From: Hondaea fermentalgiana
Lineage: Eukaryota > Sar > Bigyra > Thraustochytrida > Thraustochytriidae
Assembly (NCBI GenBank): GCA_014084085.1
Contig: NPFB01000053.1
Span: 343,876-407,875, forward strand
Direction: 5' to 3'
DNA: 64,000 nt
In this document: positions 1 to 64,000 of the stretch, piece after piece
Numbering within the stretch: position 1 is the first letter of the stretch
How the letters are laid out: each line of letters starts with the position of its first letter
The notes under the pieces: model-generated
The model's database searches: none
What the model saw: only the letters and a program-made list of their open reading frames with translations
Told to the model about the DNA's origin: nothing
Position numbers and translations under genes: made by a program

Positions 1-1748
1 TCGAGGGGGAGTTTTATTCGTCGCAAGCGGATCTTGTGAATAATTATGCCGTGTTGGACTCGGAAACGTATCAGCCATCCTATTCTTTCGCAATTAGCGC
101 CGACTCTGACGCAGAGACGGGCAGCCAAGAATACCTTTTCGGCGACAATCTCGTGGCTGCGATCCAGACAGACTCGTTTCGAGCTGCTTGGGGCGGCGTG
201 CTAAGCTTGCCTACTGCGGGCGTCGACGGCACGTGCTCGCCGCAAAACTTTGTGGAATTCGGCACGGATGTTCAAGTGAACGAGTGCCTTCTGCCCGTCG
301 AAAACCTGGAAGCAACATGTACTCAGACACATGGTCCATTGTCTACAGCACTCTACGGGGAAGACCTTTACATTGGCACGAGACCTTCTTCCGCCATCAA
401 CACCCCTTCGACCGATTGGGAAAGGGTCACGGTGCGAAGCTTGCTGTACAAGTCGCTGGAAACGGGTAGCGTATCAAGCTGGGAGAGCGGCAGTACCTCA
501 AGCCCAACTGCTCAACCCACGTCAGAGCCCACGGCGCTCTCGACTGCGTCTCCTACGGAATCTTCATCAGACGCAAACTCTACGGTGAGCGTCAGTCCCA
601 CCGTGGCTCCTTCTGCTTCACCGACGGATGCGCCGAGCGCGAGACGTGCCTTACAAGTGAGCAGCGTGCCGTCCACGACTTGGGATGCAAGCAGCGGCAC
701 ATGCGAAAACGCGGTGGTTGGCGTCAAATATGTGATTGAGCACAACGCCTTGGGCGTAATCACCAACGTTCAGGTAGACTTGACATTGTCAAACGTGGAC
801 TTGTCCAATGCAGCACAGACAGCCCAGCAGGGTCTGACGCAGAGTTTTCATGTCTCCTTTGTCAATACAGAGTCTGTAGCGGACAGTACTGCTCCAGAGC
901 GCGTTGTGTCTGGCAATCCTGGATACATTGTAGGGCTTCCGGTGCAAGCAGGAAACCTTGTGCGCCAAAATGCTGGAACAGACGATGAAAAGACGGCTGT
1001 CTCGTATCTGCCAGAGGGTCTGGCCTTGATGGCAGCAAGCGGTCCGCGGGGAGCCTGCTTCCCTTCCTCATCCTCGCCGTGGTACAACCTCGTTTCCAGC
1101 ACAGAGATGACGGCGAGTACGCCTGTATTATTTGGCGTCGATGCCTCGTCAGCTTGCTCTGTGACACTGACCTATGAAGAGTTCACCGACTTGTCTTCAT
1201 GGTGCATTGACCGGCGCAATGCTCCGCTCCTTGATTTGGGAGCCACCCGAGTGGGCATTTACGGTAACGCCAACCCATGGAAGGCTTGGGAGTGGGTTTC
1301 GTTGCATCGCGAAACCTCGCACTTGTCATCAACAGCGCAGTCGCCAGTGCCAGGTCAACTCGTTTGCCAGAACATGGTGGACCGCGTGGATATTGAGGTG
1401 TTGTGGACCAAGTCGGGCGAGATCGACAATCCGCAGCCCATGATCTTAAGTGTTCGTGCCATGGTTGGTCAGTCAGACTGGAAATGGCGCAAGACTGGCG
1501 CGGGTGCAAATGCAACGCAGACATTTACATTCTCGCAGACCGTTACCTTTATCGAGCACAAGCTTACTGAGGCAGACTGGTTTGCGTACAAGCCTGAGAT
1601 CCCGCCCATTATTCCAGCAATTCCCGCGGATGTATTTTATCCTTTTGACATTGCCTCAGCTGCCCAGGCGACAATTCGCGGCCAGAAATCGGGTGGACAC
1701 TTCGTCACTGCATTTGTCGTGTGTCTCGCGGGTCTTTTGCGGGCGTAG
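1..1748 (+). CDS. Tectonic-family protein, 5'-truncated by the window edge
   Basis: The reading frame is open from base 3 to the stop at 1746-1748, so this is the C-terminal part (about 581 residues) of a longer protein whose start lies left of the window; the GTG at 36 is not a start. Tectonics (TCTN1-3) are extracellular or lumenal components of the ciliary transition zone that work with the B9/MKS complex. Family signs are the 'GNPGYIVGLPV' motif about halfway, the 'VTFIEH' strand followed by a proline-rich 'PEIPPIIPAIP', and the terminal 'DVFYPF' motif, all in the order expected for the tectonic domain. A Ser/Thr/Pro-rich, probably O-glycosylated segment (bases about 490-640) interrupts the domain, which is unusual. 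The extreme C-terminus is hydrophobic (AFVVCLAGLLRA), compatible with a weak membrane or GPI-type tail. The gene implies a flagellated cell stage. Confidence 0.75.
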   Translation, partial: EGEFYSSQADLVNNYAVLDSETYQPSYSFAISADSDAETGSQEYLFGDNLVAAIQTDSFRAAWGGVLSLPTAGVDGTCSPQNFVEFGTDVQVNECLLPVENLEATCTQTHGPLSTALYGEDLYIGTRPSSAINTPSTDWERVTVRSLLYKSLETGSVSSWESGSTSSPTAQPTSEPTALSTASPTESSSDANSTVSVSPTVAPSASPTDAPSARRALQVSSVPSTTWDASSGTCENAVVGVKYVIEHNALGVITNVQVDLTLSNVDLSNAAQTAQQGLTQSFHVSFVNTESVADSTAPERVVSGNPGYIVGLPVQAGNLVRQNAGTDDEKTAVSYLPEGLALMAASGPRGACFPSSSSPWYNLVSSTEMTASTPVLFGVDASSACSVTLTYEEFTDLSSWCIDRRNAPLLDLGATRVGIYGNANPWKAWEWVSLHRETSHLSSTAQSPVPGQLVCQNMVDRVDIEVLWTKSGEIDNPQPMILSVRAMVGQSDWKWRKTGAGANATQTFTFSQTVTFIEHKLTEADWFAYKPEIPPIIPAIPADVFYPFDIASAAQATIRGQKSGGHFVTAFVVCLAGLLRA

Positions 1749-2045
1749 AAGTCAAGGAGAAGTGATCAAATTTACTGTGACCTTTCTTTTCTTTTTCTTT
1801 AGCGTGCGTTGGGAAGCAAGCAAGATGATGACGACCATGATAGCAATGTAATCGTTAAAACCTTCCCCGCTTCTTCCTCCTTCTCAACCAAGGCCTAGTA
1901 CAACCACAATTTGCCTTTACGTTTGGAGTGTGCAAGTCTTTGATAAGTTGTGAGGAACCTCTCCGTTTTGTAAAATCCGGCAGAAAAGTATTCTCTTCCT
2001 CCGACCGGCAAGGAAGAAAAAAATTATAGAGTTTCTGTTCCTTTT

Positions 2046-2957
2046 TCACATAAAGTACGTGGGCATGGATGTCATCATCTGGTCGGGATCCCCGGCTTGC
2101 TCTCTGAATATTTTGAACTCGCGCTGCAAATGCTCATCAAGGCTTAGAATGGCAGCAATGTTTCCACAGCGGTAGCAGTAATTGGGCGCGCTCCATACTG
2201 TGACAAGGATGCTGCCAAACTTGTAGTCAAACCCGCTCTGCTGCAGCTGATGCGCCCGCGCAATGAGCTCCAGAGAGTTGATGTGGTTAAATTGTTTTGT
2301 TGGCGCCTCGCCAAAGAGGAATCCGGCGCCGCGCGGACTCACGCACCAGCCGTCGATATCCTCTGGGTCGGACCACATGAGGTCGCAAAAGGCGCCCCGT
2401 TGCGGGATTTCCTGCAGTCTGTCAAGTGTGCGGATTTGATCAATGGTACGCAGATCTGGGCTGAGGCCGCCGTGCGTGGCAAGAACGCGGCCGTCCACAA
2501 TGGCCGCCAGGCAGAGGTAGTCGAAAACCTCAACAGAGTACTTCCAGGCGTTGGCGTGGCCGTACTTGCGAATGCATTCGTCGTAAAATCCATACACTTG
2601 TGTGATTTGACGGGACTCGTGGTTACCACGCAAAAGGTAGACATGCTCGGGCCACCTCGCTTTTAGGCAGAGCAAGAGTTGGAAGGTCTCCACGGAGTGA
2701 TGGCCTCGGTCGACGTAGTCGCCCAGAAAAATGAACTTTGTGTCGGGCACGTCACCGCCGGTGCGAAAGAGCTCGAGGACATCAAAAAACTGGCCGTGGA
2801 CGTCACCACAGATTGTCACGGGAGCGGAAACGGCCACGACGTTGCTCTCCTCGAGCAGTATTCCCTTGACGACCTCGCAGACCTTGCGTAGGACGCTCTC
2901 CTCGAGAAACTCGCCCCGCTTGACCTTTTCGAGCGCTTCGTCAATGAGGCCGCCCAT
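2046..2957 (-). CDS. PP6-like serine/threonine protein phosphatase catalytic subunit
   Basis: A 303-residue metallophosphatase of the PP2A/PP4/PP6 group, full length for the family. All signature motifs are present: GDVHG (51-55), GDYVDRG (79-85), RGNHE (110-114), a later HGGLSP and '[11 protein letters not shown]'. These carry the bimetal ligands. 'LFRTGG', 'NAWKY', 'RGAFCDL' and the 'HIN' stretch favour PP6 over PP4 or PP2A. PP6 acts with SAPS-type and ankyrin subunits in cell-cycle and stress signalling. The start ATG sits in a good context (AGCAAGATGGG), the same 11 bases as at the neighbouring PIG-N gene. The protein ends in ...TYFM, although PP2A-class enzymes almost always end in YFL, where the terminal Leu is carboxymethylated. 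The gene converges on the tectonic gene, with 297 bp between the stops that includes a T-rich tract. Confidence 0.95.
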
Positions 2958-2960
2958 CTT

Positions 2961-3000
2961 GCTACTGCTGCTGCTGCTGCTACTGCTGCTGCTGCTGCTC
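2961..3000. repeat. CTG/CAG trinucleotide repeat in the phosphatase 5' leader
   Basis: Imperfect (CTG)n on the plus strand, interrupted by CTA units, which reads (CAG)n on the coding strand. It ends a few bases before the phosphatase start codon, so it is probably transcribed as 5' UTR. It is not translated in the chosen frame, because the ATG at 2957 is the first of the gene. Confidence 0.8.
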
Positions 3001-3793
3001 TAGCTCGTCGTGCGCAGGAGATGAGGGGGTGAGCGAGAAAGAGAGAACACCGCCGACGTCCCGCTCGCGCCCTTCGCGCCCACGCTCGCGGCCGCCCTCG
3101 TCCTTTCCGGCTTTCCGATCGACGGCTTCCGAGTTTGCGCTGCAGCTGCTCGTCTGCTGCGACGACGAGGCGGCGACGCGACGCGACGAGACGCGCCCGA
3201 GATAGGGGCCGCGAGCGCGCGTCGCGGGGAACCAGACGGGCCTGGCGCGGCCGGTCGGTGCGCGGACGACTGACTCTGGAGGCGCCGCGTCCTGGGGCAA
3301 CTAGCTTTGCCTGCCTCGCTCGCTAGGAGTTTGGGCGGCGCTGCCCAGCCCGACTTTCCGATTTCTCAGAGATTTTCACAATCAAACCCCAAAAGATGAG
3401 TCGACGAAGTCATCGGCGTCGATGATACTATCTTTGGGGGGAAAAGGGGGAAAGGGGAGGGGGGCTGTCGATCGTTCGTTGTGTGGCGAGGTGAATCTAC
3501 CTTTGCCAGACAAACAGAAAGTTATCCTTGATGTACAAATACTTGCATGCGCGGTGCAAGAAGATCATGTCTATGGTGTTCCTTCTCGTCGATCATAGGC
3601 ACGAGGCAAAAATAACGCAACCTGCTCTGAAAGATGGTGCTTGATTGTGATTATTTCCATTCACACGAGCCTGCCTCTAGTTGTATAGGCCTAACTGCAA
3701 AAGGTATCGATCGCCACGCCACGCCACGCATCGCTTCGATAAGATTTTACTTTACCATCTCTTCTACGATTATCAGGGCAGTCTAGCATGGCC
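3001..3793. other. Intergenic: phosphatase promoter plus PIG-N 3' region
   Basis: About 0.8 kb with no credible gene. The half next to the phosphatase (3001-3300) is very GC-rich with CGCGCG, GACGCG and GCGCCC runs, like the other promoters of this window. The half next to the PIG-N stop (3350-3790) is of lower GC. Arg/Ser-rich ORFs here on both strands look like composition artefacts. Confidence 0.6.
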
Positions 3794-6730
3794 CTAGGAG
3801 GACTTTGCTGCGGACGGGAGAGTCATAGAGACCCCGCTAAGGAAAAAGGATGCGAGAGCGAAAAGCAGCGGAATAAAAATGAGCTGGCAGTTGACAAAGC
3901 CGTACTGAGAGATCGAATTGCCAATCTCAAGCCAAGAGCCCTCATCGCGAACCCAGAAAAACAGGTGGACTGCGAGGAGATCGCAGAGCGTGAGCACGAG
4001 GAAAAATAAGCGATGCGGCGAAACAGCCGAAACTCCCGCTGCACGACGTTCTGCAGACACGATGGCGACCAAGGAAGTAACCAAAGTGTACGGCACCAAT
4101 AACTTGATGACGAGGAGACCACCCATGAGAAAGGGTGAAAAGACTGTGGTAAAACGAAATGAGGAACTGATTTGGAAGGAGCTCATCGATGCAATATTGC
4201 CTGTCCCGAAAAAGGCAATGTGCACAAAACAGAGGAACATGAACGCACTGCGCACGTCGTCGATCGAAACAGCGGCCTCTTGGCTGTCTTGACCTCGTCC
4301 CAAGTGACGCCGCGAGGAAGTGCCAGCGCCAGCGCTAGAGGTCTTATGAGCATAAAAAGTAGCTCGCTCCAGCACGAGCCATTGCATGAGCGTGAATCCA
4401 AGCGCGACGTAGAAAAGCACCTCGAAGTTGACGCTAAGAAGACAGTACGGCGTCGCGAGACCAGCAAAAATCGAGAGGTACCGTTTGTAAGGTGTCCGCG
4501 AAGAGAAGCGCGAGAGCACAGGAGAAACGAGAAAAGATATCCACGTAAGCACCTGATTCACCAAAGGAAGGCCTGTCTTGGCACGGAGACTTGCGTCGGT
4601 GGCGAGAGGCAAAGCGGTGCCGAGTGCAATGAGCGCGAGTTGAAGCTTACGCTGCGTGGTGAACTTATCGAGGTCCCCGCTAAAGAGCGTGCACATGAGC
4701 CCCAACATGAGAAGACCACCCGCAAAGAGCAAGAAGGGCTGGTCATTAAGGTCAAGTGGGATGAGCGTGCAAGAACCGAGCAGCAAGCAACTGAGCGCCC
4801 AAGAGAGGCGAAGCTTGCGGCCCTCGCGAGCCTTGAGCTGCCCAGTATGCGACTCGTAGCGAATTATTTCGGCATCCCATAACGCAGGCACAGTGCATGG
4901 CCAGCAAGCCAATGCCAAAAAGAGGACGACATAGATGTTGCGGTACGTGTAGCCGACAACGATGATTTGCGTCCCGGCAACGTAGACGAAAAGCATGACT
5001 GCTGCTTTAGGATGGGAGCAAACTCTGTTCCACCACAAAGTCCATACGGCCTTGCGTCGCAGGACGAGCGTCCAAAATACTGCAGGAAAGATGAGATAAG
5101 CATGGTACATGAGCGGACTCTCCTCAATGACCTGAGTCGCGAAGAGAAGAACAGAGAAAATGCACACGAGAACAGAAAGGGGCGTCCACGCTGGGTCAGC
5201 GCGGCCTTGCGGGCTGTCGCCTGGGATTGTGAGTTCTGCAGCCAGGAGCAAAATCCAGCCAAGGTAGCCCGCAACGATTACACTGCCAAGGTAGAAGCGA
5301 TCGTAGACTTGGTAGTAGCGCAAGGCCTCAATTGAGACGCGCATGGAGGCCCGACAGGCGGCCTCTGCCTGTTCGGTGTCGCCCTTTTTAATTAGGATAT
5401 CAGCGTTTTGAAGAGCACGTCGTGCCTCATCAGTTGGGCCATACGGGCGGAATCGAATGTGTCGCGCGCGTCGGGCAGCCTCCTTGTATTCGACCTGAGC
5501 CAGAAGCTGACGGGCGTTGCGGACGAGGGCTTCGGCCGTGTACTTGCCCGGTTCGAGAAAGTCTGCGGGGAGCCTGCCCACGGAATTAACCGGAACCGGA
5601 ACGCCAATGAGTGAGGCTAATAGAGGGGCCAAGTCGGCCTGCTCGACATCAGTGCGCTCGAGGTGAGCGAGGCCCCAGTCACTAGAGAACTCGCTTTCGG
5701 CCTGCGCCGTGAATCCTGTACTGATACCAGCGCGGGGATCCTTTTGAAGGTCGGAGAGATGGGTTGGGCCGCGGATTCCCGAACCCCACGCCACAAGTGG
5801 CGTGCGCGTATTCGTTGGGTGTCCATCGCCGTGGGCTCCCTGGTTGCCCATGCCGTGATCCGAGGTGAAGACGTAGGCAGTCGCGTTGTCATGAAAATAG
5901 CTTTCAAAGAGTGCGTGAATGCCACGCACGCCCTTGTCTACAGAGGCCATGTTTTGGTAGTACTCTGGCGCATGCGGACGGTGTGCATGGCCATTGGAGT
6001 CGAGTCCAAGAAGATGAAGAAAGAACACGACGCGATCCTCGTGCACCATTGCGCGAAGCGTGGCATTGGTTTCAGTTTCTTTCAGGAGCTCGCTGGCCTT
6101 GTTGAAGACCCATGTGTCGAGCATTGTGAGGTCTTTGGCGGCAAAATCCTCTTCTGCCGGGGAGTAAAACCAGTCCGTAACGTGCTCGTGGCGTTTGGCG
6201 AACATGCGCGTAATGTCTGGGCTGCCCCAGAGCCAAGTACGGCGGCTTTGGTTGAAGACGTGGTCAAAGTCGACAGGATTGTCTTGCCAGCCTCGGGTGA
6301 CGGCGCTGACGTCCTCGTAGAATCCAGCGATTACGGCTACATGTCCAGGTCGCGATTCTGTTGGCACGCGCGTGTGCGAGATGCCCCATCGGCCTTGGTT
6401 TTCGATCATTTCGCGCAAGAAGGACGTCTTGGCCGCGGGCCAGATGGTCGCGTCTGCTTCGTAGTTGGCCTCACGCCTGTCGGCGCGTCCGCGGGCTCTG
6501 TCTGGGTCATGATAGCGAACGTCTCGCCCAAGGAACCTAAAGCATGTGTCGGCGCGCAGACCGTCTGCGACGAAGAGCACAAGTCTTTTCGCCGGCGCAC
6601 GAGACGCCTCGTGCACGGCAACGGCCTCGAGGTCCGGGTCGATGGGCGATCGAAAGTATATGTCAAAGATGCTGAAGAAGTAGCACACGTGGAAAACGAA
6701 ACACACGGCCAGGAGCGTGTTGCGTCCCAT
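3794..6730 (-). CDS. PIGN: GPI ethanolamine phosphate transferase 1 (PIG-N/Mcd4)
   Basis: A 978-residue multi-pass ER protein, close to the usual 920-1000. It adds ethanolamine phosphate to the first mannose of the GPI-anchor precursor. There is one N-terminal membrane segment (residues about 5-25). A lumenal alkaline-phosphatase-superfamily domain follows, with the metal-site Asp in 'FVADGLRADT' (D56), the catalytic Thr in 'TRVPTESRPGH' (T124), the family motif 'GSPDI', and the metal ligands of 'TSDHGM' and 'GDGHP'. The C-terminal half has more than ten hydrophobic segments matching the PigN membrane domain, including a polar linker rich in Ser, Gly and Gln between late helices. The start ATG has a good context (AGCAAGATGGG). 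Nothing suggests truncation. A 369-codon plus-strand ORF lying inside it is a shadow. Confidence 0.96.
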   Translation of the reverse strand: MGRNTLLAVCFVFHVCYFFSIFDIYFRSPIDPDLEAVAVHEASRAPAKRLVLFVADGLRADTCFRFLGRDVRYHDPDRARGRADRREANYEADATIWPAAKTSFLREMIENQGRWGISHTRVPTESRPGHVAVIAGFYEDVSAVTRGWQDNPVDFDHVFNQSRRTWLWGSPDITRMFAKRHEHVTDWFYSPAEEDFAAKDLTMLDTWVFNKASELLKETETNATLRAMVHEDRVVFFLHLLGLDSNGHAHRPHAPEYYQNMASVDKGVRGIHALFESYFHDNATAYVFTSDHGMGNQGAHGDGHPTNTRTPLVAWGSGIRGPTHLSDLQKDPRAGISTGFTAQAESEFSSDWGLAHLERTDVEQADLAPLLASLIGVPVPVNSVGRLPADFLEPGKYTAEALVRNARQLLAQVEYKEAARRARHIRFRPYGPTDEARRALQNADILIKKGDTEQAEAACRASMRVSIEALRYYQVYDRFYLGSVIVAGYLGWILLLAAELTIPGDSPQGRADPAWTPLSVLVCIFSVLLFATQVIEESPLMYHAYLIFPAVFWTLVLRRKAVWTLWWNRVCSHPKAAVMLFVYVAGTQIIVVGYTYRNIYVVLFLALACWPCTVPALWDAEIIRYESHTGQLKAREGRKLRLSWALSCLLLGSCTLIPLDLNDQPFLLFAGGLLMLGLMCTLFSGDLDKFTTQRKLQLALIALGTALPLATDASLRAKTGLPLVNQVLTWISFLVSPVLSRFSSRTPYKRYLSIFAGLATPYCLLSVNFEVLFYVALGFTLMQWLVLERATFYAHKTSSAGAGTSSRRHLGRGQDSQEAAVSIDDVRSAFMFLCFVHIAFFGTGNIASMSSFQISSSFRFTTVFSPFLMGGLLVIKLLVPYTLVTSLVAIVSAERRAAGVSAVSPHRLFFLVLTLCDLLAVHLFFWVRDEGSWLEIGNSISQYGFVNCQLIFIPLLFALASFFLSGVSMTLPSAAKSS

Positions 6731-7133
6731 CTTGCTCTGTTGCGGACCTTGGCCCCCACCAGGACTGGCTGACTGGCTGCCTGCCTGCCTGCCTGCCTTG
6801 CCTGCCGGTGGCTGCCTGACAAATCACAACGCAAAAACAAAAAGAGAATCTGCGGTCAAACCTCAGGTCAAACGAAAAATAACTGTGAGCGTCTTATCGT
6901 GCACGTTATGGAAAAAGAATTAGGTGATCAGCCATGGAAGTCAGAGACCATTTTGGTTTGCTGCAAGTTTGACCCGCTCCACGTCGCACATCGAACAATG
7001 TGGATATCGTCATCTCGCACGGCCGTCCGTCTCCTCCCTCGCAAGAAATGGATGGCACCACTTTATATCACTGTCAAACATTCGGTTATACACATCACGT
7101 CCTAAATGTAAACGCTCCCTCCCGCTCAGAGAT
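6731..7133. other. Intergenic: PIG-N promoter with (TGCC)n repeat; BCS1-like A 3' region
   Basis: No gene seen. A (TGCC)n tetranucleotide tract lies at about 6777-6806, roughly 50-75 bases upstream of the PIG-N ATG, preceded on the gene side by CTGGCTGACTGGCTG. The rest is lower-GC sequence downstream of the AAA ATPase stop at 7134. Confidence 0.6.
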
Positions 7134-8993
7134 TCATTCATTAACCAAAGAACGGGACCGCATGGCCTCAGCAGCGCGCTCGAGATGACCGACAAACTCC
7201 GACTCGGTGTCAGCCTCGGCCGCGATGCTCTCAATCATGGCTGGCGTCAGGAGAACGTCCTTTTGAGCAAAGAGCGACTTGAGACGACGACGCGACTCGG
7301 TGGAAGCGGCGCCAAAGTAGAGCTTGGTCATTTCGATCGCGGCGTCGGCGCCCACGTAGGTAAGGTGGAAGATCTTGTCAATACGACCAGGACGAATAAG
7401 CGCCTCGTCGAGGCGCTCGGGATGATTGGTCGTCATGATTACAATGCGACCCTCCGTGTCAAGAATACCATCCATGACTTCGAGGAGACCGGCCAAGGAT
7501 AACTTGTCGGTCTGCGAGGCCCATGAAGAACGCGTAAGCGGTCCCTGTTCCTTCTTGTCCCCAGATCCGCCAACAGGCGTGGCCAGACTCGCAAAGATGG
7601 CGCCCAAAACATCGGCGGCACCACCCCCGGCGCCGCCAAGGCCACCGTTCTGACTTGCGTCCTCATCATCTTCGCCGAGACCGAAGCCAAGCGAGTCATC
7701 GTCATCGTCGCTTTGCACCTCGCCTGTCGGCGAGTCAAGCGCGCTCGATCCTTCGCTATCAAGCGTCTCCGCATCGAGAGCGGGATCTTCCGACGTAGTT
7801 TGACGAGGCTTGCGAGCCTTGCCAGCGCGGCGATGCACAATCTTGGTAGCGGCGTCAACGTCCTCGAGAAGAAAGATAACATCCTTGAACTGCAGGCTCA
7901 CAGGCATGTCCTCGCCGGGAACGCTGTAGCGGCAATCGATCATCGCGCGCTGAAGGTCCTCGTTGGTGCGGATAGCACCCAAATTGATCGACACAATGTG
8001 GCGGCCCGTGTACTGCGCCAGAGCCTTGGTGACCGAAGTCTTGCCAGTGCCGGGCGGTCCATGCATGAGGATACCGAGTTTATGCGGGTAGCCCTTGATC
8101 TCGTACTTGCCACGCTTGTGCATAAAATTGTCGAGCACACGAAGCAGAGAATCCTTTTGCGGGAAAAAGATGGAATCAAAGGTCTTGCGACCGCTCAGTG
8201 CATAGCGGCGCGCGGGCATACCCACACGGACGTTGTCGTCGTTGTCGTTGTTTTCGTCACTCTTGGTCTTTTTGTTGTTGAGGACGTAAAGGTACTTTGT
8301 CTTGTCGTCGGTCGACGCGCGGATCTGCTCCTTGTACCAATCAAAGGCTCGCACGAGAAAGGATTCGATGTGCTCCGGACCGTCCTTGCGCGTGGACTGA
8401 AAGGTGTACGTGGTTTGTTTGGTCTTGCGCGAGATCGAGTTTCCATTGCTGTCCTCCTGCTCGACATTGATCGACATGCGGAACTTGAGGCCTTCCTCGA
8501 GGGTCGCCCACTCGTTCATGTTGGGAAGGTTGACCAGCTGGTACGCGGCCAGCTGCTCCACGGTGGACCCGTACTGAGCCTCCCAGACGTCGCGATTCAT
8601 TGTGTAGGATTCACGCACGGCCATGAGGTTGGTGCAAGCGCGATCGTACTCGATCTCGTCCTTGAGCTTGCCAATGTACATGGAGATGGCCTTTTGCAGA
8701 ATGTTGTTGCGCGTGTCTGCGTGCGAGTTGCGCCCATATCCAGTGGTTTCCTCAAAGACGATGAGCCGCTCGAAGGGAGCCTTTTCATCGAAGAGGAACG
8801 CCCACACCTTGCGCAGCCGGATGCGCAACGACCGCTGGTACCAGCCGATGAGTGCCTGCACGAGGAGGGGCAGCATCATGGCCACCAGCATGTCGAGCAT
8901 CGGATTCCCGGTCCTGAAGACGTTCAGCATGCCCGTGGCCAGGCCAGGATGCGCCTGCATCACGTTCAGGTTCACGTCCTCTTCGGCGCCCAT
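7134..8993 (-). CDS. BCS1-like AAA ATPase, copy A
   Basis: 619 residues. One hydrophobic segment lies at residues about 33-50, a 'TTGYGRN' motif and an N-terminal domain follow, then the AAA core: Walker A GPPGTGKT (312-319), Walker B VIFLLEDVD (372-380), and after a long insertion the sensor/arginine-finger region 'MTTNHPERLDEALIRPGR'. This resembles mitochondrial BCS1, the AAA translocase that inserts the Rieske protein into complex III, and its plant and protist AAA-ATPase relatives. The membrane segment near the N-terminus and the AAA position fit. Residues about 390-505 are an acidic, Gly/Ser/Asp-rich linker between Walker B and sensor 2, much longer than in BCS1. It is divergent to copy B. 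Whether any of the three copies is the true Rieske translocase cannot be told from sequence alone. Confidence 0.9.
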   Translation of the reverse strand: MGAEEDVNLNVMQAHPGLATGMLNVFRTGNPMLDMLVAMMLPLLVQALIGWYQRSLRIRLRKVWAFLFDEKAPFERLIVFEETTGYGRNSHADTRNNILQKAISMYIGKLKDEIEYDRACTNLMAVRESYTMNRDVWEAQYGSTVEQLAAYQLVNLPNMNEWATLEEGLKFRMSINVEQEDSNGNSISRKTKQTTYTFQSTRKDGPEHIESFLVRAFDWYKEQIRASTDDKTKYLYVLNNKKTKSDENNDNDDNVRVGMPARRYALSGRKTFDSIFFPQKDSLLRVLDNFMHKRGKYEIKGYPHKLGILMHGPPGTGKTSVTKALAQYTGRHIVSINLGAIRTNEDLQRAMIDCRYSVPGEDMPVSLQFKDVIFLLEDVDAATKIVHRRAGKARKPRQTTSEDPALDAETLDSEGSSALDSPTGEVQSDDDDDSLGFGLGEDDEDASQNGGLGGAGGGAADVLGAIFASLATPVGGSGDKKEQGPLTRSSWASQTDKLSLAGLLEVMDGILDTEGRIVIMTTNHPERLDEALIRPGRIDKIFHLTYVGADAAIEMTKLYFGAASTESRRRLKSLFAQKDVLLTPAMIESIAAEADTESEFVGHLERAAEAMRSRSLVNE

Positions 8994-10597
8994 GGTCCTT
9001 GGCTTTGTTTACTTGTGACTGATGTACTAGTCTCCAAGTCCCTCTACCTGCCCAGCCCTGAGCAGTCTTTCTTGTTCTTGTTCTTCTTCTTCTTCTGATT
9101 GAAGTTCAGGTTTTGCTGCTGCTGCGGCGGCGGCGCCGAGGCCTCGGTGGCGAGCCTCGGCCAGCGCGGGCTAGTTGGAGAACGTGCTCGTCACTCTCCG
9201 GGTCCGAGCGGCCGCTGGCACGAGGTGCGGAACCCGTTCCAGCTGCGTTCTGGTATTCTTCCACTAGTAGTATCCTACGCCAACCTAAGACCGTCCAACT
9301 GGGGAGAAACTTTGAAAAAGGGTGAGGGGGGGGGAAGGGGCCACGACGCGTGTGTCTCCACCACCAGCAAAACCAGTGTACCCCGCGCCGCCCAGAGCCA
9401 GCGCGCGTGGGTTGGAGAGCACGTGCGGCCTGAGTGGAGAACTCGTTCGGCCTGGCTGGGAGAATCCCGTTGGAGAAGCGCGCCATTCGAGAAAGGGAAA
9501 GCTTGGAGAACGTAGCGAGAGAGAGAAACTCTCGGAGAGAGTGAAAAGGGTTGCGGGGCAATTGGTGCTGGAACTCGGAATGCTCGCTATCCTCTCGAAA
9601 CAAACAAGAAGAAAAACGGGGACCTTCGGATGTTGGTCCTGCTTGCTGCGAATCAGAATTATTTTGATCTGATTCATGATTGTGTGAAGCGTTCATTCCT
9701 GCAGTCAATGCGGTCTCGTTTCTTTTTTTTTTTAATTCATTCATTTCAAGGCTCTCGAAGCACCAGCACTTCAGCAGCTCCAGCACATTGCGTCCGTCGG
9801 TCCGGGTCAACAAGGAGACTCGGAATCCATCCTGCCGTGCACGCGCTCCTTGCCAGACTCACTGTTATTCACAATCTGATTTTACTCTTTTCTCTCTGCG
9901 TGCAAAAAAATTGTGTTTGCATGTCCATTGTCGTGCTTGCACGTCTTGTCACGGTGCCTTATCTCCATCACGTTCTCCATTCGCTACCACTCGCCTTGAT
10001 GGCCCGTAGTCGCTGCTATCGACCCACCGTTTCTGTTACTCTTCTTGGTTTGTTCCGGGGCCGGTCCACGGCTGCTGCACGCGCCGCTCTCTTTTCGCAA
10101 GTTCTCTTCACACACGCGGGACGTGACGCAGCGGCAACTGCGGCATTCTTCCCGTTCTCCAGCATAGCGCCCCGAGCGCTGCTGCGCTGGCTCGAGCCCG
10201 CTGCTTCGCGCGTCATGCGAAGGCTCCTCGTCCCGCTTCCCGGCCGAGTTCGAGCTCGCGCCTGAGTATGAGTCCGAGTCCGAGTCGGTGATGATGCGTG
10301 TCCCACCCACCATATAACGATAAATTTGTCTCCCCCATCTCGTTTTTCTCCAGGTCCTGTGAAAAGCAGGCGGCGGCCAGCGCGGGGGCGCGCGCGTGGA
10401 GAACAACTGCTGGCTGGCCAAGAGACCGTTCCCGCTGCCTTCCCCCCCTCTTTCCCCCCCTCGAGCGCGCCTGTTCGAGTTCGCTCGGCGGGACGGAGAG
10501 TTTATACACCATCTTCTTGGAAGGCGAAATCGAGCAACGAAGTGCCACTATCCCGCGGTGTGGAGAACAACACCCGGCGGGCGCTGCAGCTGCAGCG

Positions 10598-10598
<1 letters not shown>

Positions 10599-10650
<52 letters not shown>

Positions 10651-10750
10651 NNNNNNNNNNNNNNNNNNNNNNNNNNNNNNNNNNNNNNNNNNNNNNNNNN
10701 NNNNNNNNNNNNNNNNNNNNNNNNNNNNNNNNNNNNNNNNNNNNNNNNNN

Positions 10751-10803
<53 letters not shown>

Positions 10804-10804
10804 G
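10599..10804. repeat. (AAGC)n tetranucleotide repeat flanking an assembly gap
   Basis: Perfect AAGC units run into the N run from the left (from about 10599) and out of it on the right (10751 to about 10800, then AGCG units). The repeat is therefore at least 100 bases long and its true length is unknown. It lies 120 bases upstream of the copy B start codon. The in-frame 'QASKQASK' translation is an artefact of the repeat. Confidence 0.95.
10651..10750. other. Assembly gap (100 N)
   Basis: Exactly 100 N, the conventional placeholder for a gap of unknown size, inside the AAGC repeat. Confidence 0.99.
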
Positions 10805-10883
10805 AGCGAGCAAACCAGAATCGTAAACGAGATTGGACGAGACGAGACGACGAGACGAGGGGAACGAAGGGGGGACGAGGGGG

Positions 10884-10916
10884 AGACGAGACGAGACGAG
10901 ACGAGACGAGACGAGG
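10884..10916. repeat. (ACGAG)n pentanucleotide repeat next to the BCS1-like B start
   Basis: About six tandem ACGAG units end six bases before the ATG at 10922, so they probably form the end of the 5' UTR. Related degenerate GACGAG units extend left to about 10837. Confidence 0.85.
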
Positions 10917-10921
10917 GAGGC

Positions 10922-12655
10922 ATGGAGCTGATGCGCGCGTACCCGGGTCTGGCCAGCGGCCTGACGAACCTGTTCAGGACGGGAAACCCGTCGCTCGACA
11001 TGCTGGCGGCCATGTCGATGCCCATGCTTGTGCAGGCACTCGTCAGGTTGTACAGAAAGTGGCTGCGCAAGCGGATCATTAAGGCCTGGGAGTTCATCCT
11101 CGGCCGGCGCGGGCGCTTCGAGCGCGTCATCATGTATGAGGAAACGACCGGGTACGGACGCAAGCTTCACTCCAATGCGCGCAACAACATTTTGCAGAAA
11201 GCCATCTCCATGTACCTTGGCAGTCTCAAAGACAAAATCACTTATCCTCGCGCGAGTACCAATCTAATGGCGGTGCGCGAAAAGAGCACCGTGGACAGAC
11301 ACATGTGGACGACAACCTATGGCTCAACCGTTGATCAGCTCGAAGCGTACGATCTCGTCAACCTGCCGAGCTTGGATGACTGGGTCTACCTCGAGGACGA
11401 CCTTCAGTTTCGCATGTCCACACGCACCAAAGGCGGAGAGAATGATTCTCCGCAATCGCGCATGCTCAAGCAGACGCTTTATGAGTTCCGCTCCACGCGC
11501 AGGGACGGCGCCGAGCATGTTGAGTCCTTTATCCAACGCGCCTTTGCGTGGTACAAGGAGGAAATGCGACTTTGTACCGACGACACAACAAGATACCTGT
11601 ACATGCTCAATAACAGCAAGGAAAGCAGCGAAAAGGACAAGCGAGGCGGCTCGTCGAATACCGAGGCCTTACCTGCGCGCCGCTACGTTCTGAGCGGCCG
11701 CAAGACCTTTGACACGATCTTCTTTCCGCAAAAGGAGGAATTGATGCGCGTGCTTGATAACTTTGTAAACAAGCGTGGCAAGTATGAGATCAAGGGCTAC
11801 CCGCATAAGCTCGGTATTCTCATGCACGGACCGCCCGGCACTGGCAAGACTTCGGTCACCAAGGCTCTGGCGCAGTACACGGGCCGCCATATCGTGTCGA
11901 TCAATTTGGGTGCTATCCGCACCAACGAGGACCTTCAGCGCGCGATGATCGATTGCCGCTACAGCGTTCCCGGCGAGGACATGTCTGTTACCCTACAGTT
12001 CAAGGACGTTATCTTTCTTCTCGAGGACGTTGACGCCGCTACCAAGATTGTGCATCGACGCTCCAGCGCAGCGCGGCCGGTGACGGCATCTTCATCGGAG
12101 GAACTGGGCACGGATACTTCAACGGTGAAAAGTGACGGTTCCGCATCTGTTGAATCGGCTGGCGGCGACGTCGAAAACGATGGTACACCAGAATCCGCAA
12201 CGGAGGCCACGCAGGTTCTTGGTGCCATCGTCGCAAGCCTCGGTTCCAATGACAAGAATGATAATCCTTTGTCGTTACCGTCGTTGCAGACTGACAAGCT
12301 GTCTCTGGCTGGTTTGCTGGAATGCCTTGATGGCATTATTGAGGCTGACAATCGGCTGTTGATCATGACTACCAATCATCCCGAGCGTCTTGACGAGGCG
12401 CTCATTCGTCCCGGACGAATCGACAAGATCTTTCACTTGTCCTATGTGGGTGTTGAGGCTGCAATCGAAATGACGAAGCTGTACTTTGGTGCCGCTTCCG
12501 CCGAGTCTCGGAAACGTCTCGAGTCACTGTTCGGTGACGGCAAGGTCCAGCTGACGCCGGCCAGGATCGAGAGCATTGCGGCCGAGGCTGAGACCGAGTC
12601 GGACTTCGTGCAACGTCTCCAGGCTGCCGCGGCTGCTTGTCTTCGGAAAACGTAG
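10922..12655 (+). CDS. BCS1-like AAA ATPase, copy B
   Basis: 577 residues from the ATG at 10922. The open frame continues upstream through the AAGC repeat and the gap, but that part is simple repeat, and the start chosen matches the N-terminus of the two paralogues ('ELMRAYPGLASGLTNLFRTGNPSLDM'-type, here split by a conserved FRTGNP motif). The order is a hydrophobic segment (about residues 25-42), 'TTGYGR', then the AAA core with GPPGTGKT, VIFLLEDVD and 'TTNHPERLDEALIRPGR'. From the Walker A region to just past Walker B the protein is almost residue-for-residue identical to copy A, while the N-terminal domain and the Ser/Asp-rich linker after Walker B differ. It is convergent with copy C (238 bp between stops). 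Same functional uncertainty as copy A. Confidence 0.92.
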   Translation: MELMRAYPGLASGLTNLFRTGNPSLDMLAAMSMPMLVQALVRLYRKWLRKRIIKAWEFILGRRGRFERVIMYEETTGYGRKLHSNARNNILQKAISMYLGSLKDKITYPRASTNLMAVREKSTVDRHMWTTTYGSTVDQLEAYDLVNLPSLDDWVYLEDDLQFRMSTRTKGGENDSPQSRMLKQTLYEFRSTRRDGAEHVESFIQRAFAWYKEEMRLCTDDTTRYLYMLNNSKESSEKDKRGGSSNTEALPARRYVLSGRKTFDTIFFPQKEELMRVLDNFVNKRGKYEIKGYPHKLGILMHGPPGTGKTSVTKALAQYTGRHIVSINLGAIRTNEDLQRAMIDCRYSVPGEDMSVTLQFKDVIFLLEDVDAATKIVHRRSSAARPVTASSSEELGTDTSTVKSDGSASVESAGGDVENDGTPESATEATQVLGAIVASLGSNDKNDNPLSLPSLQTDKLSLAGLLECLDGIIEADNRLLIMTTNHPERLDEALIRPGRIDKIFHLSYVGVEAAIEMTKLYFGAASAESRKRLESLFGDGKVQLTPARIESIAAEAETESDFVQRLQAAAAACLRKT

Positions 12656-12756
12656 ATACATGTTCATATTTCAGCGACAATATCGATCGGTCGTTCTTTG
12701 CTTGATGATTGATTTCATTTGAAAGCCAACTTTATTAGGCCTACATCTGTAAAGAA

Positions 12757-12762
12757 AATAAA
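12757..12762 (+). terminator. Possible polyadenylation signal of BCS1-like B
   Basis: A canonical AATAAA 102 bases after the copy B stop codon. On the opposite strand, AATAAA hexamers at 12859-12864 and 12875-12880 could serve copy C, though they lie very near its stop (12894). Assignment is by position only. Confidence 0.4.
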
Positions 12763-12893
12763 TGTTTTTACTTTCAAGAAAGAGAGAATGAATGAAAAGG
12801 TGGCTTGTTCATCTCCATCACAATCACATCAAGCTCACAGCAAATGACGACTGATTGATTTATTCATTCCTTGGTTTATTCATTGGCTGGTGA

Positions 12894-14645
12894 TCAACTA
12901 GTCTTGATTCCAAGCCTAGACGCAGCAGCGGCTCTTTGAAGACGTTCCATAAACTCTGCCTCTGTGTCAGCTTCCGCCGCGATACTCTCGATTCTGGCCG
13001 GCGTCAGCTGGGTCTTGCCGTCTGCAAAGAGAGACTCGAGGAACTCACGAGACTCGCTCGAGACAGCACCAAAGTACAGCTTGGTCATGTCGAGTGCAGC
13101 CTCAACACCCACATAGGTCAAGTGGAAAATCTTGTCGATACGCCCGGGACGAATGAGCGCCTCGTCGAGGTGTTCGGGATGGTTCGTTGTCATGACCACG
13201 AGTCTGTTCTCAGCGTCGACCAAACCGTCGAGAACATTGAGAATTCCAGCCAATGACAGCTTGTCCGAGGGCGACGAGGTCAGCGATGACCACGACAGTG
13301 GGTTGTCCTCGCTATCGCAGGAGCTTAAACTTGCGACGAGGGCGCCAAGAACTTGGGTGGCCTCCACAGCAGTGGTAGCTGCTGCTCCTGCGCTGACATC
13401 TGCATCATCTCTGTTGGACGTGCCCACCGACACACAGCCCTCGCTATTCAGCATCGAAGTCTCGACGCCAGTGTCTTTCGACGAAGATATCGTCGCTTGC
13501 CGCGCAGTATTAGAGCGTCGATGAACAACCTTGGTGGCGGCGTCAACATCCTCGAGGAGAAAAATGACATCTTTGAATTGAAGGCTCACAGACATGTCTT
13601 CTCCAGGAACATCATAGCTGCAGTCCATCATGGCCTGTTGCAGCTCCTCATTGGTTCGAATCGCGCCAAGATTAATCGACACAATGTGCCGCCCCGTGTA
13701 CTGCGCCAGAGCCTTGGTGACTGAGGTCTTGCCGGTACCCGGTGGGCCATGCATGAGGATGCCAAGCTTGTGCGGGTAGCCCTTGATCTCGTACTTGCCG
13801 CGCTTGTTGGTAAAATTATCGAGCACGCGCAATAGCTCTTCCTTTTGCGGAAAAAAAATCGTGTCAAATGTCTTGCGATCGCTCAGAGCGTAGCGGCGCG
13901 CAGGAAGAGCTTCGAGAGGCACATCGCTGTCATCGCTGTCCTTGTCGCTACCTCTCTTTTTCTTGTTGCTCAGAACATACAGGTATCGAGTCGTATTGTC
14001 GGTGCGCAGACGCATTTCCTCCTTGTACCAATCAAAGGCGCGCTTCAAAAACGAAGCGATGTGTCCAGCGCCATCTTGGCGAGTCGAGCGGAGTTCGTAA
14101 ATGGTTTGTTTGAGCATACGCGAGTCATTGCGTCCACCCTGAACATCGATTGTCATGCGAAATGTGAGACCATCTTCAAGATTGACCCAATCGTCCTCAC
14201 TGGGAAGGTCAACGAGATCGAAGGCGTTGAGCTGATCCATCGTGGAGCCAAAGGACACGTAATCATAGTAGCTGTCTTCATCAGTATCTCGGACCGCCAT
14301 TAAATTGGTGCTTGCGCGAGGATAAGCAATCTTGTCCTTGAGACTGCCAATGTACATGGAGATGGCTTTCTGCAGGATCTGGTTGCGCGCGTTGGAATGC
14401 GGATTACGTCCAAATCCAGTTGTCTCTTCGTACTTGATAATCCGCTCAAAGGGCGCACGAAGGCCAAGGATGAATTCCCAGGCCTTAGTGATCTTCTTGC
14501 GCATCCACTGCCTGTAAACGCGGATAAGCGCTTGTACAAACATGGGCATGGCCATGGCCGCCAGCATATCGAGCGAGGGATTTCCCGTTCTGAACAAATT
14601 TACAAGACCGCTGGCCGCGCCAGGAAACTCGTGCATGAAGTCCAT
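12894..14645 (-). CDS. BCS1-like AAA ATPase, copy C
   Basis: 583 residues from the ATG at 14645 (MDFMHEF...), chosen because it aligns with the paralogue starts and has the FRTGNPSLDM motif at the same distance. The frame is open for a further 40 Arg/Lys-rich codons upstream that look non-coding. It has the same architecture: hydrophobic segment about residues 27-45, 'TTGFGRN', Walker A GPPGTGKT, Walker B VIFLLEDVD, and 'TTNHPEHLDEALIRPGR' with His replacing Arg in the loop. The region between Walker B and sensor 2 is again Ser/Ala/Asp-rich and unlike the other two copies. It is slightly more diverged in the core (NEELQQAMMDCSYD versus NEDLQRAMIDCRYS in A and B). The tail-to-tail pairing with copy B suggests local duplication with inversion. 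Confidence 0.92.
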   Translation of the reverse strand: MDFMHEFPGAASGLVNLFRTGNPSLDMLAAMAMPMFVQALIRVYRQWMRKKITKAWEFILGLRAPFERIIKYEETTGFGRNPHSNARNQILQKAISMYIGSLKDKIAYPRASTNLMAVRDTDEDSYYDYVSFGSTMDQLNAFDLVDLPSEDDWVNLEDGLTFRMTIDVQGGRNDSRMLKQTIYELRSTRQDGAGHIASFLKRAFDWYKEEMRLRTDNTTRYLYVLSNKKKRGSDKDSDDSDVPLEALPARRYALSDRKTFDTIFFPQKEELLRVLDNFTNKRGKYEIKGYPHKLGILMHGPPGTGKTSVTKALAQYTGRHIVSINLGAIRTNEELQQAMMDCSYDVPGEDMSVSLQFKDVIFLLEDVDAATKVVHRRSNTARQATISSSKDTGVETSMLNSEGCVSVGTSNRDDADVSAGAAATTAVEATQVLGALVASLSSCDSEDNPLSWSSLTSSPSDKLSLAGILNVLDGLVDAENRLVVMTTNHPEHLDEALIRPGRIDKIFHLTYVGVEAALDMTKLYFGAVSSESREFLESLFADGKTQLTPARIESIAAEADTEAEFMERLQRAAAASRLGIKTS

Positions 14646-15514
14646 GATAGCCCTCCAAGTCCTTCTTCTCCTTCTTCTCAATGTCCGCTTCTTTCCTTTC
14701 TCTGACGCTGCGTCCTTCGTCCTTCGTCTTACCAGTTCTTGTTTTGAATTTGCCAGTATCGGCAAATGCCGCCGCGTTTACCTGGATGTCATTGCTGCCA
14801 TAGATCATGGGCCTTTCCGCAGTCTTGGAGATCCACATAGATGAGAAGATAGGCACGGCTTGCAGAGTATTGGTCGTTTTGCACGTTCTCATAAGGAACA
14901 AATGAAAACGCATAGAAGGAAGAAAGAAACAGTGGGGATTGGATCGACGCCATCTCACTGCAGCGTGTTTGAATTATCTAAAGTTCTCGCTCCAGGCTTG
15001 CAGCGAGAAGCCGTCGCGTCGCGTCGCGTCGACCCCGCCAGTTCTCGTCGGCTCTCGTCGGACGGCCGGACGTCCTCTAAAAAGGAGCAATTATTGCACT
15101 CTTTCCGATAGTAGGCCGATGTCGGCGCTGATTTTTCAAAGCGGAGAACGATAGATAAAAGATCCAAAGAACTTGATGCGCGCGCCGCGTACCCTTCGGT
15201 ATGAAGAGACATATTAGTATGGTCCCCAATCTTTTTTTTAAACTCTCTCTTTGTCCTCTTTTTCCGAAACGGGGGGGGGGGTGGGGGCTGGCACTTGCAT
15301 CTAACTCTCCCGTCGTAGCCTGCCAGTTCGCGTGGCCGCTAGGGAGGCAAGCACGTTGTGAATTTCACACAAATGCTTCTGCAATTTCATAGAGAATCAC
15401 ACAATGTTTGCGCTCTTCTGGGCCCGCCACGACTGAAGAACGCTCCGCCTGCCGTCCGACTCAGACTCGGACGCTCCGTTGCGTTGTATGGCTGTTGTCG
15501 ACAGCGACAGGCCG
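14646..15514. other. Intergenic: BCS1-like C promoter and 3' region of the amidohydrolase-like gene
   Basis: About 0.87 kb without a convincing gene. It holds a CGTCGCGTCGCGTCG run near 15013-15030, a G run (about ten G, then GTGGGGG) near 15269-15287, and three GTTCTC/GAGAAC-containing sites (about 14984, 15041, 15145) resembling the element repeated in the A/B spacer. Small ORFs here show no domain. Confidence 0.5.
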
Positions 15515-16831
15515 TCAAGTGCGCGGCAAGTAAAGTGCTTGCGCATTCATTGCAAGGATGGCTCTTTGCTCGTCGAGTCCCATGACCTCATTTTGCACAA
15601 GAATTCGGGCGGCTGACCAGAAAGCGCTCAACGGCATAGCAGCGCCGTCGAGAGGAAACCCAGAGCCGAAGAGAAGACGATGCGGCCCAAACCAGTCGAG
15701 AGATTTACGAAAAACCTCTTGCCAGTCGCGGACAAGACTAGAGCTTGATGCTGGTCGCGAGGCGCTATATCCAAGTCCCGTACTAAAGGCAGCAAGCCGG
15801 CTAAACTTTAGATAAACATTGTGTTGCTGCGCAAGGGTCTCCAGGCCGCGCATGTACCTTGTGCAGTTTGCAAGGGGCCTTCCACAATGTTGAGGGCCTC
15901 CGGCGTGCGTCACGACAAGCTTAACAGAAGGCACGCTTGCGGCAATATCGGAAAGTTCTCGCAACTCCGACGCTGGAACCGCTACCTCGAGAGTGAGGCC
16001 GAGCTTTGACGCAATCACTGCAGCCTCGGTCAGCGCAGCCGCGTTAATGCGGCCTGAAGGATCATCAACGACCCAGCGAATCGCCCGAACACCTTGAATG
16101 CCATTTAAGGTTTGCGCATGTTGCAACAGTGCGTTCTTGCGGGTGAAAAGATCCTGGCCGAGAAGGCCTGATACAGTAGCAAGGGACGGAACCTTTGCAA
16201 TCATGTCTCCGAGCCTTTGTCCTGCAAGCCAGCGTGCCTCGATGATGGCAACCGATGCCAAATTGCTCAGACCCTGAGGACCAAGCGTGCTCGTGGATTC
16301 TGTCCAGAGCGCGCCCGATACATTAAGTCCCTTTGCCAGTCGATAATAGTGTTGGCCATCCAAGGGATCAATAATCATAGTGGGGTCTTCATCAACATTC
16401 AACGCAACAAGCAAACTACGTGGATATGCAAAGAGCGCCACTAAATGTGCACGGATGGTTGCGCTTGGGATCCACTGCAAAAGCGCAGCGACCACTGAGC
16501 CTCGCCGTGGTACCTCGTGCACATTATGTAGATGGACTTCTGCGTCGAATATTTCTGGCAACCACGACGCCGTGTGATAAGTTGGGATGAGCCCAGTGCT
16601 GACACCTTCGAGTTCGTTTTCCATACCCTCGGAAGTCTCAGGGTCTTCAGACCATGCTCCTTCCGTGCATTGTAAAGCGTCTATCCACCCATTTCCATTG
16701 CTGCCCGAGCGTATATCGACAGTATTGCTCTCCCTCAAGGTCTCGAGCGTATTGCTCGCGTAGTCCGCGTCCCCCTGGACGCCAACGGCGAGCGACGCCA
16801 CAATGACCACGGGTAACAACGGCACGACCAT
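15515..16831 (-). CDS. Secreted amidohydrolase-2-fold protein, metal site altered
   Basis: 438 residues from the ATG at 16831, chosen because it gives a textbook signal peptide (MVVPLLPVVIVASLAVGVQG). An ATG at 16906 would add 25 residues, and the frame beyond it begins with GTG. The mature protein matches amidohydrolase-related TIM-barrel hydrolases (the 2-pyrone-4,6-dicarboxylate hydrolase/ACMSD-like group): 'FDAEVHLHN' at the first strand, 'VRAIRWVVDDP', 'LVVTHAGG', and 'RLLFGSGFPLD' near the end. Two positions that normally bind metal or act as base are changed: the first His of the HxH motif is Glu (E98) and the Asp of the usual GSDxP motif is Gly (G391). The third His (THAGG) is kept. 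It may be a pseudoenzyme or have a changed mechanism. Divergent from the TSTD2-like gene. Confidence 0.8.
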   Translation of the reverse strand: MVVPLLPVVIVASLAVGVQGDADYASNTLETLRESNTVDIRSGSNGNGWIDALQCTEGAWSEDPETSEGMENELEGVSTGLIPTYHTASWLPEIFDAEVHLHNVHEVPRRGSVVAALLQWIPSATIRAHLVALFAYPRSLLVALNVDEDPTMIIDPLDGQHYYRLAKGLNVSGALWTESTSTLGPQGLSNLASVAIIEARWLAGQRLGDMIAKVPSLATVSGLLGQDLFTRKNALLQHAQTLNGIQGVRAIRWVVDDPSGRINAAALTEAAVIASKLGLTLEVAVPASELRELSDIAASVPSVKLVVTHAGGPQHCGRPLANCTRYMRGLETLAQQHNVYLKFSRLAAFSTGLGYSASRPASSSSLVRDWQEVFRKSLDWFGPHRLLFGSGFPLDGAAMPLSAFWSAARILVQNEVMGLDEQRAILAMNAQALYLPRT

Positions 16832-17048
16832 TCTCTGCCGGAGACCTCTCGAAAGCTCTGCGAAAGAGCAAGCTACAAGGAGGTCTTTCCTCCTTGCGAC
16901 ACGCATGCACACGGGGCACACGGCGTCGCAGGGACGTTTTCTGTCCAAGTCCAGAGTCCGGAAGCTGCTCGCTGCGCTCGCCCCTGTCACCGGTACGCCG
17001 CCATTTGCTTGCAGGCCTACGCTAATACCAGCCTAGGCTAAAAGTAAC
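16832..17048. promoter_or_regulatory. Short divergent promoter
   Basis: 217 bp separate the chosen starts of two divergent genes (142 bp if the upstream ATG at 16906 is used). Both transcripts must be driven from this interval. No clear TATA element is seen. Confidence 0.5.
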
Positions 17049-18353
17049 ATGCCCAAGCCTCGAACTCACTGGTTTGTTGTGCGGTCTTTGCGGAGCGGAT
17101 ACGCAGCTCGCGACGCCTCTGGCGCAAGGCGACCCATGATGGACGCTCAGGTTCTCTTGTACTACTGCTACTCGCAAGTGGCCGACGCGTCTGTCCTTGC
17201 AAGCGCGCAAGAGTCGCTCATGCGTGACCTCAACCTCAAGGGCCGCGTACGAGTGGCTCGGGAGGGCATAAACGGGACCTTGGCCGGCGCCGCGCAAGAC
17301 CTCGAGAGGTACAAGCGCGAAACTGAGCGAGCGCTTGAAAGTGACGATATTGACTGGAAGACGTCGCCTGTCAAGGCCGCCGCGAACCTCGTCCAAGAGG
17401 GTCAGGACCGCACTGATGACGTCTTTGAGGGCGTGCTTGTCAAGGTGGTGGACAATCTCGTCGCAGCCAAGGGAACACGCATGGGCCAGGGAGATTATTC
17501 TCCAGAGAGCACCGGGGTGCACTTGAGCCCCGAAGACTTTCACGCTACAATATCTGCGGCTGCACCAGAGGACATTGCTTTGATCGATGTTCGCAACCAA
17601 TACGAATATGAGGTCGGCCACTTTCGAGGTGCAATCAATCCGTGCACAAGGAAATTTAGTGATTTCGAGACATGGTTTGTTTCCGAAGGTGCACGTCTTG
17701 TGCAGAATAAACAAAAGGTGCTCATGTATTGTACAGGAGGAATACGTTGCGAGACCGCCAGCATCATGGTGAAGGAGGTTCTTGAGCGAAACGCCGTACG
17801 AGAAAACCAGGATAATCAGCAGCATCAGCTCGATGAACAGCAAGACCGGAAACAAGCCCTGCCAAGTAGAGACTCGGATTGTAGTGCTTCAAAGACACCC
17901 GCTGTCTTTCAGCTCAAAGGAGGCATCCATCGGTATCTCGAGGCCTTTCCCGAGGGACATTTCGCTGGTCGCAACTTTGTGTTCGATGGTCGAATCTTGC
18001 AACCAGCGCCCGGAACAGGCGAAAAAACCGTGGGCAAGTGTGCCTATTGCCACGGTTCGTGGGACACTCATCTGGAAGACCGTCGATGCAAGAAATGCCG
18101 CATGCTCGTGCTCGCCTGTGATCGATGCGCTCATCACGACGCAGGGCTTTGGTGCGCACAGCATGTCTACCTTGATCCACGACGCACATCTGAACGAGAT
18201 CTGCAGAAACGCCGTTCGTCGCTCGAGCATCGCCTTTCCAATCTTCAGGGCCGTGGTCTATCGCGACAGCGACGCAAGGTTCGCGCCCAACTTGCTGAGC
18301 TCGACGACGCCCAAATGCAACTGCAGACCTTGGCAAACGTTGAAGTTTCATGA
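17049..18353 (+). CDS. TSTD2/TrhO-type rhodanese-domain protein (putative tRNA U34 hydroxylase)
   Basis: 434 residues. Bacterial TrhO (YceA) hydroxylates wobble uridine U34 of tRNA; TSTD2 is the eukaryotic relative. The N-terminal acylphosphatase-like UPF0176 part is seen in 'LLYYCYSQVAD' and 'GRVRVAREGINGTLAG'. The rhodanese domain follows ('IDVRNQYEYEVGHFRGA', 179-195), with the active-site loop 'MYCTGGIRCE' (catalytic Cys 228), then 'QLKGGIHRYLEAFPEG' and 'FVFDGRI'. The C-terminal Cys-rich region has three CxxC pairs (CAYC, CKKC, CDRC), typical of the TSTD2 class and probably zinc-binding. A Gln/Asp-rich insertion of about 35 residues after the active loop is absent from bacterial forms. 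An in-frame ATG pair at 17133-17138 would start exactly at the conserved domain; the 28 extra residues are Arg-rich without acidic runs and could be an organelle presequence. Confidence 0.9.
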   Translation: MPKPRTHWFVVRSLRSGYAARDASGARRPMMDAQVLLYYCYSQVADASVLASAQESLMRDLNLKGRVRVAREGINGTLAGAAQDLERYKRETERALESDDIDWKTSPVKAAANLVQEGQDRTDDVFEGVLVKVVDNLVAAKGTRMGQGDYSPESTGVHLSPEDFHATISAAAPEDIALIDVRNQYEYEVGHFRGAINPCTRKFSDFETWFVSEGARLVQNKQKVLMYCTGGIRCETASIMVKEVLERNAVRENQDNQQHQLDEQQDRKQALPSRDSDCSASKTPAVFQLKGGIHRYLEAFPEGHFAGRNFVFDGRILQPAPGTGEKTVGKCAYCHGSWDTHLEDRRCKKCRMLVLACDRCAHHDAGLWCAQHVYLDPRRTSERDLQKRRSSLEHRLSNLQGRGLSRQRRKVRAQLAELDDAQMQLQTLANVEVS

Positions 18354-18527
18354 CTTCTCTTCTCGCCCCATTTTTATGCCCAAACGAGCTCGCAACGTCC
18401 GTTTAGAGTTCTTTTCTATTCAGGTGGCACCGCGATACATCGTCTCCGCTTTGGCTCACGGGCATGTGGACGAACGAATTCGATGTTGCCTTGGACCGTT
18501 TGCAGATTCTCGGAAAAGAAACTCGAA

Positions 18528-20222
18528 TCATGGATTGCACAGCTTTTCCAAATCCGCTTCTTCGCGTTCAATCTCACGCAAACGAGCTCGTAATGCCTCA
18601 AGACGTTGCACGAGCGCTTCGCGCTTTCCATCTTTGGCACATTGACTCATGGGCGACGTAGCCGCTTCCTTTGCGCTATGGTGTTCAGGCGAGCCTACCG
18701 CTTCTCTTACGTGTTGTTTCACCGGCGAGGTTGCTATTTCGGCAACCTCGATTCCCAACGGCGATGCCGCTGATTCCATGGTCTTGCAAGGAAATGGCAC
18801 AGTGGATACATCCACCATTTCAGTGACTTGAAGAGGCGAAATTGCAGAGTCTCTCGTCTTCTGAGCGATTGGCGATGTCGCTGTCTCAGTTTCATCGCAA
18901 CGTATCGGCGAGAGTGCCACTGCAGCTGCTTGCTGTCGCGGAGGCGAAGTCGCAATGTTTGTTGTGTCCACATGAGCTGTACTACGTGCGACCTCTTCGG
19001 CTGTTTTCGGAATCGCCACGCCATTGTCTTTTTCTGTAATGTCAATCACTGTCTGCAAAATTGTATCCAAGAGCTCGTTCACGGACACCTGGTCGTCATC
19101 ATCAGATTCCATATTTCCTTCGTTTACCACCTTTTTCGTGCCTTCGGTGATGTCTTGCTCCACCCTGACAATGGGTTGTTGATCAACGTGCTCATCTTTT
19201 TTGTTGTCGTGAAGAGCTTGCGCGTTTTGTTTGTTCGTAGCTTCCTCCTCACACTCCGCCATTGGTTCGCTTGGACCTGGGTTCGCACGCGGCGGATTTT
19301 CTAAATGTTGTTCAACAGCTTGCGAAAGATGCGAAGGACTTTCAGGAGCAGAAGCGCTCACAGGATGCAGAGCATCAATGCGATTGTCTTGGGCATCAAG
19401 GGCGAGCGGCGTCAAAAGTCGTCTAGAGTTGGGCACGGTTGTTGTTGGCTTTACAGGATCGACGTGGACAAAGACATGCACATGACTTTCTGCAAGTTGG
19501 TCAGAACCTTGCACTCTGTTTTGACGACGTCGACGATGGCCCGATGAAGGTGGCAATGGGACCGGCGGCGGGGGTGGAGGGGGAGGCGAAGGGGGAGGCG
19601 ATGAAAGTCTTGCACGCCGAGACGTTCGTGGTGGAGGCGATGGCGGAGGCGTCCACTCGGAGAGGTTTTCCGCATCTACAAAGGCAAGGCCCAAAAGGTT
19701 GTCGTCCGAGGAAGCTTCAGAGTACACCAAGCTATCAGCCGCGTTGCTTCGTCGAGATGCAGTGCTTGCGCGTGACAAGAGGCTTGTGTTCAACGGGACG
19801 TCATCACTCGGACGACTGTTGCCATGTCCTTTATTCACTGCTGTTGGACTCGAACCCAAGGGCAAGCGAGGCGAACGACTTCCTGGAGATCGTGCACAAC
19901 TCTTGCAGTCTTCTTCCTCGTCCTCTGCGGGCTCCAAGAGGTGTTTGTGTCGCGCGAGAATCTCGTCAGCGCGACGGTTGAGTTCATCGACATTAAGGAA
20001 TTCATCGCCGAGGTCTTCTACGAGAAGCTCGTGCGAACCACGGTTTGCGGGGTATTCATCGACCTCCGCATACGGCTGTGCACCCTGCTTGCTCGAATCC
20101 TGCCACCAGAAGAGGCCCTTATCCTCCTTTGCGCGTGCACCACGCTCCTCGCGGCTTCGTGGAGGCTCGCGTCGAAAGCGCTCAATGAAGCTTGCAATCG
20201 TGGTGTTTCCGGACGACTCCAT
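18528..20222 (-). CDS. Disordered protein with 12-residue S-P repeats and C-terminal coiled coil; function unknown
   Basis: 564 residues from the ATG at 20222, the first in frame (the upstream extension begins with GTG). I do not recognise the family. The N-terminus has a compact conserved-looking segment, 'SFIERFRREPP' followed about 16 residues later by 'LFWW', the most likely interaction motif. The middle is low complexity, with acidic stretches, Ser-rich parts and a polyproline run 'PPPSPPPPPPPPVPLPP'. Residues about 424-524 form a strict tandem repeat [A/V]-x-S-P plus eight residues, giving about eight Ser-Pro sites at a 12-residue pitch. The protein ends in a predicted coiled coil (REALVQRLEALRARLREIE). 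The S-P array suggests heavy phosphorylation by proline-directed kinases (CDK or MAPK), which is inference. Divergent from the AlkB-like gene. Confidence 0.75.
   Translation of the reverse strand: MESSGNTTIASFIERFRREPPRSREERGARAKEDKGLFWWQDSSKQGAQPYAEVDEYPANRGSHELLVEDLGDEFLNVDELNRRADEILARHKHLLEPAEDEEEDCKSCARSPGSRSPRLPLGSSPTAVNKGHGNSRPSDDVPLNTSLLSRASTASRRSNAADSLVYSEASSDDNLLGLAFVDAENLSEWTPPPSPPPRTSRRARLSSPPPSPPPPPPPPVPLPPSSGHRRRRQNRVQGSDQLAESHVHVFVHVDPVKPTTTVPNSRRLLTPLALDAQDNRIDALHPVSASAPESPSHLSQAVEQHLENPPRANPGPSEPMAECEEEATNKQNAQALHDNKKDEHVDQQPIVRVEQDITEGTKKVVNEGNMESDDDDQVSVNELLDTILQTVIDITEKDNGVAIPKTAEEVARSTAHVDTTNIATSPPRQQAAAVALSPIRCDETETATSPIAQKTRDSAISPLQVTEMVDVSTVPFPCKTMESAASPLGIEVAEIATSPVKQHVREAVGSPEHHSAKEAATSPMSQCAKDGKREALVQRLEALRARLREIEREEADLEKLCNP
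18651..18953 (-). repeat. 36-bp coding tandem repeat encoding [A/V]xSP-x8
   Basis: Successive units begin ATSP, ALSP, ATSP, AISP, VSTV (degenerate, one codon longer), AASP, ATSP, VGSP, ATSP. Spacing is exactly 12 residues except for the single 13-residue unit. At DNA level each unit carries a GGCGA-x-GT-x-GC-like block on the plus strand. Confidence 0.9.
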
Positions 20223-20484
20223 GGCTTCGAGTGCGCAAGGAAGGCCCCACACAGGCAGCGGTCTTGCGTCCCGCCCTGACAGCGCCTCCTCTTCGCTCTC
20301 TCGGGCGCGCGCGCGCGACGAGCGCTCGCTCGCTGGGCGTCTGTCTCGCTGTTTGCTTGCGACGTTGGGCCCCTTGCATTCGTTCGTTCGTTCGTTCACT
20401 TCAAGTGACCTTGGGTTTCACCAACCAAGCCGTGGCGGGCCGCCAGAAACCAAACACCGCCAAGTTGCGTGTCCGGCGGGCAGG
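20223..20484. promoter_or_regulatory. Divergent promoter with (TTCG)n
   Basis: 262 bp between two divergent starts. It contains a GCGCGCGCG run near 20308 and four tandem TTCG units at about 20379-20395. Confidence 0.5.
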
Positions 20485-21345
20485 ATGGCCGAGGCGAGCG
20501 CGGAAGAAGGCATGGGGTCTGCCCGCGTGCGCTTCGCACGCACCGAGGATGGGACCCGTTTACGGCCGCTTTGGGTGCTGCTCCCGGGCCACCTCGACGA
20601 GCACGCCATGGACGCGCTACTCGAGAGCGTGGACACACGCGTCGCAGCTGCGCGGGAAACGCAAGCCGGTCGTCTTCTCGGAGAAAGCTTGCGCGCGGTC
20701 GGTCTCGAGATGCAAGCTATCTCACAGCCTGTTTGCAAGCTGCCGCTGCTCGTCAAGTTTGCGCATACGGCCTTTGCCGCTGCCACGAATGCGTGCAAAA
20801 TTGCGTACGCAGCGCGGCACGGCGCGGAGCAGCAAAAGAACTCGATTGTAGCAGAGCTAAGCTCTGACGTGAACGCTGCGCGAGACCTTGATCTTGATTT
20901 GGATATGTCAGGTCTCGATCGTGAACGCGAGACCCTCACCTCGCTGGGTTGGCTTTATGGCCCAAAGTCAAGCATGGTCGCTCACCATGACACGCCAACC
21001 TTTGCTGGTTCTCAGGATGAGTGGCTCGTGTCCTTCAATGCAGGTTTGACCATGATCTTTGAAGCTGACGGCGAGGAGTTGCCTCTATCACATGGCGATG
21101 TTGTAGTCATGGACACCCTCGCAGTAAAGCACGGTGTCCGTCGCATCATTCCCGATTCGGCCCCGTCACATTGCAGTCTTCAAGACGCTCGTCTGGGTCT
21201 TTTGCTCTGGTCTTCGTTTAATCCCGATGTCGAGGCGCGTGCAGCCCTCGCTGCGGATGAGATGGCCGCCGCGGAGGGCGTATCAGGTCTCTTTCCAAGC
21301 GATTCAGAAGATGACGAAGTTGACGAAGAGGGCGAGGATAACTGA
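20485..21345 (+). CDS. AlkB-like 2-oxoglutarate/Fe(II) dioxygenase
   Basis: 286 residues from the ATG at 20485; the open frame runs 262 codons further upstream but only as antisense of the divergent gene and promoter. The C-terminal half has the double-stranded beta-helix pattern of AlkB: 'LGWLYG', the iron triad as 'HHDTP' (H167-x-D169) with distal His in 'VKHGVRRI' (H216), 'VSFNAGLTMIF' in place of the usual 'vSlG..a.F', 'LSHGDVVVMD', and 'DARLGLLLW' where the Arg (R236) is positioned to bind 2-oxoglutarate. AlkB proteins oxidatively demethylate DNA, RNA or protein. The substrate cannot be inferred and the protein does not obviously match one ALKBH subtype. The N-terminal half (residues 1-150) is helical and undefined; the C-terminus is acidic (DSEDDEVDEEGED), as often in nuclear proteins. 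Confidence 0.75.
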   Translation: MAEASAEEGMGSARVRFARTEDGTRLRPLWVLLPGHLDEHAMDALLESVDTRVAAARETQAGRLLGESLRAVGLEMQAISQPVCKLPLLVKFAHTAFAAATNACKIAYAARHGAEQQKNSIVAELSSDVNAARDLDLDLDMSGLDRERETLTSLGWLYGPKSSMVAHHDTPTFAGSQDEWLVSFNAGLTMIFEADGEELPLSHGDVVVMDTLAVKHGVRRIIPDSAPSHCSLQDARLGLLLWSSFNPDVEARAALAADEMAAAEGVSGLFPSDSEDDEVDEEGEDN

Positions 21346-21730
21346 AAAGGAAAACGCAAGTGCAACACATAGGCCCAAGATCCCTTCGGGTGCGGGAGCG
21401 ATGAAAGAATTATGTATGGCAGACGACTCTATTGAGTTTCGTCCATCGTTCACCTATGTATGTATACTTACCGTCAGGTTTTTGTCGGTGACATGGACCC
21501 GTTTTTCAACCAGGCTGAATAAGCTGAGGGAAAACAGACATCTCCTGTTACGTTCCGTACCAATACAAAGCAAAATGAAGACTAATTTGGCACGATGTAT
21601 TTTTTTTCTTGCAAAAATCATCTGCTGCAAATGCGTTAGCGATAAAGACAGAATATATATGTTCATGGAAAGTAACAGAGGAGAAGAGAAGACATACTCC
21701 TCAACTGCGTGTAATTGGAAAAGACCTTTT
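21346..21730. other. Convergent intergenic region
   Basis: 385 bp of comparatively AT-rich sequence between the stops of the AlkB-like and SEC14-like genes. It includes a T run at about 21600-21608 and an ATATATAT stretch near 21653. Both 3' ends are expected here; no gene is seen. Confidence 0.55.
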
Positions 21731-23782
21731 CTAGTGGATCTCAGCGTGGGGAAAATGATCCCGATTCTTACCACCATATTCTTCAAAGAGGACGTCCTCG
21801 TCCATGTGCTCGAGCAATACATTTGTTGCCGCGTTTGGATGCAACTGAATCTTGGCCAGGACCACGGGGTCGAGGAATTGCTTGGCAAGCTTCCAAGCGC
21901 TATGCACCACCGAGGGCGTATTGATGAGAAAGACGGGACCTGCCTGCTCGGGAAAATGCACTTCGACCTCCTTGGCAAAGGCCTTGAGTAGATTGATGGA
22001 GCGAAAGGCTTGCATGAACTTGACGCCCCGCATGTCGGCAATGAAAAGCATCTTCCACTGCACATTACCCTGCGCTGCCCCTTTTCTGAATTCAAGAATG
22101 AGGCCAGCCATCTCGTACATGTAGCAGTCGAGCCAGTCCTGGACCGTCATGGTCTTGGCTAGATCCGAGCTCAAAGAGGTGATGAACTCGCCAATGCGCT
22201 CCACGAAAACAGGCATGCCCTGCTTCGACCAGCCCATGCACTTGCGAACGCGCAGACGCCGATATGTTTCGAGCTTCTCCGGCGCGGTGGCCACGAGCTC
22301 GTGGAGCTTTTTCTTCTGGCGCCAAACGAGCGTGCCAAGCAATCGTTCGCTTGCCATCGTTTTGCTATACTTGTCAGCTTGGAGAAATCGCATAATGCTA
22401 AAATCGTCGGGCACAGGGTAGGGCAAGCGACGATCCAGACCCTGAAAGGTGCCCAACTTTTGCAGAACTTCCTTTCGGAACTCCCGAAAGATGCGAACTT
22501 GATCGGGCGTCATTGCCTGATAATGTACACAGTCCTCCAAAGGAATGTCCATGCCGTCAAAGTGGTTGAGCCAGACCTCGTGCGAGATGCCGTACTCACT
22601 ACTCACGTGCATGGCGTGCCCGCCGGAGGGACATGCGTCTTGTCCCGAGCCTTCGCGTGTGTTCACGTCTGCGCCCAGATCGAGTCGAGAATTTCCGGAG
22701 ACCAAAGGTTGCGAGTCGCGCCGACTTCCGTCTTTAACCTTGCGCGACCGACTTGTTCTGTGACTCGCGTTGGAGCTCTGCGATGCATCAGTGGCCACGG
22801 CGACAGGCGTCTTGGTTGTGGTGGAGCGGTTCGACTCTGCGTTCGAGGGGTCGGCCTCCTTGACCGTCTCCTGACTTTTGGCTTGGGGCTGGGCCTGGAA
22901 TTTGGTTCTCGCAACGTACAAGAGGCCAAGCACGAGCCAGACCAAGCCCACGGAAAGCGCCAGCCTTCTTGCATCGCCAGCGAAGAATCGACGCATCGAT
23001 TCATCAGCGAAAAAGCTGGGACTCATACTGTGTTGTGAGACCACATAACCGACTGAAGCAGTGACGAAGCATCCAAGACCAACGGCGGCAAGCTGGCCCG
23101 CAAAGGCACGATCGTTTGCGGTTTGCTCTGCGAGCGCACGCTGTTGTTGCGCCAGCTCGCGGAGACTGGCGCGCAACGAGGCGACCTCGCTGAGAGCTGA
23201 TGTCTGCCGCGAGGCTTGGCTTTCCAACAGAGTTTCCAATCGGGCCATGCGGTCTTGCTGCTTCTGCTGAGTGTGCAGGAGCACCTGTTGTTGCTGCTGA
23301 AGAACGAGTTGCTGCGCGCTGTTGGATTTGCGTCGCGAACGGGGGGATGTAAGTCCGCTCGTGGGGCTCTTGCCGGGAGAAGTTAATGGTGACCTAATCT
23401 CAAGACCCTCTGCCAACGAGGCGGTTTGCACGGCTTCTGCGTCGAGATACTGCTGGGCAGACATTGAGGCCGTCGAGCTGCCCGAGACCGAGTCGTCCGA
23501 GGTGGTTGACCGGTGTTTCCCCTTTCCAATGCCTGCAATCTTTTTGAGAAATCCTGGTTTCGAGCTGCGCCGCCTCGAGCTCCCCGTCGAGGTCAAGGAG
23601 CGCATTGTCATGCTGCCGCCCACATCGAGACTCTGACTGCGATGGCTGCGGAGTCGAGCGGGGCTCTGGGCCTCGATGAGCGAGGGCGATTCGATGATTG
23701 GTTCCGACGCGAAGGGCACGCCCACGTTGCGGGACGACCCATCCTTTTGCTCCTCCTCGACCATGGCGGCCGGAATCGACAT
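21731..23782 (-). CDS. Membrane-anchored SEC14 (CRAL-TRIO) domain protein
   Basis: 683 residues from the first ATG (23782); a second in-frame ATG at 23764 has a stronger context (GCCATGG) and may be the true start. The frame upstream of 23782 begins with GTG. The order is: a disordered Ser-rich N-terminus; a Gln-rich coiled coil (about 150-225); a hydrophobic segment 'GQLAAVGLGCFVTASVGYVV' (about 226-245) and a second 'LALSVGLVWLVLGLLYVA' (about 272-290); a linker; a CRAL-TRIO-N helix region ('DDFSIMRFLQADKYS'); and the CRAL-TRIO lipid-binding domain ('GMPVFVERIG', 'FIADMRGVKF', 'FPEQAGPVFLINTPSVVHSAWKLAKQFLDP'). SEC14 domains bind phosphatidylinositol or other lipids and pass them between membranes or present them to kinases. 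Two membrane segments upstream of such a domain are unusual and would tether it to an organelle. Confidence 0.88.
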   Translation of the reverse strand: MSIPAAMVEEEQKDGSSRNVGVPFASEPIIESPSLIEAQSPARLRSHRSQSLDVGGSMTMRSLTSTGSSRRRSSKPGFLKKIAGIGKGKHRSTTSDDSVSGSSTASMSAQQYLDAEAVQTASLAEGLEIRSPLTSPGKSPTSGLTSPRSRRKSNSAQQLVLQQQQQVLLHTQQKQQDRMARLETLLESQASRQTSALSEVASLRASLRELAQQQRALAEQTANDRAFAGQLAAVGLGCFVTASVGYVVSQHSMSPSFFADESMRRFFAGDARRLALSVGLVWLVLGLLYVARTKFQAQPQAKSQETVKEADPSNAESNRSTTTKTPVAVATDASQSSNASHRTSRSRKVKDGSRRDSQPLVSGNSRLDLGADVNTREGSGQDACPSGGHAMHVSSEYGISHEVWLNHFDGMDIPLEDCVHYQAMTPDQVRIFREFRKEVLQKLGTFQGLDRRLPYPVPDDFSIMRFLQADKYSKTMASERLLGTLVWRQKKKLHELVATAPEKLETYRRLRVRKCMGWSKQGMPVFVERIGEFITSLSSDLAKTMTVQDWLDCYMYEMAGLILEFRKGAAQGNVQWKMLFIADMRGVKFMQAFRSINLLKAFAKEVEVHFPEQAGPVFLINTPSVVHSAWKLAKQFLDPVVLAKIQLHPNAATNVLLEHMDEDVLFEEYGGKNRDHFPHAEIH

Positions 23783-24077
23783 GAACAAGTCTAAAAGCCC
23801 GCTCGCTCTTTGGCTCCTCGAGCCAATCTGCGTCTGGTTTCCTGATCTCGAGTGGCACCTCGACACCTGGCGAATGGGGAGCGTGCGTAGCTCTTCCCCT
23901 GGCTGTCAATCTATCTATCTCACCGCGTTGCTCTCGGGGAGCGAGCGACTACGCTTCGCCGTGGTAGCTCCGCGCCGCGTCGCGCCTCGCCGGGTCTGAA
24001 CTACCTCGGTCTCGCTGGCCCGGCCGAGCGCGGCGGGCCCTGTATCGGGACGAAGGCGCGCCTGCCGCGAGGCCGCG

Positions 24078-24177
24078 NNNNNNNNNNNNNNNNNNNNNNN
24101 NNNNNNNNNNNNNNNNNNNNNNNNNNNNNNNNNNNNNNNNNNNNNNNNNNNNNNNNNNNNNNNNNNNNNNNNNNNNN
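24078..24177. other. Assembly gap (100 N)
   Basis: Exactly 100 N between GC-rich flanks, immediately followed by a G-rich run (GGGGAGGGGGGGGGAGGG). Confidence 0.99.
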
Positions 24178-26291
24178 GGGGAGGGGGGGGGGAGGGTGAA
24201 GGGCCCTTGCGCGTTGCGCTCGCGCTCGGCTCCGGAGTAGGCGAGAGGCCGCGAAGGACCTCGCCGGCCTCGATTTGAGTTTTGAAATCGACTGTACTGG
24301 TATACTCCGCAATGACGCGAGGCGAGGCGAGACGAGATGGACCGCTGCGCGAGGCTGCTCACCTCCCTCACCCAGGGCCTCCTCGCTGCCCTTCTGGCTG
24401 CCTCCCTGCCTTCCTGGGCGGCACGCTCCGCTGCGCCGCGCCTTCTGCACGCGCGAACGCAAGCAAGCAAGCACGCACGCAAGCAGGGCACGCTCGCCTC
24501 GGCGCCGCGCCGCTTCGATTCGCCCACAAGCGAAGGAGGAACGCAACCAACGCTACGCAATTTGCGACCAGCGCGGCTCTTCTGGCCGCCTCGAGGCGCC
24601 TGCCCGCTCCGCTCCGCTCGGCTCCGCTCGGCTCCGCTCGGCTCGGCTCGGCTCGCGCTCTGCTGTTGCTCTGCTGCCACTGCCCGTGCTCCGCCGCCCG
24701 TGCCGCGGAGAACCACGCGTCTTTTGGCCCCTCGCGTTGCGCGTCTGCTCGAGGTTCGCGCGAACAGCGCTCCGACGGAGCCTTCCCTCTTCTTTCTTTC
24801 CCTGCGACCCGTCTCCGGCCCGCCGCTGCCCTGCTGCCGCGTGCGAGGCGAGCGACGCGGCCTCTGCGCGGCGATCGAGGAATGCTCGCCCGAGGATCGA
24901 ACGCGTGCGGCGACCTTGGAAGAGAAGGTCGATCGATGGATTGGTCGGGCGATCGATGGAACGAAACTTGGTGCTCGATTGATCGATCGATTGAGCGATC
25001 GATCGATCGCACGCACGAGCTGCCAAAAGCAAGCTGTGAACACGCACTGACGAGAGACCGCCGAGCGAGCACGGCTCCTTACCCGCCTGCTAGGCCTCCT
25101 GCTAGGACTCCCGCTCGCCCAAGCAGGCAAGCAAGCAGCTGCAGCTGCAGATTGCCACACGCGACCGGGATGCAAACCTGGGCGGCAAAGCAGGAAAGCC
25201 AACGCGAACTCGCGAACGTGTCGCGACTCTTGAGCTCGAACTTTTCAGGCGGCACGGGCCCGCGGCAGTGCAGGGCAGGGCCGGGCAGTGCAACAAGCTA
25301 GTTACGGAAGAGCACGGCGGACAGAGGAGGAGGGACCAGCGCAGGGCCCCTGATTCCGTTGGACGCCCCGATTGGGGGCCCCTTCTTCCTCGCCTTTAGT
25401 TAGTTCTCCCTTCCCTCACAGTCAGGCACCTGAAAGACAGGACGCCGGGCACCAGAACTGGGCAACCCTTCTTCTTTATTGGCGCGGCAGCGAGCTGGGT
25501 CTTGTCGTAGACGAGCAAGCAAACAAGTTGCAGATGCTGGTGGTGAGGCTGGGCCCGGGAACGAGGAACTCGCGCTAGTCGCGGCGGGCGCTCGGCTCCG
25601 CTCAGCGAGTGGTCCGCGGTGGCCGCCCGTCTCCGTCCTTCCGCGCCCGGCTGCTGCGGCACGCGAGGCGGACGCAGGGACGCACGCGGCGCGCGCACTT
25701 GCGTCCCTCTTCTTGCTTGTGCACTTCTATTCTACAACAATACTTGGCCTCGCCTTTCTAGCCTGCAAGTTCTTTCTCTCTCTCTCTCTTTCGTCTCTCT
25801 CTCTTCTTTCCCTCTTTCCCCCTCTTTCCGTGCCTGGCTGCGCAAAAGCTGCGGCTACAGAACGACTCGCTCGGGCTCTGCCGCGCAGGCGCTGGCTTGA
25901 GACACCGTCCGCCTGAGCTGCCTCGGCCGCGACGCAGCTAGCCAGCCAGCCAGCCAGCCAGCTAGCTTGCTATCGCTCGCGGCGTCTGACTGCCTCCCGC
26001 CTGCCGTGCCTGGGCTCAAGTCGCGGGGACGACCGCGTCGTACCCGCGCCCCACCCGATCGGCGCGCTGCGCTCTTCGGAAAAGGGTCACACCGCCGACG
26101 ACCTGCTCTGTCAAGCCAGCCAAGGTTGGTTCTACGTTCGAGGTCTGCATGCAGGGCAGCATGCAGTGCTTGCACAGCCGCGCCAGCATGGGCTTCCTTT
26201 CTGGCGCACGCGTGCCATAATCAATGTCACACGTCGCTGGTCATCATTGGGTTGGACACAGCGGCGCTGTGACATCCACCCACCGACCTCA

Positions 26292-26313
26292 CCTGCCGCT
26301 CATGAGCGGCAGG
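26292..26313. repeat. 22-bp perfect palindrome
   Basis: The centre is GCTCATGAGC with perfectly matching CCTGCC/GGCAGG arms and no loop. It lies 77 bases beyond the stop of the C2CD5-like gene, so it falls in its 3' UTR or just past it. It could form a hairpin in RNA or be a dimeric protein site; no function is shown. Confidence 0.7.
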
Positions 26314-26389
26314 CAGGCAGGCTGACGCTGCCATCAACGAACAGAATCATACACAGGCCGAACAAAGACGATGGTTGGTGGGTACTCTA

Positions 26390-29300
26390 CTAATAAGCGT
26401 GTGCAAGCGAGAACATGCCCGAGGAAGGCACAATGATCGCAGCGTCTCCAGAGATGGAGATCATGTTGTAGACAGACTTGAGCGACTTGACGGTCGACTG
26501 CCGCGGAGTGATCTTGTACGAGAGCAGAACGTTGCCCTGCAGCGCAGCTACGTGCGCGCGCGCAATGGCTTGCGCCTCGTTGAGAAACTCCTGGAAAAAC
26601 TTGCCCATACCACCCCCGCCCTCGCGCACTGCCCATGATTCGCGAATAAAGTGCAAATTGATGCGCCCCAAGTAGCGAACGATCGTGTGTTCGGGTACAA
26701 AGGGAAGTGGCGTGACATGGATCATTACATGCAGAGCGCCATGCTCGCGCCCCCCTTGTAGAGGCTCCAAAGCTGGCTTCTCCGGGGCAATCATCAGTTC
26801 GCCCATATTGCTTGCAGAATGCTGCACTTGAAGGCTCGACGAAAACGAGCCATCCCTATCGTCCGAGCTATCTATCGACGAGCTACCGGCGCGCTGCAAG
26901 GGCGGAACCATATCATTCTGGTCCCATGACGATGTTTGGCTCGCAACCTCAGGTCTTGAAGCCTCATCTTCGGCTCCACTTGGCAATGTTGAGGTCCCGG
27001 TACCCGGTTCTCTTGTTGCCGTCGATGACGGAAACGGCGCTCCACCCGACGTATCGACCAGAACTGTGTCGCTCGATCGAGCAACCATCATCGAGGCACT
27101 TGCTTCAGATATGGCCAACTGCCGCGATGAACTCGCATCGCCTCTCTCCACGTCTGCATATGGGGCCTCCGAACGTATGTGCAGCGTTGTCGACATCCCG
27201 CCTCGCAGCAACGACTGATCCGTCAATGAGGAGCCATGCAGACTTCCCACAGATCGGCGAAAGTTCAAGTGCGGAAGATGCGGCAAGGGAACGTGCAAGT
27301 GACGCTTGATTCGCGGAAGGTGGAATCGCGAGAGCAGCGGGGAGGCGCGCCGCCGTTGCTCAACGACGGGCGGTACGCTGCTCAGTAGCTCGAGATCCGC
27401 GCCCGCGTGCGACGCTGGATCAAGTCCACCACCAAGCGCTGCACCATCCTCGGCGAGATAAGTACTTCGTTCTTTTCTTGCCCAAATCTCTTGCTCCGCC
27501 ATTTGCAGCTGCAAATCTTCTGGATGCGCATTCAAAGCCCGTTCCGAAACAGGGTCCAGCACCAGGGTGTCCGGCAGTCCGTAATAACCACGCGGCGTCG
27601 GCGCGGTCATGGCGTTTCCTGGTAGCAACGCCTCTGAAAGCTCAAAGGAACCCTCCTCTTCGGGAGCCTCTCGCGCCGGGACCATGCGTGATTGCAAAAG
27701 CTTCTTCATCATCTGCTCAATCGTTGAAGGCACCACCGTCGGTAAACCTCCCACAGAAGGCTCAAACTTCCATAAATTGACAAACATCGAGCTTGGTTGC
27801 TGCAACATCGCTTGCGTTGGCATTTCCGCGCGGTGAACCACGGCAGTAAGCATCACCTCGACCGTGAACTCACTTGGAATTGAGAGGTCGCAGCGAATTC
27901 CACGCACCTCACACGGGACCATAGCCATCAATTTTACCGCAAGCATGCCGTGCAACTCCTGGAATAGTTCTGCAAATTGGGTGTTAAGACGCGCCACACG
28001 CGTCTCATCCATGCTTTTGCGAACGATCATCATCACCATGTGCGGCTTTCGCACAGACGACATCGCGCGACCACCGCCACCTCCGGCGAACCCGACTCCA
28101 CCTTGAGGAAGAATCTCCGTGTTACAGACGGCAATGCCCGGAGGAAGCTGCTTGTCCAATATCACAGCCATGACGTCCTCATCTGTCTCATCGTCGACTT
28201 CAATCACAAACGTGTTTCGCGTGCTTCTAACTTCTGATAACAATGCTTCTGCCCGACCCACTTCCATGTCGCTGTCCTCGCTCGACGACGACGAAGATGA
28301 CGATGACGAAGACCACGACTCTTCCTCGCGCGCTTCATCGTCGGAGTCGCTGAGCAACGGCACGGGGTCGTTGACCGCGTCCAAATGCTGCCCAGCCCAT
28401 GTCCACGAGAGCGACGAAGTTGATCCTGACGAAGAAGAGCTCGATGAAGAAGAAGAGGAAGAAGAAGAAGAGGAAGAGGAAGAAGACGTCGACAAGGACG
28501 ACGGTGACGAAACTGCCGAAAGCGCAGAACGCATCGACTTACGAGACCGAGAACTCTTTGATGAGGACGATTCCGATGCAGACGATTCCGATGACGCCGC
28601 CCCTGCCGAGGAGCCGTGCGAGCGACGGCGCTGGACCGATTCATGCGCAGGGTTCCCGCCTCCTTGCGCACCATTGGGAGGCACTGACCGCGTCCGAGAC
28701 TTGGCAGAGGCCGACGACGAGACTCGCGATCTCGCGCTCGAATCGCCATCTGAACGATTGCCGTTCCGCCGTGGTCCGTACTCGCCTGCATTCCGTCCAT
28801 GATCCGTTCCGCGCCCTGATCGCTCCCCGCGACCTTTGCTGCTTTGCTTCTTGTGCGAGCGATGCTTCTTGCGCGACGATTTGCTTGGTCGACGCACAAG
28901 ACTCGGACGACTCTTTGAGCTGCGCATTTTCCCTTTTGGAGTGGCTTGGTGGGAACCAAGCTCCCCTGCGCGGTGGCCACTCTTTGACTTGCTTCCCGCA
29001 GGCGGCTCATAATCGTGATCTTCACTTTCTCCGATATCTTCTGCCTCATCATCACCGCGATAATCAATATCTCGCGAGGCAAGAATGTCACGCTTCCGTG
29101 TTGCTCGCGACTCGGAGTCTCGGTCTTGCCCCGACAGCTGTCGCCGTTGAAGCTTTGCAATCAGATTTTTGCCTCCGGTGGCTCTTTCTTTGCGTAATTT
29201 ACCCTCCCACCCACGACTTGAACGCGCTCGCGAAGAATTCATCAAGCTCCCTTTGCCTTTTTGCTCCGTTCCACTTGCTCCTGTCCCATTGTTCAGCGAT

Positions 29301-32300
29301 GCAAAAGACGACGTGACATTCGAGGTTGATCGCGACATCCCATCTCCTGCTCGTCGCGTACGTGAAAACGGTGCGAACATGGTTTTTGCGGCAAGGGCAA
29401 AGCTTGCATTCTCCGTGTCTCCTCCGGTCCCTGCATCGATAACGTCCAGACCGTCTTTGCCGGCATCGGCAGCAAGCTTGGCGTGCCGGTGCGCTCCGCT
29501 TGATGACTTGGCATCAGAGTGATGCGCTTCCAGATCATCCTCCGCAGCATCGCCCTCGGCCCCTTCCGTTTCGCGAATGCTCTGTGAAATCACGTGCGAA
29601 TCGGAATTGAATCGATGCCGCAAGGCTCGATGCGGCGTCCGCGAAGACGACTTGGTGGGACTTTCGTTATCCTTGTCGTCACCAAGATCCGTCGTTGTGT
29701 GGTGAAAGGGCTGTTGTTTTGACGAGGAAGGCCGGTTGAGGTCCCGCGTCTTCGCACGAAGACGCTTCCACACCGAAACGGGTTGGGATCCTTGCAAAGA
29801 ACGACCGCGAGCGGCGGCATGGTCTTCGCCAAAGGCTTTACCCCGATGCGCTGTTGCCCCATCCTCGCTGCCGCCGTGGGTACTTTCTCCCGGATCCTCC
29901 CAATTGCGTTCATGCTTCGTGGGGAAGTCTCCTCCGTTCTCTTCGTCTTCCTCTTCTTCGTCCAGCGTGGGCGTCGCCACAGGCGTCGGCGCCTCAGATG
30001 CCTCGCCCTGTCGCAATTCACTCACCGCACCTTCGGAAGGATGCCCACGCCTCCGCGCGAGACGTGCAATGACCGCGACAGGATTCCGCGTCTTGGCTGT
30101 GCTACGGGATGAAGGGCTCCGATGCGACGAAAGCGCTCGTCCAATACTCCGATCCTTTTCTGTATCGTGATCGTGCCCGTGTTCCACATCGGCAGCGTCC
30201 TCATGGTGACTTTTCTCTCCACGTGACCCGTGCAGATCCCCGCTCCCGTCAGGATAGCTCGAAAGGTCTGTGTTGCCGTGCCCGTCGAGGCCAAGCGAAC
30301 GCGCCGAGCTGTACGTGGGGTCGTCCGTATCCATGCCGCTCTCGCCGGTTCGAAAGCCGCCAAGCGGGATCACATCGACGGTCAAATGCTCGTCGACCAC
30401 GGCGTCAGCGCTTCGCCCCGATTCGCGCGAGCGACGAGAAAGTCGATACGCAGCCTCGCGGCCGCGCTTGCGGCGTTTGCGCTGCCGTTTGCGTGCACGG
30501 CGCTTGCGGGCCTCAAGGAGGTATTCTTGCTGCCAACGACGGCGCGTCGCTCGTGTTGCTCGCTTCATGCGCCGCTTTGCTGTCGCGATAGCTTGCCGAT
30601 ACAGCCGAGCCTCGCTTGTGGCCATAGTGAGCATGCGGTCGCGATTTGCTGCGGCAATTCGCTCAATCTCCTTTTGAATGCGAACGTGCTTGCGATCGTC
30701 TTGGTCCTCGACCTCAAGACTGCGATGAATGCGCAAGACGGCCGGCGGTGGCAAGGCAGGCGAGTGCACGGCCGTGGCCGTCGTCACACCAATCATCAAG
30801 CTTGAACCGATTTGGACCTGGGATCGCAGCCCAAACGCAGCGTTCATTCCCATGAGCTTGAGCTTGAGCATGAGCTGCTTGTGCAACTCAATCTCCAGGA
30901 AAATGAGATTCTCGGACACGGCTGAGGCGTCCACCTCGCGACTCTCCGCCTTGGAGTTGAGTTTAGGCCGAACGCGGCAGATTCGCGCCTCCACGAGAAC
31001 ACCGTGACCTGTGACGGGCAACAGGGGCGGCACCTCCGTCGTGGCAAGGATGACTTCAGGAACCCACTTTTTCCGGCAAAGTCCGCACGGTACAAGACGC
31101 ATGTTTGCAAAGGGCGCATTTTCACGATGATAAGGGGCGTGCACAATGGAGCATGGCAGAACAGGCTTAGTTTCACGACGGCGCTGCTTGCGCGCCTCAA
31201 CATGACTCATCCCTCGAGGCCTTCCTCCAGCAGCAGCGGCCGCGCCACCGAAAGTTCCGGTTGCGCTGGTGGCATTGTTGGCGGCAGAAGAGGCCGTATT
31301 GCCTCCTGCACCAGCCGTCAGGCCATCTCCATCCTCATTGTCCCCAGGCGCTCCGGGACTTTGGGAGCGGTGCCCGTACGCGCCACTTGGATCAGGGTCC
31401 ATCGAGCTCGTTGGCTGCGGTGACGGTGATTGAGGATGCTGAAGCATTGAAATGGAATTCCGAGGCGAGTCCGATTGCGATTGTTTCGGACTACCCATGC
31501 GATGGGCCTGCCTTTGACGCTTGATCGCTTCGGCACGTTTCCGGTGCTTTTCGCGCTGACGCTGATCATGTCTTTCCTTCGTCTTGGTCTGCCATTCATC
31601 GAGGTGCAGTCGCAGCTGCTGGTAATGGCTAAATTTGTTGCTCCCCGGGGGCGCAAGTTCCATGACGACCATTTCTTGTGAGGTGTTGGCGTCTGGATCA
31701 CTGCCATGGTCGGCCTCGCCAGCGGCTTCATTACCGTCTACGGAATAGCCTACGGCCCACGTGGCAGAATCTCCGCGCCCCCCACTGCCCTTTCCGCTCA
31801 TGAACCCGCGAGACACGAGCAGACTTGCGACCACTCCTCCGCCGGTTGACCCAGCGCCAAGCGCATGATGGTCGCCTGCGAGATCATTGGAAGTCGTTGA
31901 TGAGGACGCGTCATCACCGTCTCTTTCTCGCAAGTTGTCGTGAATGGCCAAGGCGCGGTTCTGCTGAGCTCGCGACCTCCGTGCGCGATCGCGGACGGCA
32001 TCAGACGCTGCAGCAACACTCCAGATGGGGCGGTCCGAAAGGATTGCTGCTGCGGTCCCGGTGGCCTGCAATATGCATACGTCATCATGTACGACGCACT
32101 GCTCTTTGTAGCCGAGAACGTAGCGGCATCGAAGTGATCTGGCGTGGGAGCGAATTTCCTCGCGAATTTCAGCCCACCATTCGTCACGGGTTTCCTGATC
32201 CGAAATTTTGGCAGCAAGACGTCCCAGAAACTTTACAGAACGCGTTGCCACCACCCCACCGAGTCGCACGCGTACGTTCATGGGAAGAACCGTAATTGTG

Positions 32301-33928
32301 AGCAAGGTTACCTCACGCTCGAGACCAGGCAACTTGCGAATGTATTGCGTAGCGGACCCAGTACCACCACCACCGCCGCCGCCGCCTCCGCCACCACCCG
32401 GTCCGCCGCCGCCTACGGAGTTTTCGTCATCGCTGGAGCTTCCCGCATCGTTGGCCCTCTCAATTACCTCCAGACGGCGCGGCGCGGATGGAACACTGCG
32501 CACAAGCTCGCTCGAGGTCGCTCCAAGTCTGGGACTAAGATGTCGCGCAGATTGAGAGCGCGCGCCTCCGAAAGAAAATGTGCGACGGTGGTGATTTGGG
32601 CGAGGGTCCAACGATACAACTTTGATTCCGCAATGAACAAAGGCGAGCGCTGGGAAATTAAGATTTCGGATGGTCTCCAGTGCGCCGACGCCACCAGGCA
32701 TGCCATCCGAAGGGGGAAGCAGAGGTATCGCGCTTGCAATAGGACGCGAAAGCGGTCCGACGGATCCAGGCAAGACCACCGCGTCTTCGTAGACATTTCC
32801 AACAATGGGCTCGACAATGCAGGCTGTCCCAGACCCACGAGCAACCATGCCCGAGTCGCCCTCAACATCAAAGGTTTGGTGATAGCCAACGACGGCGTTA
32901 CCTCCGAGTTCGAGGACCTTTTTTCCGATTTGGCGCCTCACTTGGCTCGACAATTTATACAAGAGGTTCTGACGTGACTCGTTGCTCTTGCGCGCAGTGC
33001 GAAAATTGTCAATGAGCTCGAACTCCGGGTCAGCCTCGACAACGAGCTCCTCTACAAATCCGAGCAAATGTTTTACGGTCATCACAGACTGCTCAAGGGA
33101 TGATGCAGCAAAAAAACGGACTCCTGCAGAGCTGTCCTTCCAAGGGTTCTCATCACCGTAAAAAGTGATCTTTACTGCCACATGGAGCTCGCCGCGGATC
33201 CCATTCAACGTGTCGTAGATCGGAAACCAGCCCGACAGCTGGTCCTCTTCAATTCGAGGGTAGGTCGCCGGCGCTTGATTCTCTGTTGCGTCAGCGCCTG
33301 GTCCTGCAGCATAATTTTTGCCCATGTCATTTCCCGGTATCCGCTCGTTGCTGCTTGTGCTGTTATGGTTGTGGAGTCCGTGGCCTGCATTCGCGTGAGC
33401 ACCAGCTTCGAGTGCAAGATTTCCGCTCTCTGGTCCCATCTGTCGCTGCCCAGGTTGCTCTTCGATAGCTCTTGAAGGGCTTTCGTCTGCTGCGGCACCG
33501 CCATCATCAAGGGATCCTTCACCGCTAAGGGCCGGGGCAGGGAGTGAAGTCGATCGCTGTAGAGGAGGGCTTTGATCGGCCCCGGCCACGACTGCAGCAG
33601 CGCCACTCGTTCGATCGGCGCTGTCGACTGCCATTTGCAGCAGCGGGCCGAGGCCGATGGACACAGTGCCAATGAGATCATCCGCGCTGTAGACATCGTG
33701 GTCTAGCACCCGAAAGACGAGCGGCTCATTTTGCAGATCCGAATCGTCGAGGACCTGAAAGCGATGGTCTTCCTTCCATGACGGGTCGAGGGTTTTGCGC
33801 GCGATTTGTGTCTGGAACAATTGGTTCGCGAAGCGGACCTCGACAAAAGCGTCGGTGAGGTTCGAGGTGCGGTCCATGACCGGGAGGTCCCTGGCCTCCA
33901 GGACACGAAACTTGAGAAAGGAGGGCAT
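26390..33928 (-). CDS. Giant C2CD5 (CDP138)-like C2-domain protein
   Basis: 2,512 residues. Animal C2CD5 (about 1,000 residues) is a calcium-sensing C2 protein that promotes insulin-driven GLUT4 vesicle fusion. Conservation at both ends is striking. The N-terminal C2 domain (residues 1-100) has all Ca-binding Asp positions ('LPVMDRTSNLTDAF', 'VLDHDVYSADD'), then comes 'GWFPIYDTLNGIRGE' and the YbjQ-like module 'GFVEELVVEADPEFELID...LELGGNAVVGYHQTFDVEG'. The C-terminus has 'VTPLPFVPEHTIVRYLGRINLHFIRES' and 'AHVAALQGNVLLSYKI'. Further YbjQ-like blocks lie between ('RSHARSLRCRYVLGYKEQC'; 'ELFQELHGMLAVKLMAMVPCEVRG'). The middle is inflated by about 1,500 residues of disordered Ser/Arg/Asp/Gly-rich sequence, including Arg/Lys-rich and poly-Ser runs. 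No intron or frameshift is seen. Confidence 0.95.
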   Translation of the reverse strand: MPSFLKFRVLEARDLPVMDRTSNLTDAFVEVRFANQLFQTQIARKTLDPSWKEDHRFQVLDDSDLQNEPLVFRVLDHDVYSADDLIGTVSIGLGPLLQMAVDSADRTSGAAAVVAGADQSPPLQRSTSLPAPALSGEGSLDDGGAAADESPSRAIEEQPGQRQMGPESGNLALEAGAHANAGHGLHNHNSTSSNERIPGNDMGKNYAAGPGADATENQAPATYPRIEEDQLSGWFPIYDTLNGIRGELHVAVKITFYGDENPWKDSSAGVRFFAASSLEQSVMTVKHLLGFVEELVVEADPEFELIDNFRTARKSNESRQNLLYKLSSQVRRQIGKKVLELGGNAVVGYHQTFDVEGDSGMVARGSGTACIVEPIVGNVYEDAVVLPGSVGPLSRPIASAIPLLPPSDGMPGGVGALETIRNLNFPALAFVHCGIKVVSLDPRPNHHRRTFSFGGARSQSARHLSPRLGATSSELVRSVPSAPRRLEVIERANDAGSSSDDENSVGGGGPGGGGGGGGGGGGTGSATQYIRKLPGLEREVTLLTITVLPMNVRVRLGGVVATRSVKFLGRLAAKISDQETRDEWWAEIREEIRSHARSLRCRYVLGYKEQCVVHDDVCILQATGTAAAILSDRPIWSVAAASDAVRDRARRSRAQQNRALAIHDNLRERDGDDASSSTTSNDLAGDHHALGAGSTGGGVVASLLVSRGFMSGKGSGGRGDSATWAVGYSVDGNEAAGEADHGSDPDANTSQEMVVMELAPPGSNKFSHYQQLRLHLDEWQTKTKERHDQRQREKHRKRAEAIKRQRQAHRMGSPKQSQSDSPRNSISMLQHPQSPSPQPTSSMDPDPSGAYGHRSQSPGAPGDNEDGDGLTAGAGGNTASSAANNATSATGTFGGAAAAAGGRPRGMSHVEARKQRRRETKPVLPCSIVHAPYHRENAPFANMRLVPCGLCRKKWVPEVILATTEVPPLLPVTGHGVLVEARICRVRPKLNSKAESREVDASAVSENLIFLEIELHKQLMLKLKLMGMNAAFGLRSQVQIGSSLMIGVTTATAVHSPALPPPAVLRIHRSLEVEDQDDRKHVRIQKEIERIAAANRDRMLTMATSEARLYRQAIATAKRRMKRATRATRRRWQQEYLLEARKRRARKRQRKRRKRGREAAYRLSRRSRESGRSADAVVDEHLTVDVIPLGGFRTGESGMDTDDPTYSSARSLGLDGHGNTDLSSYPDGSGDLHGSRGEKSHHEDAADVEHGHDHDTEKDRSIGRALSSHRSPSSRSTAKTRNPVAVIARLARRRGHPSEGAVSELRQGEASEAPTPVATPTLDEEEEDEENGGDFPTKHERNWEDPGESTHGGSEDGATAHRGKAFGEDHAAARGRSLQGSQPVSVWKRLRAKTRDLNRPSSSKQQPFHHTTTDLGDDKDNESPTKSSSRTPHRALRHRFNSDSHVISQSIRETEGAEGDAAEDDLEAHHSDAKSSSGAHRHAKLAADAGKDGLDVIDAGTGGDTENASFALAAKTMFAPFSRTRRAGDGMSRSTSNVTSSFASLNNGTGASGTEQKGKGSLMNSSRARSSRGWEGKLRKERATGGKNLIAKLQRRQLSGQDRDSESRATRKRDILASRDIDYRGDDEAEDIGESEDHDYEPPAGSKSKSGHRAGELGSHQATPKGKMRSSKSRPSLVRRPSKSSRKKHRSHKKQSSKGRGERSGRGTDHGRNAGEYGPRRNGNRSDGDSSARSRVSSSASAKSRTRSVPPNGAQGGGNPAHESVQRRRSHGSSAGAASSESSASESSSSKSSRSRKSMRSALSAVSSPSSLSTSSSSSSSSSSSSSSSSSSSSGSTSSLSWTWAGQHLDAVNDPVPLLSDSDDEAREEESWSSSSSSSSSSSEDSDMEVGRAEALLSEVRSTRNTFVIEVDDETDEDVMAVILDKQLPPGIAVCNTEILPQGGVGFAGGGGGRAMSSVRKPHMVMMIVRKSMDETRVARLNTQFAELFQELHGMLAVKLMAMVPCEVRGIRCDLSIPSEFTVEVMLTAVVHRAEMPTQAMLQQPSSMFVNLWKFEPSVGGLPTVVPSTIEQMMKKLLQSRMVPAREAPEEEGSFELSEALLPGNAMTAPTPRGYYGLPDTLVLDPVSERALNAHPEDLQLQMAEQEIWARKERSTYLAEDGAALGGGLDPASHAGADLELLSSVPPVVEQRRRASPLLSRFHLPRIKRHLHVPLPHLPHLNFRRSVGSLHGSSLTDQSLLRGGMSTTLHIRSEAPYADVERGDASSSRQLAISEASASMMVARSSDTVLVDTSGGAPFPSSTATREPGTGTSTLPSGAEDEASRPEVASQTSSWDQNDMVPPLQRAGSSSIDSSDDRDGSFSSSLQVQHSASNMGELMIAPEKPALEPLQGGREHGALHVMIHVTPLPFVPEHTIVRYLGRINLHFIRESWAVREGGGGMGKFFQEFLNEAQAIARAHVAALQGNVLLSYKITPRQSTVKSLKSVYNMISISGDAAIIVPSSGMFSLAHAY
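28430..28500 (-). repeat. Poly-serine coding tract
   Basis: GAA/GAG-type repeats on the plus strand, read as TCT/TCC on the coding strand, encode a run of about 22 uninterrupted Ser in the C2CD5-like protein. A second, shorter Ser run lies at about 28275-28325 and ends in acidic residues. Confidence 0.85.
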
Positions 33929-34449
33929 GGCGACCAGGTCCCCGCGGCCGGCCCTGCCTCTCTACCCTCCACCTCCTCGCCTTGTCGCGGCCGCCCTCGC
34001 GCGCAGGGCCGCTGCGCCGCCGCCCAAGGCCCTTTGGGTCGTCATCCATCCTCCCCCTCCGCAAGTCGCCGCCGTTCGCACTCGAGCGCGCGCACTGCGC
34101 TCGCTCACTGGTCGCGCGCCGCCGCGCCGCGATGAAAGACATGAAAGACGCGGGTCTAACGTGCGCGTCTTTCAGCAGGCGCGCGGCGCGCAAGTGCTTA
34201 TACCCTGGGAATAGTTCACTTACGCAAGTGCGGTAAAGAGTGAACGGCCAGTGTTCGAACGGTCGAGGCAGACCGCCCGACGTGGAGGAGTTTAGAAGTA
34301 AGCAATAAGGGGGGGAGAGAGAGAGAGAGAAGTTGAGGGAGATCGATCGATCGAGGAGCAAAACCCTCGACGGGCAGAAATCAAACGACAGGAAGCGAGG
34401 GAGGGGCCCTCTTGCGAGCGACCAAGGGGAGATACGGCCTGCGACCACG
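33929..34449. promoter_or_regulatory. Divergent promoter between C2CD5-like and secreted-protein genes
   Basis: 521 bp. The C2CD5 side is GC-rich. The other side has a (GA)n tract at about 34313-34332, followed by (GATC)n units at about 34341-34354. The open frame upstream of 34450 starts with an ATG at 34333 but is charged and repetitive and would bury the signal peptide, so it is taken as leader. Confidence 0.5.
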
Positions 34450-35952
34450 ATGCTCGCCGCGACGATCCTGCGCCACCTGCTTGTGGTCGTGCTCGCCCTC
34501 GTGGTCGTGGCGGCTGCAGCCGGCCAGGAGGCTAGCGATGCCGCCGATGCAGCATGGGAGATGGACGGCGGCGCCGCGGGCCTAGCGCGCGGCGAGGTCA
34601 ACGCGGACGCGGGACGCGAGGAGACGCACGGCGCCGACGCCGCGAACGCTTCTGCACTCAGCGCGCTCGACGAAGACGAATCCTGTGAGGACAATGATGA
34701 TACCGGCCTGGAAGTGACCGACGCGGCGAACGTTGACTCTCAGGACGGCGAGGGAATCCTCATGAATGAGGGCGAGGAGGAGATGGAGGAGCCGGAAGAT
34801 GTGCCGTTTGAGGACATTACGGGAAATCTGACCATCGTTAAGCCTCTTAACGGAAGCGAAACCGAAGGTCGCGCTGTGGCAGTCCAGCTCAACGTAAACA
34901 CGAACTGCATCAATGTAACCCGTTTCCAAGAAAAATACAACACGTCCAACATTTGCATTTCGCTTGATGACAGTGACTTTGCTTGCTGGCCCATTTTTGG
35001 CCTTTCACGCTTCCCACTGTACACGAATTTGACTGAGGGCGCGCATCATCTCGTGGCCAAGCTCGTGGATCCGTTGACAGGCGAAGAGCTCATTGACGAA
35101 AGTGTAGCCGAGTCTACCTTTTTCATGGTACCTGTCAACGAGACAGCCATCGCAGAGGCTGAGGCCGCAGCTGCCGAAGAACGTGCGCGCGCCGAAGAAG
35201 ACGAAGACGCGGAAGATCAGGAGGAACCCGCTGAGCCTGAGACCGAGACAATTCAGATTCCCCAAGTAGGCATCGAGTATCCTGCAACAGAGTATGCAGT
35301 GCCAGGAACCTTCGAGGTGCGGCTTCATATTGTCACGGCGACTAATTTGACGCAGTTCCGGCGCTTGTTCCAAAACTCCTTTATTTGTCTTGCATTGGAC
35401 GAGGCCTCGCACCAAGTCTGCTGGCCAATCTTCGAGGAGACCTACTACCCCAAATTTTTCAATCTCAAGCCCGGTGCGCACACTCTTGTGGCGCATCTCT
35501 CGCACCCTAACACGCTCGAGATTATTCCAGGTACCGCAATGGAAATTCGCACCTTTTGGGTCACGGAAAAGAATCAAGGCATGATCCCCATGACGCTTCG
35601 CGCACCCTCCGAAGGGTCGAATGCCTTTGGCGAGAGCACCCAAGCAACGACGACGCAAGAAGCAGACGTGCAGCCCTCGCAAGAGACATCATCATCATCA
35701 TCATCTGTCACCATGGACTCAGAGGACGAGGCGCAGTCTGACAAGCCTCACGTGTCACTCCAGATCAACGTTGATGGCCAGCGCCATGTCCTCCTGGCCT
35801 TTGAAGGCGAGGACCCAGTCACAACGGCGGGTCAATTTTGCGTCGAGAAAAAAATCTTTGGCCAAAATTGCGTGTCTTCCATTTCTCGCCTCATCGAGGT
35901 CGAGTGGCAAAAGCTTCGAGATATTCCTCACATCGAGCTCTTTTCCACTTGA
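34450..35952 (+). CDS. Secreted N-glycoprotein with two tandem beta-type repeats; function unknown
   Basis: 500 residues from the ATG at 34450, which gives a clear signal peptide (ILRHLLVVVLALVVVAAAAGQ). An acidic linker (about 50-120) precedes two homologous modules of about 105 residues (about 125-229 and 267-372). Each has hydrophobic strands, a Cys pair ten or eleven residues apart ('NICISLDDSDFACWPIF', C169/C179; 'SFICLALDEASHQVCWPIF', C313/C324), then 'L.(T/P)GAH.LVA.L..P'. Linkers between and after them are acidic or Ser-rich. A distinct C-terminal block ('HVLLAFEGEDP...FCVEK...NC') has another Cys pair. At least seven N-x-S/T sequons lie in or near the modules. No membrane segment follows the signal, so it is probably secreted or ER-lumenal. 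The modules look like Ig/fibronectin-like beta sandwiches, but I cannot name the family. Confidence 0.8.
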   Translation: MLAATILRHLLVVVLALVVVAAAAGQEASDAADAAWEMDGGAAGLARGEVNADAGREETHGADAANASALSALDEDESCEDNDDTGLEVTDAANVDSQDGEGILMNEGEEEMEEPEDVPFEDITGNLTIVKPLNGSETEGRAVAVQLNVNTNCINVTRFQEKYNTSNICISLDDSDFACWPIFGLSRFPLYTNLTEGAHHLVAKLVDPLTGEELIDESVAESTFFMVPVNETAIAEAEAAAAEERARAEEDEDAEDQEEPAEPETETIQIPQVGIEYPATEYAVPGTFEVRLHIVTATNLTQFRRLFQNSFICLALDEASHQVCWPIFEETYYPKFFNLKPGAHTLVAHLSHPNTLEIIPGTAMEIRTFWVTEKNQGMIPMTLRAPSEGSNAFGESTQATTTQEADVQPSQETSSSSSSVTMDSEDEAQSDKPHVSLQINVDGQRHVLLAFEGEDPVTTAGQFCVEKKIFGQNCVSSISRLIEVEWQKLRDIPHIELFST

Positions 35953-36214
35953 TTTTACATAGGGAGAGAGACAGTCTTCGTTCACGCGAACAGGTGACAA
36001 GTCTTTGTAAGACTCCATGCATGCAAGCACTTATTTTTTTTCTTTCCTTTCCTTCTTTACTTTCTTTCTGCTACCTAGTGCTTCGCGCCGTCGCCAGTTG
36101 GCTGGCTAATTGGCTCGAGAAGGGACTTGTTTTTCTTCTATTAGGTAAATTTTCTTTTTACGCATCGACGGGATTGCTTTTGATGGTTCGCAATCCGCCA
36201 AGACTAATGACTCA

Positions 36215-38464
36215 TTAGTCGGTCGCCTTGCTTTGGCTTGCCCGAGACTCAGACACAGAAACCCATCCAGTACGTTGCTGCTTGGCAGGTGCCCACAGGT
36301 GCAACAGCTTTCCGGGGCCAACGCCAGCAAAAGGTTCGCAAACCTTTGCACTTCCGGTATCTGGAATCTCTGGCGTTTCGTGCATGTCTTGCTGGTCGGC
36401 ACCAGGGCTGGCTTCACCATCTTCTGGAGCAATCGTTGCACTTGCTGCGATGCCAACTTCGGGCGCCGAGGCCTTGGGCAGCTCCGCTTTCGGAAGAGGG
36501 TTGAATCGGGCGTGCGGCAACATTGTTTCAACCATGTTTTGCACGTAGCCATGGGCATACAAGTGGGGCCCGCCATCAGGTTGCTCTCTGCGCAAAAACT
36601 CAAAGTGCACGTCTGAAGTACGCTGGTGGCGAATTTCGACCTTGGACCAGGCGATTTTCCCGGACTTGTTCTTTTTTCCCTTGCGACAAATCAACAGGGT
36701 ATCCTTGGACTGCCGAAAGTATGGACTTGCCTCGCAGTAGAACTCGTTGTGCACATGCTGCTTGACGTAAACTGCGTTCTCCACGTAGTGAAGATCCATC
36801 TTTTCCAGAGCACGCAGCACGCGCAAGATCAAATGCTTGGGTGTCCAAATGTACACAAAACCAGAAGGAAGCAGACCTTTGCGATTGAGCTTCAGTCGCA
36901 AAAGGTCCTCTGGCTCAATGCCGTACTCTAGATTGTTTGGATTGCTGTCCTCGATCTTGCCTGCTGATGAATTGTGGACGAGTTTGCGGGCATGCTTCCA
37001 GGGAGGGCTCAGAACGATCCCCTCGAGTGGGGCGCGGTTACCGAGAATTCCGAGAAGGTCTGCGTCGAGGACACTATCCACTTGGACGTGCTTGGAGCAG
37101 GGCGGCGTCTCGGGACTCATAGAAAAAGTGTCCTCGTCAAGGCAGACCTCGTCGGGTCGCCACTTGGTGTGTCGGTGCACCGCGCCCTTGGGGCGATAAG
37201 GCGCGACGCGCTTGGCCCAAGAAGGCGTAATTTCCTTTGGAATGCGCGTGTACATGATGGCGTTGGGATCATACATGCGAATCTTTTTGAGCCCAGTGAC
37301 GAAGCGGCCAGAGGTGTCCGCGACAAAGGCAATGTGCATGACGCCGTTGGCGACGATTTTGGAGACCGATGTAGTTCGATTTGAAAGTTGAGGCGCGCGT
37401 GCAGTACGACCCTTTTTCTTCTTGCCAAAAAGTTCGTCCCATAACTCATCGTCGGTCCCATCACCAAAGAGAAAGACACGTTCTCCGGCATTTGTTTCGT
37501 GCGTCGTTACGTGGCCCATGTCCCAGCCATCGTCGTACATGTACTCATCGCCCATTTCATGCTGACGTGTTGCGTTTTCTACGGTAAAATTTGACGTTTG
37601 CTTGAAGACCTCGAGAAGAGCAGCCCTATCGAGAAGGACGTCTGCATCTGCATCGGCGCCGCTGGGACCGGCAGAGTTCGTTTCGGCGTCGTTACCACTC
37701 CCGGATTCGGCGTCTGCATTCTCTGCCACAGCCCCCGCGCTCTCGCTGGCTTGGTCTTGCGAGACAGAAGTTGGTGGTGGCGACGGGGTCGTTGCCCTTC
37801 CGGGTGTCGAGTCGCTTCCTGTGGCGGCAGCGGCGGCCTTTTCGCGATCTCGCTTGAGGCGCTGCTCGATTTCCTCCAGCTTTTTGAACTTCATTTCGAT
37901 CATTTCTGGAGTCTCGAATTCCTCCACGTAGCCCACAAAAAGTGTGGGGTCAAGGACTTGCTCTGCTTGCCGCCGGCGTCGTTTCGGCGCCCTGGCACGT
38001 CCTGACACCCTCCTCGAGGTTAGAGCGCTGGTCGTTTGCCGCGCTCTCGCAGCTGCGGCTCTCCGCGGTTTCTTGGCAGGCGCCTGCACGACGGGCGTTT
38101 GCACAACGGTCGCCTCGACAGCGGGAGGTGGAGCTTGCACTCGGTCTATTTGCGCTTGGTCTGTCTTGTCGTTGTGCTGCGTCTCGACGGCCTTGGCAAT
38201 TTTCGTAACCACCTTGAGGTGCTCGCGGCCGTCCTGCGGCGTCATGGCAGGTATTTTCTTCTCAAGCGCTGGTTCTGGGATGACCGCCTGCTTGAACGAG
38301 GGCACCGCGTCGGCCCCGGTAGCAGCAACGCCAGCGGTCGTCGCGGTCGCGGAGGCGGCAGCAGCAGCAGCAGCAGCAGCAGCGTCGGCGCTCTCGTCCT
38401 CGTGGGTCTCGGCGATGATGCTCGCGCCGAGCGCTGCGTCGGGGGCGTCCACGCGCTTGCTCAT
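36215..38464 (-). CDS. MT-A70-family methyltransferase-like protein with SPPW motif
   Basis: 749 residues. The N-terminal third is low complexity: an Ala run (29-37), an AT-hook-like basic stretch 'RRVSGRARAPKRRRRQ' and a short coiled coil (190-212). The C-terminal half follows the MT-A70 order (METTL3/METTL14/METTL4 and ciliate MTA1/MTA9, which methylate adenine N6 in RNA or DNA): 'EGIVLSPPW' (S486-P-P-W), 'YGIEPEDLLRLKL', 'GFVYIWTPKHLILRVLRAL', 'YVENAVYVKQ', 'KDTLLICRKG', 'IRHQRTSDVHFEFL', and the final 'GKLLHLWAPAKQQRTGWVSV', which corresponds to the LELFAR-x-GW block. The catalytic DPPW of the family is SPPW here, and the final block lacks the usual FAR. SPP[YFW] is a known catalytic form in amino-methyltransferases, so activity is not excluded. 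A partner-subunit role is equally possible. Confidence 0.8.
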   Translation of the reverse strand: MSKRVDAPDAALGASIIAETHEDESADAAAAAAAAAASATATTAGVAATGADAVPSFKQAVIPEPALEKKIPAMTPQDGREHLKVVTKIAKAVETQHNDKTDQAQIDRVQAPPPAVEATVVQTPVVQAPAKKPRRAAAARARQTTSALTSRRVSGRARAPKRRRRQAEQVLDPTLFVGYVEEFETPEMIEMKFKKLEEIEQRLKRDREKAAAAATGSDSTPGRATTPSPPPTSVSQDQASESAGAVAENADAESGSGNDAETNSAGPSGADADADVLLDRAALLEVFKQTSNFTVENATRQHEMGDEYMYDDGWDMGHVTTHETNAGERVFLFGDGTDDELWDELFGKKKKGRTARAPQLSNRTTSVSKIVANGVMHIAFVADTSGRFVTGLKKIRMYDPNAIMYTRIPKEITPSWAKRVAPYRPKGAVHRHTKWRPDEVCLDEDTFSMSPETPPCSKHVQVDSVLDADLLGILGNRAPLEGIVLSPPWKHARKLVHNSSAGKIEDSNPNNLEYGIEPEDLLRLKLNRKGLLPSGFVYIWTPKHLILRVLRALEKMDLHYVENAVYVKQHVHNEFYCEASPYFRQSKDTLLICRKGKKNKSGKIAWSKVEIRHQRTSDVHFEFLRREQPDGGPHLYAHGYVQNMVETMLPHARFNPLPKAELPKASAPEVGIAASATIAPEDGEASPGADQQDMHETPEIPDTGSAKVCEPFAGVGPGKLLHLWAPAKQQRTGWVSVSESRASQSKATD

Positions 38465-39530
38465 GGACTTTCGCTTCTCCGCTTTTCCGCCCGTCTGCCG
38501 GCGCTTCTGCGTTTGCTCGCTCCGCCCCGCTCACGTTCCCCGCGTCCCGCTCGCGTCTCAGGCCGCGCGCCGAGCTCTCGCGCCACACCTTGCAGTAATT
38601 GCCGTCTGCCTCGTGTCGCCAACGGGAAAAACTTCTCGCCTCGCCGATCCTCGCCGATCCTCGTCTCGCCGATCCTCGCCGCGCCTCGCCGCGCCGCACT
38701 CGCGCTCGCTCGCACGCTCGCACGCAGGCTCGCGCGCACGCGGGCCCGCGCGCCCTCGCCTCCGGCCCCTCGCTCGCGCTCGCTCGCGGAGGGCGGGGTG
38801 GTTGCCGGTTTAGTCGATCGATTCGAGCATTGCAATCTCTACCGATCGATCGAGGCGATCGGGAGTAGAGGCACTATGCGGTGAGTCATGCATGCATGCA
38901 TGGCCTGGGATGCCGGGCCGCCCCATGCCCATGCCGCCCCGGGCCATGCCGGCGACGCCGGTGCCGGGCACGCGTCCCTCCCCGCGCGGCCGGGCGGCGC
39001 CGCCCGCGCGCCGGCCGACGGTCTGGTCGGGTCTGCGCGCGCACGCCTCGCGCGCGAAGGCCGCCTGCAGAGCGCGCGAAGTCTGTCTCACATGTCAGTC
39101 AGTCGGGTCTTTTGGGGCGATCGAGGGGAGAAGAGGATTCTGGGAAAGGAGAGACGAGGAGGAATGCCGCGGAGCGGCGGTCACGACGGCGATGCCGGCC
39201 GCTGCCGAGCGAGGAGCGAGATAATCAGGACGGAGGCGAGCAAGAGGCCGCCCGGCACGCGAGCCAGCCTCGCTCGCCGTCGTGCCGCCGTGCAAGGCAC
39301 GCTAGGTCCGGCAGCCCTATCCTATGTTTTTCAAGTTCAAGTTGTAAAACCACCTAACCGTCACCGCCCGGAACTCTTTTTTTCTTCTTTTTTTTGAATT
39401 TGAATCTCGCCTAACCACCGCTGGAGCCACCTTAACTGATAGGCGGAGGAAAAGGGTATCGACAGGTGCGGTTTAGGCGGTTCGAGGAGGCGGTGGTTAG
39501 GTGGGACGAGCGCGGAGAGAGAGATCGCGG
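38465..39530. promoter_or_regulatory. Divergent region between MT-A70-like and CAF-1 genes
   Basis: 1.07 kb, extremely GC-rich. It contains tandem TCGCCGATCC decamers at about 38640-38680, CGCTCGCTCGCACGCTCGCA-type runs at about 38700-38740, several CGATCGATCGA motifs at about 38815-38860, CATGCATGCATGCATGG at 38887-38903, and a T/A-rich stretch at about 39376-39402. Small ORFs on both strands are Ala/Arg-rich and unsupported. Confidence 0.5.
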
Positions 39531-42500
39531 ATGAAGGAAGGCTTGCTGCTGCGCGCGAACAGGTTGCAAAGCGGCACCGCGTCGGCGAGCGGGCAGGCGA
39601 GCGGAAAGAAGAAGCGCGAGCGGCGCGGCGCCAGCAGCGCGTTGGTGGAGAAGCTGACTCGAGCAGCGCAAGTCGGCCCGGCGGCGAGGACAAGCGAGGA
39701 GAAGATGCCGCGCATCCCCAAGGCCGTGCAGAATGCGGCCAAGAAGAACGCCGAGGAGACCAAGCACAAGGACGGCGACGGGACGGCCGCGGCCACGCCA
39801 GCGATCAGCGGGTCCCTGAAGCTGACGAGTACAAAAAACAAAACGGAAGGTTCGCCGATAGCAAGCGGCGCAAAGCGCAAACCTCCCCAGGCTGAAATGC
39901 CTGACCAAGATGTCGTCGAGACAGCCTCGGAGATCTCCCCGCCGCGACCCGCCAAAAAAGTTAGACCCATCACAGCCTTTTTCCAGCAACGCAAAGCTGA
40001 CGCGGTTCCCGCTGCGACGAAGAAGATCGTCTCCGCGCGCAAAGACGACGACGGTGATCTGGAAATGCGCGAAGCTGATCATCTTGCAAATATCAGCGAA
40101 ACCAAGTCGCCTTCGCAAGCGATCGGCCCAGAGACTTCTGTTTCGCGAAATGATGCTGTCAGTAATGATGATGTAGATGAGAATGATGAATGCATCAAAG
40201 TCGACGAGAGCAGCGACGGCGCAGATGATAGCAACAACGATAGCGAGGACAGCGACGAAGACGAAGATAAAAATGACAATGACAACAAGGACGTCGACAA
40301 TGATCTGGATGAGGATGAGGATGATGAGGATAACGAAGACGAGGATAACGAAGACGAGGACGACGGGAACGGCGACGTCGACGACCAGGAACTCGAAAGT
40401 GACGACAAGGACAGTCACGAGGGCGAGGAGGCTGATCCGGATGATGAGGACAACTCGGTCGAAGTGGTGGAGAAGAACGAAGAAGAGGCGAAGACCAAAG
40501 GGAAAGGCCAAGCCAGGGCGAAATCAAACAGCAGCGTCTCCGACCTTTTGGCTCCAGGCGTCAAGGCGAATAAAACTGCCCTGAAGAAGCTCGCGAATAT
40601 CATTTACGAAAGCCAACCTGCCGCCAAGCTCAAGCCCGCAATCGTACGCGCTGCGCACAAACCAAGCAAAATGAGCATAAGAGATCTAAACACGCAGCTC
40701 TCGCATATGGCTGAACACGTTCGTAGGGACAACGATTCGACGAGACGCTGGTGGCTCAAGGAAGACTTCAAGCACCTCGTGAGCGACAAGGTTGCCGCGA
40801 AAGTAGAAAAGGCACTCGCAGCCCACCTCGAGGCGCTCTCTCGCGATCAGGAAGCTGCCAAAGGAAAGCGTCGCAACGCTGATGCTGCCAAGGCTGCAGC
40901 GCCCTCTCCCAAGCGTCAGAAAACGACTGTCAAGACCAAGGCCGAGGCTACGGCGTCTTCACCTGCCGACATCACCGAAGAGGAAGACCCCCGCATCGCG
41001 ACGCAAATGAAGCACCGCGAAGCATGGCTCGACGAAGCTCGCGCGCTCCATGCCAAAGGTGGCGTCCACGCTGACGAGATGCCCGCCATTCCAACCGAGG
41101 TCCCAGACGATTTTTCCAGCGAAGAGGCACAGGTGTATTTGGCGTCCCGCATGCAGGGCCGAGGCGAGCCACTCGAAGACCTCTCCACCGAGATCGCTAC
41201 TGCGCTTGGCAAGGAATGCAATCCTGAGCTCCACGAACAAATGCTTTTGCTGGCAGAGCGCAAAGCCCTCGGGGAAAAGCGAAAGAATGCAATCGCCAAG
41301 TCCGACACCACACCCGACATGTTGTGGCGCTGGGAGGTGGCCTCGCAGAACTTGCTCCCGGAAAAGTCGCAAAAGACCGTCATCGAGAACCGTAGACTTC
41401 TGGCCCATCTCACGAAACGCATCGGCGCCACGCAAAAGGTCCTCAAAAGTTTGCGCACAAATCACGGACAAACCAAAGAGACTCGCATCGCGCGCGAGCT
41501 CGAGGTCGTGGAAAAGTACCTTCGTGAAGATGCCGTCCAGCGCCAACGTGAGCGCGAACGCCAGGAACGCGCCGCTGCGCGCGAGCAGGAAAAGGAACGG
41601 CGTGAACACGAAAAAGAAATGCAGCGCAAAAGTCGCGAAGAGGAAAGGGAGACTGCACGTCGCGCTCGTGAGGAGGCCAAAGCCCACGAGGAAGCCAAAA
41701 AGCAACGCAAAAAGGGGGTCCCCCTCACAAACTTTTTCTCCGTCAAGGCTCCTCCCGCCTCTCCTGCCCAGACAGGCCCACGCCGTGCAAGCGCCATGGC
41801 GCCATCGCCTGCACTTGCTCTTTCGAGCCTCACGGACAGTTCGGCGGAGAAGGAACGTGCGCGCGTTGCTGAGGAGATTGACCGTTCTCTCCGCGAAGAC
41901 GGGCCTCTTGTCCTGAATGATTGGGTCACGCGTCTTCGTGACGCCCGGGCGAAAACCAAGGCAGCAAAAGCAAATCCCACACCACCAAGTGACAACGCCA
42001 AGACCGGCGGCACTACCAACGAGGACAAGGAAGATCCGGTCGCCGAAGCCAACAAGTGCCGCAAGAAACTATTTCACTTTGGGGAGAACCGAAGACCGCC
42101 TTATTTTGGCACCTTTCGCAAAAAGAGCTCCAAAGTCTCGGGCCGAAGGCCCTTTGCCCAGGACAGAGCCTTGGACTACGAGGTGGATAGTGACCTCGAC
42201 TGGCAGGACGACCCTGATGATGCAGAGAGTCTAGGAGGCAGCGACGCTGCTTCCGAAGACGATAAGGAACTCGACTACCAGGACGGTTGGCTCTTGCGCG
42301 ATGATGAAGTCGAGTATGCCTCGGACGCCATGAATGATGAGGATGGGGAGGACGAAGAGGAACCAGGTTCTCACACAGCAAGACCCTCGGGCAGCATTGC
42401 TCGTCGTTATGCTGTGGGCATCGTTTACGATCGCGAGCGCATCGAGGCCGAGCTCAACCGAGGAAAGGATGACGTCGACGACGATGATGACGACGCTCGG

Positions 42501-43190
42501 AATCTCAGCGCCTATCCTGTCGTCGCGCTTCCTCCCGCTAGCGTCGTAACATACGAGCAGTCGGTCATGTACTTTCAGGATCCAATTTCGCTCGAGCCTC
42601 CGTCAGCCTTGGAAATCGAGCTTGAGCTGCTCACCAAGGCCGACCACAAAAAGCTTGACGCGCAGCAACAAGAGCTTGAGAAGCGCCGCAAGAAGGAGGA
42701 GCAGCAACGTCAGCAGCAAGAGCAGCAACGACTCAAGGAGCAGGCCAAGGAAGAAGCGAAACGGGCCCGACAGGCGGCCGCAGAAGCGAAACGCGAGGAG
42801 AAGAAAAAACTGAAAAAGCAAAAGCAAGTCCAACAAACACTCCTCAATGTCAAATCCAAGTCGAAATCGCAGTCAGATGCAAACGTGTCGGAGAGTGCAG
42901 ATAAAGACTCTAAAGCGGACGAGTTTCCAACTCGTTTTATGCCTCTTCTCGTAGCCAACGTGCACGAGTCCGACCAAGGCATTCACATTCTCAGCAAACT
43001 CGTCTCTGAAGAGATTGACAAGGTTCTTATGAAAGCATACGTGGAGAATGATTTCAAGGGTGACAAGGGCGAGCCACCCAAGCTGAAGAGTATTCGTGAG
43101 GCTATCCGCGATGTTGCGACCAGGACTCGCAAAAGTGAACCCTGGATGGTCCCTGAGGCCGTGCGACAAATGTATCCCTTGTCGTCGTAG
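39531..43190 (+). CDS. CHAF1A: Chromatin assembly factor 1 large subunit (CAF-1 p150/CHAF1A)
   Basis: 1,219 residues from the first ATG (39531); the frame is open back to a GTG at 39501, and an ATG at 39705 is a plausible alternative. CAF-1 p150 deposits H3-H4 behind the replication fork and is recruited by PCNA. Domain order matches. There is a PIP-box-like 'RPITAFFQQRK' (about 147), a long acidic region (about 210-320), and a highly charged KER coiled coil (about 650-720) directly followed by a second PIP-like motif 'GVPLTNFFSVKA' (about 727). The ED domain comes next, with the hallmark 'FGENRRPPYFGTF' and 'LDYEVDSDLDW' (about 843-890). After a Gln/Lys-rich coiled coil, a C-terminal winged-helix-like region ('FPTRFMPLLVANVHESDQG' onward) follows. 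It is larger than human p150 (about 950) through its acidic and linker regions. Confidence 0.93.
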   Translation: MKEGLLLRANRLQSGTASASGQASGKKKRERRGASSALVEKLTRAAQVGPAARTSEEKMPRIPKAVQNAAKKNAEETKHKDGDGTAAATPAISGSLKLTSTKNKTEGSPIASGAKRKPPQAEMPDQDVVETASEISPPRPAKKVRPITAFFQQRKADAVPAATKKIVSARKDDDGDLEMREADHLANISETKSPSQAIGPETSVSRNDAVSNDDVDENDECIKVDESSDGADDSNNDSEDSDEDEDKNDNDNKDVDNDLDEDEDDEDNEDEDNEDEDDGNGDVDDQELESDDKDSHEGEEADPDDEDNSVEVVEKNEEEAKTKGKGQARAKSNSSVSDLLAPGVKANKTALKKLANIIYESQPAAKLKPAIVRAAHKPSKMSIRDLNTQLSHMAEHVRRDNDSTRRWWLKEDFKHLVSDKVAAKVEKALAAHLEALSRDQEAAKGKRRNADAAKAAAPSPKRQKTTVKTKAEATASSPADITEEEDPRIATQMKHREAWLDEARALHAKGGVHADEMPAIPTEVPDDFSSEEAQVYLASRMQGRGEPLEDLSTEIATALGKECNPELHEQMLLLAERKALGEKRKNAIAKSDTTPDMLWRWEVASQNLLPEKSQKTVIENRRLLAHLTKRIGATQKVLKSLRTNHGQTKETRIARELEVVEKYLREDAVQRQRERERQERAAAREQEKERREHEKEMQRKSREEERETARRAREEAKAHEEAKKQRKKGVPLTNFFSVKAPPASPAQTGPRRASAMAPSPALALSSLTDSSAEKERARVAEEIDRSLREDGPLVLNDWVTRLRDARAKTKAAKANPTPPSDNAKTGGTTNEDKEDPVAEANKCRKKLFHFGENRRPPYFGTFRKKSSKVSGRRPFAQDRALDYEVDSDLDWQDDPDDAESLGGSDAASEDDKELDYQDGWLLRDDEVEYASDAMNDEDGEDEEEPGSHTARPSGSIARRYAVGIVYDRERIEAELNRGKDDVDDDDDDARNLSAYPVVALPPASVVTYEQSVMYFQDPISLEPPSALEIELELLTKADHKKLDAQQQELEKRRKKEEQQRQQQEQQRLKEQAKEEAKRARQAAAEAKREEKKKLKKQKQVQQTLLNVKSKSKSQSDANVSESADKDSKADEFPTRFMPLLVANVHESDQGIHILSKLVSEEIDKVLMKAYVENDFKGDKGEPPKLKSIREAIRDVATRTRKSEPWMVPEAVRQMYPLSS

Positions 43191-43573
43191 TTTTGTGAAG
43201 GATCAAAGGTCAGCTTGACTTGGAAATGAGCACCGCCTGCTTGTCTTGGCTTCTTTCTCCTCAAAGAAAGGAAGGACAGCAAGATAAATCGTAAATATTT
43301 TTTCTGTAAATGCCTCTTCACTACAGTGCCTGCTTGTAAGCGAAATAAGTAGTTCCCTTCATCTCGTCTTCTGTTTTTACTAAAACATTACGCAACGTGA
43401 CGCAACACACCTCATTGACTAACAACGTAATGAAGACAAATAATACTTCTGTATTGCATCGGGCACGTCAAGGGGACACCACCAACGTGTAATTGATGGA
43501 ACTATATACGTCCAGTCCCCTGTGAGCATGTCCGAGTTTATACTACGCCAATAGCCGACTCCCCAAAATGTGG
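43191..43573. other. Convergent intergenic region
   Basis: 383 bp of lower-GC sequence between the stops of CAF-1 and the giant solenoid gene. It includes TAAATATTTTTT near 43291 and several CAACGT/ACGTAA stretches. Both 3' ends are expected here; no gene is seen. Confidence 0.55.
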
Positions 43574-46500
43574 TCATGCCTCACAGTACTGTGAGGAGCG
43601 TAAATAACGCCCAAGAAAGTTCTTGTCAAGGTAGTCCAGCGCAAGTTTGAGACCTTCGTCAAAAAGGCCCTTGTCGACCCCTTCCTTGGCTTCAATGGCT
43701 TGTTCCACCCTTTCCCGTACCGCGTCGGGTACGTCAATCGTGTCGAGCCCGTCGAGCACCAGGAATTGGTTAAAGACGGATTCTGCAGTTTCAGTCATGG
43801 GATTGCGCTTAAAGTCAATGACTGCGAGCGCGAACTCGAGCCATGAGGTATCGATTGCTGGCTGTTGCACGATAAAGGTTTCAATCTGCTTGTGATTCGA
43901 CTCATTGGCGAGAAGTTCTTCCAAAAAGCTTCTTCGCATCACTGCTGATTGCTGCTCGGCGGTCGTTCCATCCTCCATTGATCGATACCGCACCAATCGA
44001 ATCGTCCCGGCCGCGCGCCCATGTCGTCTTGTCCCTCCCCACGCGATCGTGCCCTCGTCGTGATGAGAATCGTTTCCTTCTCCATCGGACCCGCTTTCGC
44101 ATCCGTCTTTGCCGAATGCGCTGTCGTCGTCATTGTCGTCTTCATGGTCATTGTCCTCCGAATCACTGGCGACACCAAGCATACGCGAAAGATGGCGTGC
44201 GCTCGAGGACCTCCGCGCCCCCCCGTTGCCTGCTTCTAGACCACGCTTGGACGTCTCAAAAGAGGCGACGCCTCCGATCTCGAACTCATCAAGAGCCGTA
44301 CTGGTAGCCCCAATGCCGCGGCTTCGTGGCTCAAGGTCCTCGGAAATGCCGGTTTTCACCGTCGTCCCGGTTGTGGGTTCAAAGTCTCCTCCCCCTCCTC
44401 CTCCTCCAAGCCCGCGGCCCAGCGAGGGGGAGGAGCCCCCCGTCCATGGCTCGCTGCCATCTCCCGAAGAAGGCAGTTTCAATTCGTCTTCGCTCGCATC
44501 TGGGTCACGGCTCCGTACAACGTTTAGCTGCGGAGGCGCATCGACGCGGCGCCGCCAGCGTGGCGTCGTGACCGGCGATCGCGAGCCTTCCATGAACGGC
44601 GAAAGAGTATCCTCCAGATCACAGGCGTCCACGCGAATGAGATCTGACATCAGAGCAAGCGCCTCACCGCAACGAATCTCAGCACTTACGCTCGGGCCAG
44701 TTGTCGAATCGCCGCCCCACGCCGTCTGTACACCGAAAGCGCGCAAGGGTGATCGTGGCGACGCCCCCTGTCCCGGGAGGGACGACCCTCCCGATGCCTT
44801 GTGTGCAGCCTTGAGCAAATCCTCTACAGCCTCGCTCATGACTCCCGCACCTTGCTCAGACTCGAGCAAGGTGGCCTTTCTCACGATCGGTATGAAAAAC
44901 TGGAGACACGGCGATGATGCTGTGACAACGCACGAAATGACGCGGTAGACTGCAAGAAGGTACCGCTCTGCATCAACAGGCAGCCCAGACGCATTTTCGT
45001 CTTCGAGCACCTGTATTTGACGCGTGCAGCATCGAGCAAGTGCCAAGGCAAATTCCACAGCACCGAAAAAGTCCATCGCTGCCAGGCATGCGTTCTGAAG
45101 ACACTCCTCGTCCGTTGGACGGAAAATGAATTCGTGGAGCGCCTCGCGCATCTTGACGGGTAGATCGAGATGGCCCACAGCATCATCAACAAACGCGCCA
45201 GGGGCCAACGCTCCTGTCGCGAGGACAGGAAACCACGAACACACCAAGTCGACGCGAAGGACGCCGCAGTGAAAGAGCCGAATGCACAAGGACAGCAAGG
45301 CCGAGGGGTCGTCGCCATCCTCTGTGCCTTCGTATTCCTCCGAGAGTTCGTCTTCAGCCCTCGCGTCGCAGAGCAAAAGCTGCGCTGTGAGCCGATCTTG
45401 TGTCTTGCACCGCAGGGCATCCACGTCCAGATCCTCGGCATCAAGCTCCTCTGGTAGCGCGCTCAAAAGGAGATCGAGACAGAGATCCTCCGCACGTTTC
45501 GAATGCGCCACGGAAGCATAAAAGTTGAGGAAGAATTTGCAAAGCGACGCGGACATGTGTCGCAGGTCAAGGCGGCCGAGGCAAAGAAGTGCAATCTCGA
45601 CGAGGGCAAATGCCTCGTTGTGCATAGCCTGGTGCGCGATGCGAAGCAGCGCCAAGATCTCGATGCGCCACGCCACGCTTTCATCCACCTCGGCAAAGCC
45701 TCTAACCAAATACAAAGGGCCCTCAATCTTCGCGCGAAGCTTGGCATAGACAGCAAGACACCGATGCATGAGCTCTGGTTTCCAGCGCATTTGTTGCTGA
45801 TAAAGTCCAAGGCCGTTGAGCAAAAGACACTGGCACCACAAATGCAAAAGGTCGCCGTCCGGGCTGCAGAGAGTCAGTAATTCGGCCATCGAAGACACAA
45901 CCTCTTCCAGCACTTGGTCCGTGTACGAGGAAGGGTCGAGCCGCGCGAGTTCGACAAGTCGGGCAGGCGAGGGTCCCAATAACTGCGATGGCAATACCAT
46001 GGCGAGCGATGGGTCAGAAGAGGTCCTTTGCGAAGCTTGACGAACCAAACGCTCGTGCGATAACGAACGGAGTAGCATGGCAATGCATTCGCCTCCAGCT
46101 CCATAGCGATGGCGCGGTGAGGACGTGTGCAGACCAAGCGTCGAGCAAAGGCCATAGGTAATCATTTGAGGAAATGCCATGGCGCAATCCTTTCGCGCTC
46201 CGGCCGCGCACAGAGACAAGGCCTTTAACGCGCTTGCCTGCGTGCGTAAAAGCGAACGCATTTCTTCCTTTAGTCCCTCTTTGTGCGAATTATAACCGCA
46301 AGGGTCTGCATCTTGAGTGAGAGCGAGCTTGATCCAGGACTGCAGCACGCGGGGCCGACGCGAGGTTGGCGAGGCCGCCGAAGACGCGTACAGACCACGC
46401 GCGATCGATTCCACGCGCACCCGGTAAAGAACCCCGAGCACCAAACTGTTAACAATAATGCTGGGAGACGCTGCAAAAATTTCTGGCGCGATCGACGTTA

Positions 46501-49500
46501 AGAAAAAGGTCGCAATTTCTAGCTGCTTCATCTCGCCCTGCGCCGCACTGTTCTCCACAATGCGCGCCAGCAAAAAGTCAACCACCGTTGGCGCGTGGTG
46601 GTCACAGAGGGCGCGCCACAGGGGGAGCGTCAGGTCGAGAGCATTTCGCTGCTCGTCGCGAACGAGCGTTCGTACGCACTCCCATAACTCTTCCAGATTG
46701 AAGTGCGTCTTTTGCGCTCGTCGAATATCCTTTTGCACGCTCTGACGCATTTGCAGTTCCATTGTCCCATGAGCCATGCGCTTCGAGCCGGATGCACTCT
46801 CGGCTGCGACGCCTGCGAGCTCGGTGGCCTCTGGGCCACGCTGCAAGCCGCGTGCGCTGTTGCTACGCGACTTTCGGTTTCGCACAAACTGTCGCGGGGA
46901 GTCAACGCTGACGCTCTCGCCGGAAAGTCCTCCCGCATGGGCGACGGCTCGAGTTGACGCACTCTGTGCGAAGGCCAGACATGCCTGCACAGTGCGTGGG
47001 CCCAGGCCGGCGCTCTCGAGCACCGGGAGGCGCTTGCAGAGAATGCTGAGCACACTGGGTCCGAGTCCAGGGCAACGATCGGCGAGGATGATGGACGCTT
47101 GCGTTGCTGTTTGCTCGATCGTGCGCGAGTCGCTGGCCCACGTTTGCTGGCCGAGCAGACTGGCGCTGTGAAGCTCAAAAGGCGTCGAGCTTCCGTCCAA
47201 GTTGCCGGTCGAAAGGGCTGCCCACGAATCTGACCGCTCCACCACATCGAGCAAGCCAAATGCCCGCGCACGCACTTCGGCCGATGCATGACTTGCAGCC
47301 TGCACGAGCGCAAGCAAAGCAACTAAAGCCATCGCGCTTGGTTCCAGGGGACGGACCATATTGCGCTCAGGCCCTCGAAAGAGCCATACATCCACCGCAT
47401 CTGCAAAGGAGGCAAAAATGGCGTCTGCTCGGCTCTGCGATCTTGGCAGATTCTGCAATTCCACAAACCAGCGCTCGACAAAGGGGCGGAACGTCCCTCC
47501 GCCTGCGGCCTCCACGTCTCCGACGTGCCAGTGAGCCACCAAATAGTTTCGCAAAAGCGGGGAAGCGTCGCTGCAAGCGCGTGGACGATCGCCATCGTAG
47601 TAGAACCAGGACCACAGCATCTCGTCGGGTCGCGGTGCGACAGTGCCGAGAGACGTGGGCCCGAGATGAAGCATCTGCAGGCCAACGTCCGTCGCGAGCT
47701 CGCGAAGAGCCTTAAAGTTGTTCTCCGAGAGGACCTGGCGATCCGCTTGAACAATCGACCGCGCCCCTGATCCCGGAGTCTGGCTTTGGAACGAGGCGTG
47801 GGATCCGCCGTTCTCGTGCCCCTGCGCCCGTGGTGACGCCTTGCGCTGGATTGAAAACAGCTTGACATCGTCAAAACCGACAATCGATTGCATGAGCGTC
47901 CAAACCCGCCTTCGTTCCGCCCGAAGCCAGATTTGGTCCGCGCGTTGCATGAGCATAGGGACCTCCATTTCCCTGCGCAAGATCGAACGCAAGGTGCGCG
48001 CAGCTTGCAAAGCAAGTTTGGTGTATTCCAAGGTTACAGTCCATCCCGAGTTCCGGAGTCTCTCAGCCTGAGCGATGGCAGACATAAACTCAAAAATTTT
48101 CCGCAGCGTAAGCTCCCACCCTGGAAAGCCACTTGTGGTCTTTTGTTGCTGCGGTTGCTGCGCCACGCTTTCCAGCAGAATGCGCAAAGCAGCACAACAA
48201 ATCTGCTCTACAGATGCAACATCTGCCTCTGCAAAAGAGGCAAGCTGCGAGATGGCATGGTCGCTCCCGCGGTGCCGCCTGAACTTGCCAAACTTGGACC
48301 GCTCCTCGCTGGGTTGGCTACGTGATGGTGAACTTGCCGCTGTGAGGCGGGTCTGTCGCCAGGACAGGCAAAGCGCAACAACGCGCGAGACGCAGCGTGG
48401 GTGCATGCTTTTGCCTGCGAGGTCCAGCACGATGCGTCGAAGAGCAGACTGCTCGGGAGACACAGGACGAATGCGCGCCGCCGCGTCCCACAAGTCGTAC
48501 AAGAGTGTTTCCACCTCGCCCTCCATTTCCCCGGGCCACGCTGCCGCTTCAGGTTCGAGAACAAGCGGAGAACGAGGCAAGGACTGGCTCGATCCAGCGC
48601 TGCCGAGCACGAAAGTTACTGCTGATTTGCGCAGGACCGTCTCAAAGTACGAAATTTGCTCCGCTTCCACCTGAAAGCCTGGAAGTCTCGAAAGCCAGTC
48701 AAGGAGAACCTGCGACGCGCTGTGTAAGAGTCCCCGTAGCTCGACAAAGCGAACAAGCTCACGCGCGACTTTGACGAGCTCGTCGGCCCACTGATCTGAA
48801 CGACCGTTGGCCGTTTTGGGATCGGTGTCGCTGGTGACGACGCCAGTTCCCTTGTACCACATAAAGAGCTCATCGCGGCTCACAAGTGGCGCATCGCGTG
48901 CCTTGATGTAGCTGAAGGCGCCCTCAAAAGAGCAGGTGCTACCTTTGATCAGCGTATCGGGCCGCGCGCTAGGAGTTCGTACCAGGGGAGGGCGAGCCAG
49001 AGCTCCTGTGCTGGCGGATGTCACCGTGTGTGCGATATTTGACGCTGGTGCTGGTGGTGGCGCGGGAAGTGTAAAGCTCTCTCTTGTGTCCAAACTCGGT
49101 TTGGTTGGCGACATGGCAAAGGTCTTGGAAAGCGCGTCCAGCGACAAGGGGCTGCCACGCATGCTTCCGTCTGCCGTAGAACTCCGCTCGTGCTGGCGTT
49201 GGCGCGTGGATCCCGTAAGAGGAGGCGGAGGACTTGCCGGAGGGTGCGGTTCGAATCGCTTGACTGGCTGCACATCGTCTGCCGTTCGGCGACGGGAAAT
49301 ATCCGCTTCACTCGACACCGCGCCACAGCAGCAGGAAGTCTTTGCAGCACACTGATAGCCGAAAGGCGGATGCGCTCGTAAAACGCCAGTGATGCGCATA
49401 CACGCAGGACCAAAGTGTGGCCAAAGATGCTGCATTGCATCGATGATTTCCTGAACATGCATCCGCACGCTTGCGCAGGGAAAAACAAGGAGAGCGATAG

Positions 49501-52500
49501 ATAGCGTGAGAAGAGGTTCTCCACCAGCATCGTCCGGGTCCGGAAGCGCAGTCTCCTGCCCATCGGCGCTTTGCGCCTTGGACTGTCGCAAGCGCAGGTG
49601 CGACCAGAGTCGCAGCAAAAGAGCCATCTGTCGCACGTAGGTTAGAATGGCGCGCGTGCACTTGCCGAACCGCGACACGGCGTTTGAGGTCTCGCGAACA
49701 AGTTTGAGGAGCACGCGGATGCGAATCGTATCATTCAATGCGCTGCCAACGATGCGCTGCAAAGCATGAGACACGGCTGTTGCAATGAACCAGTCCGCGT
49801 GGAGCAGCAGTGTCACGTCTGGCAGCGGAGCTTCCGCTGGATTCTGACCCTCTGCGACGGGAGAACAGGACAGAAGAGGAAGTGCGTAGAGAAACTCGCG
49901 GAAAACATCGAGAGCCGGATTAACGCGCTTTTTGAAGAGTGCCGCGCGAGTACGCAGCGTTTGCGCAATCTGTAGCTCAGCGCCGTACTTGTCCGAGAGG
50001 TTCCGCGCGCGGAAAGCGATCTCCCTCCCGCCTTCAAATAGGTCATTGTGCATCTGAAGCTGCTGCAATTCGAGAACAAGGCCGTTCGTCGTAAAGCTAA
50101 AAGCGTCGAGAACATGACCACGTCCAGCATCGGCCCACGCAAACGGGTAGCCACGGGTGTCACCAACAGGGTCTCTTAGGCCCCGCGGCCCCGCGCCGCC
50201 AACGCCTGTGGTCCCATCCCACAACAGAGTGGGCACGAGCGAATGCTCTGCTTGGCCCATGACTCCAACGCCAAGTGCGGCCTGCAAAGAGCCAAACATT
50301 TGAGCGAATTTGCGCACCGTGAGTTTGTGAACATCCTTGAGTGAGGCGCGGTGTGCTTCGAACTGCCCGTGGTGCAGACAAAAGGCGGTCTCCCGGAAAA
50401 CACTCGTACTCGGGCCCAGCACATCCCAGAGTGTCCGGATCCCAACAATGGCGCGGTTCGCTGCGACATGAGGACATTTGTTCAGATCGTCGGGAAGTTG
50501 CGTCACAAACGGCACCGCCTTGTCTAGAAGAATGGTGACATCGTGCGCTGCGAGCTGCAAAAGGATGTGCTTGCAGACAGCCAAGTTTTTGGGAAGCAAT
50601 GGGAATCCGTGCTGATGTGCAGAAGACAGAGACGGAGCGGTGCCAAAGGAGGCGCCCGAGACATGCGAAGCGCCCGAGCCGATGGAACTGAGGCTCAAGT
50701 GACTGCCAGTGGAAACTAGCGAGCCGATCGAGGTGGCCGCAACATCGCGTGAGGAGATCGAAAATCGGGCAGTCCCCAACGAGACACCCGCCAGCGACGG
50801 GGGTTCCGGCGAAGAAGGCGATGTCGAATTAGGAGCAGCGGCAGCAGCAAATGTAGATCCAGATCCAGCAAAAGCGAGTGCGGCTGCCGGAGGTGGCATA
50901 TTGGACGATGAGGTTAGTACTCCGTACGACGAGGAACCACCAAGACTAGCAAAAGCTTTCGACTTTGATCGCTCAAACACCTCGGTGTAAATCGACTCAA
51001 GCGCGCGACGATTCAGCGCAGAAATGCGAGACAAGGGGCCGAGCCCTTCGCGGAAGCGGGTCTCGAGCGGATTGTACATTTCAAAAGCGTCCCAAGCGAC
51101 TGGGGGTCTCGCAAAACGTTGGCTTCGCAGAGACCGCAGAATAATCTCCAAAGAGTGTGTCACCTTGCGCGGCTCCGAAAGGTGCCGAAGCACACGGCGC
51201 GAGAAGAAGGATGCGTAATTAGCCTCGTGAAAGGCAAGAGGTGCGCGAGCAAGAATAGTGAGCATGACACTGAGCGCCGCGGCCTTGAGCTCTTCGGTCT
51301 TGGCGAGCTGCTCGACAGTCTTGAAGAGCTGTTTTGTTACAACGTCGTTGAACGCTGCGGTCCAGGCAGGGTCACGATCTGCAAGGCGCTGAAAATCGAG
51401 GTTCTCCAGCATGGGCTCCAGTGTGAGCAGCATGATAAGACGTGAAGCTTTGTCCTGCTTAGGCTGACCAAGTTGCTCCGCGAGCATGGCCAGGATTTCG
51501 CGTGCCACGCCGGCGTTTGAGAGAGATAGATCAATGAATAGCCAGGCGCAAAATGGAGGGCGCAAATTGAACAAATGTGTGATGAGCGCAGGCTTTTTCC
51601 TCACGGCAAAACCGAGCACGCTCGCCCACATCGTTTGCGTCTGTGCGATAACACGGTGGAGAACATCGCGAGGCAATTGCCCCCTGCCGCTGCCGCCGCC
51701 GCCGCTGCTGCTATTATCAGTCGAGCCATTAGCAGAAGAGGATCTCCTCGTTCTGCTAATTATGTGCTTGAGAGAGAGATCTTCCAGCATGCTCCAATCA
51801 CGCTCGACATCCTCGCTCGCATAGCGCAGCATATGACTCAAGAGATCACCGGCACAGCGAGACCAAAGCAGCTCCACAAGATGAAGGCCTGCGACCTTGA
51901 CGCCCGGAAGTTTCGTTTGAAGCGAGAATGGAGGCTGGGCCCAGTCGAGAACAGTAACAAAGACTTTTTCAAAAAGCGGAGGTGGTAGCGCCAACCAGGC
52001 GCGCAAGCTTCCCACGAAAAAAGCGCACCGGCGAGGATAGTCTTCCCAGAGCGTTTGTAATAAAAAGGAGTCACTCGCGCTCGACCCACCGTCGTTCATG
52101 TTACCGCTGCTATCGTCAACCGCGCTCGCGCGGTCCAGCTGCGCGAGCTTGCGGTCGATGCCCGCGGCAAATTTTGACAAGAAGTCCGCAAAGAAAAACC
52201 ATCCATCCACTTGGGCGTTGGGGCGGCCAGAGTCAGAGGCTGTCACGTCTGAGGACACTGGTGAGGCAGGTTTCTTGTCACCGCTCGGGGTCTCTGCCCT
52301 TTCGCTCTGATTGTTGTTTTTGCTGCCAGTGGCATCGACAGTCCCCTTCTCTTTCTTGTCTTTGTCCGCGTCACTGCTTGGACTGTTTTCATTGCTGCTG
52401 TTGGTGCTACTGCTGCTGGCCCCGTTCCGCTCGGTGATGAGGTGGTTTTCCTTGTGCTCGAGCGTCATGGTGTCAATTCCAAGCTGGCGACGCGGCTTGG

Positions 52501-52564
52501 GCGCAATCTGTGTGGTCCCCACTCCAAGCGGCAGCTTGCCAGCGGCCTCACGAGATCGAGACAT
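43574..52564 (-). CDS. Approximately 3,000-residue predicted alpha-solenoid protein; possibly Furry/Tao3-like
   Basis: 2,996 residues from the first in-frame ATG (52564); the 32 codons above it begin with TTG and are not used. Apart from Ser/Gly/Asp-rich linkers the sequence is helix after helix of Leu/Ala-rich amphipathic type ('VVDFLLARIVENSAAQGEMKQLEIATFFLTSI' region), as in HEAT/armadillo proteins. I cannot name it with confidence. The size, the all-helical build and the pattern of a 'VVDFLL' helix followed by a long helical pair ending in a 'NSLVLGVLYRV' helix recall Furry/Tao3/Mor2 scaffolds of the NDR-kinase pathway, whose human member is about 3,000 residues, but no motif settles it. 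Disordered parts are the N-terminus (Ser/Asn/Asp/Lys), residues about 1120-1220, and an acidic C-terminal insert before a final helical stretch. No membrane segment, catalytic motif or frameshift is seen. Confidence 0.85.
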   Translation of the reverse strand: MSRSREAAGKLPLGVGTTQIAPKPRRQLGIDTMTLEHKENHLITERNGASSSSTNSSNENSPSSDADKDKKEKGTVDATGSKNNNQSERAETPSGDKKPASPVSSDVTASDSGRPNAQVDGWFFFADFLSKFAAGIDRKLAQLDRASAVDDSSGNMNDGGSSASDSFLLQTLWEDYPRRCAFFVGSLRAWLALPPPLFEKVFVTVLDWAQPPFSLQTKLPGVKVAGLHLVELLWSRCAGDLLSHMLRYASEDVERDWSMLEDLSLKHIISRTRRSSSANGSTDNSSSGGGGSGRGQLPRDVLHRVIAQTQTMWASVLGFAVRKKPALITHLFNLRPPFCAWLFIDLSLSNAGVAREILAMLAEQLGQPKQDKASRLIMLLTLEPMLENLDFQRLADRDPAWTAAFNDVVTKQLFKTVEQLAKTEELKAAALSVMLTILARAPLAFHEANYASFFSRRVLRHLSEPRKVTHSLEIILRSLRSQRFARPPVAWDAFEMYNPLETRFREGLGPLSRISALNRRALESIYTEVFERSKSKAFASLGGSSSYGVLTSSSNMPPPAAALAFAGSGSTFAAAAAPNSTSPSSPEPPSLAGVSLGTARFSISSRDVAATSIGSLVSTGSHLSLSSIGSGASHVSGASFGTAPSLSSAHQHGFPLLPKNLAVCKHILLQLAAHDVTILLDKAVPFVTQLPDDLNKCPHVAANRAIVGIRTLWDVLGPSTSVFRETAFCLHHGQFEAHRASLKDVHKLTVRKFAQMFGSLQAALGVGVMGQAEHSLVPTLLWDGTTGVGGAGPRGLRDPVGDTRGYPFAWADAGRGHVLDAFSFTTNGLVLELQQLQMHNDLFEGGREIAFRARNLSDKYGAELQIAQTLRTRAALFKKRVNPALDVFREFLYALPLLSCSPVAEGQNPAEAPLPDVTLLLHADWFIATAVSHALQRIVGSALNDTIRIRVLLKLVRETSNAVSRFGKCTRAILTYVRQMALLLRLWSHLRLRQSKAQSADGQETALPDPDDAGGEPLLTLSIALLVFPCASVRMHVQEIIDAMQHLWPHFGPACMRITGVLRAHPPFGYQCAAKTSCCCGAVSSEADISRRRTADDVQPVKRFEPHPPASPPPPLTGSTRQRQHERSSTADGSMRGSPLSLDALSKTFAMSPTKPSLDTRESFTLPAPPPAPASNIAHTVTSASTGALARPPLVRTPSARPDTLIKGSTCSFEGAFSYIKARDAPLVSRDELFMWYKGTGVVTSDTDPKTANGRSDQWADELVKVARELVRFVELRGLLHSASQVLLDWLSRLPGFQVEAEQISYFETVLRKSAVTFVLGSAGSSQSLPRSPLVLEPEAAAWPGEMEGEVETLLYDLWDAAARIRPVSPEQSALRRIVLDLAGKSMHPRCVSRVVALCLSWRQTRLTAASSPSRSQPSEERSKFGKFRRHRGSDHAISQLASFAEADVASVEQICCAALRILLESVAQQPQQQKTTSGFPGWELTLRKIFEFMSAIAQAERLRNSGWTVTLEYTKLALQAARTLRSILRREMEVPMLMQRADQIWLRAERRRVWTLMQSIVGFDDVKLFSIQRKASPRAQGHENGGSHASFQSQTPGSGARSIVQADRQVLSENNFKALRELATDVGLQMLHLGPTSLGTVAPRPDEMLWSWFYYDGDRPRACSDASPLLRNYLVAHWHVGDVEAAGGGTFRPFVERWFVELQNLPRSQSRADAIFASFADAVDVWLFRGPERNMVRPLEPSAMALVALLALVQAASHASAEVRARAFGLLDVVERSDSWAALSTGNLDGSSTPFELHSASLLGQQTWASDSRTIEQTATQASIILADRCPGLGPSVLSILCKRLPVLESAGLGPRTVQACLAFAQSASTRAVAHAGGLSGESVSVDSPRQFVRNRKSRSNSARGLQRGPEATELAGVAAESASGSKRMAHGTMELQMRQSVQKDIRRAQKTHFNLEELWECVRTLVRDEQRNALDLTLPLWRALCDHHAPTVVDFLLARIVENSAAQGEMKQLEIATFFLTSIAPEIFAASPSIIVNSLVLGVLYRVRVESIARGLYASSAASPTSRRPRVLQSWIKLALTQDADPCGYNSHKEGLKEEMRSLLRTQASALKALSLCAAGARKDCAMAFPQMITYGLCSTLGLHTSSPRHRYGAGGECIAMLLRSLSHERLVRQASQRTSSDPSLAMVLPSQLLGPSPARLVELARLDPSSYTDQVLEEVVSSMAELLTLCSPDGDLLHLWCQCLLLNGLGLYQQQMRWKPELMHRCLAVYAKLRAKIEGPLYLVRGFAEVDESVAWRIEILALLRIAHQAMHNEAFALVEIALLCLGRLDLRHMSASLCKFFLNFYASVAHSKRAEDLCLDLLLSALPEELDAEDLDVDALRCKTQDRLTAQLLLCDARAEDELSEEYEGTEDGDDPSALLSLCIRLFHCGVLRVDLVCSWFPVLATGALAPGAFVDDAVGHLDLPVKMREALHEFIFRPTDEECLQNACLAAMDFFGAVEFALALARCCTRQIQVLEDENASGLPVDAERYLLAVYRVISCVVTASSPCLQFFIPIVRKATLLESEQGAGVMSEAVEDLLKAAHKASGGSSLPGQGASPRSPLRAFGVQTAWGGDSTTGPSVSAEIRCGEALALMSDLIRVDACDLEDTLSPFMEGSRSPVTTPRWRRRVDAPPQLNVVRSRDPDASEDELKLPSSGDGSEPWTGGSSPSLGRGLGGGGGGGDFEPTTGTTVKTGISEDLEPRSRGIGATSTALDEFEIGGVASFETSKRGLEAGNGGARRSSSARHLSRMLGVASDSEDNDHEDDNDDDSAFGKDGCESGSDGEGNDSHHDEGTIAWGGTRRHGRAAGTIRLVRYRSMEDGTTAEQQSAVMRRSFLEELLANESNHKQIETFIVQQPAIDTSWLEFALAVIDFKRNPMTETAESVFNQFLVLDGLDTIDVPDAVRERVEQAIEAKEGVDKGLFDEGLKLALDYLDKNFLGRYLRSSQYCEA

Positions 52565-54433
52565 GCGATACCAGGGTTTACAGTGTTGCGCAAAGCCGAG
52601 GCGAGCCGCGGCGAGGCTGAGGCGAAGGCAAAGAGACAAACGTTGAAAAGCAGGAGACAAATCTCAAAAACCAAAGCTCAAAAACCAGGAGCCAAGGTTG
52701 AGACAGAGCTAGTTCTCCACAACAGAATTCGAGTAGACTGTCCCACGAAGACGCGTATCTACGCGTGCGCTCCTCTTTTTAATCGCTCGACTTTGACTTC
52801 CCGTCCAGCCGAAAGCACGCAGTCCTCGCTCACGAGGTCGAGCAGGTCGTTTCCACCCTCTTTTCGTTCTCGTGTTGCTCGCGCCAGACCACGCGGCGCG
52901 CGAGAGGAGAGGGCCCGCGTCGGGCCGCACCCGAGAGGCTCCGGCGAGAGAGAGGAGGAGCCTCGCCTCGCAGGCCACCGGCCTGGCCGCAAGCAGGAGG
53001 CCGAGCTCGGGCTGGGCTCGGTCGCTCGGGCTCGATGGCCCCGCCCGCCCAGGCCGCGAGCCAAGGTGACCGGCGGAACGTGTCTTGCTGCTGCTGCTGC
53101 GATCTANNNNNNNNNNNNNNNNNNNNNNNNNNNNNNNNNNNNNNNNNNNNNNNNNNNNNNNNNNNNNNNNNNNNNNNNNNNNNNNNNNNNNNNNNNNNNN
53201 NNNNNNGGGGGAGGACGGCGGGCCGCGCGAGGGGGCGGCGCGGCGCGCGCGAGGAGAGCCGGGCCCTCCGGCGAGAGGCAGACAGCCAGCCAGCCAGCCC
53301 GCGCAGCCGCGCGAGGCGCGCTCGATTCTGCCTGCGCGGGCGCCTTCGTCGAACTGGAGACGCGCCTCGGAAACAGATCAGAGCAGCGAGACTGACTGTT
53401 CGCGCGGAGAGAGGCGCGCCCGGAATTCCGGGAAGCGTCGTTCCCCGCGGTTCGATCACGCGCTCCAAGATGCTTGTAACGGCTATGCGCCTTGCGGCCT
53501 TGCGCCTAGCCGGCACCGGCGTTGTCGTGTTCTTCACTGCAAGCTAGCTCGTCATCCACCCTGTGTCCTATTCTGGCTTTTGAAGGGGCGGGGAGGGAGA
53601 GGAGAGGTGAAGGGTGAAGGGGAACGACGGAGAGTTTGCCGAGGATGGCTGGCACGATATCGATCATTCCTTTCGCGAGGGAGAGGTGTGGCTGCCTGAA
53701 AAGTTGCAAAGCGTAGCACAATTTGAGCAGCAGCCCAAGCTGCGGCTCGAGCTGCTGCTGCCGAGGCGGCGAGTGCCTCTGATTCGAGGAGGAAGAATCG
53801 AGGGGGGGGGTGCTAAAATCACTTCGGCGTTAGGTAAGAAACCGCAAAAGTACAGGTGCAAAACTCCCAAAAAAAACGTGACCGTTCGGCGGCCTTGCAC
53901 GCCACCGGCGAGTCGAGGTAAGTAAAATGGCCGATCGGTTTGCAGCTGATGATAATGATGATGGCTATTGTACATGGCAGGAACGTGGGATTGGGCAGCA
54001 ACACTGATAGGCACTGCAAGAGCAAGAACACCCGACAGAAGTTGTTCGAGGGCCAGCGAAAACAATAGCACGGTCGCGGCTGCATCGCGCAAAGCCCAAG
54101 CGCGGCAGCGCAGCAGCGCGGCAGCGTGGCAGTGCGGGAGGGAGGTGAGGGCGCGCGCGCGCGTGAGGTCAAAATCGAACTTAGAGGTGCTTGTCAGAGG
54201 TTCTTCTCCGCTTGTTGAAAAGCCACGCAGACGCTCCTGCAAGCAAAGCAAATTAGAACCAGCGCGAGCAACAAAGCGTACGCACGTACGTGCTTGTGGT
54301 AAAGTAGTAGGCTTTGAGAGAAAGGCAAGCGGGCGGGTGCAATCTGCACGCCACGAAAGCGCGCAAGTTCTGACAAAGCCGCAGCACCACGCGCAACGCC
54401 AAGGCTAAGAGGCTAAGAGCGAGGCCGAAGCAA
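52565..54433. promoter_or_regulatory. Divergent region between the solenoid and channel genes, with gap
   Basis: 1.87 kb. From the left: leader of the solenoid gene with repeated CAAAAACCA; a GTTCTCCA octamer (complement of TGGAGAAC) near 52711; a GC-rich Arg-codon-like zone; a CTG/CTGC run just before the gap (about 53086-53100); the gap at 53107-53206; GCCAGCCAGCCAGCC near 53286; a G run near 53802; and GCGCGCGCGCG near 54152. ORFs of 195-317 codons on either strand lack domains or cross the gap. No supported gene. Confidence 0.5.
53107..53206. other. Assembly gap (100 N)
   Basis: Exactly 100 N, preceded by a CTG-repeat stretch and followed by GC-rich sequence. Confidence 0.99.
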
Positions 54434-57400
54434 ATGCCGGGGCGAGAGACCAAACCAGTCCGAGCGCTTCTGATTATTGATTGTCAAAATGACTTTATTC
54501 CGAGCGAAGATGGCTCTCTTGCTGTGCCCGATGCCGAGGCGGTTCTGCCAGTCATCAACAAGCTCCGAAGCAAGGAGTTCGACTTTGTATACCTGTGTTT
54601 AGACTGGCACCCGTACAATCATTGCTCGTTTCGTACCAATAATCCTGGCGCCGATCTCTTTGAGGTGGTCCACTTACCGACCACGGGAAATGCTCAAATC
54701 ATGTGGCCAGACCACTGCGTGCAGGGGACACACGGCGCCGAACTCCACAAAGACCTCAAGATCGAGGTTTCTGACATATACACATATGCAGGATGCAATC
54801 CGCAGCGCGACAGCTATTCTGTCTTCAAGGATAATGGTTCGACCGTCCTGACGGAAATGCGAGACCTTCTCGAAGAAAGCGCGGTGACAGAAATCTATGC
54901 CGTCGGTCTTGCGACAGATTACTGTGTACAGTACACGCTTCTCGATGCCAAGAGTCTCTTGCAAGGCGTCGAAGTATTCTTCATTCAGGATGGCTGCCGC
55001 GGTATCAGCGACGCGGGCGTCAAGGGTGCTGTCGACGCTTTCAAGAGCGAAAAAGTCCACATCATTTCCTCTGGCGGACCCGAGCTCGGTCGCATTGCAG
55101 ATCGCAAAATACGCATTGACGGTGGCCTGGAGCTTCTTAAGAGAAATGACCGCGTCACAATGTTCAGCGAGGTCGACAGGATCTACGAGTCCGTTATCTT
55201 TCGTACGGCGCAGGGTAAGGCGTGGGAAGAGGACTTGGCGAATCTGGTTCGCAGCGTCATTGTCAACCAGCTCTGTTCCTGGAGTGGAAAGAATGCGCTG
55301 CATGCCTGCTGTGAAATGGGAGATATTCGCACGCTTGAGCATCTAATTCGTGTGGCCGGCAAGGGACTCAACCTCGGCATGCGCACACGCAAAGACGAGA
55401 ATGCGCTCATGCTTGCCATTCAAAGCAAGGACCCCACGCATCGCGCGGACATTGTTCGCCTCTTGCTCGACACTGCCGACGAGGGCCAGCGCCGCGAGTT
55501 GCTCTTTGGCCAAAGCCTGCAGTTTCGTCTTTCTGCTCTCATGTTTGCATGCCGCGACGGTCTTCCAGACGTTGTAAGCATCCTTCTCGAGGCAGAATGT
55601 TCGTCTTCCCTGAAGCTTCGCAGTGCGTTCGGCAAGACGGCGCTCATGTTTGCGTGCATTTCGAACACACAAGACCACGCTGCCATTGTGGAAATGCTCT
55701 TGCGCTCGCAAGCTAAGCTCGAGGACCGCTTTGCGATGCTTCAAGAGACGGACAAGGAACGATGGAACAGTTTGCACTTTAGCGCCAAATCAGGATCATT
55801 CGCCCGGGTCGACTGGAGCAGGGCGCTCGATGGCTACGAAAACATGTCTCGCCTTCCCATCAATGCCAAGACGCTCTCGGGTATCACCTTTTTACACCTA
55901 GCAGCTTTTAACGGGCGATCGGAGGTCATTCGAGCACTCATTGACAACTGTGCCCCAAATCGCAAGCGACGCATGATGGAGGCCATTTTAAAGAAGGGGC
56001 TCCGCCACCGCGTCAAGGTCAACGTTCCTATCAAGGGTTTGGGTCATACAGAACTCGATTTAGCAATCCAACGTCGTCACCTCGAATGTGCAAGGCTGCT
56101 GCTGAGACTGGGTTGCTACGCAGGGACGTCGTCGCAGGAGCAGATGCAGGAGCTCCTGCATCGTCTTGTGCTCATGGGCGACGTGGAGGCCTGCGAGAGC
56201 ATCCTGAACTTTGCAGACGAGAATCGTGTCACAATCGATGACGCCCTCGTAGAGACAACGCAGCGCATTGAGCACCCGGAAACCTGCACGGTCTCATTTG
56301 CGAATCGGACGGACCCTGTCGCGCAGTTCTTGTACAAGTGCGAAATTTGTGGCGCCAGCGTTTGCCTTGTGTGCAAGGACCGCTGTCATGGGCCCGCAGC
56401 GTGTCGCCAGGCTTACCTCAAGCTCGACTTTGAGCACTTTCCTGACAAGGGCTGGGAGCCCTGCGGCACGGTGGTGTCGCAATGTGGCTGCGATCGCGAC
56501 ACCTGCTGCGCCACCGCGGCTACGGATGTGCGCGAGATTGAGGGCTACCGATTTATCCCCCACCCGGTACGAACGAGTGCTGTTCACCTGAATGCAGAAC
56601 TACTACGACTCTCGCACTCAATCGCAAGGAACATGCACAACGTCTGGGCGCAAAGCCTTAGCGAGCTGGGATGGAGGTATGGTCGGGATAAAGACCCCGA
56701 CGAAAAAGTGCATCCGCATTTGCTTCCATTTGACTCCCTCTCGATTGAAGGTGCCAAATACAATATGGACATGTCCGTCGAGACACTCAAGGTGATCCTT
56801 TCGCTAGGATACGAAATCCACCGACGCGTCGAAGCCCCGCGCTTTGGGCGTAATGACACCACCACAACGGATCCGTCCACGACGCCAAACGCTGCTTTGA
56901 GCTCGAGCTCCAGCAGGGAGCCTGTGCAGCAGGACCCCGTGATGCTCACCAAGGCATTGAGCATGATGGCGAGCGATTCAACAATGAAGCAGCGCAAGAT
57001 AAAGCTCGGTGTGACTTCTGCAGATCTGCTCGCAGGAACAGGTAACAAGTACTCTGAGTTTGCGTGGGATATTTCACGCCCAGACTGCGTTCCGCTCAAC
57101 ACGAGCGGGGTAGAGCTGCCCAAAGAACTCGCAACGCTTACAGAACGGATTGCATCCAACTCGCACGAGGTATGGGCGAGCGAGAAGATTCGTCAGGGAT
57201 GGCGTTACGCACCGAGCCGTAATATTCGCAAAGACCTCAAGCTCAACTCGTCGCTTGTCCCTTATTACGTTCTCACTCGTGAAGAGAAAGAACAGCTTCT
57301 TCAAGGAGCGCGCGAGACCATGAAAGTAATTCTAATGACGGGCTGGGTTGTTCATCCGAAAACCCGCGCGAGCGATAGCAGCGGGTCCAAAGGTCCAAAA

Positions 57401-60400
57401 ACCAAATTTGCTGCAGCTTCTAGAGCCACGAATGAGAACGATAGCGACGAAGGCTCGAGCGACGACGACGACGATAATGGAGACGAGGATGGCATGTCCG
57501 GAGATACGCATGGATCAGGAAGCGAGAGACGCAATGCAGGAAACCAACTCATGATTCCCTTGCGCAGGAGAGACACTGCGCAGCCAACCCGCAGCACGCT
57601 TGCATTTCGCCAGCTGAAGCTGATTCGCCGCAAGCTCTTCAATCAGTACCTCTTTGCAGCAGTCCGTCGCGGCCAGATCCACTCTGTCAACATTTTGCTT
57701 TCGAAACGATCGAGTATGCACGTGGGCGCCAACCTTAACGCCATCGACGAATATGGGCACACGCCTTTGTATATTGCCATTAAGCGTGGCCAACTCGCCA
57801 CGGCCAAACGGCTTCTAGCGCTTGGTGCCAATCTCGAGCTGCGTGATATCAATGGTCTTACGCCGCTGGCCCTATGCGCGTACCTGGGCAATCTCAAACT
57901 GTGCATGGAGCTCGTGCAGAATCAAGCACGCATTCTGGTGTGTGACGCCATGGGCTTCACACCGCTGCATCTTGCTGCGAACCAAGGCCACGTCGAGGTG
58001 TGCAAGTATCTTACGGAGCGCCTGCAGCAGGAGCATCAGAGTAACGAGATTGTCGACCTGAACGCAGACATGGTCGATTACTCGGCAGCGGACGCCTTAG
58101 CGGAAGGCAACGTCATGGAACGGGACTCTGATGACGAGGGCAGTTCCGCGATGGGACGCTCGCGTCGAAGCTTTCGGACGATGGCAACAGGGTCGACAAA
58201 CGCGGGCCAAGCCCAGGCCCGATGGAAGCTCTTTCGAATCGTGTTTCGTTCCCGTGCCATGGGCAGTGAAAGGTCCAAGGTGGGCCGAATTATCCCTGCA
58301 GAGGGTCTCACGGCATCCAAGAACTGGCAAACGGACCAAGTTGACCAGGTCTCCCCACTGCGTCGAATGCCGACTCGCCAGAGCACGCGGCTCTCCGGTC
58401 AATCGGAAGCCCTCTTCAATCAAAGCACGCCGCGCGAAGGAATCGCTTCAGTGCAGACAGGTTTGATGCCAAGCCGCACTACGCAGAAACTCTTGCGGTC
58501 AGGAAGCGACCTGGGCGAGGCAGCGGCACAGTCACGACTTTCGGGGTACCCGCCATTGTCGCTTGCAGTGCAATCAGACAATATTGAAATTGTGGAGCTT
58601 CTCATCAAGTACGGAGCAAACCCGATGCTCGCCGACGGCCCGGCAGCTATGTTCAGTCCATACGTGCGTGCCCTGCTTCGGCATATTGAGATGTGCGCCA
58701 AGGTTGAATATCTGCAGGATCGGATCTCGCGACGTGCGCTTTACGACTTGCAAACAGCTGGAACCCTCCGGGCAGATGAAAAACCGCCAAACAAGCTTGG
58801 ACAAGACGGTCGCAAGGTTGGGCCCGGGGGAGCTTCCATGCGACAATCGGGTAGCTCGCTCATTCCGATGGACACCTATCGCGGCGATCCAGTCTCGGGC
58901 GATCAAAATAGCTTTGACTACGTCGACCCCAACGCGCTGAATCTGACGAATCGTACGCAATCACAGCGGACGCCCGGTAGCATGACCCCAAAGTCGTTGC
59001 CACCCATTGGGATTCCAGGTCGCAAACACTTTGGCATGGTCAAACGATTGGACACGCGAATCGGAAACCTTTTCGGCTTTGCTGGCGGCGAAGGCGGCGC
59101 TCAAGACATGCAAGAGCGCGTTGCCCCTGATATCGGTCCGGATGGCCCCTCGGGCGTTACGGGAAACATTAACACACAGCAAGTGAGTTCCACGCGCGAG
59201 CTCGATCAGTTGTTAGAAAAGGCACAGGATGAGCGTGCAAAGGCAGCTCGCATGGTGGAGGTGATGAATCGATCATCCAAGGTGAGCGCATGGCGAAGGC
59301 GGACGGCCATCAAGATGTGTGTCAAAGAGACAAGTCTTTTGCTCATCCTTATCATCTCATTCGGTTGCCTTGTGCAGCTCTCGCCAGACTACGGGATCGA
59401 ATCCGAGGGGGAATGGGCGGACCAGCTACGTGGACATCTTGCGGAAAGCACTGCGAGTATTGACGGCCCAGCGGACTTTTTGGATTGGGTCCAACATAAG
59501 TTTGTCGGCGAGGAGCTTTTGCGGGCTGCGAATCGCACTGCATGGCGTGGGAAGAACTTTGTTTTTGGCGGGATTGCTCTCGATATGTATGAGCACAACG
59601 CACTTGAAGAGCTTGATAATGCCCAGCTGACCACAATCGCAAGTCTTGACACCTCGACAGAGTATCAGACGTCGCTGCTGCCGCAAGCTGACAAGGAGGA
59701 GCTCTTGGATATCCTGACGAGCGAGACAGGGAACTGGACCCAGAACGAAGTTCATATCCTCTCTCTCACCTTCAACCTGTACAACCCATTTTACGAAGTG
59801 TACGGCATCGCTGAAGTGCGGCAAACCTCCTCGTTTGTGGGGCTGAACAGCTTGGATGTGGATGTGAAACCCTTTCGACTTCACTATGGCAGGTTTCCGC
59901 CGTCTCGATCATTTCAGCTGGCTGTGTTGATTATGGTCATTTGCTTCACCATCACCAAGCTGCGAAGCTGGGTTCGTGCTCGGCACCGTTCGCGAGGGCG
60001 GCGAACAGAGGAATGGGTGATTGAGTTTTTGCTTTTGGGCATTCTCATTTTTGACATTTACGTCTACGAGGTCACAAAAGATGTGACGCCAGACTACACA
60101 TCGAGCGAGCGACTGGATCTGTCGCAAGCCTACCGCTTGCTTGAGGTTGAGCGGAGATTCTTTGCCATCTACTTTTTGCTCAGTGTGCTGCCGCTGCTCA
60201 AGGCGACGCAGACGATTCCGTCGATAGGGCCTGTGGTCGTGGCGCTGCTGAGCACCATGACGAATACGGCCGTTCTCATCTATTTGCTCGTTATTTCGAC
60301 GGCGTGCTTTTTGCTCACGCTTACTTTTCACGTTGGCTTTGGCATTTCTGTCTCGCAGTTCGCCACCATGATTACAACCTTTGAGAGCCTTTTTCTCACG

Positions 60401-60880
60401 CCATTTGTGGAGACTTGGGACGGCATCATAACAAGTTCGCACTCTTCATATCTCGGTGCTGTGCTCGCGGTATTTTACATTCTCTTTGCGACAATTTCGC
60501 TCAATCTGCTCATAGCTATTGTGACAGACGTGTATCCGAGCGCTCGCGCTGCGTCGGATCGTGAGTGGGAGGAGATAATCACGGGCGGAATCGAAGACAA
60601 CTTGCGGGATTTGCTGCACCGGCAGAACATTTCGCAAAAAGATCTCCGCATCGAGACGTGGAATGAGGCCAAGCTACTCACGGGTCGGGATGGACGAAAG
60701 CATTGGGTCGCTTCGGATGCTGTGAACGACGACGAAGGCTGCGAGGCCGGAGCGCCAGCCATGGATGGGAGCTCTTCGCATCAAAGTACTAACGACAAGC
60801 TCGCAGCGCTTTCTGAACAGATACGGCAGCTCACTTCTATTGTTGAAAGTTTGCGCGCAGCTCCAGGTGCAACCGACTAA
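54434..60880 (+). CDS. Nicotinamidase-ankyrin-RyR-TRP/polycystin channel fusion ('chanzyme')
   Basis: 2,148 residues in one uninterrupted frame. Residues 8-213 are a nicotinamidase/isochorismatase-fold domain (nicotinamide to nicotinate plus ammonia in NAD salvage) with the catalytic triad D16, K132 and C164 ('ATDYCVQYT') and metal ligands D57, H59 and H94 ('DWHPYNH', 'WPDHCVQGT'). Residues about 285-580 are degenerate ankyrin repeats, and 616-692 a Cys-rich UBR-box-like zinc module. Two RyR domains follow (about 717-798 and 893-976, 'VWA...GWRYG' type), then an acidic linker and a second ankyrin block (about 1070-1200, plus one repeat at 1372-1402). The membrane part has S1 at about 1632-1650, an extracytosolic S1-S2 loop of about 175 residues (polycystin/TRPML-like, sequons at 1700 and 1767), S2 1826-1846, S3 1861-1880, S4 1905-1922, S5 1932-1967, a pore region 1970-2000, and S6 2005-2032 ('AVFYILFATISLNLLIAIVTDVY'). 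A short coiled coil ends the protein. The enzyme would lie on the cytosolic side. Confidence 0.93.
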   Translation: MPGRETKPVRALLIIDCQNDFIPSEDGSLAVPDAEAVLPVINKLRSKEFDFVYLCLDWHPYNHCSFRTNNPGADLFEVVHLPTTGNAQIMWPDHCVQGTHGAELHKDLKIEVSDIYTYAGCNPQRDSYSVFKDNGSTVLTEMRDLLEESAVTEIYAVGLATDYCVQYTLLDAKSLLQGVEVFFIQDGCRGISDAGVKGAVDAFKSEKVHIISSGGPELGRIADRKIRIDGGLELLKRNDRVTMFSEVDRIYESVIFRTAQGKAWEEDLANLVRSVIVNQLCSWSGKNALHACCEMGDIRTLEHLIRVAGKGLNLGMRTRKDENALMLAIQSKDPTHRADIVRLLLDTADEGQRRELLFGQSLQFRLSALMFACRDGLPDVVSILLEAECSSSLKLRSAFGKTALMFACISNTQDHAAIVEMLLRSQAKLEDRFAMLQETDKERWNSLHFSAKSGSFARVDWSRALDGYENMSRLPINAKTLSGITFLHLAAFNGRSEVIRALIDNCAPNRKRRMMEAILKKGLRHRVKVNVPIKGLGHTELDLAIQRRHLECARLLLRLGCYAGTSSQEQMQELLHRLVLMGDVEACESILNFADENRVTIDDALVETTQRIEHPETCTVSFANRTDPVAQFLYKCEICGASVCLVCKDRCHGPAACRQAYLKLDFEHFPDKGWEPCGTVVSQCGCDRDTCCATAATDVREIEGYRFIPHPVRTSAVHLNAELLRLSHSIARNMHNVWAQSLSELGWRYGRDKDPDEKVHPHLLPFDSLSIEGAKYNMDMSVETLKVILSLGYEIHRRVEAPRFGRNDTTTTDPSTTPNAALSSSSSREPVQQDPVMLTKALSMMASDSTMKQRKIKLGVTSADLLAGTGNKYSEFAWDISRPDCVPLNTSGVELPKELATLTERIASNSHEVWASEKIRQGWRYAPSRNIRKDLKLNSSLVPYYVLTREEKEQLLQGARETMKVILMTGWVVHPKTRASDSSGSKGPKTKFAAASRATNENDSDEGSSDDDDDNGDEDGMSGDTHGSGSERRNAGNQLMIPLRRRDTAQPTRSTLAFRQLKLIRRKLFNQYLFAAVRRGQIHSVNILLSKRSSMHVGANLNAIDEYGHTPLYIAIKRGQLATAKRLLALGANLELRDINGLTPLALCAYLGNLKLCMELVQNQARILVCDAMGFTPLHLAANQGHVEVCKYLTERLQQEHQSNEIVDLNADMVDYSAADALAEGNVMERDSDDEGSSAMGRSRRSFRTMATGSTNAGQAQARWKLFRIVFRSRAMGSERSKVGRIIPAEGLTASKNWQTDQVDQVSPLRRMPTRQSTRLSGQSEALFNQSTPREGIASVQTGLMPSRTTQKLLRSGSDLGEAAAQSRLSGYPPLSLAVQSDNIEIVELLIKYGANPMLADGPAAMFSPYVRALLRHIEMCAKVEYLQDRISRRALYDLQTAGTLRADEKPPNKLGQDGRKVGPGGASMRQSGSSLIPMDTYRGDPVSGDQNSFDYVDPNALNLTNRTQSQRTPGSMTPKSLPPIGIPGRKHFGMVKRLDTRIGNLFGFAGGEGGAQDMQERVAPDIGPDGPSGVTGNINTQQVSSTRELDQLLEKAQDERAKAARMVEVMNRSSKVSAWRRRTAIKMCVKETSLLLILIISFGCLVQLSPDYGIESEGEWADQLRGHLAESTASIDGPADFLDWVQHKFVGEELLRAANRTAWRGKNFVFGGIALDMYEHNALEELDNAQLTTIASLDTSTEYQTSLLPQADKEELLDILTSETGNWTQNEVHILSLTFNLYNPFYEVYGIAEVRQTSSFVGLNSLDVDVKPFRLHYGRFPPSRSFQLAVLIMVICFTITKLRSWVRARHRSRGRRTEEWVIEFLLLGILIFDIYVYEVTKDVTPDYTSSERLDLSQAYRLLEVERRFFAIYFLLSVLPLLKATQTIPSIGPVVVALLSTMTNTAVLIYLLVISTACFLLTLTFHVGFGISVSQFATMITTFESLFLTPFVETWDGIITSSHSSYLGAVLAVFYILFATISLNLLIAIVTDVYPSARAASDREWEEIITGGIEDNLRDLLHRQNISQKDLRIETWNEAKLLTGRDGRKHWVASDAVNDDEGCEAGAPAMDGSSSHQSTNDKLAALSEQIRQLTSIVESLRAAPGATD

Positions 60881-60986
60881 TTTTTCTTCTTATATTTGGA
60901 AAAGGGATTTAGCTCATATTATAAAGAACGATCTATTTCGATTATCACCTTCGTACCCACTACGACATTACTTTGATCGAAACGAG

Positions 60987-62822
60987 TCAGGTGGACTCCT
61001 CGTCGGATGAGTCGAAGACTGACTTTGATGGGCGCAAGCCGCCTTGGTGCGAGCTGTTGCGCGAACCTGAAGGAGGACGAAGGTCATCTGTCCTTGCATT
61101 CTCATCTTCACTTTGCTCGGACTCGCTATCAAAGAGACTTGCAAAGAGTTTGCGCTGATACATCTTTTGCGCCGCTTTGGCGTCGATGGGCTCTTCTGCT
61201 TGGACATTTTCGACAATGCCTTTTGCTTGGGTGGGGGGGGACTCTGTGGGTTCTTGCGTAGACGTATCGGGCTTTGGAAAACCAAACGTGCTTGTGGCCT
61301 CACTCGTAGCCAAAAGCAGCGGCACATTTCCAGAGGCAGTCTGCTGCCGCGTTGGTATTCGTGGAGGCAACTGACTTGTACGTGTGGGACGCGGAGGTGG
61401 TTTGCCAAAAGCCGTTTGGGCGTTGTTCTGCGAATGATCCGATAGCGGCGACAAGTGGGATAGGTTCTGCGTGGGTCGCACGGGTAGAGGTGTGCGTTCG
61501 GAAAGAGTCACTGCAGCTGGCTGACAGGGCGTAGTAGCCTGAGACCTTTTATTCTGGTCAAATGGTTTGGCTTTGCCATGCACACCCTCTTGATTCGGAG
61601 TATCAACTTCTTTTTCAGGATGAGCGAGAGTTCCACGCTCAACCCGCTCAGACATGTTTGTCGCGAGGAAGCTTGGTCGCACGGGCCGCCTGGCTCTCTC
61701 CAAAGTAGCCGGCGCGTTGGACGCACTTGGCGTCTTTTCATTCTCTGTTTGATCTGGCACTGTGTCCATCGAGGACCGCGCAGGATTGGAGGTCTGCTGG
61801 ACGGATGCTTCGACTGCAATAAGGTCCGCCAGCTTGCTTGAGGGCTGCGGTGCATTTGAAGCATCGTAGCTTCGTTGCGCATGTTTCGCGAGGGAGTCAG
61901 CCAAGGACTGTCGAAAGTCTGTGTGATGGCCGGAAGGTGATTCTTGCGCTCGGACCTCGACATCGCCAACGCTCAATTTGTGAGGAGAAGGTTCATTTTG
62001 AAGGTTTCCAGTGTTAAAATCCGTAGACTCGCTTGATGGAAAAATCCCCAGAGCTTCTGCATTGGAGATAAGTCCATCAAGGTCCGCTTCGGAGTCGTTT
62101 GGCGCGGATGAAGGAGATGATGTTGGTGGTGATGGTGGCCAGGGTTTAAATTTTCTTTGTTGGAACAATGCTGGGTCAATGGGCGATGCAACGGCCGCAT
62201 TGTGAAGCATTTGGGATATGGCGTCATGTGTGAGGTTTCCTTTGGGCTTGGGTGTCTCCTGGTTGTGCGCTTGTTTATGTTGATGGTCAAGATGTGGATT
62301 TGAATTGCCTCGGAGAACACCATCATCATCATCATCCTGAACGCTGTTCTGTATAAATTGAGAGTGTGAGAGAAGGGCAAAGCGGTGACGAACAGCATCG
62401 AGATCGGTTGCTGTGGTGTATGCGTTTTCTTCCAAGCTCCTCACAGCCTCTTGCAGACCCTGTGCGCGAGCGCAAAGCGCGTCTGCGAAGGCGTCAAGAT
62501 AAGCTCTAAGCGGGTCTTGCTGTTGCTGGTGTTGGCCTTTGCGCATCGTTGGCGGGTTTTTGTGTGCGTGATGTTGAGGTACTGCTCCGTCGGAGAGGCC
62601 GAGAGCAGTTGGGCTTGCGCTGTCTATGGTAGCGTTAACTCCGTTGCCCTTGGCGGCATCCTGAGCGTGAATGACTTGCGTCTCCTGAGGCGACGAAGAC
62701 GACGACGGGGTGGGTCTGGGCTCTTGAGGGCGCGCAGGGCTATCTGTCTGGCCGCTGGGGCGAGCGAGGCTGCGCAAGAGGTCCTGGCGCCCAGAAAGCG
62801 GGGCAGCCACGTCGAGGTCCAT
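60987..62822 (-). CDS. Short FAM21/WASHC2-like protein, mostly disordered
   Basis: 611 residues. Only residues about 104-165 look folded: a helical stretch ending 'FALLSHSQFIQNSVQDDDDD'. This closely follows the head-domain ending of WASH-complex subunit FAM21, where a long helix ends in 'L(A/S)xTQFIENRVYDEE'. The rest is Pro/Ser/Thr/Gln-rich. The C-terminus holds acidic Leu-Phe/Phe-Asp motifs ('SLFDSESEQSEDE', 'SVFDSSDEEST') like the LFa motifs with which FAM21 binds retromer. FAM21 recruits the actin-nucleating WASH complex to endosomes. The assignment rests on one helix and two motifs, so an unrelated disordered protein remains possible. It is convergent with the channel gene, only 106 bp between stops. 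Confidence 0.6.
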   Translation of the reverse strand: MDLDVAAPLSGRQDLLRSLARPSGQTDSPARPQEPRPTPSSSSSPQETQVIHAQDAAKGNGVNATIDSASPTALGLSDGAVPQHHAHKNPPTMRKGQHQQQQDPLRAYLDAFADALCARAQGLQEAVRSLEENAYTTATDLDAVRHRFALLSHSQFIQNSVQDDDDDGVLRGNSNPHLDHQHKQAHNQETPKPKGNLTHDAISQMLHNAAVASPIDPALFQQRKFKPWPPSPPTSSPSSAPNDSEADLDGLISNAEALGIFPSSESTDFNTGNLQNEPSPHKLSVGDVEVRAQESPSGHHTDFRQSLADSLAKHAQRSYDASNAPQPSSKLADLIAVEASVQQTSNPARSSMDTVPDQTENEKTPSASNAPATLERARRPVRPSFLATNMSERVERGTLAHPEKEVDTPNQEGVHGKAKPFDQNKRSQATTPCQPAAVTLSERTPLPVRPTQNLSHLSPLSDHSQNNAQTAFGKPPPRPTRTSQLPPRIPTRQQTASGNVPLLLATSEATSTFGFPKPDTSTQEPTESPPTQAKGIVENVQAEEPIDAKAAQKMYQRKLFASLFDSESEQSEDENARTDDLRPPSGSRNSSHQGGLRPSKSVFDSSDEEST

Positions 62823-63315
62823 CCTCGTCGTTCAAGTTGTCTGGATATGAATTTACTACTTACTAGGAGCCTACTACGCCTTGACCCTACTACTCTTCGC
62901 CCTCGAATCCAAAGTGCAAGACACATGAACAGTGGCAGAAACGAGTGCAGAAGCCCGGCAAGCTTTTCCCCAAGCCACCACCGGACGGACACATGGGGGC
63001 GGCATGGCTATGGCGATCTACGTATAGGAATGAAAACAATGTAGCTTCCGCTCGTTGATCAATCAACTCCATTGCAAAAATGTTGAGGTAGGCCTAGTAT
63101 GTGCGTGTACAATGAAAACAACGGCACAGCGAGCAGACAAGAAACTGGGCAATTCGCGTGGTGTTTATGCTCAAGAATGACGCGGCGCAAGAACTTTGGT
63201 TGGGAGAGAAAAAAGGGAAAAAGGGGGGCAGCTAGCTTTGCTCAAAAGGCTCAGGATAATCAGAAAAGGGTGTTGAATGCAGTTAGAAAGAAGGTCTGTC
63301 TGCACGCAAGCCCAC
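62823..63315. other. Intergenic: FAM21-like promoter and ETF-beta 3' region
   Basis: 493 bp. CTACTACTTACTAGG-type repeats lie next to the FAM21-like start (about 62853-62895); the rest is unremarkable. No gene seen. Confidence 0.55.
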
Positions 63316-64000
63316 TTAGAGCACGCCGGTCTCCTTGAGCTTGCTGATGACCTCATCAACAGACTCGACCTTGATACCGGCCTGGCGGACCGGGGGGTCC
63401 TCGACGGAGGTGTACTGCACGTGGGGCTCGAGCGAGAGGCCGAGGTCCTCGGCCTTGATCTCCTCGATCTTCTTCTTCTTGGCCTTCATGATGTTGGGGA
63501 GGGTGGCGTAGCGGGGCTCGTTGAGGCGAAGGTCAGCGGTGACGACAGCGGGGAGACCAAGATCGATCTTCTGAAGACCGCCGTCGATCTCGCGGGTGAC
63601 GTGGACCTTGTCGCCATCGACAGAAACCTCGGAGGCGAAGGCGGCGATGGGGGCGTCCATGAGGCCGGCGAGCATCTGGCCGGTCTGGTTGTTGTCACCG
63701 TCGATGGACTGCTTGCCCAGGATGTACATGTCGGGCGATTCCTTGGCGCCGAGGGCCTGGAGGACCTTGGCGACGGCGAGGGGCTGAAGCTCGGTGTCGT
63801 GGCGCATGTCGGTGACGACGTGAATGCCGCGGTCGGCGCCCATAGCGAGGGCGGTGCGGAGGGTCTCCTGGGCGGCCTTGGGGCCGACGGTGACGGCGAT
63901 GACCTCCTTGGCGACCTTCTTCTCCTTGAGGCGGACGGCCTCCTCGCAGGCGATCTCGCAGAAGGGGTTCATGGACATCTTGACGTTGGCGAGGTCGACA
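63316..64000 (-). CDS. ETFB: Electron transfer flavoprotein subunit beta, 5' end beyond the window
   Basis: The frame is open to the window edge (seven more codons, VDLANVK, before the internal Met at 63978), so about 227 residues of a roughly 255-residue protein are present; the N-terminal strand is missing. ETF is a mitochondrial alpha-beta dimer with FAD (and AMP in beta) that passes electrons from acyl-CoA dehydrogenases to ETF-ubiquinone oxidoreductase. Signatures are '[20 protein letters not shown]', '[14 protein letters not shown]', the AMP-site '[18 protein letters not shown]', and the recognition loop '[16 protein letters not shown]', whose Leu docks into the dehydrogenase and whose Lys residues are methylated in animals. 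The C-terminal '[15 protein letters not shown]' is also conserved. Codon choice is strongly C/G-ending (GAG, GTC, CTC, AAG), more uniform than in the neighbours, as expected for an abundantly expressed gene. Confidence 0.97.

Follow-up and report, generated by a model that had tools for sequence, protein, structure and literature searches.

Within the window, by which we mean the whole 64,000-nucleotide stretch of Hondaea fermentalgiana DNA that was analysed, positions 54434–60880 of the forward strand form one open frame running from an ATG at 54434 to a TAA at 60880 (2,148 codons), with no in-frame stop and no N, as the original prediction had described. The chance of an open run this long is approximately 10^-22 at the stop-triplet frequency of the window, and the ORF has a single genomic place at 100%. 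The layout of the encoded protein, P0001, is as follows:

54434..60880, + strand: whole ORF, 2,148 aa (nicotinamidase-like, ankyrin, Cys-rich, RyR, RyR, ankyrin, predicted polycystin-like channel, C-terminal helix)
54455..55072, + strand: nicotinamidase-derived domain, residues 8–213 (Pfam PF00857; 2wt9, E = 3e-45; Foldseek matches to 2wt9 and 9u8m; regional identity)
55304..56233, + strand: first ankyrin block, residues ~291–600 (Pfam Ank families and alignment; approximate limits)
56234..56548, + strand: Cys-rich segment, residues ~601–705 (invariant Cys in alignments)
56552..56821, + strand: RyR domain 1, residues 707–796 (PF02026)
57050..57388, + strand: RyR domain 2, residues ~873–985 (second PF02026 stretch, placed from alignment; approximate limits)
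57599..58063, + strand: second ankyrin block, residues ~1056–1210 (Pfam and alignment; approximate limits)
58529..58693, + strand: third ankyrin stretch, residues ~1366–1420 (Pfam and alignment; approximate limits)
59324..60538, + strand: putative six-segment channel S1–S6, residues ~1631–2035 (model helices, pLDDT 64; Foldseek matches to polycystins; Ion_trans below cut-off)
59393..59905, + strand: large mixed helix/strand S1–S2 loop, where a polycystin (TOP) domain would lie (model strands)
60788..60859, + strand: C-terminal helix, residues 2119–2142 (model), a possible coiled coil

A Pfam scan of P0001 detected Isochorismatase at residues 11–211 (64.7 bits, cut-off 27), RyR in two stretches (160.6 bits) and several Ank families, which agrees with the ankyrin and RyR modules originally predicted. 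In a profile search against solved structures, the matches listed for the full-length alignment rows were ankyrin and RyR chains. No Pfam family reached its cut-off in the Cys-rich segment, where the sole candidate for a named zinc finger, IBR, was rejected at 18.2 bits (cut-off 24.3).

That these parts belong to a single fused gene had been proposed from the frame, and a rival explanation is that two adjacent genes were read as one, or that the region was mis-assembled. In keeping with such an artefact, RNA for the P0001 gene was absent from the data used. Against it, the search of other sequences that the original prediction had suggested found the nicotinamidase-ankyrin-channel order in 10 relatives of P0001 (RyR being absent in 2), with overall identities of 29–70% in one set and 35–38% in another; two proteins with this order, P0004 and P0011, are transcript-derived by their source names. 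The genome also encodes, on another contig, a paralogue with the same nicotinamidase-like/ankyrin/channel order in a single frame, and the sequence across 54434–60880 has no gap. Because of the relatives, the transcript-derived proteins and the paralogue, we set the artefact aside as extremely improbable, and the single fused gene stands. Codon usage compared with the paralogue region by region gave values of 0.47–0.85, the minimum falling in the 77-codon junction, and does not weigh either way. One scan of viral contigs returned 11 pattern matches, none of them to a relative.

The active-site columns of the nicotinamidase-derived domain were compared with controls, namely the best 80 of at least 443 confirmed stand-alone relatives, which are prokaryotic only and form 28 clusters at 70% identity; the search motifs for these controls were placed on LIIDxQxD and DWHPxxH, outside the Lys and Cys columns. 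Among the 11 N-terminal fusions, P0013 begins within the domain and was counted only in the Lys, K132 and Cys columns, and P0008 has a gap at D16. P0010 (3,482 aa, with a weak channel match and PF00857 absent among its precomputed domains) stands outside the fusion count. A tree of 32 rows held 10 of the 11 N-terminal fusions (without P0013), P0012 and 21 of the 80 controls. The codons concerned are:

54479..54481, + strand: D16, catalytic Asp, kept (alignment)
54602..54610, + strand: codons 57–59, with metal ligands D57 and H59, kept (alignment)
54713..54715, + strand: H94, metal ligand, kept (alignment)
54788..54790, + strand: A119, the catalytic lysine position (Lys in 80/80 stand-alone homologues, best 80 of at least 443; Ala here)
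54827..54829, + strand: K132, variable column (Tyr 47, Phe 17, Arg 16 in the 80 controls, best 80 of at least 443)
54923..54925, + strand: C164, nucleophile, kept in P0001 (alignment)

The claim that the catalytic residues are complete did not hold. The Asp/His/His metal site (D57, H59, H94) is present by alignment where it had been placed, as are D16 and C164, but K132 was rejected as the catalytic lysine, as it lies 13 residues beyond that position in a column that varies among the controls and that, in the fusions, holds Lys in P0001–P0005, Asn in P0006, Met in P0011 and Arg in P0013. The true lysine column is that of Ala119, with Lys in every one of the 80 prokaryotic controls (the best 80 of at least 443) versus none of the 11 N-terminal fusions, and the alanine is also seen in alignments with 2wt9 and 9u8m. 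The Asp-Lys-Cys triad of P0001 is therefore incomplete. Its isochorismatase-type fold is present by Pfam, by the 2wt9 match and by Foldseek, and it scored 160 bits against the NCBIfam equivalog PRK11609, under the cut-off of 174.

Apart from the lysine, the site is well preserved close to P0001: of the 39 columns that are near-invariant in the controls, 35 are conserved in P0001–P0004, whose only difference in the triad and metal columns is K119A; P0006, like P0001–P0004, also retains D16, C164 and all the metal ligands. Across the N-terminal fusions, C164 is retained in 7 of 11 (Thr in P0005, Ala in P0007–P0009) and the metal ligands are intact in 7 of 10. In several fusions the site has decayed while the domain stays in place: P0005 has C164T, P0011 has D16C, and P0007–P0009, one of which is the own-genome paralogue, have lost both Lys and Cys together with one or two metal ligands. 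Four basic residues, R10, R45, K47 and R224, are conserved in P0001–P0006 and rare in controls, and might conceivably stand in for the lost lysine. In the available portion of PMC3581539, a K104A mutant of a bacterial nicotinamidase kept 1.45% activity, a yardstick weakened by the insolubility and refolding of that protein.

We also compared conservation by region. Identity to P0001 over residues 8–213 was 92, 83, 68 and 59% in P0002–P0005, versus 79, 57, 46 and 32% over S2–S6. This domain was the most identical of 16 regions in P0002, P0004 and P0005, and in P0003 it ranked second behind an ankyrin block (85%). In P0007–P0009 it was 38, 31 and 33% identical, among the less conserved modules. 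Because the pocket is lost and the domain less conserved in these three, the nicotinamide-site role proposed below, to judge by their residues, cannot apply to them.

The channel region was assigned from a structure prediction, as had been suggested, and from profile matches. The model has six segments with a pore between S5 and S6, at low confidence (pLDDT 64). Among the 50 Foldseek matches listed of 338 (E ≤ 10), 47 were polycystin chains and 3 were TRPML1, with TM-scores against polycystins of only ~0.25–0.5 and alignments of ~460–520 columns over the 566-residue model at ~13% identity. Ion_trans scored 23.1 bits in P0001, just below its cut-off of 25, and was above cut-off in P0002, P0007, P0009, P0011 and P0013. 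PKD_channel passed in P0002 (28.7 vs 22.4), P0011 and P0013, was under cut-off in P0006, P0007 and P0008, and was absent from P0001, P0003, P0004, P0005 and P0009 in the Pfam scan. Polycystin_dom matched only P0011 among the 12 proteins scanned, and P0011 matched PKD2L1 at 1.7e-26; the corresponding loop of the P0001 model has strands. No Nudix family was found in P0001 by Pfam, and no TRPM chain was found for its channel region in the structure-chain search. On the model, then, the channel part of P0001 is polycystin-like (TRPP-like), in line with the TRP/polycystin-type channel originally proposed, and P0001 is a putative cation channel.

The genome search bears on what the domain might do. 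We found an apparent NAPRT, and found neither a NAMPT_N domain nor a second nicotinamidase beside the fusions, conditions under which an active nicotinamidase would be of use. The genome also has QPRT, which gives it a route to NAD that bypasses nicotinamide salvage. We found 6 sirtuin-family matches, of which two share a single frame. The CD38-type cyclase PF02267 had no match in this genome or in any of 14 control genomes, and says nothing.

We propose, with modest confidence, that P0001 is a polycystin-like channel whose N-terminal domain, derived from a nicotinamidase, no longer has the catalytic lysine and was retained to bind a ligand. One alternative, which we consider unlikely, is a true chanzyme in which nicotinamide is still turned over despite K119A, perhaps very slowly, with local removal of the ligand serving as a timer. 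Retention of D16, C164 and the metal ligands in P0001–P0004 and P0006 fits such an enzyme, as do the conserved basic residues, the lysine at K132 in P0001–P0005, the NAPRT in a genome where no other nicotinamidase or NAMPT_N was found, and the precedent of the choanoflagellate TRPM2 chanzyme, a slow NUDT9-H enzyme on a channel according to the available part of PMC11479946. It is opposed by the missing lysine in 11 of 11 fusions, by the Asn, Met and Arg at K132 in P0006, P0011 and P0013, by the Thr at C164 in P0005 in a domain still 59% identical, by the Cys at D16 in P0011, and by QPRT. It is improbable that the domain was recruited only as a folded part for assembly or protein binding, its pocket a relic: while the domain does stay in P0007–P0009 after its Lys, Cys and metal ligands are gone, the pocket is retained in the subgroup of P0001, with nearly all its columns kept, and in three of four comparisons no region is better conserved than the domain, which ranks second in the remaining one.

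For us, a former enzyme that persists as a module for binding or sensing is thus a better reading than an intact-triad chanzyme, and by analogy the N-terminal domain is most likely a non-hydrolysing or slowed nicotinamide sensor. Of the undescribed chanzyme originally proposed, the fused gene stands and the link to nicotinamide is apt, but the intact triad is not supported. The domain would descend from a nicotinamidase that lost its lysine and kept its ligand pocket; nicotinamide, or its product nicotinate, would bind in the metal-containing pocket, and the ankyrin and RyR stack would carry the signal on to the pore, whereby NAD breakdown would alter ion flow. We infer nicotinamide binding, gating by it and the direction of that gating, a cytosolic position for the domain, and turnover that is absent or very slow. 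Among the observations that run against the sensor, C164, dispensable for a pure binding site, is kept in 7 of 11 fusions, and the genome has an apparent NAPRT with no NAMPT_N or second nicotinamidase found. Because C164 is so often kept and the genome search found no other nicotinamidase, some enzymatic activity may persist.

P0006 is the sole relative whose chain carries a NUDT9-like region in addition to the nicotinamidase-like domain and the channel. This suggests a broader, tentative and somewhat doubtful reading, in which protist polycystin-type channels would read NAD breakdown through retired enzymes of NAD metabolism, nicotinamide via a dead nicotinamidase and, in P0006, also ADP-ribose via the NUDT9-like region. 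The two NAD cleavage products would then converge on one pore, and these channels would have arisen apart from TRPM2 and from P0012.

In the open-access literature (subscription papers being outside the scope) we found no description of a nicotinamidase-ankyrin-channel fusion, and nothing for PncA K96 or for a RyR domain with nucleotides. Open-access searches combining isochorismatase or labyrinthulomycete with TRP channel returned unrelated titles only, and none of the titles for nicotinamidase, TRPV and nicotinamide named such a fusion. TRPM channels carry Nudix and kinase enzyme domains; if our reading is true, nicotinamidase would be the third enzyme type grafted onto the TRP superfamily, and P0001 a nicotinamide-sensing ion channel outside animals whose sensor is recognisable from sequence. 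With active sites that range from almost intact through partly lost to wrecked, these proteins would offer a testbed for the change from enzyme to sensor.

Compared with known systems, P0001 shares with PncA, Pnc1 and Naam (2wt9, 2h0r, 9u8m) the fold, metal ligands, Asp, Cys and pocket residues, but has Ala for the catalytic Lys and is fused to a channel. With polycystin-2 and PKD2L1 (TRPP), the closest solved folds among the Foldseek matches listed, it shares S1–S6 and a large mixed S1–S2 loop in the model, but at ~13% identity and with a long N-terminus; to our knowledge, PKD2 has no nicotinamidase-like, ankyrin or RyR N-terminal parts. P0012 likewise joins a nicotinamidase to a TRP-superfamily channel, but places it at the C-terminal end of a TRPV-like channel (Pfam channel and ankyrin matches below cut-offs), with an intact-looking triad that includes the Lys. 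Nicotinamide acts on animal TRP-superfamily channels, namely TRPV (OSM-9/OCR-4; Nan-Iav): the available portion of PMC5064019 reports that C. elegans OSM-9/OCR-4 is opened by nicotinamide (K1/2 63 uM) and far more weakly by nicotinate. There, unlike in P0001, the nicotinamidase is a separate protein and the channel TRPV, not polycystin. This animal link has a practical side, since an insecticide metabolite has been proposed to act on nicotinamidase, a view disputed in the portion of PMC11766345 available. The comparison with TRPM2 made in the original prediction is apt: human TRPM2 is also a TRP-superfamily channel with an enzyme-derived domain, its NUDT9-H having lost hydrolysis while still binding ADP-ribose in the available parts of PMC5671594 and PMC11479946, so that its domain is dead and binds an NAD-derived metabolite, as is proposed for that of P0001. 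The two differ in that the domain is Nudix and C-terminal on a TRPM channel in one, and nicotinamidase-derived and N-terminal on a predicted polycystin-like channel in the other.

The frame at window 54434–60880 (+) runs from ATG to TAA through 2,148 codons with no stop and no N, and the chance of so long an open run is about 10^-22 at the window's own stop-triplet frequency. In the encoded protein (P0001), Pfam matched Isochorismatase at residues 11–211, numerous ankyrin repeats and two RyR stretches, with Ion_trans marginally below cut-off at 1861–2038, in line with the domain content originally predicted. The NCBIfam nicotinamidase model PRK11609 fell short of its 174-bit cut-off at 160 bits, the closest solved relative of the N-terminal part was Acinetobacter nicotinamidase 2wt9 (E = 3e-45), and a predicted model of residues 1–240 (pLDDT 70.5 overall, below 50 across residues 61–100) had 2wt9 and Drosophila nicotinamidase as its top matches. 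We also noted three further features in the window:

56234–56548 (+): conserved Cys-rich segment between the ankyrin and RyR parts, matching no named family at cut-off
43574–52660 (-): open frame of 3,028 aa, with a C-terminal RGS match (22.4 versus a cut-off of 23.9)
60987–62822 (-): open frame of 611 aa, convergent with the channel gene, with no Pfam family at cut-off

Three protein searches returned 13 distinct proteins, the window's own included (P0001–P0013). Overall identity to P0001 was 70% for P0002, 57% for P0003, 45% for P0004, 38% for P0005 and 29% for P0006, which has ~1,040 additional residues at its front, while P0007, P0008 and P0009, which have this layout too, are 38, 35 and 35% identical. 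The order nicotinamidase-like domain, ankyrin, channel is common to 11 proteins (P0001–P0009, P0011 and P0013, here called N-terminal fusions); the domain opens P0011, and the start of P0013 falls inside it. Two RyR stretches were found in each of P0001–P0005 and P0007–P0009 and one in P0013, and the Pfam scan found none in P0006 or P0011. P0004 (MMETSP) and P0011 (EukProt) are transcript-derived by source name, so each should have the fusion on a single RNA. The prediction of a single-ORF fusion was thus borne out by the uninterrupted frame and by the same domain order in relatives. The window's genome (36.0 Mb, 238 contigs) holds one more full-length copy on another contig:

Contig C2, locus L089:1778–8125: full-length paralogue, 2,115 aa

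Of the 2,001 residues of this frame that align with P0009 (recorded under Hondaea fermentalgiana), 2,000 are identical; a 114-residue stretch is absent from P0009, which has 16 extra residues at its start. The channel family is real and conserved and, as far as we searched the open-access literature, undescribed.

The predicted model of residues 1583–2148 (pLDDT 64) has six long helices where expected for a channel, a big strand-bearing insert between helices 1 and 2, and shorter helices between helices 5 and 6. Foldseek ranked polycystin-2 chains top (E = 3e-10), and the 50 matches listed comprised 47 chains from polycystin entries and three of TRPML1; TM-scores against polycystins were just ~0.25–0.5, so the model backs the kind of fold and not its details. 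PKD_channel gave no Pfam match in P0001 and passed cut-off in P0002, P0011 and P0013, and P0011 also has Polycystin_dom and a PKD2L1 match at 1.7e-26. A profile comparison of P0011 with the window's family gave probability 100 (E = 2e-58; 1,616 columns, 6% identical), in an alignment that spans most of the length and whose printed part ends ahead of the channel. Searched alone, the P0001 channel sequence gave only weak matches, led by bacterial sodium channels (E = 0.0012), with TRPC next. The modelled fold, with polycystins first, supports the assignment to a TRP/polycystin-like type.

We aligned the nicotinamidase-like domains of 12 channel proteins with 80 controls, all stand-alone prokaryotic homologues, which were the best 80 of at least 443 confirmed and cluster into 58, 28 and 14 groups at 90, 70 and 60% identity. 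Agreement at D16 and D57/H59 was built into the motifs used to find the controls and is no independent evidence; the Lys and Cys positions played no part in that choice. The 'KG' that precedes DSYSxF supplies the catalytic lysine; all 80 controls (best 80 of at least 443) have Lys in this column and 0 of the 11 N-terminal fusions do, eight having Ala (P0001–P0006, P0011 and P0013; Ala119 in P0001), P0007 having Ser, and P0008 and P0009 having Thr. A complete triad of D16, K132 and C164 had been proposed; D16 and C164 stand, but K132 was rejected as the catalytic lysine, as it sits 13 residues beyond that column in a variable position (Tyr 47, Phe 17 and Arg 16 among the best 80 of at least 443 controls; Lys 7, Arg 2, Asn 1 and Met 1 in the 11 fusions). 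The proposed metal residues D57, H59 and H94 are present, K119A being the sole difference in the triad and metal columns of P0001–P0004, which retain 35 of 39 near-invariant control columns (best 80 of at least 443). Across the N-terminal fusions, C164 is retained in 7 of 11, D16 in 6 of the 9 rows having a letter there, and all three metal ligands in 7 of the 10 rows covering them. R10, R45, K47 and R224 are constant across P0001–P0006 and rare among the controls (best 80 of at least 443), and one of them might substitute for the lysine.

Residues 8–213 are 92, 83, 68 and 59% identical to P0001 in P0002–P0005, respectively, compared with 79, 57, 46 and 32% for channel segments S2–S6. Among the 16 regions compared, they rank first for identity in P0002, P0004 and P0005, and second in P0003, after an ankyrin block (85%). 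In P0007, P0008 and P0009 their identity is 38, 31 and 33%, several other modules being higher, and 22/39, 17/35 and 19/36 control columns are retained (best 80 of at least 443); in the C2 paralogue the triad is gone and two of the three metal ligands are lost. Site decay, as read from the alignment, is far advanced in P0007–P0009, and the pattern is as expected for a binding module selected in one subgroup and retired in the other.

The missing lysine bears on whether the domain retains turnover as a slow or active chanzyme. The Oceanobacillus K104A mutant, insoluble and refolded, kept 1.45% of wild-type activity (PMC3581539), and the pneumococcal enzyme is stated to need Lys103, Asp9 and Cys136, its lysine being thought to stabilise the thiolate (PMC6271260). 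By analogy, turnover should therefore be strongly reduced, perhaps above zero. The genome search found two isochorismatase-family places, the P0001 locus and one on C47, whose frame, judged by eye, encodes a different type of hydrolase and lacks the DWHP motif; an intact nicotinamidase used as query against the whole genome matched the P0001 locus alone. NAMPT_N was not found in the genome search (2 of 14 control genomes gave a signal), and one NAPRTase-family gene, NAPRT by eye, and QPRT are present:

Contig C47: isochorismatase-family gene
Contig C91: apparent NAPRT
Contig C96: QPRT

If these searches are right, with frames read exon by exon in a possibly incomplete assembly, nicotinamide salvage would need the P0001 domain or does not occur. 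Because of this possible reliance, we still grant retained turnover some weight, though we consider it unlikely given the absence of the lysine from all 11 N-terminal fusions. Of the predicted chanzyme, the enzyme-type domain fused to a channel thus stands, and the intact enzyme is weakened. What gains, on the alignment, is the proposal of a sensor, in which nicotinamide or nicotinate would bind the metal site and change gating via the ankyrin/RyR stack; the whole N-terminal stack is presumably cytosolic by the layout of known TRP channels.

Two relatives carry other enzyme-type domains or orders. Upstream of the nicotinamidase-like domain, P0006 (3,051 aa; source jgi) has a region at ~650–1006 that matches NUDT9 and TRPM2 NUDT9-H (1q33, E = 2.1e-16; Nematostella TRPM2, 9.3e-15). 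One short weak piece of it (1.4 bits alone) aligns around the Nudix box in human TRPM2, where the Nudix-type domain is inactive; judging from this weak alignment and the Nudix motif, P0006 appears to lack the Nudix glutamates. Residues 190–397 also gave a Sa_NUDIX match (26.8 bits versus a cut-off of 25). P0012 (1,749 aa; sources lgn, ena) begins with a TRPV-like channel (TRPV3 best, Inactive and TRPV6 lower; Pfam scores for channel and ankyrin parts below cut-off only) and ends in a nicotinamidase matching the Drosophila enzyme at 1.8e-58, in which Asp, Lys, Cys and the metal ligands are all present; P0012 is a possible true chanzyme. In a 32-row tree whose stand-alone enzymes are all prokaryotic, a branch (98/87) separates the N-terminal fusions from P0012 and the stand-alone enzymes. 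Nicotinamidase was thus probably joined to TRP-superfamily channels twice.

Nicotinamide is an agonist of C. elegans OSM-9/OCR-4 (K1/2 63 uM), nicotinate being much weaker (PMC5064019). PMC5671594 and PMC11479946 describe loss of hydrolysis with ADP-ribose binding kept in human TRPM2 NUDT9-H, and the latter describes slow hydrolysis by the choanoflagellate TRPM2 chanzyme. All three are precedents for the mechanism proposed for P0001, human TRPM2 as a channel on which an enzyme-derived domain that has lost hydrolysis binds an NAD-related ligand.
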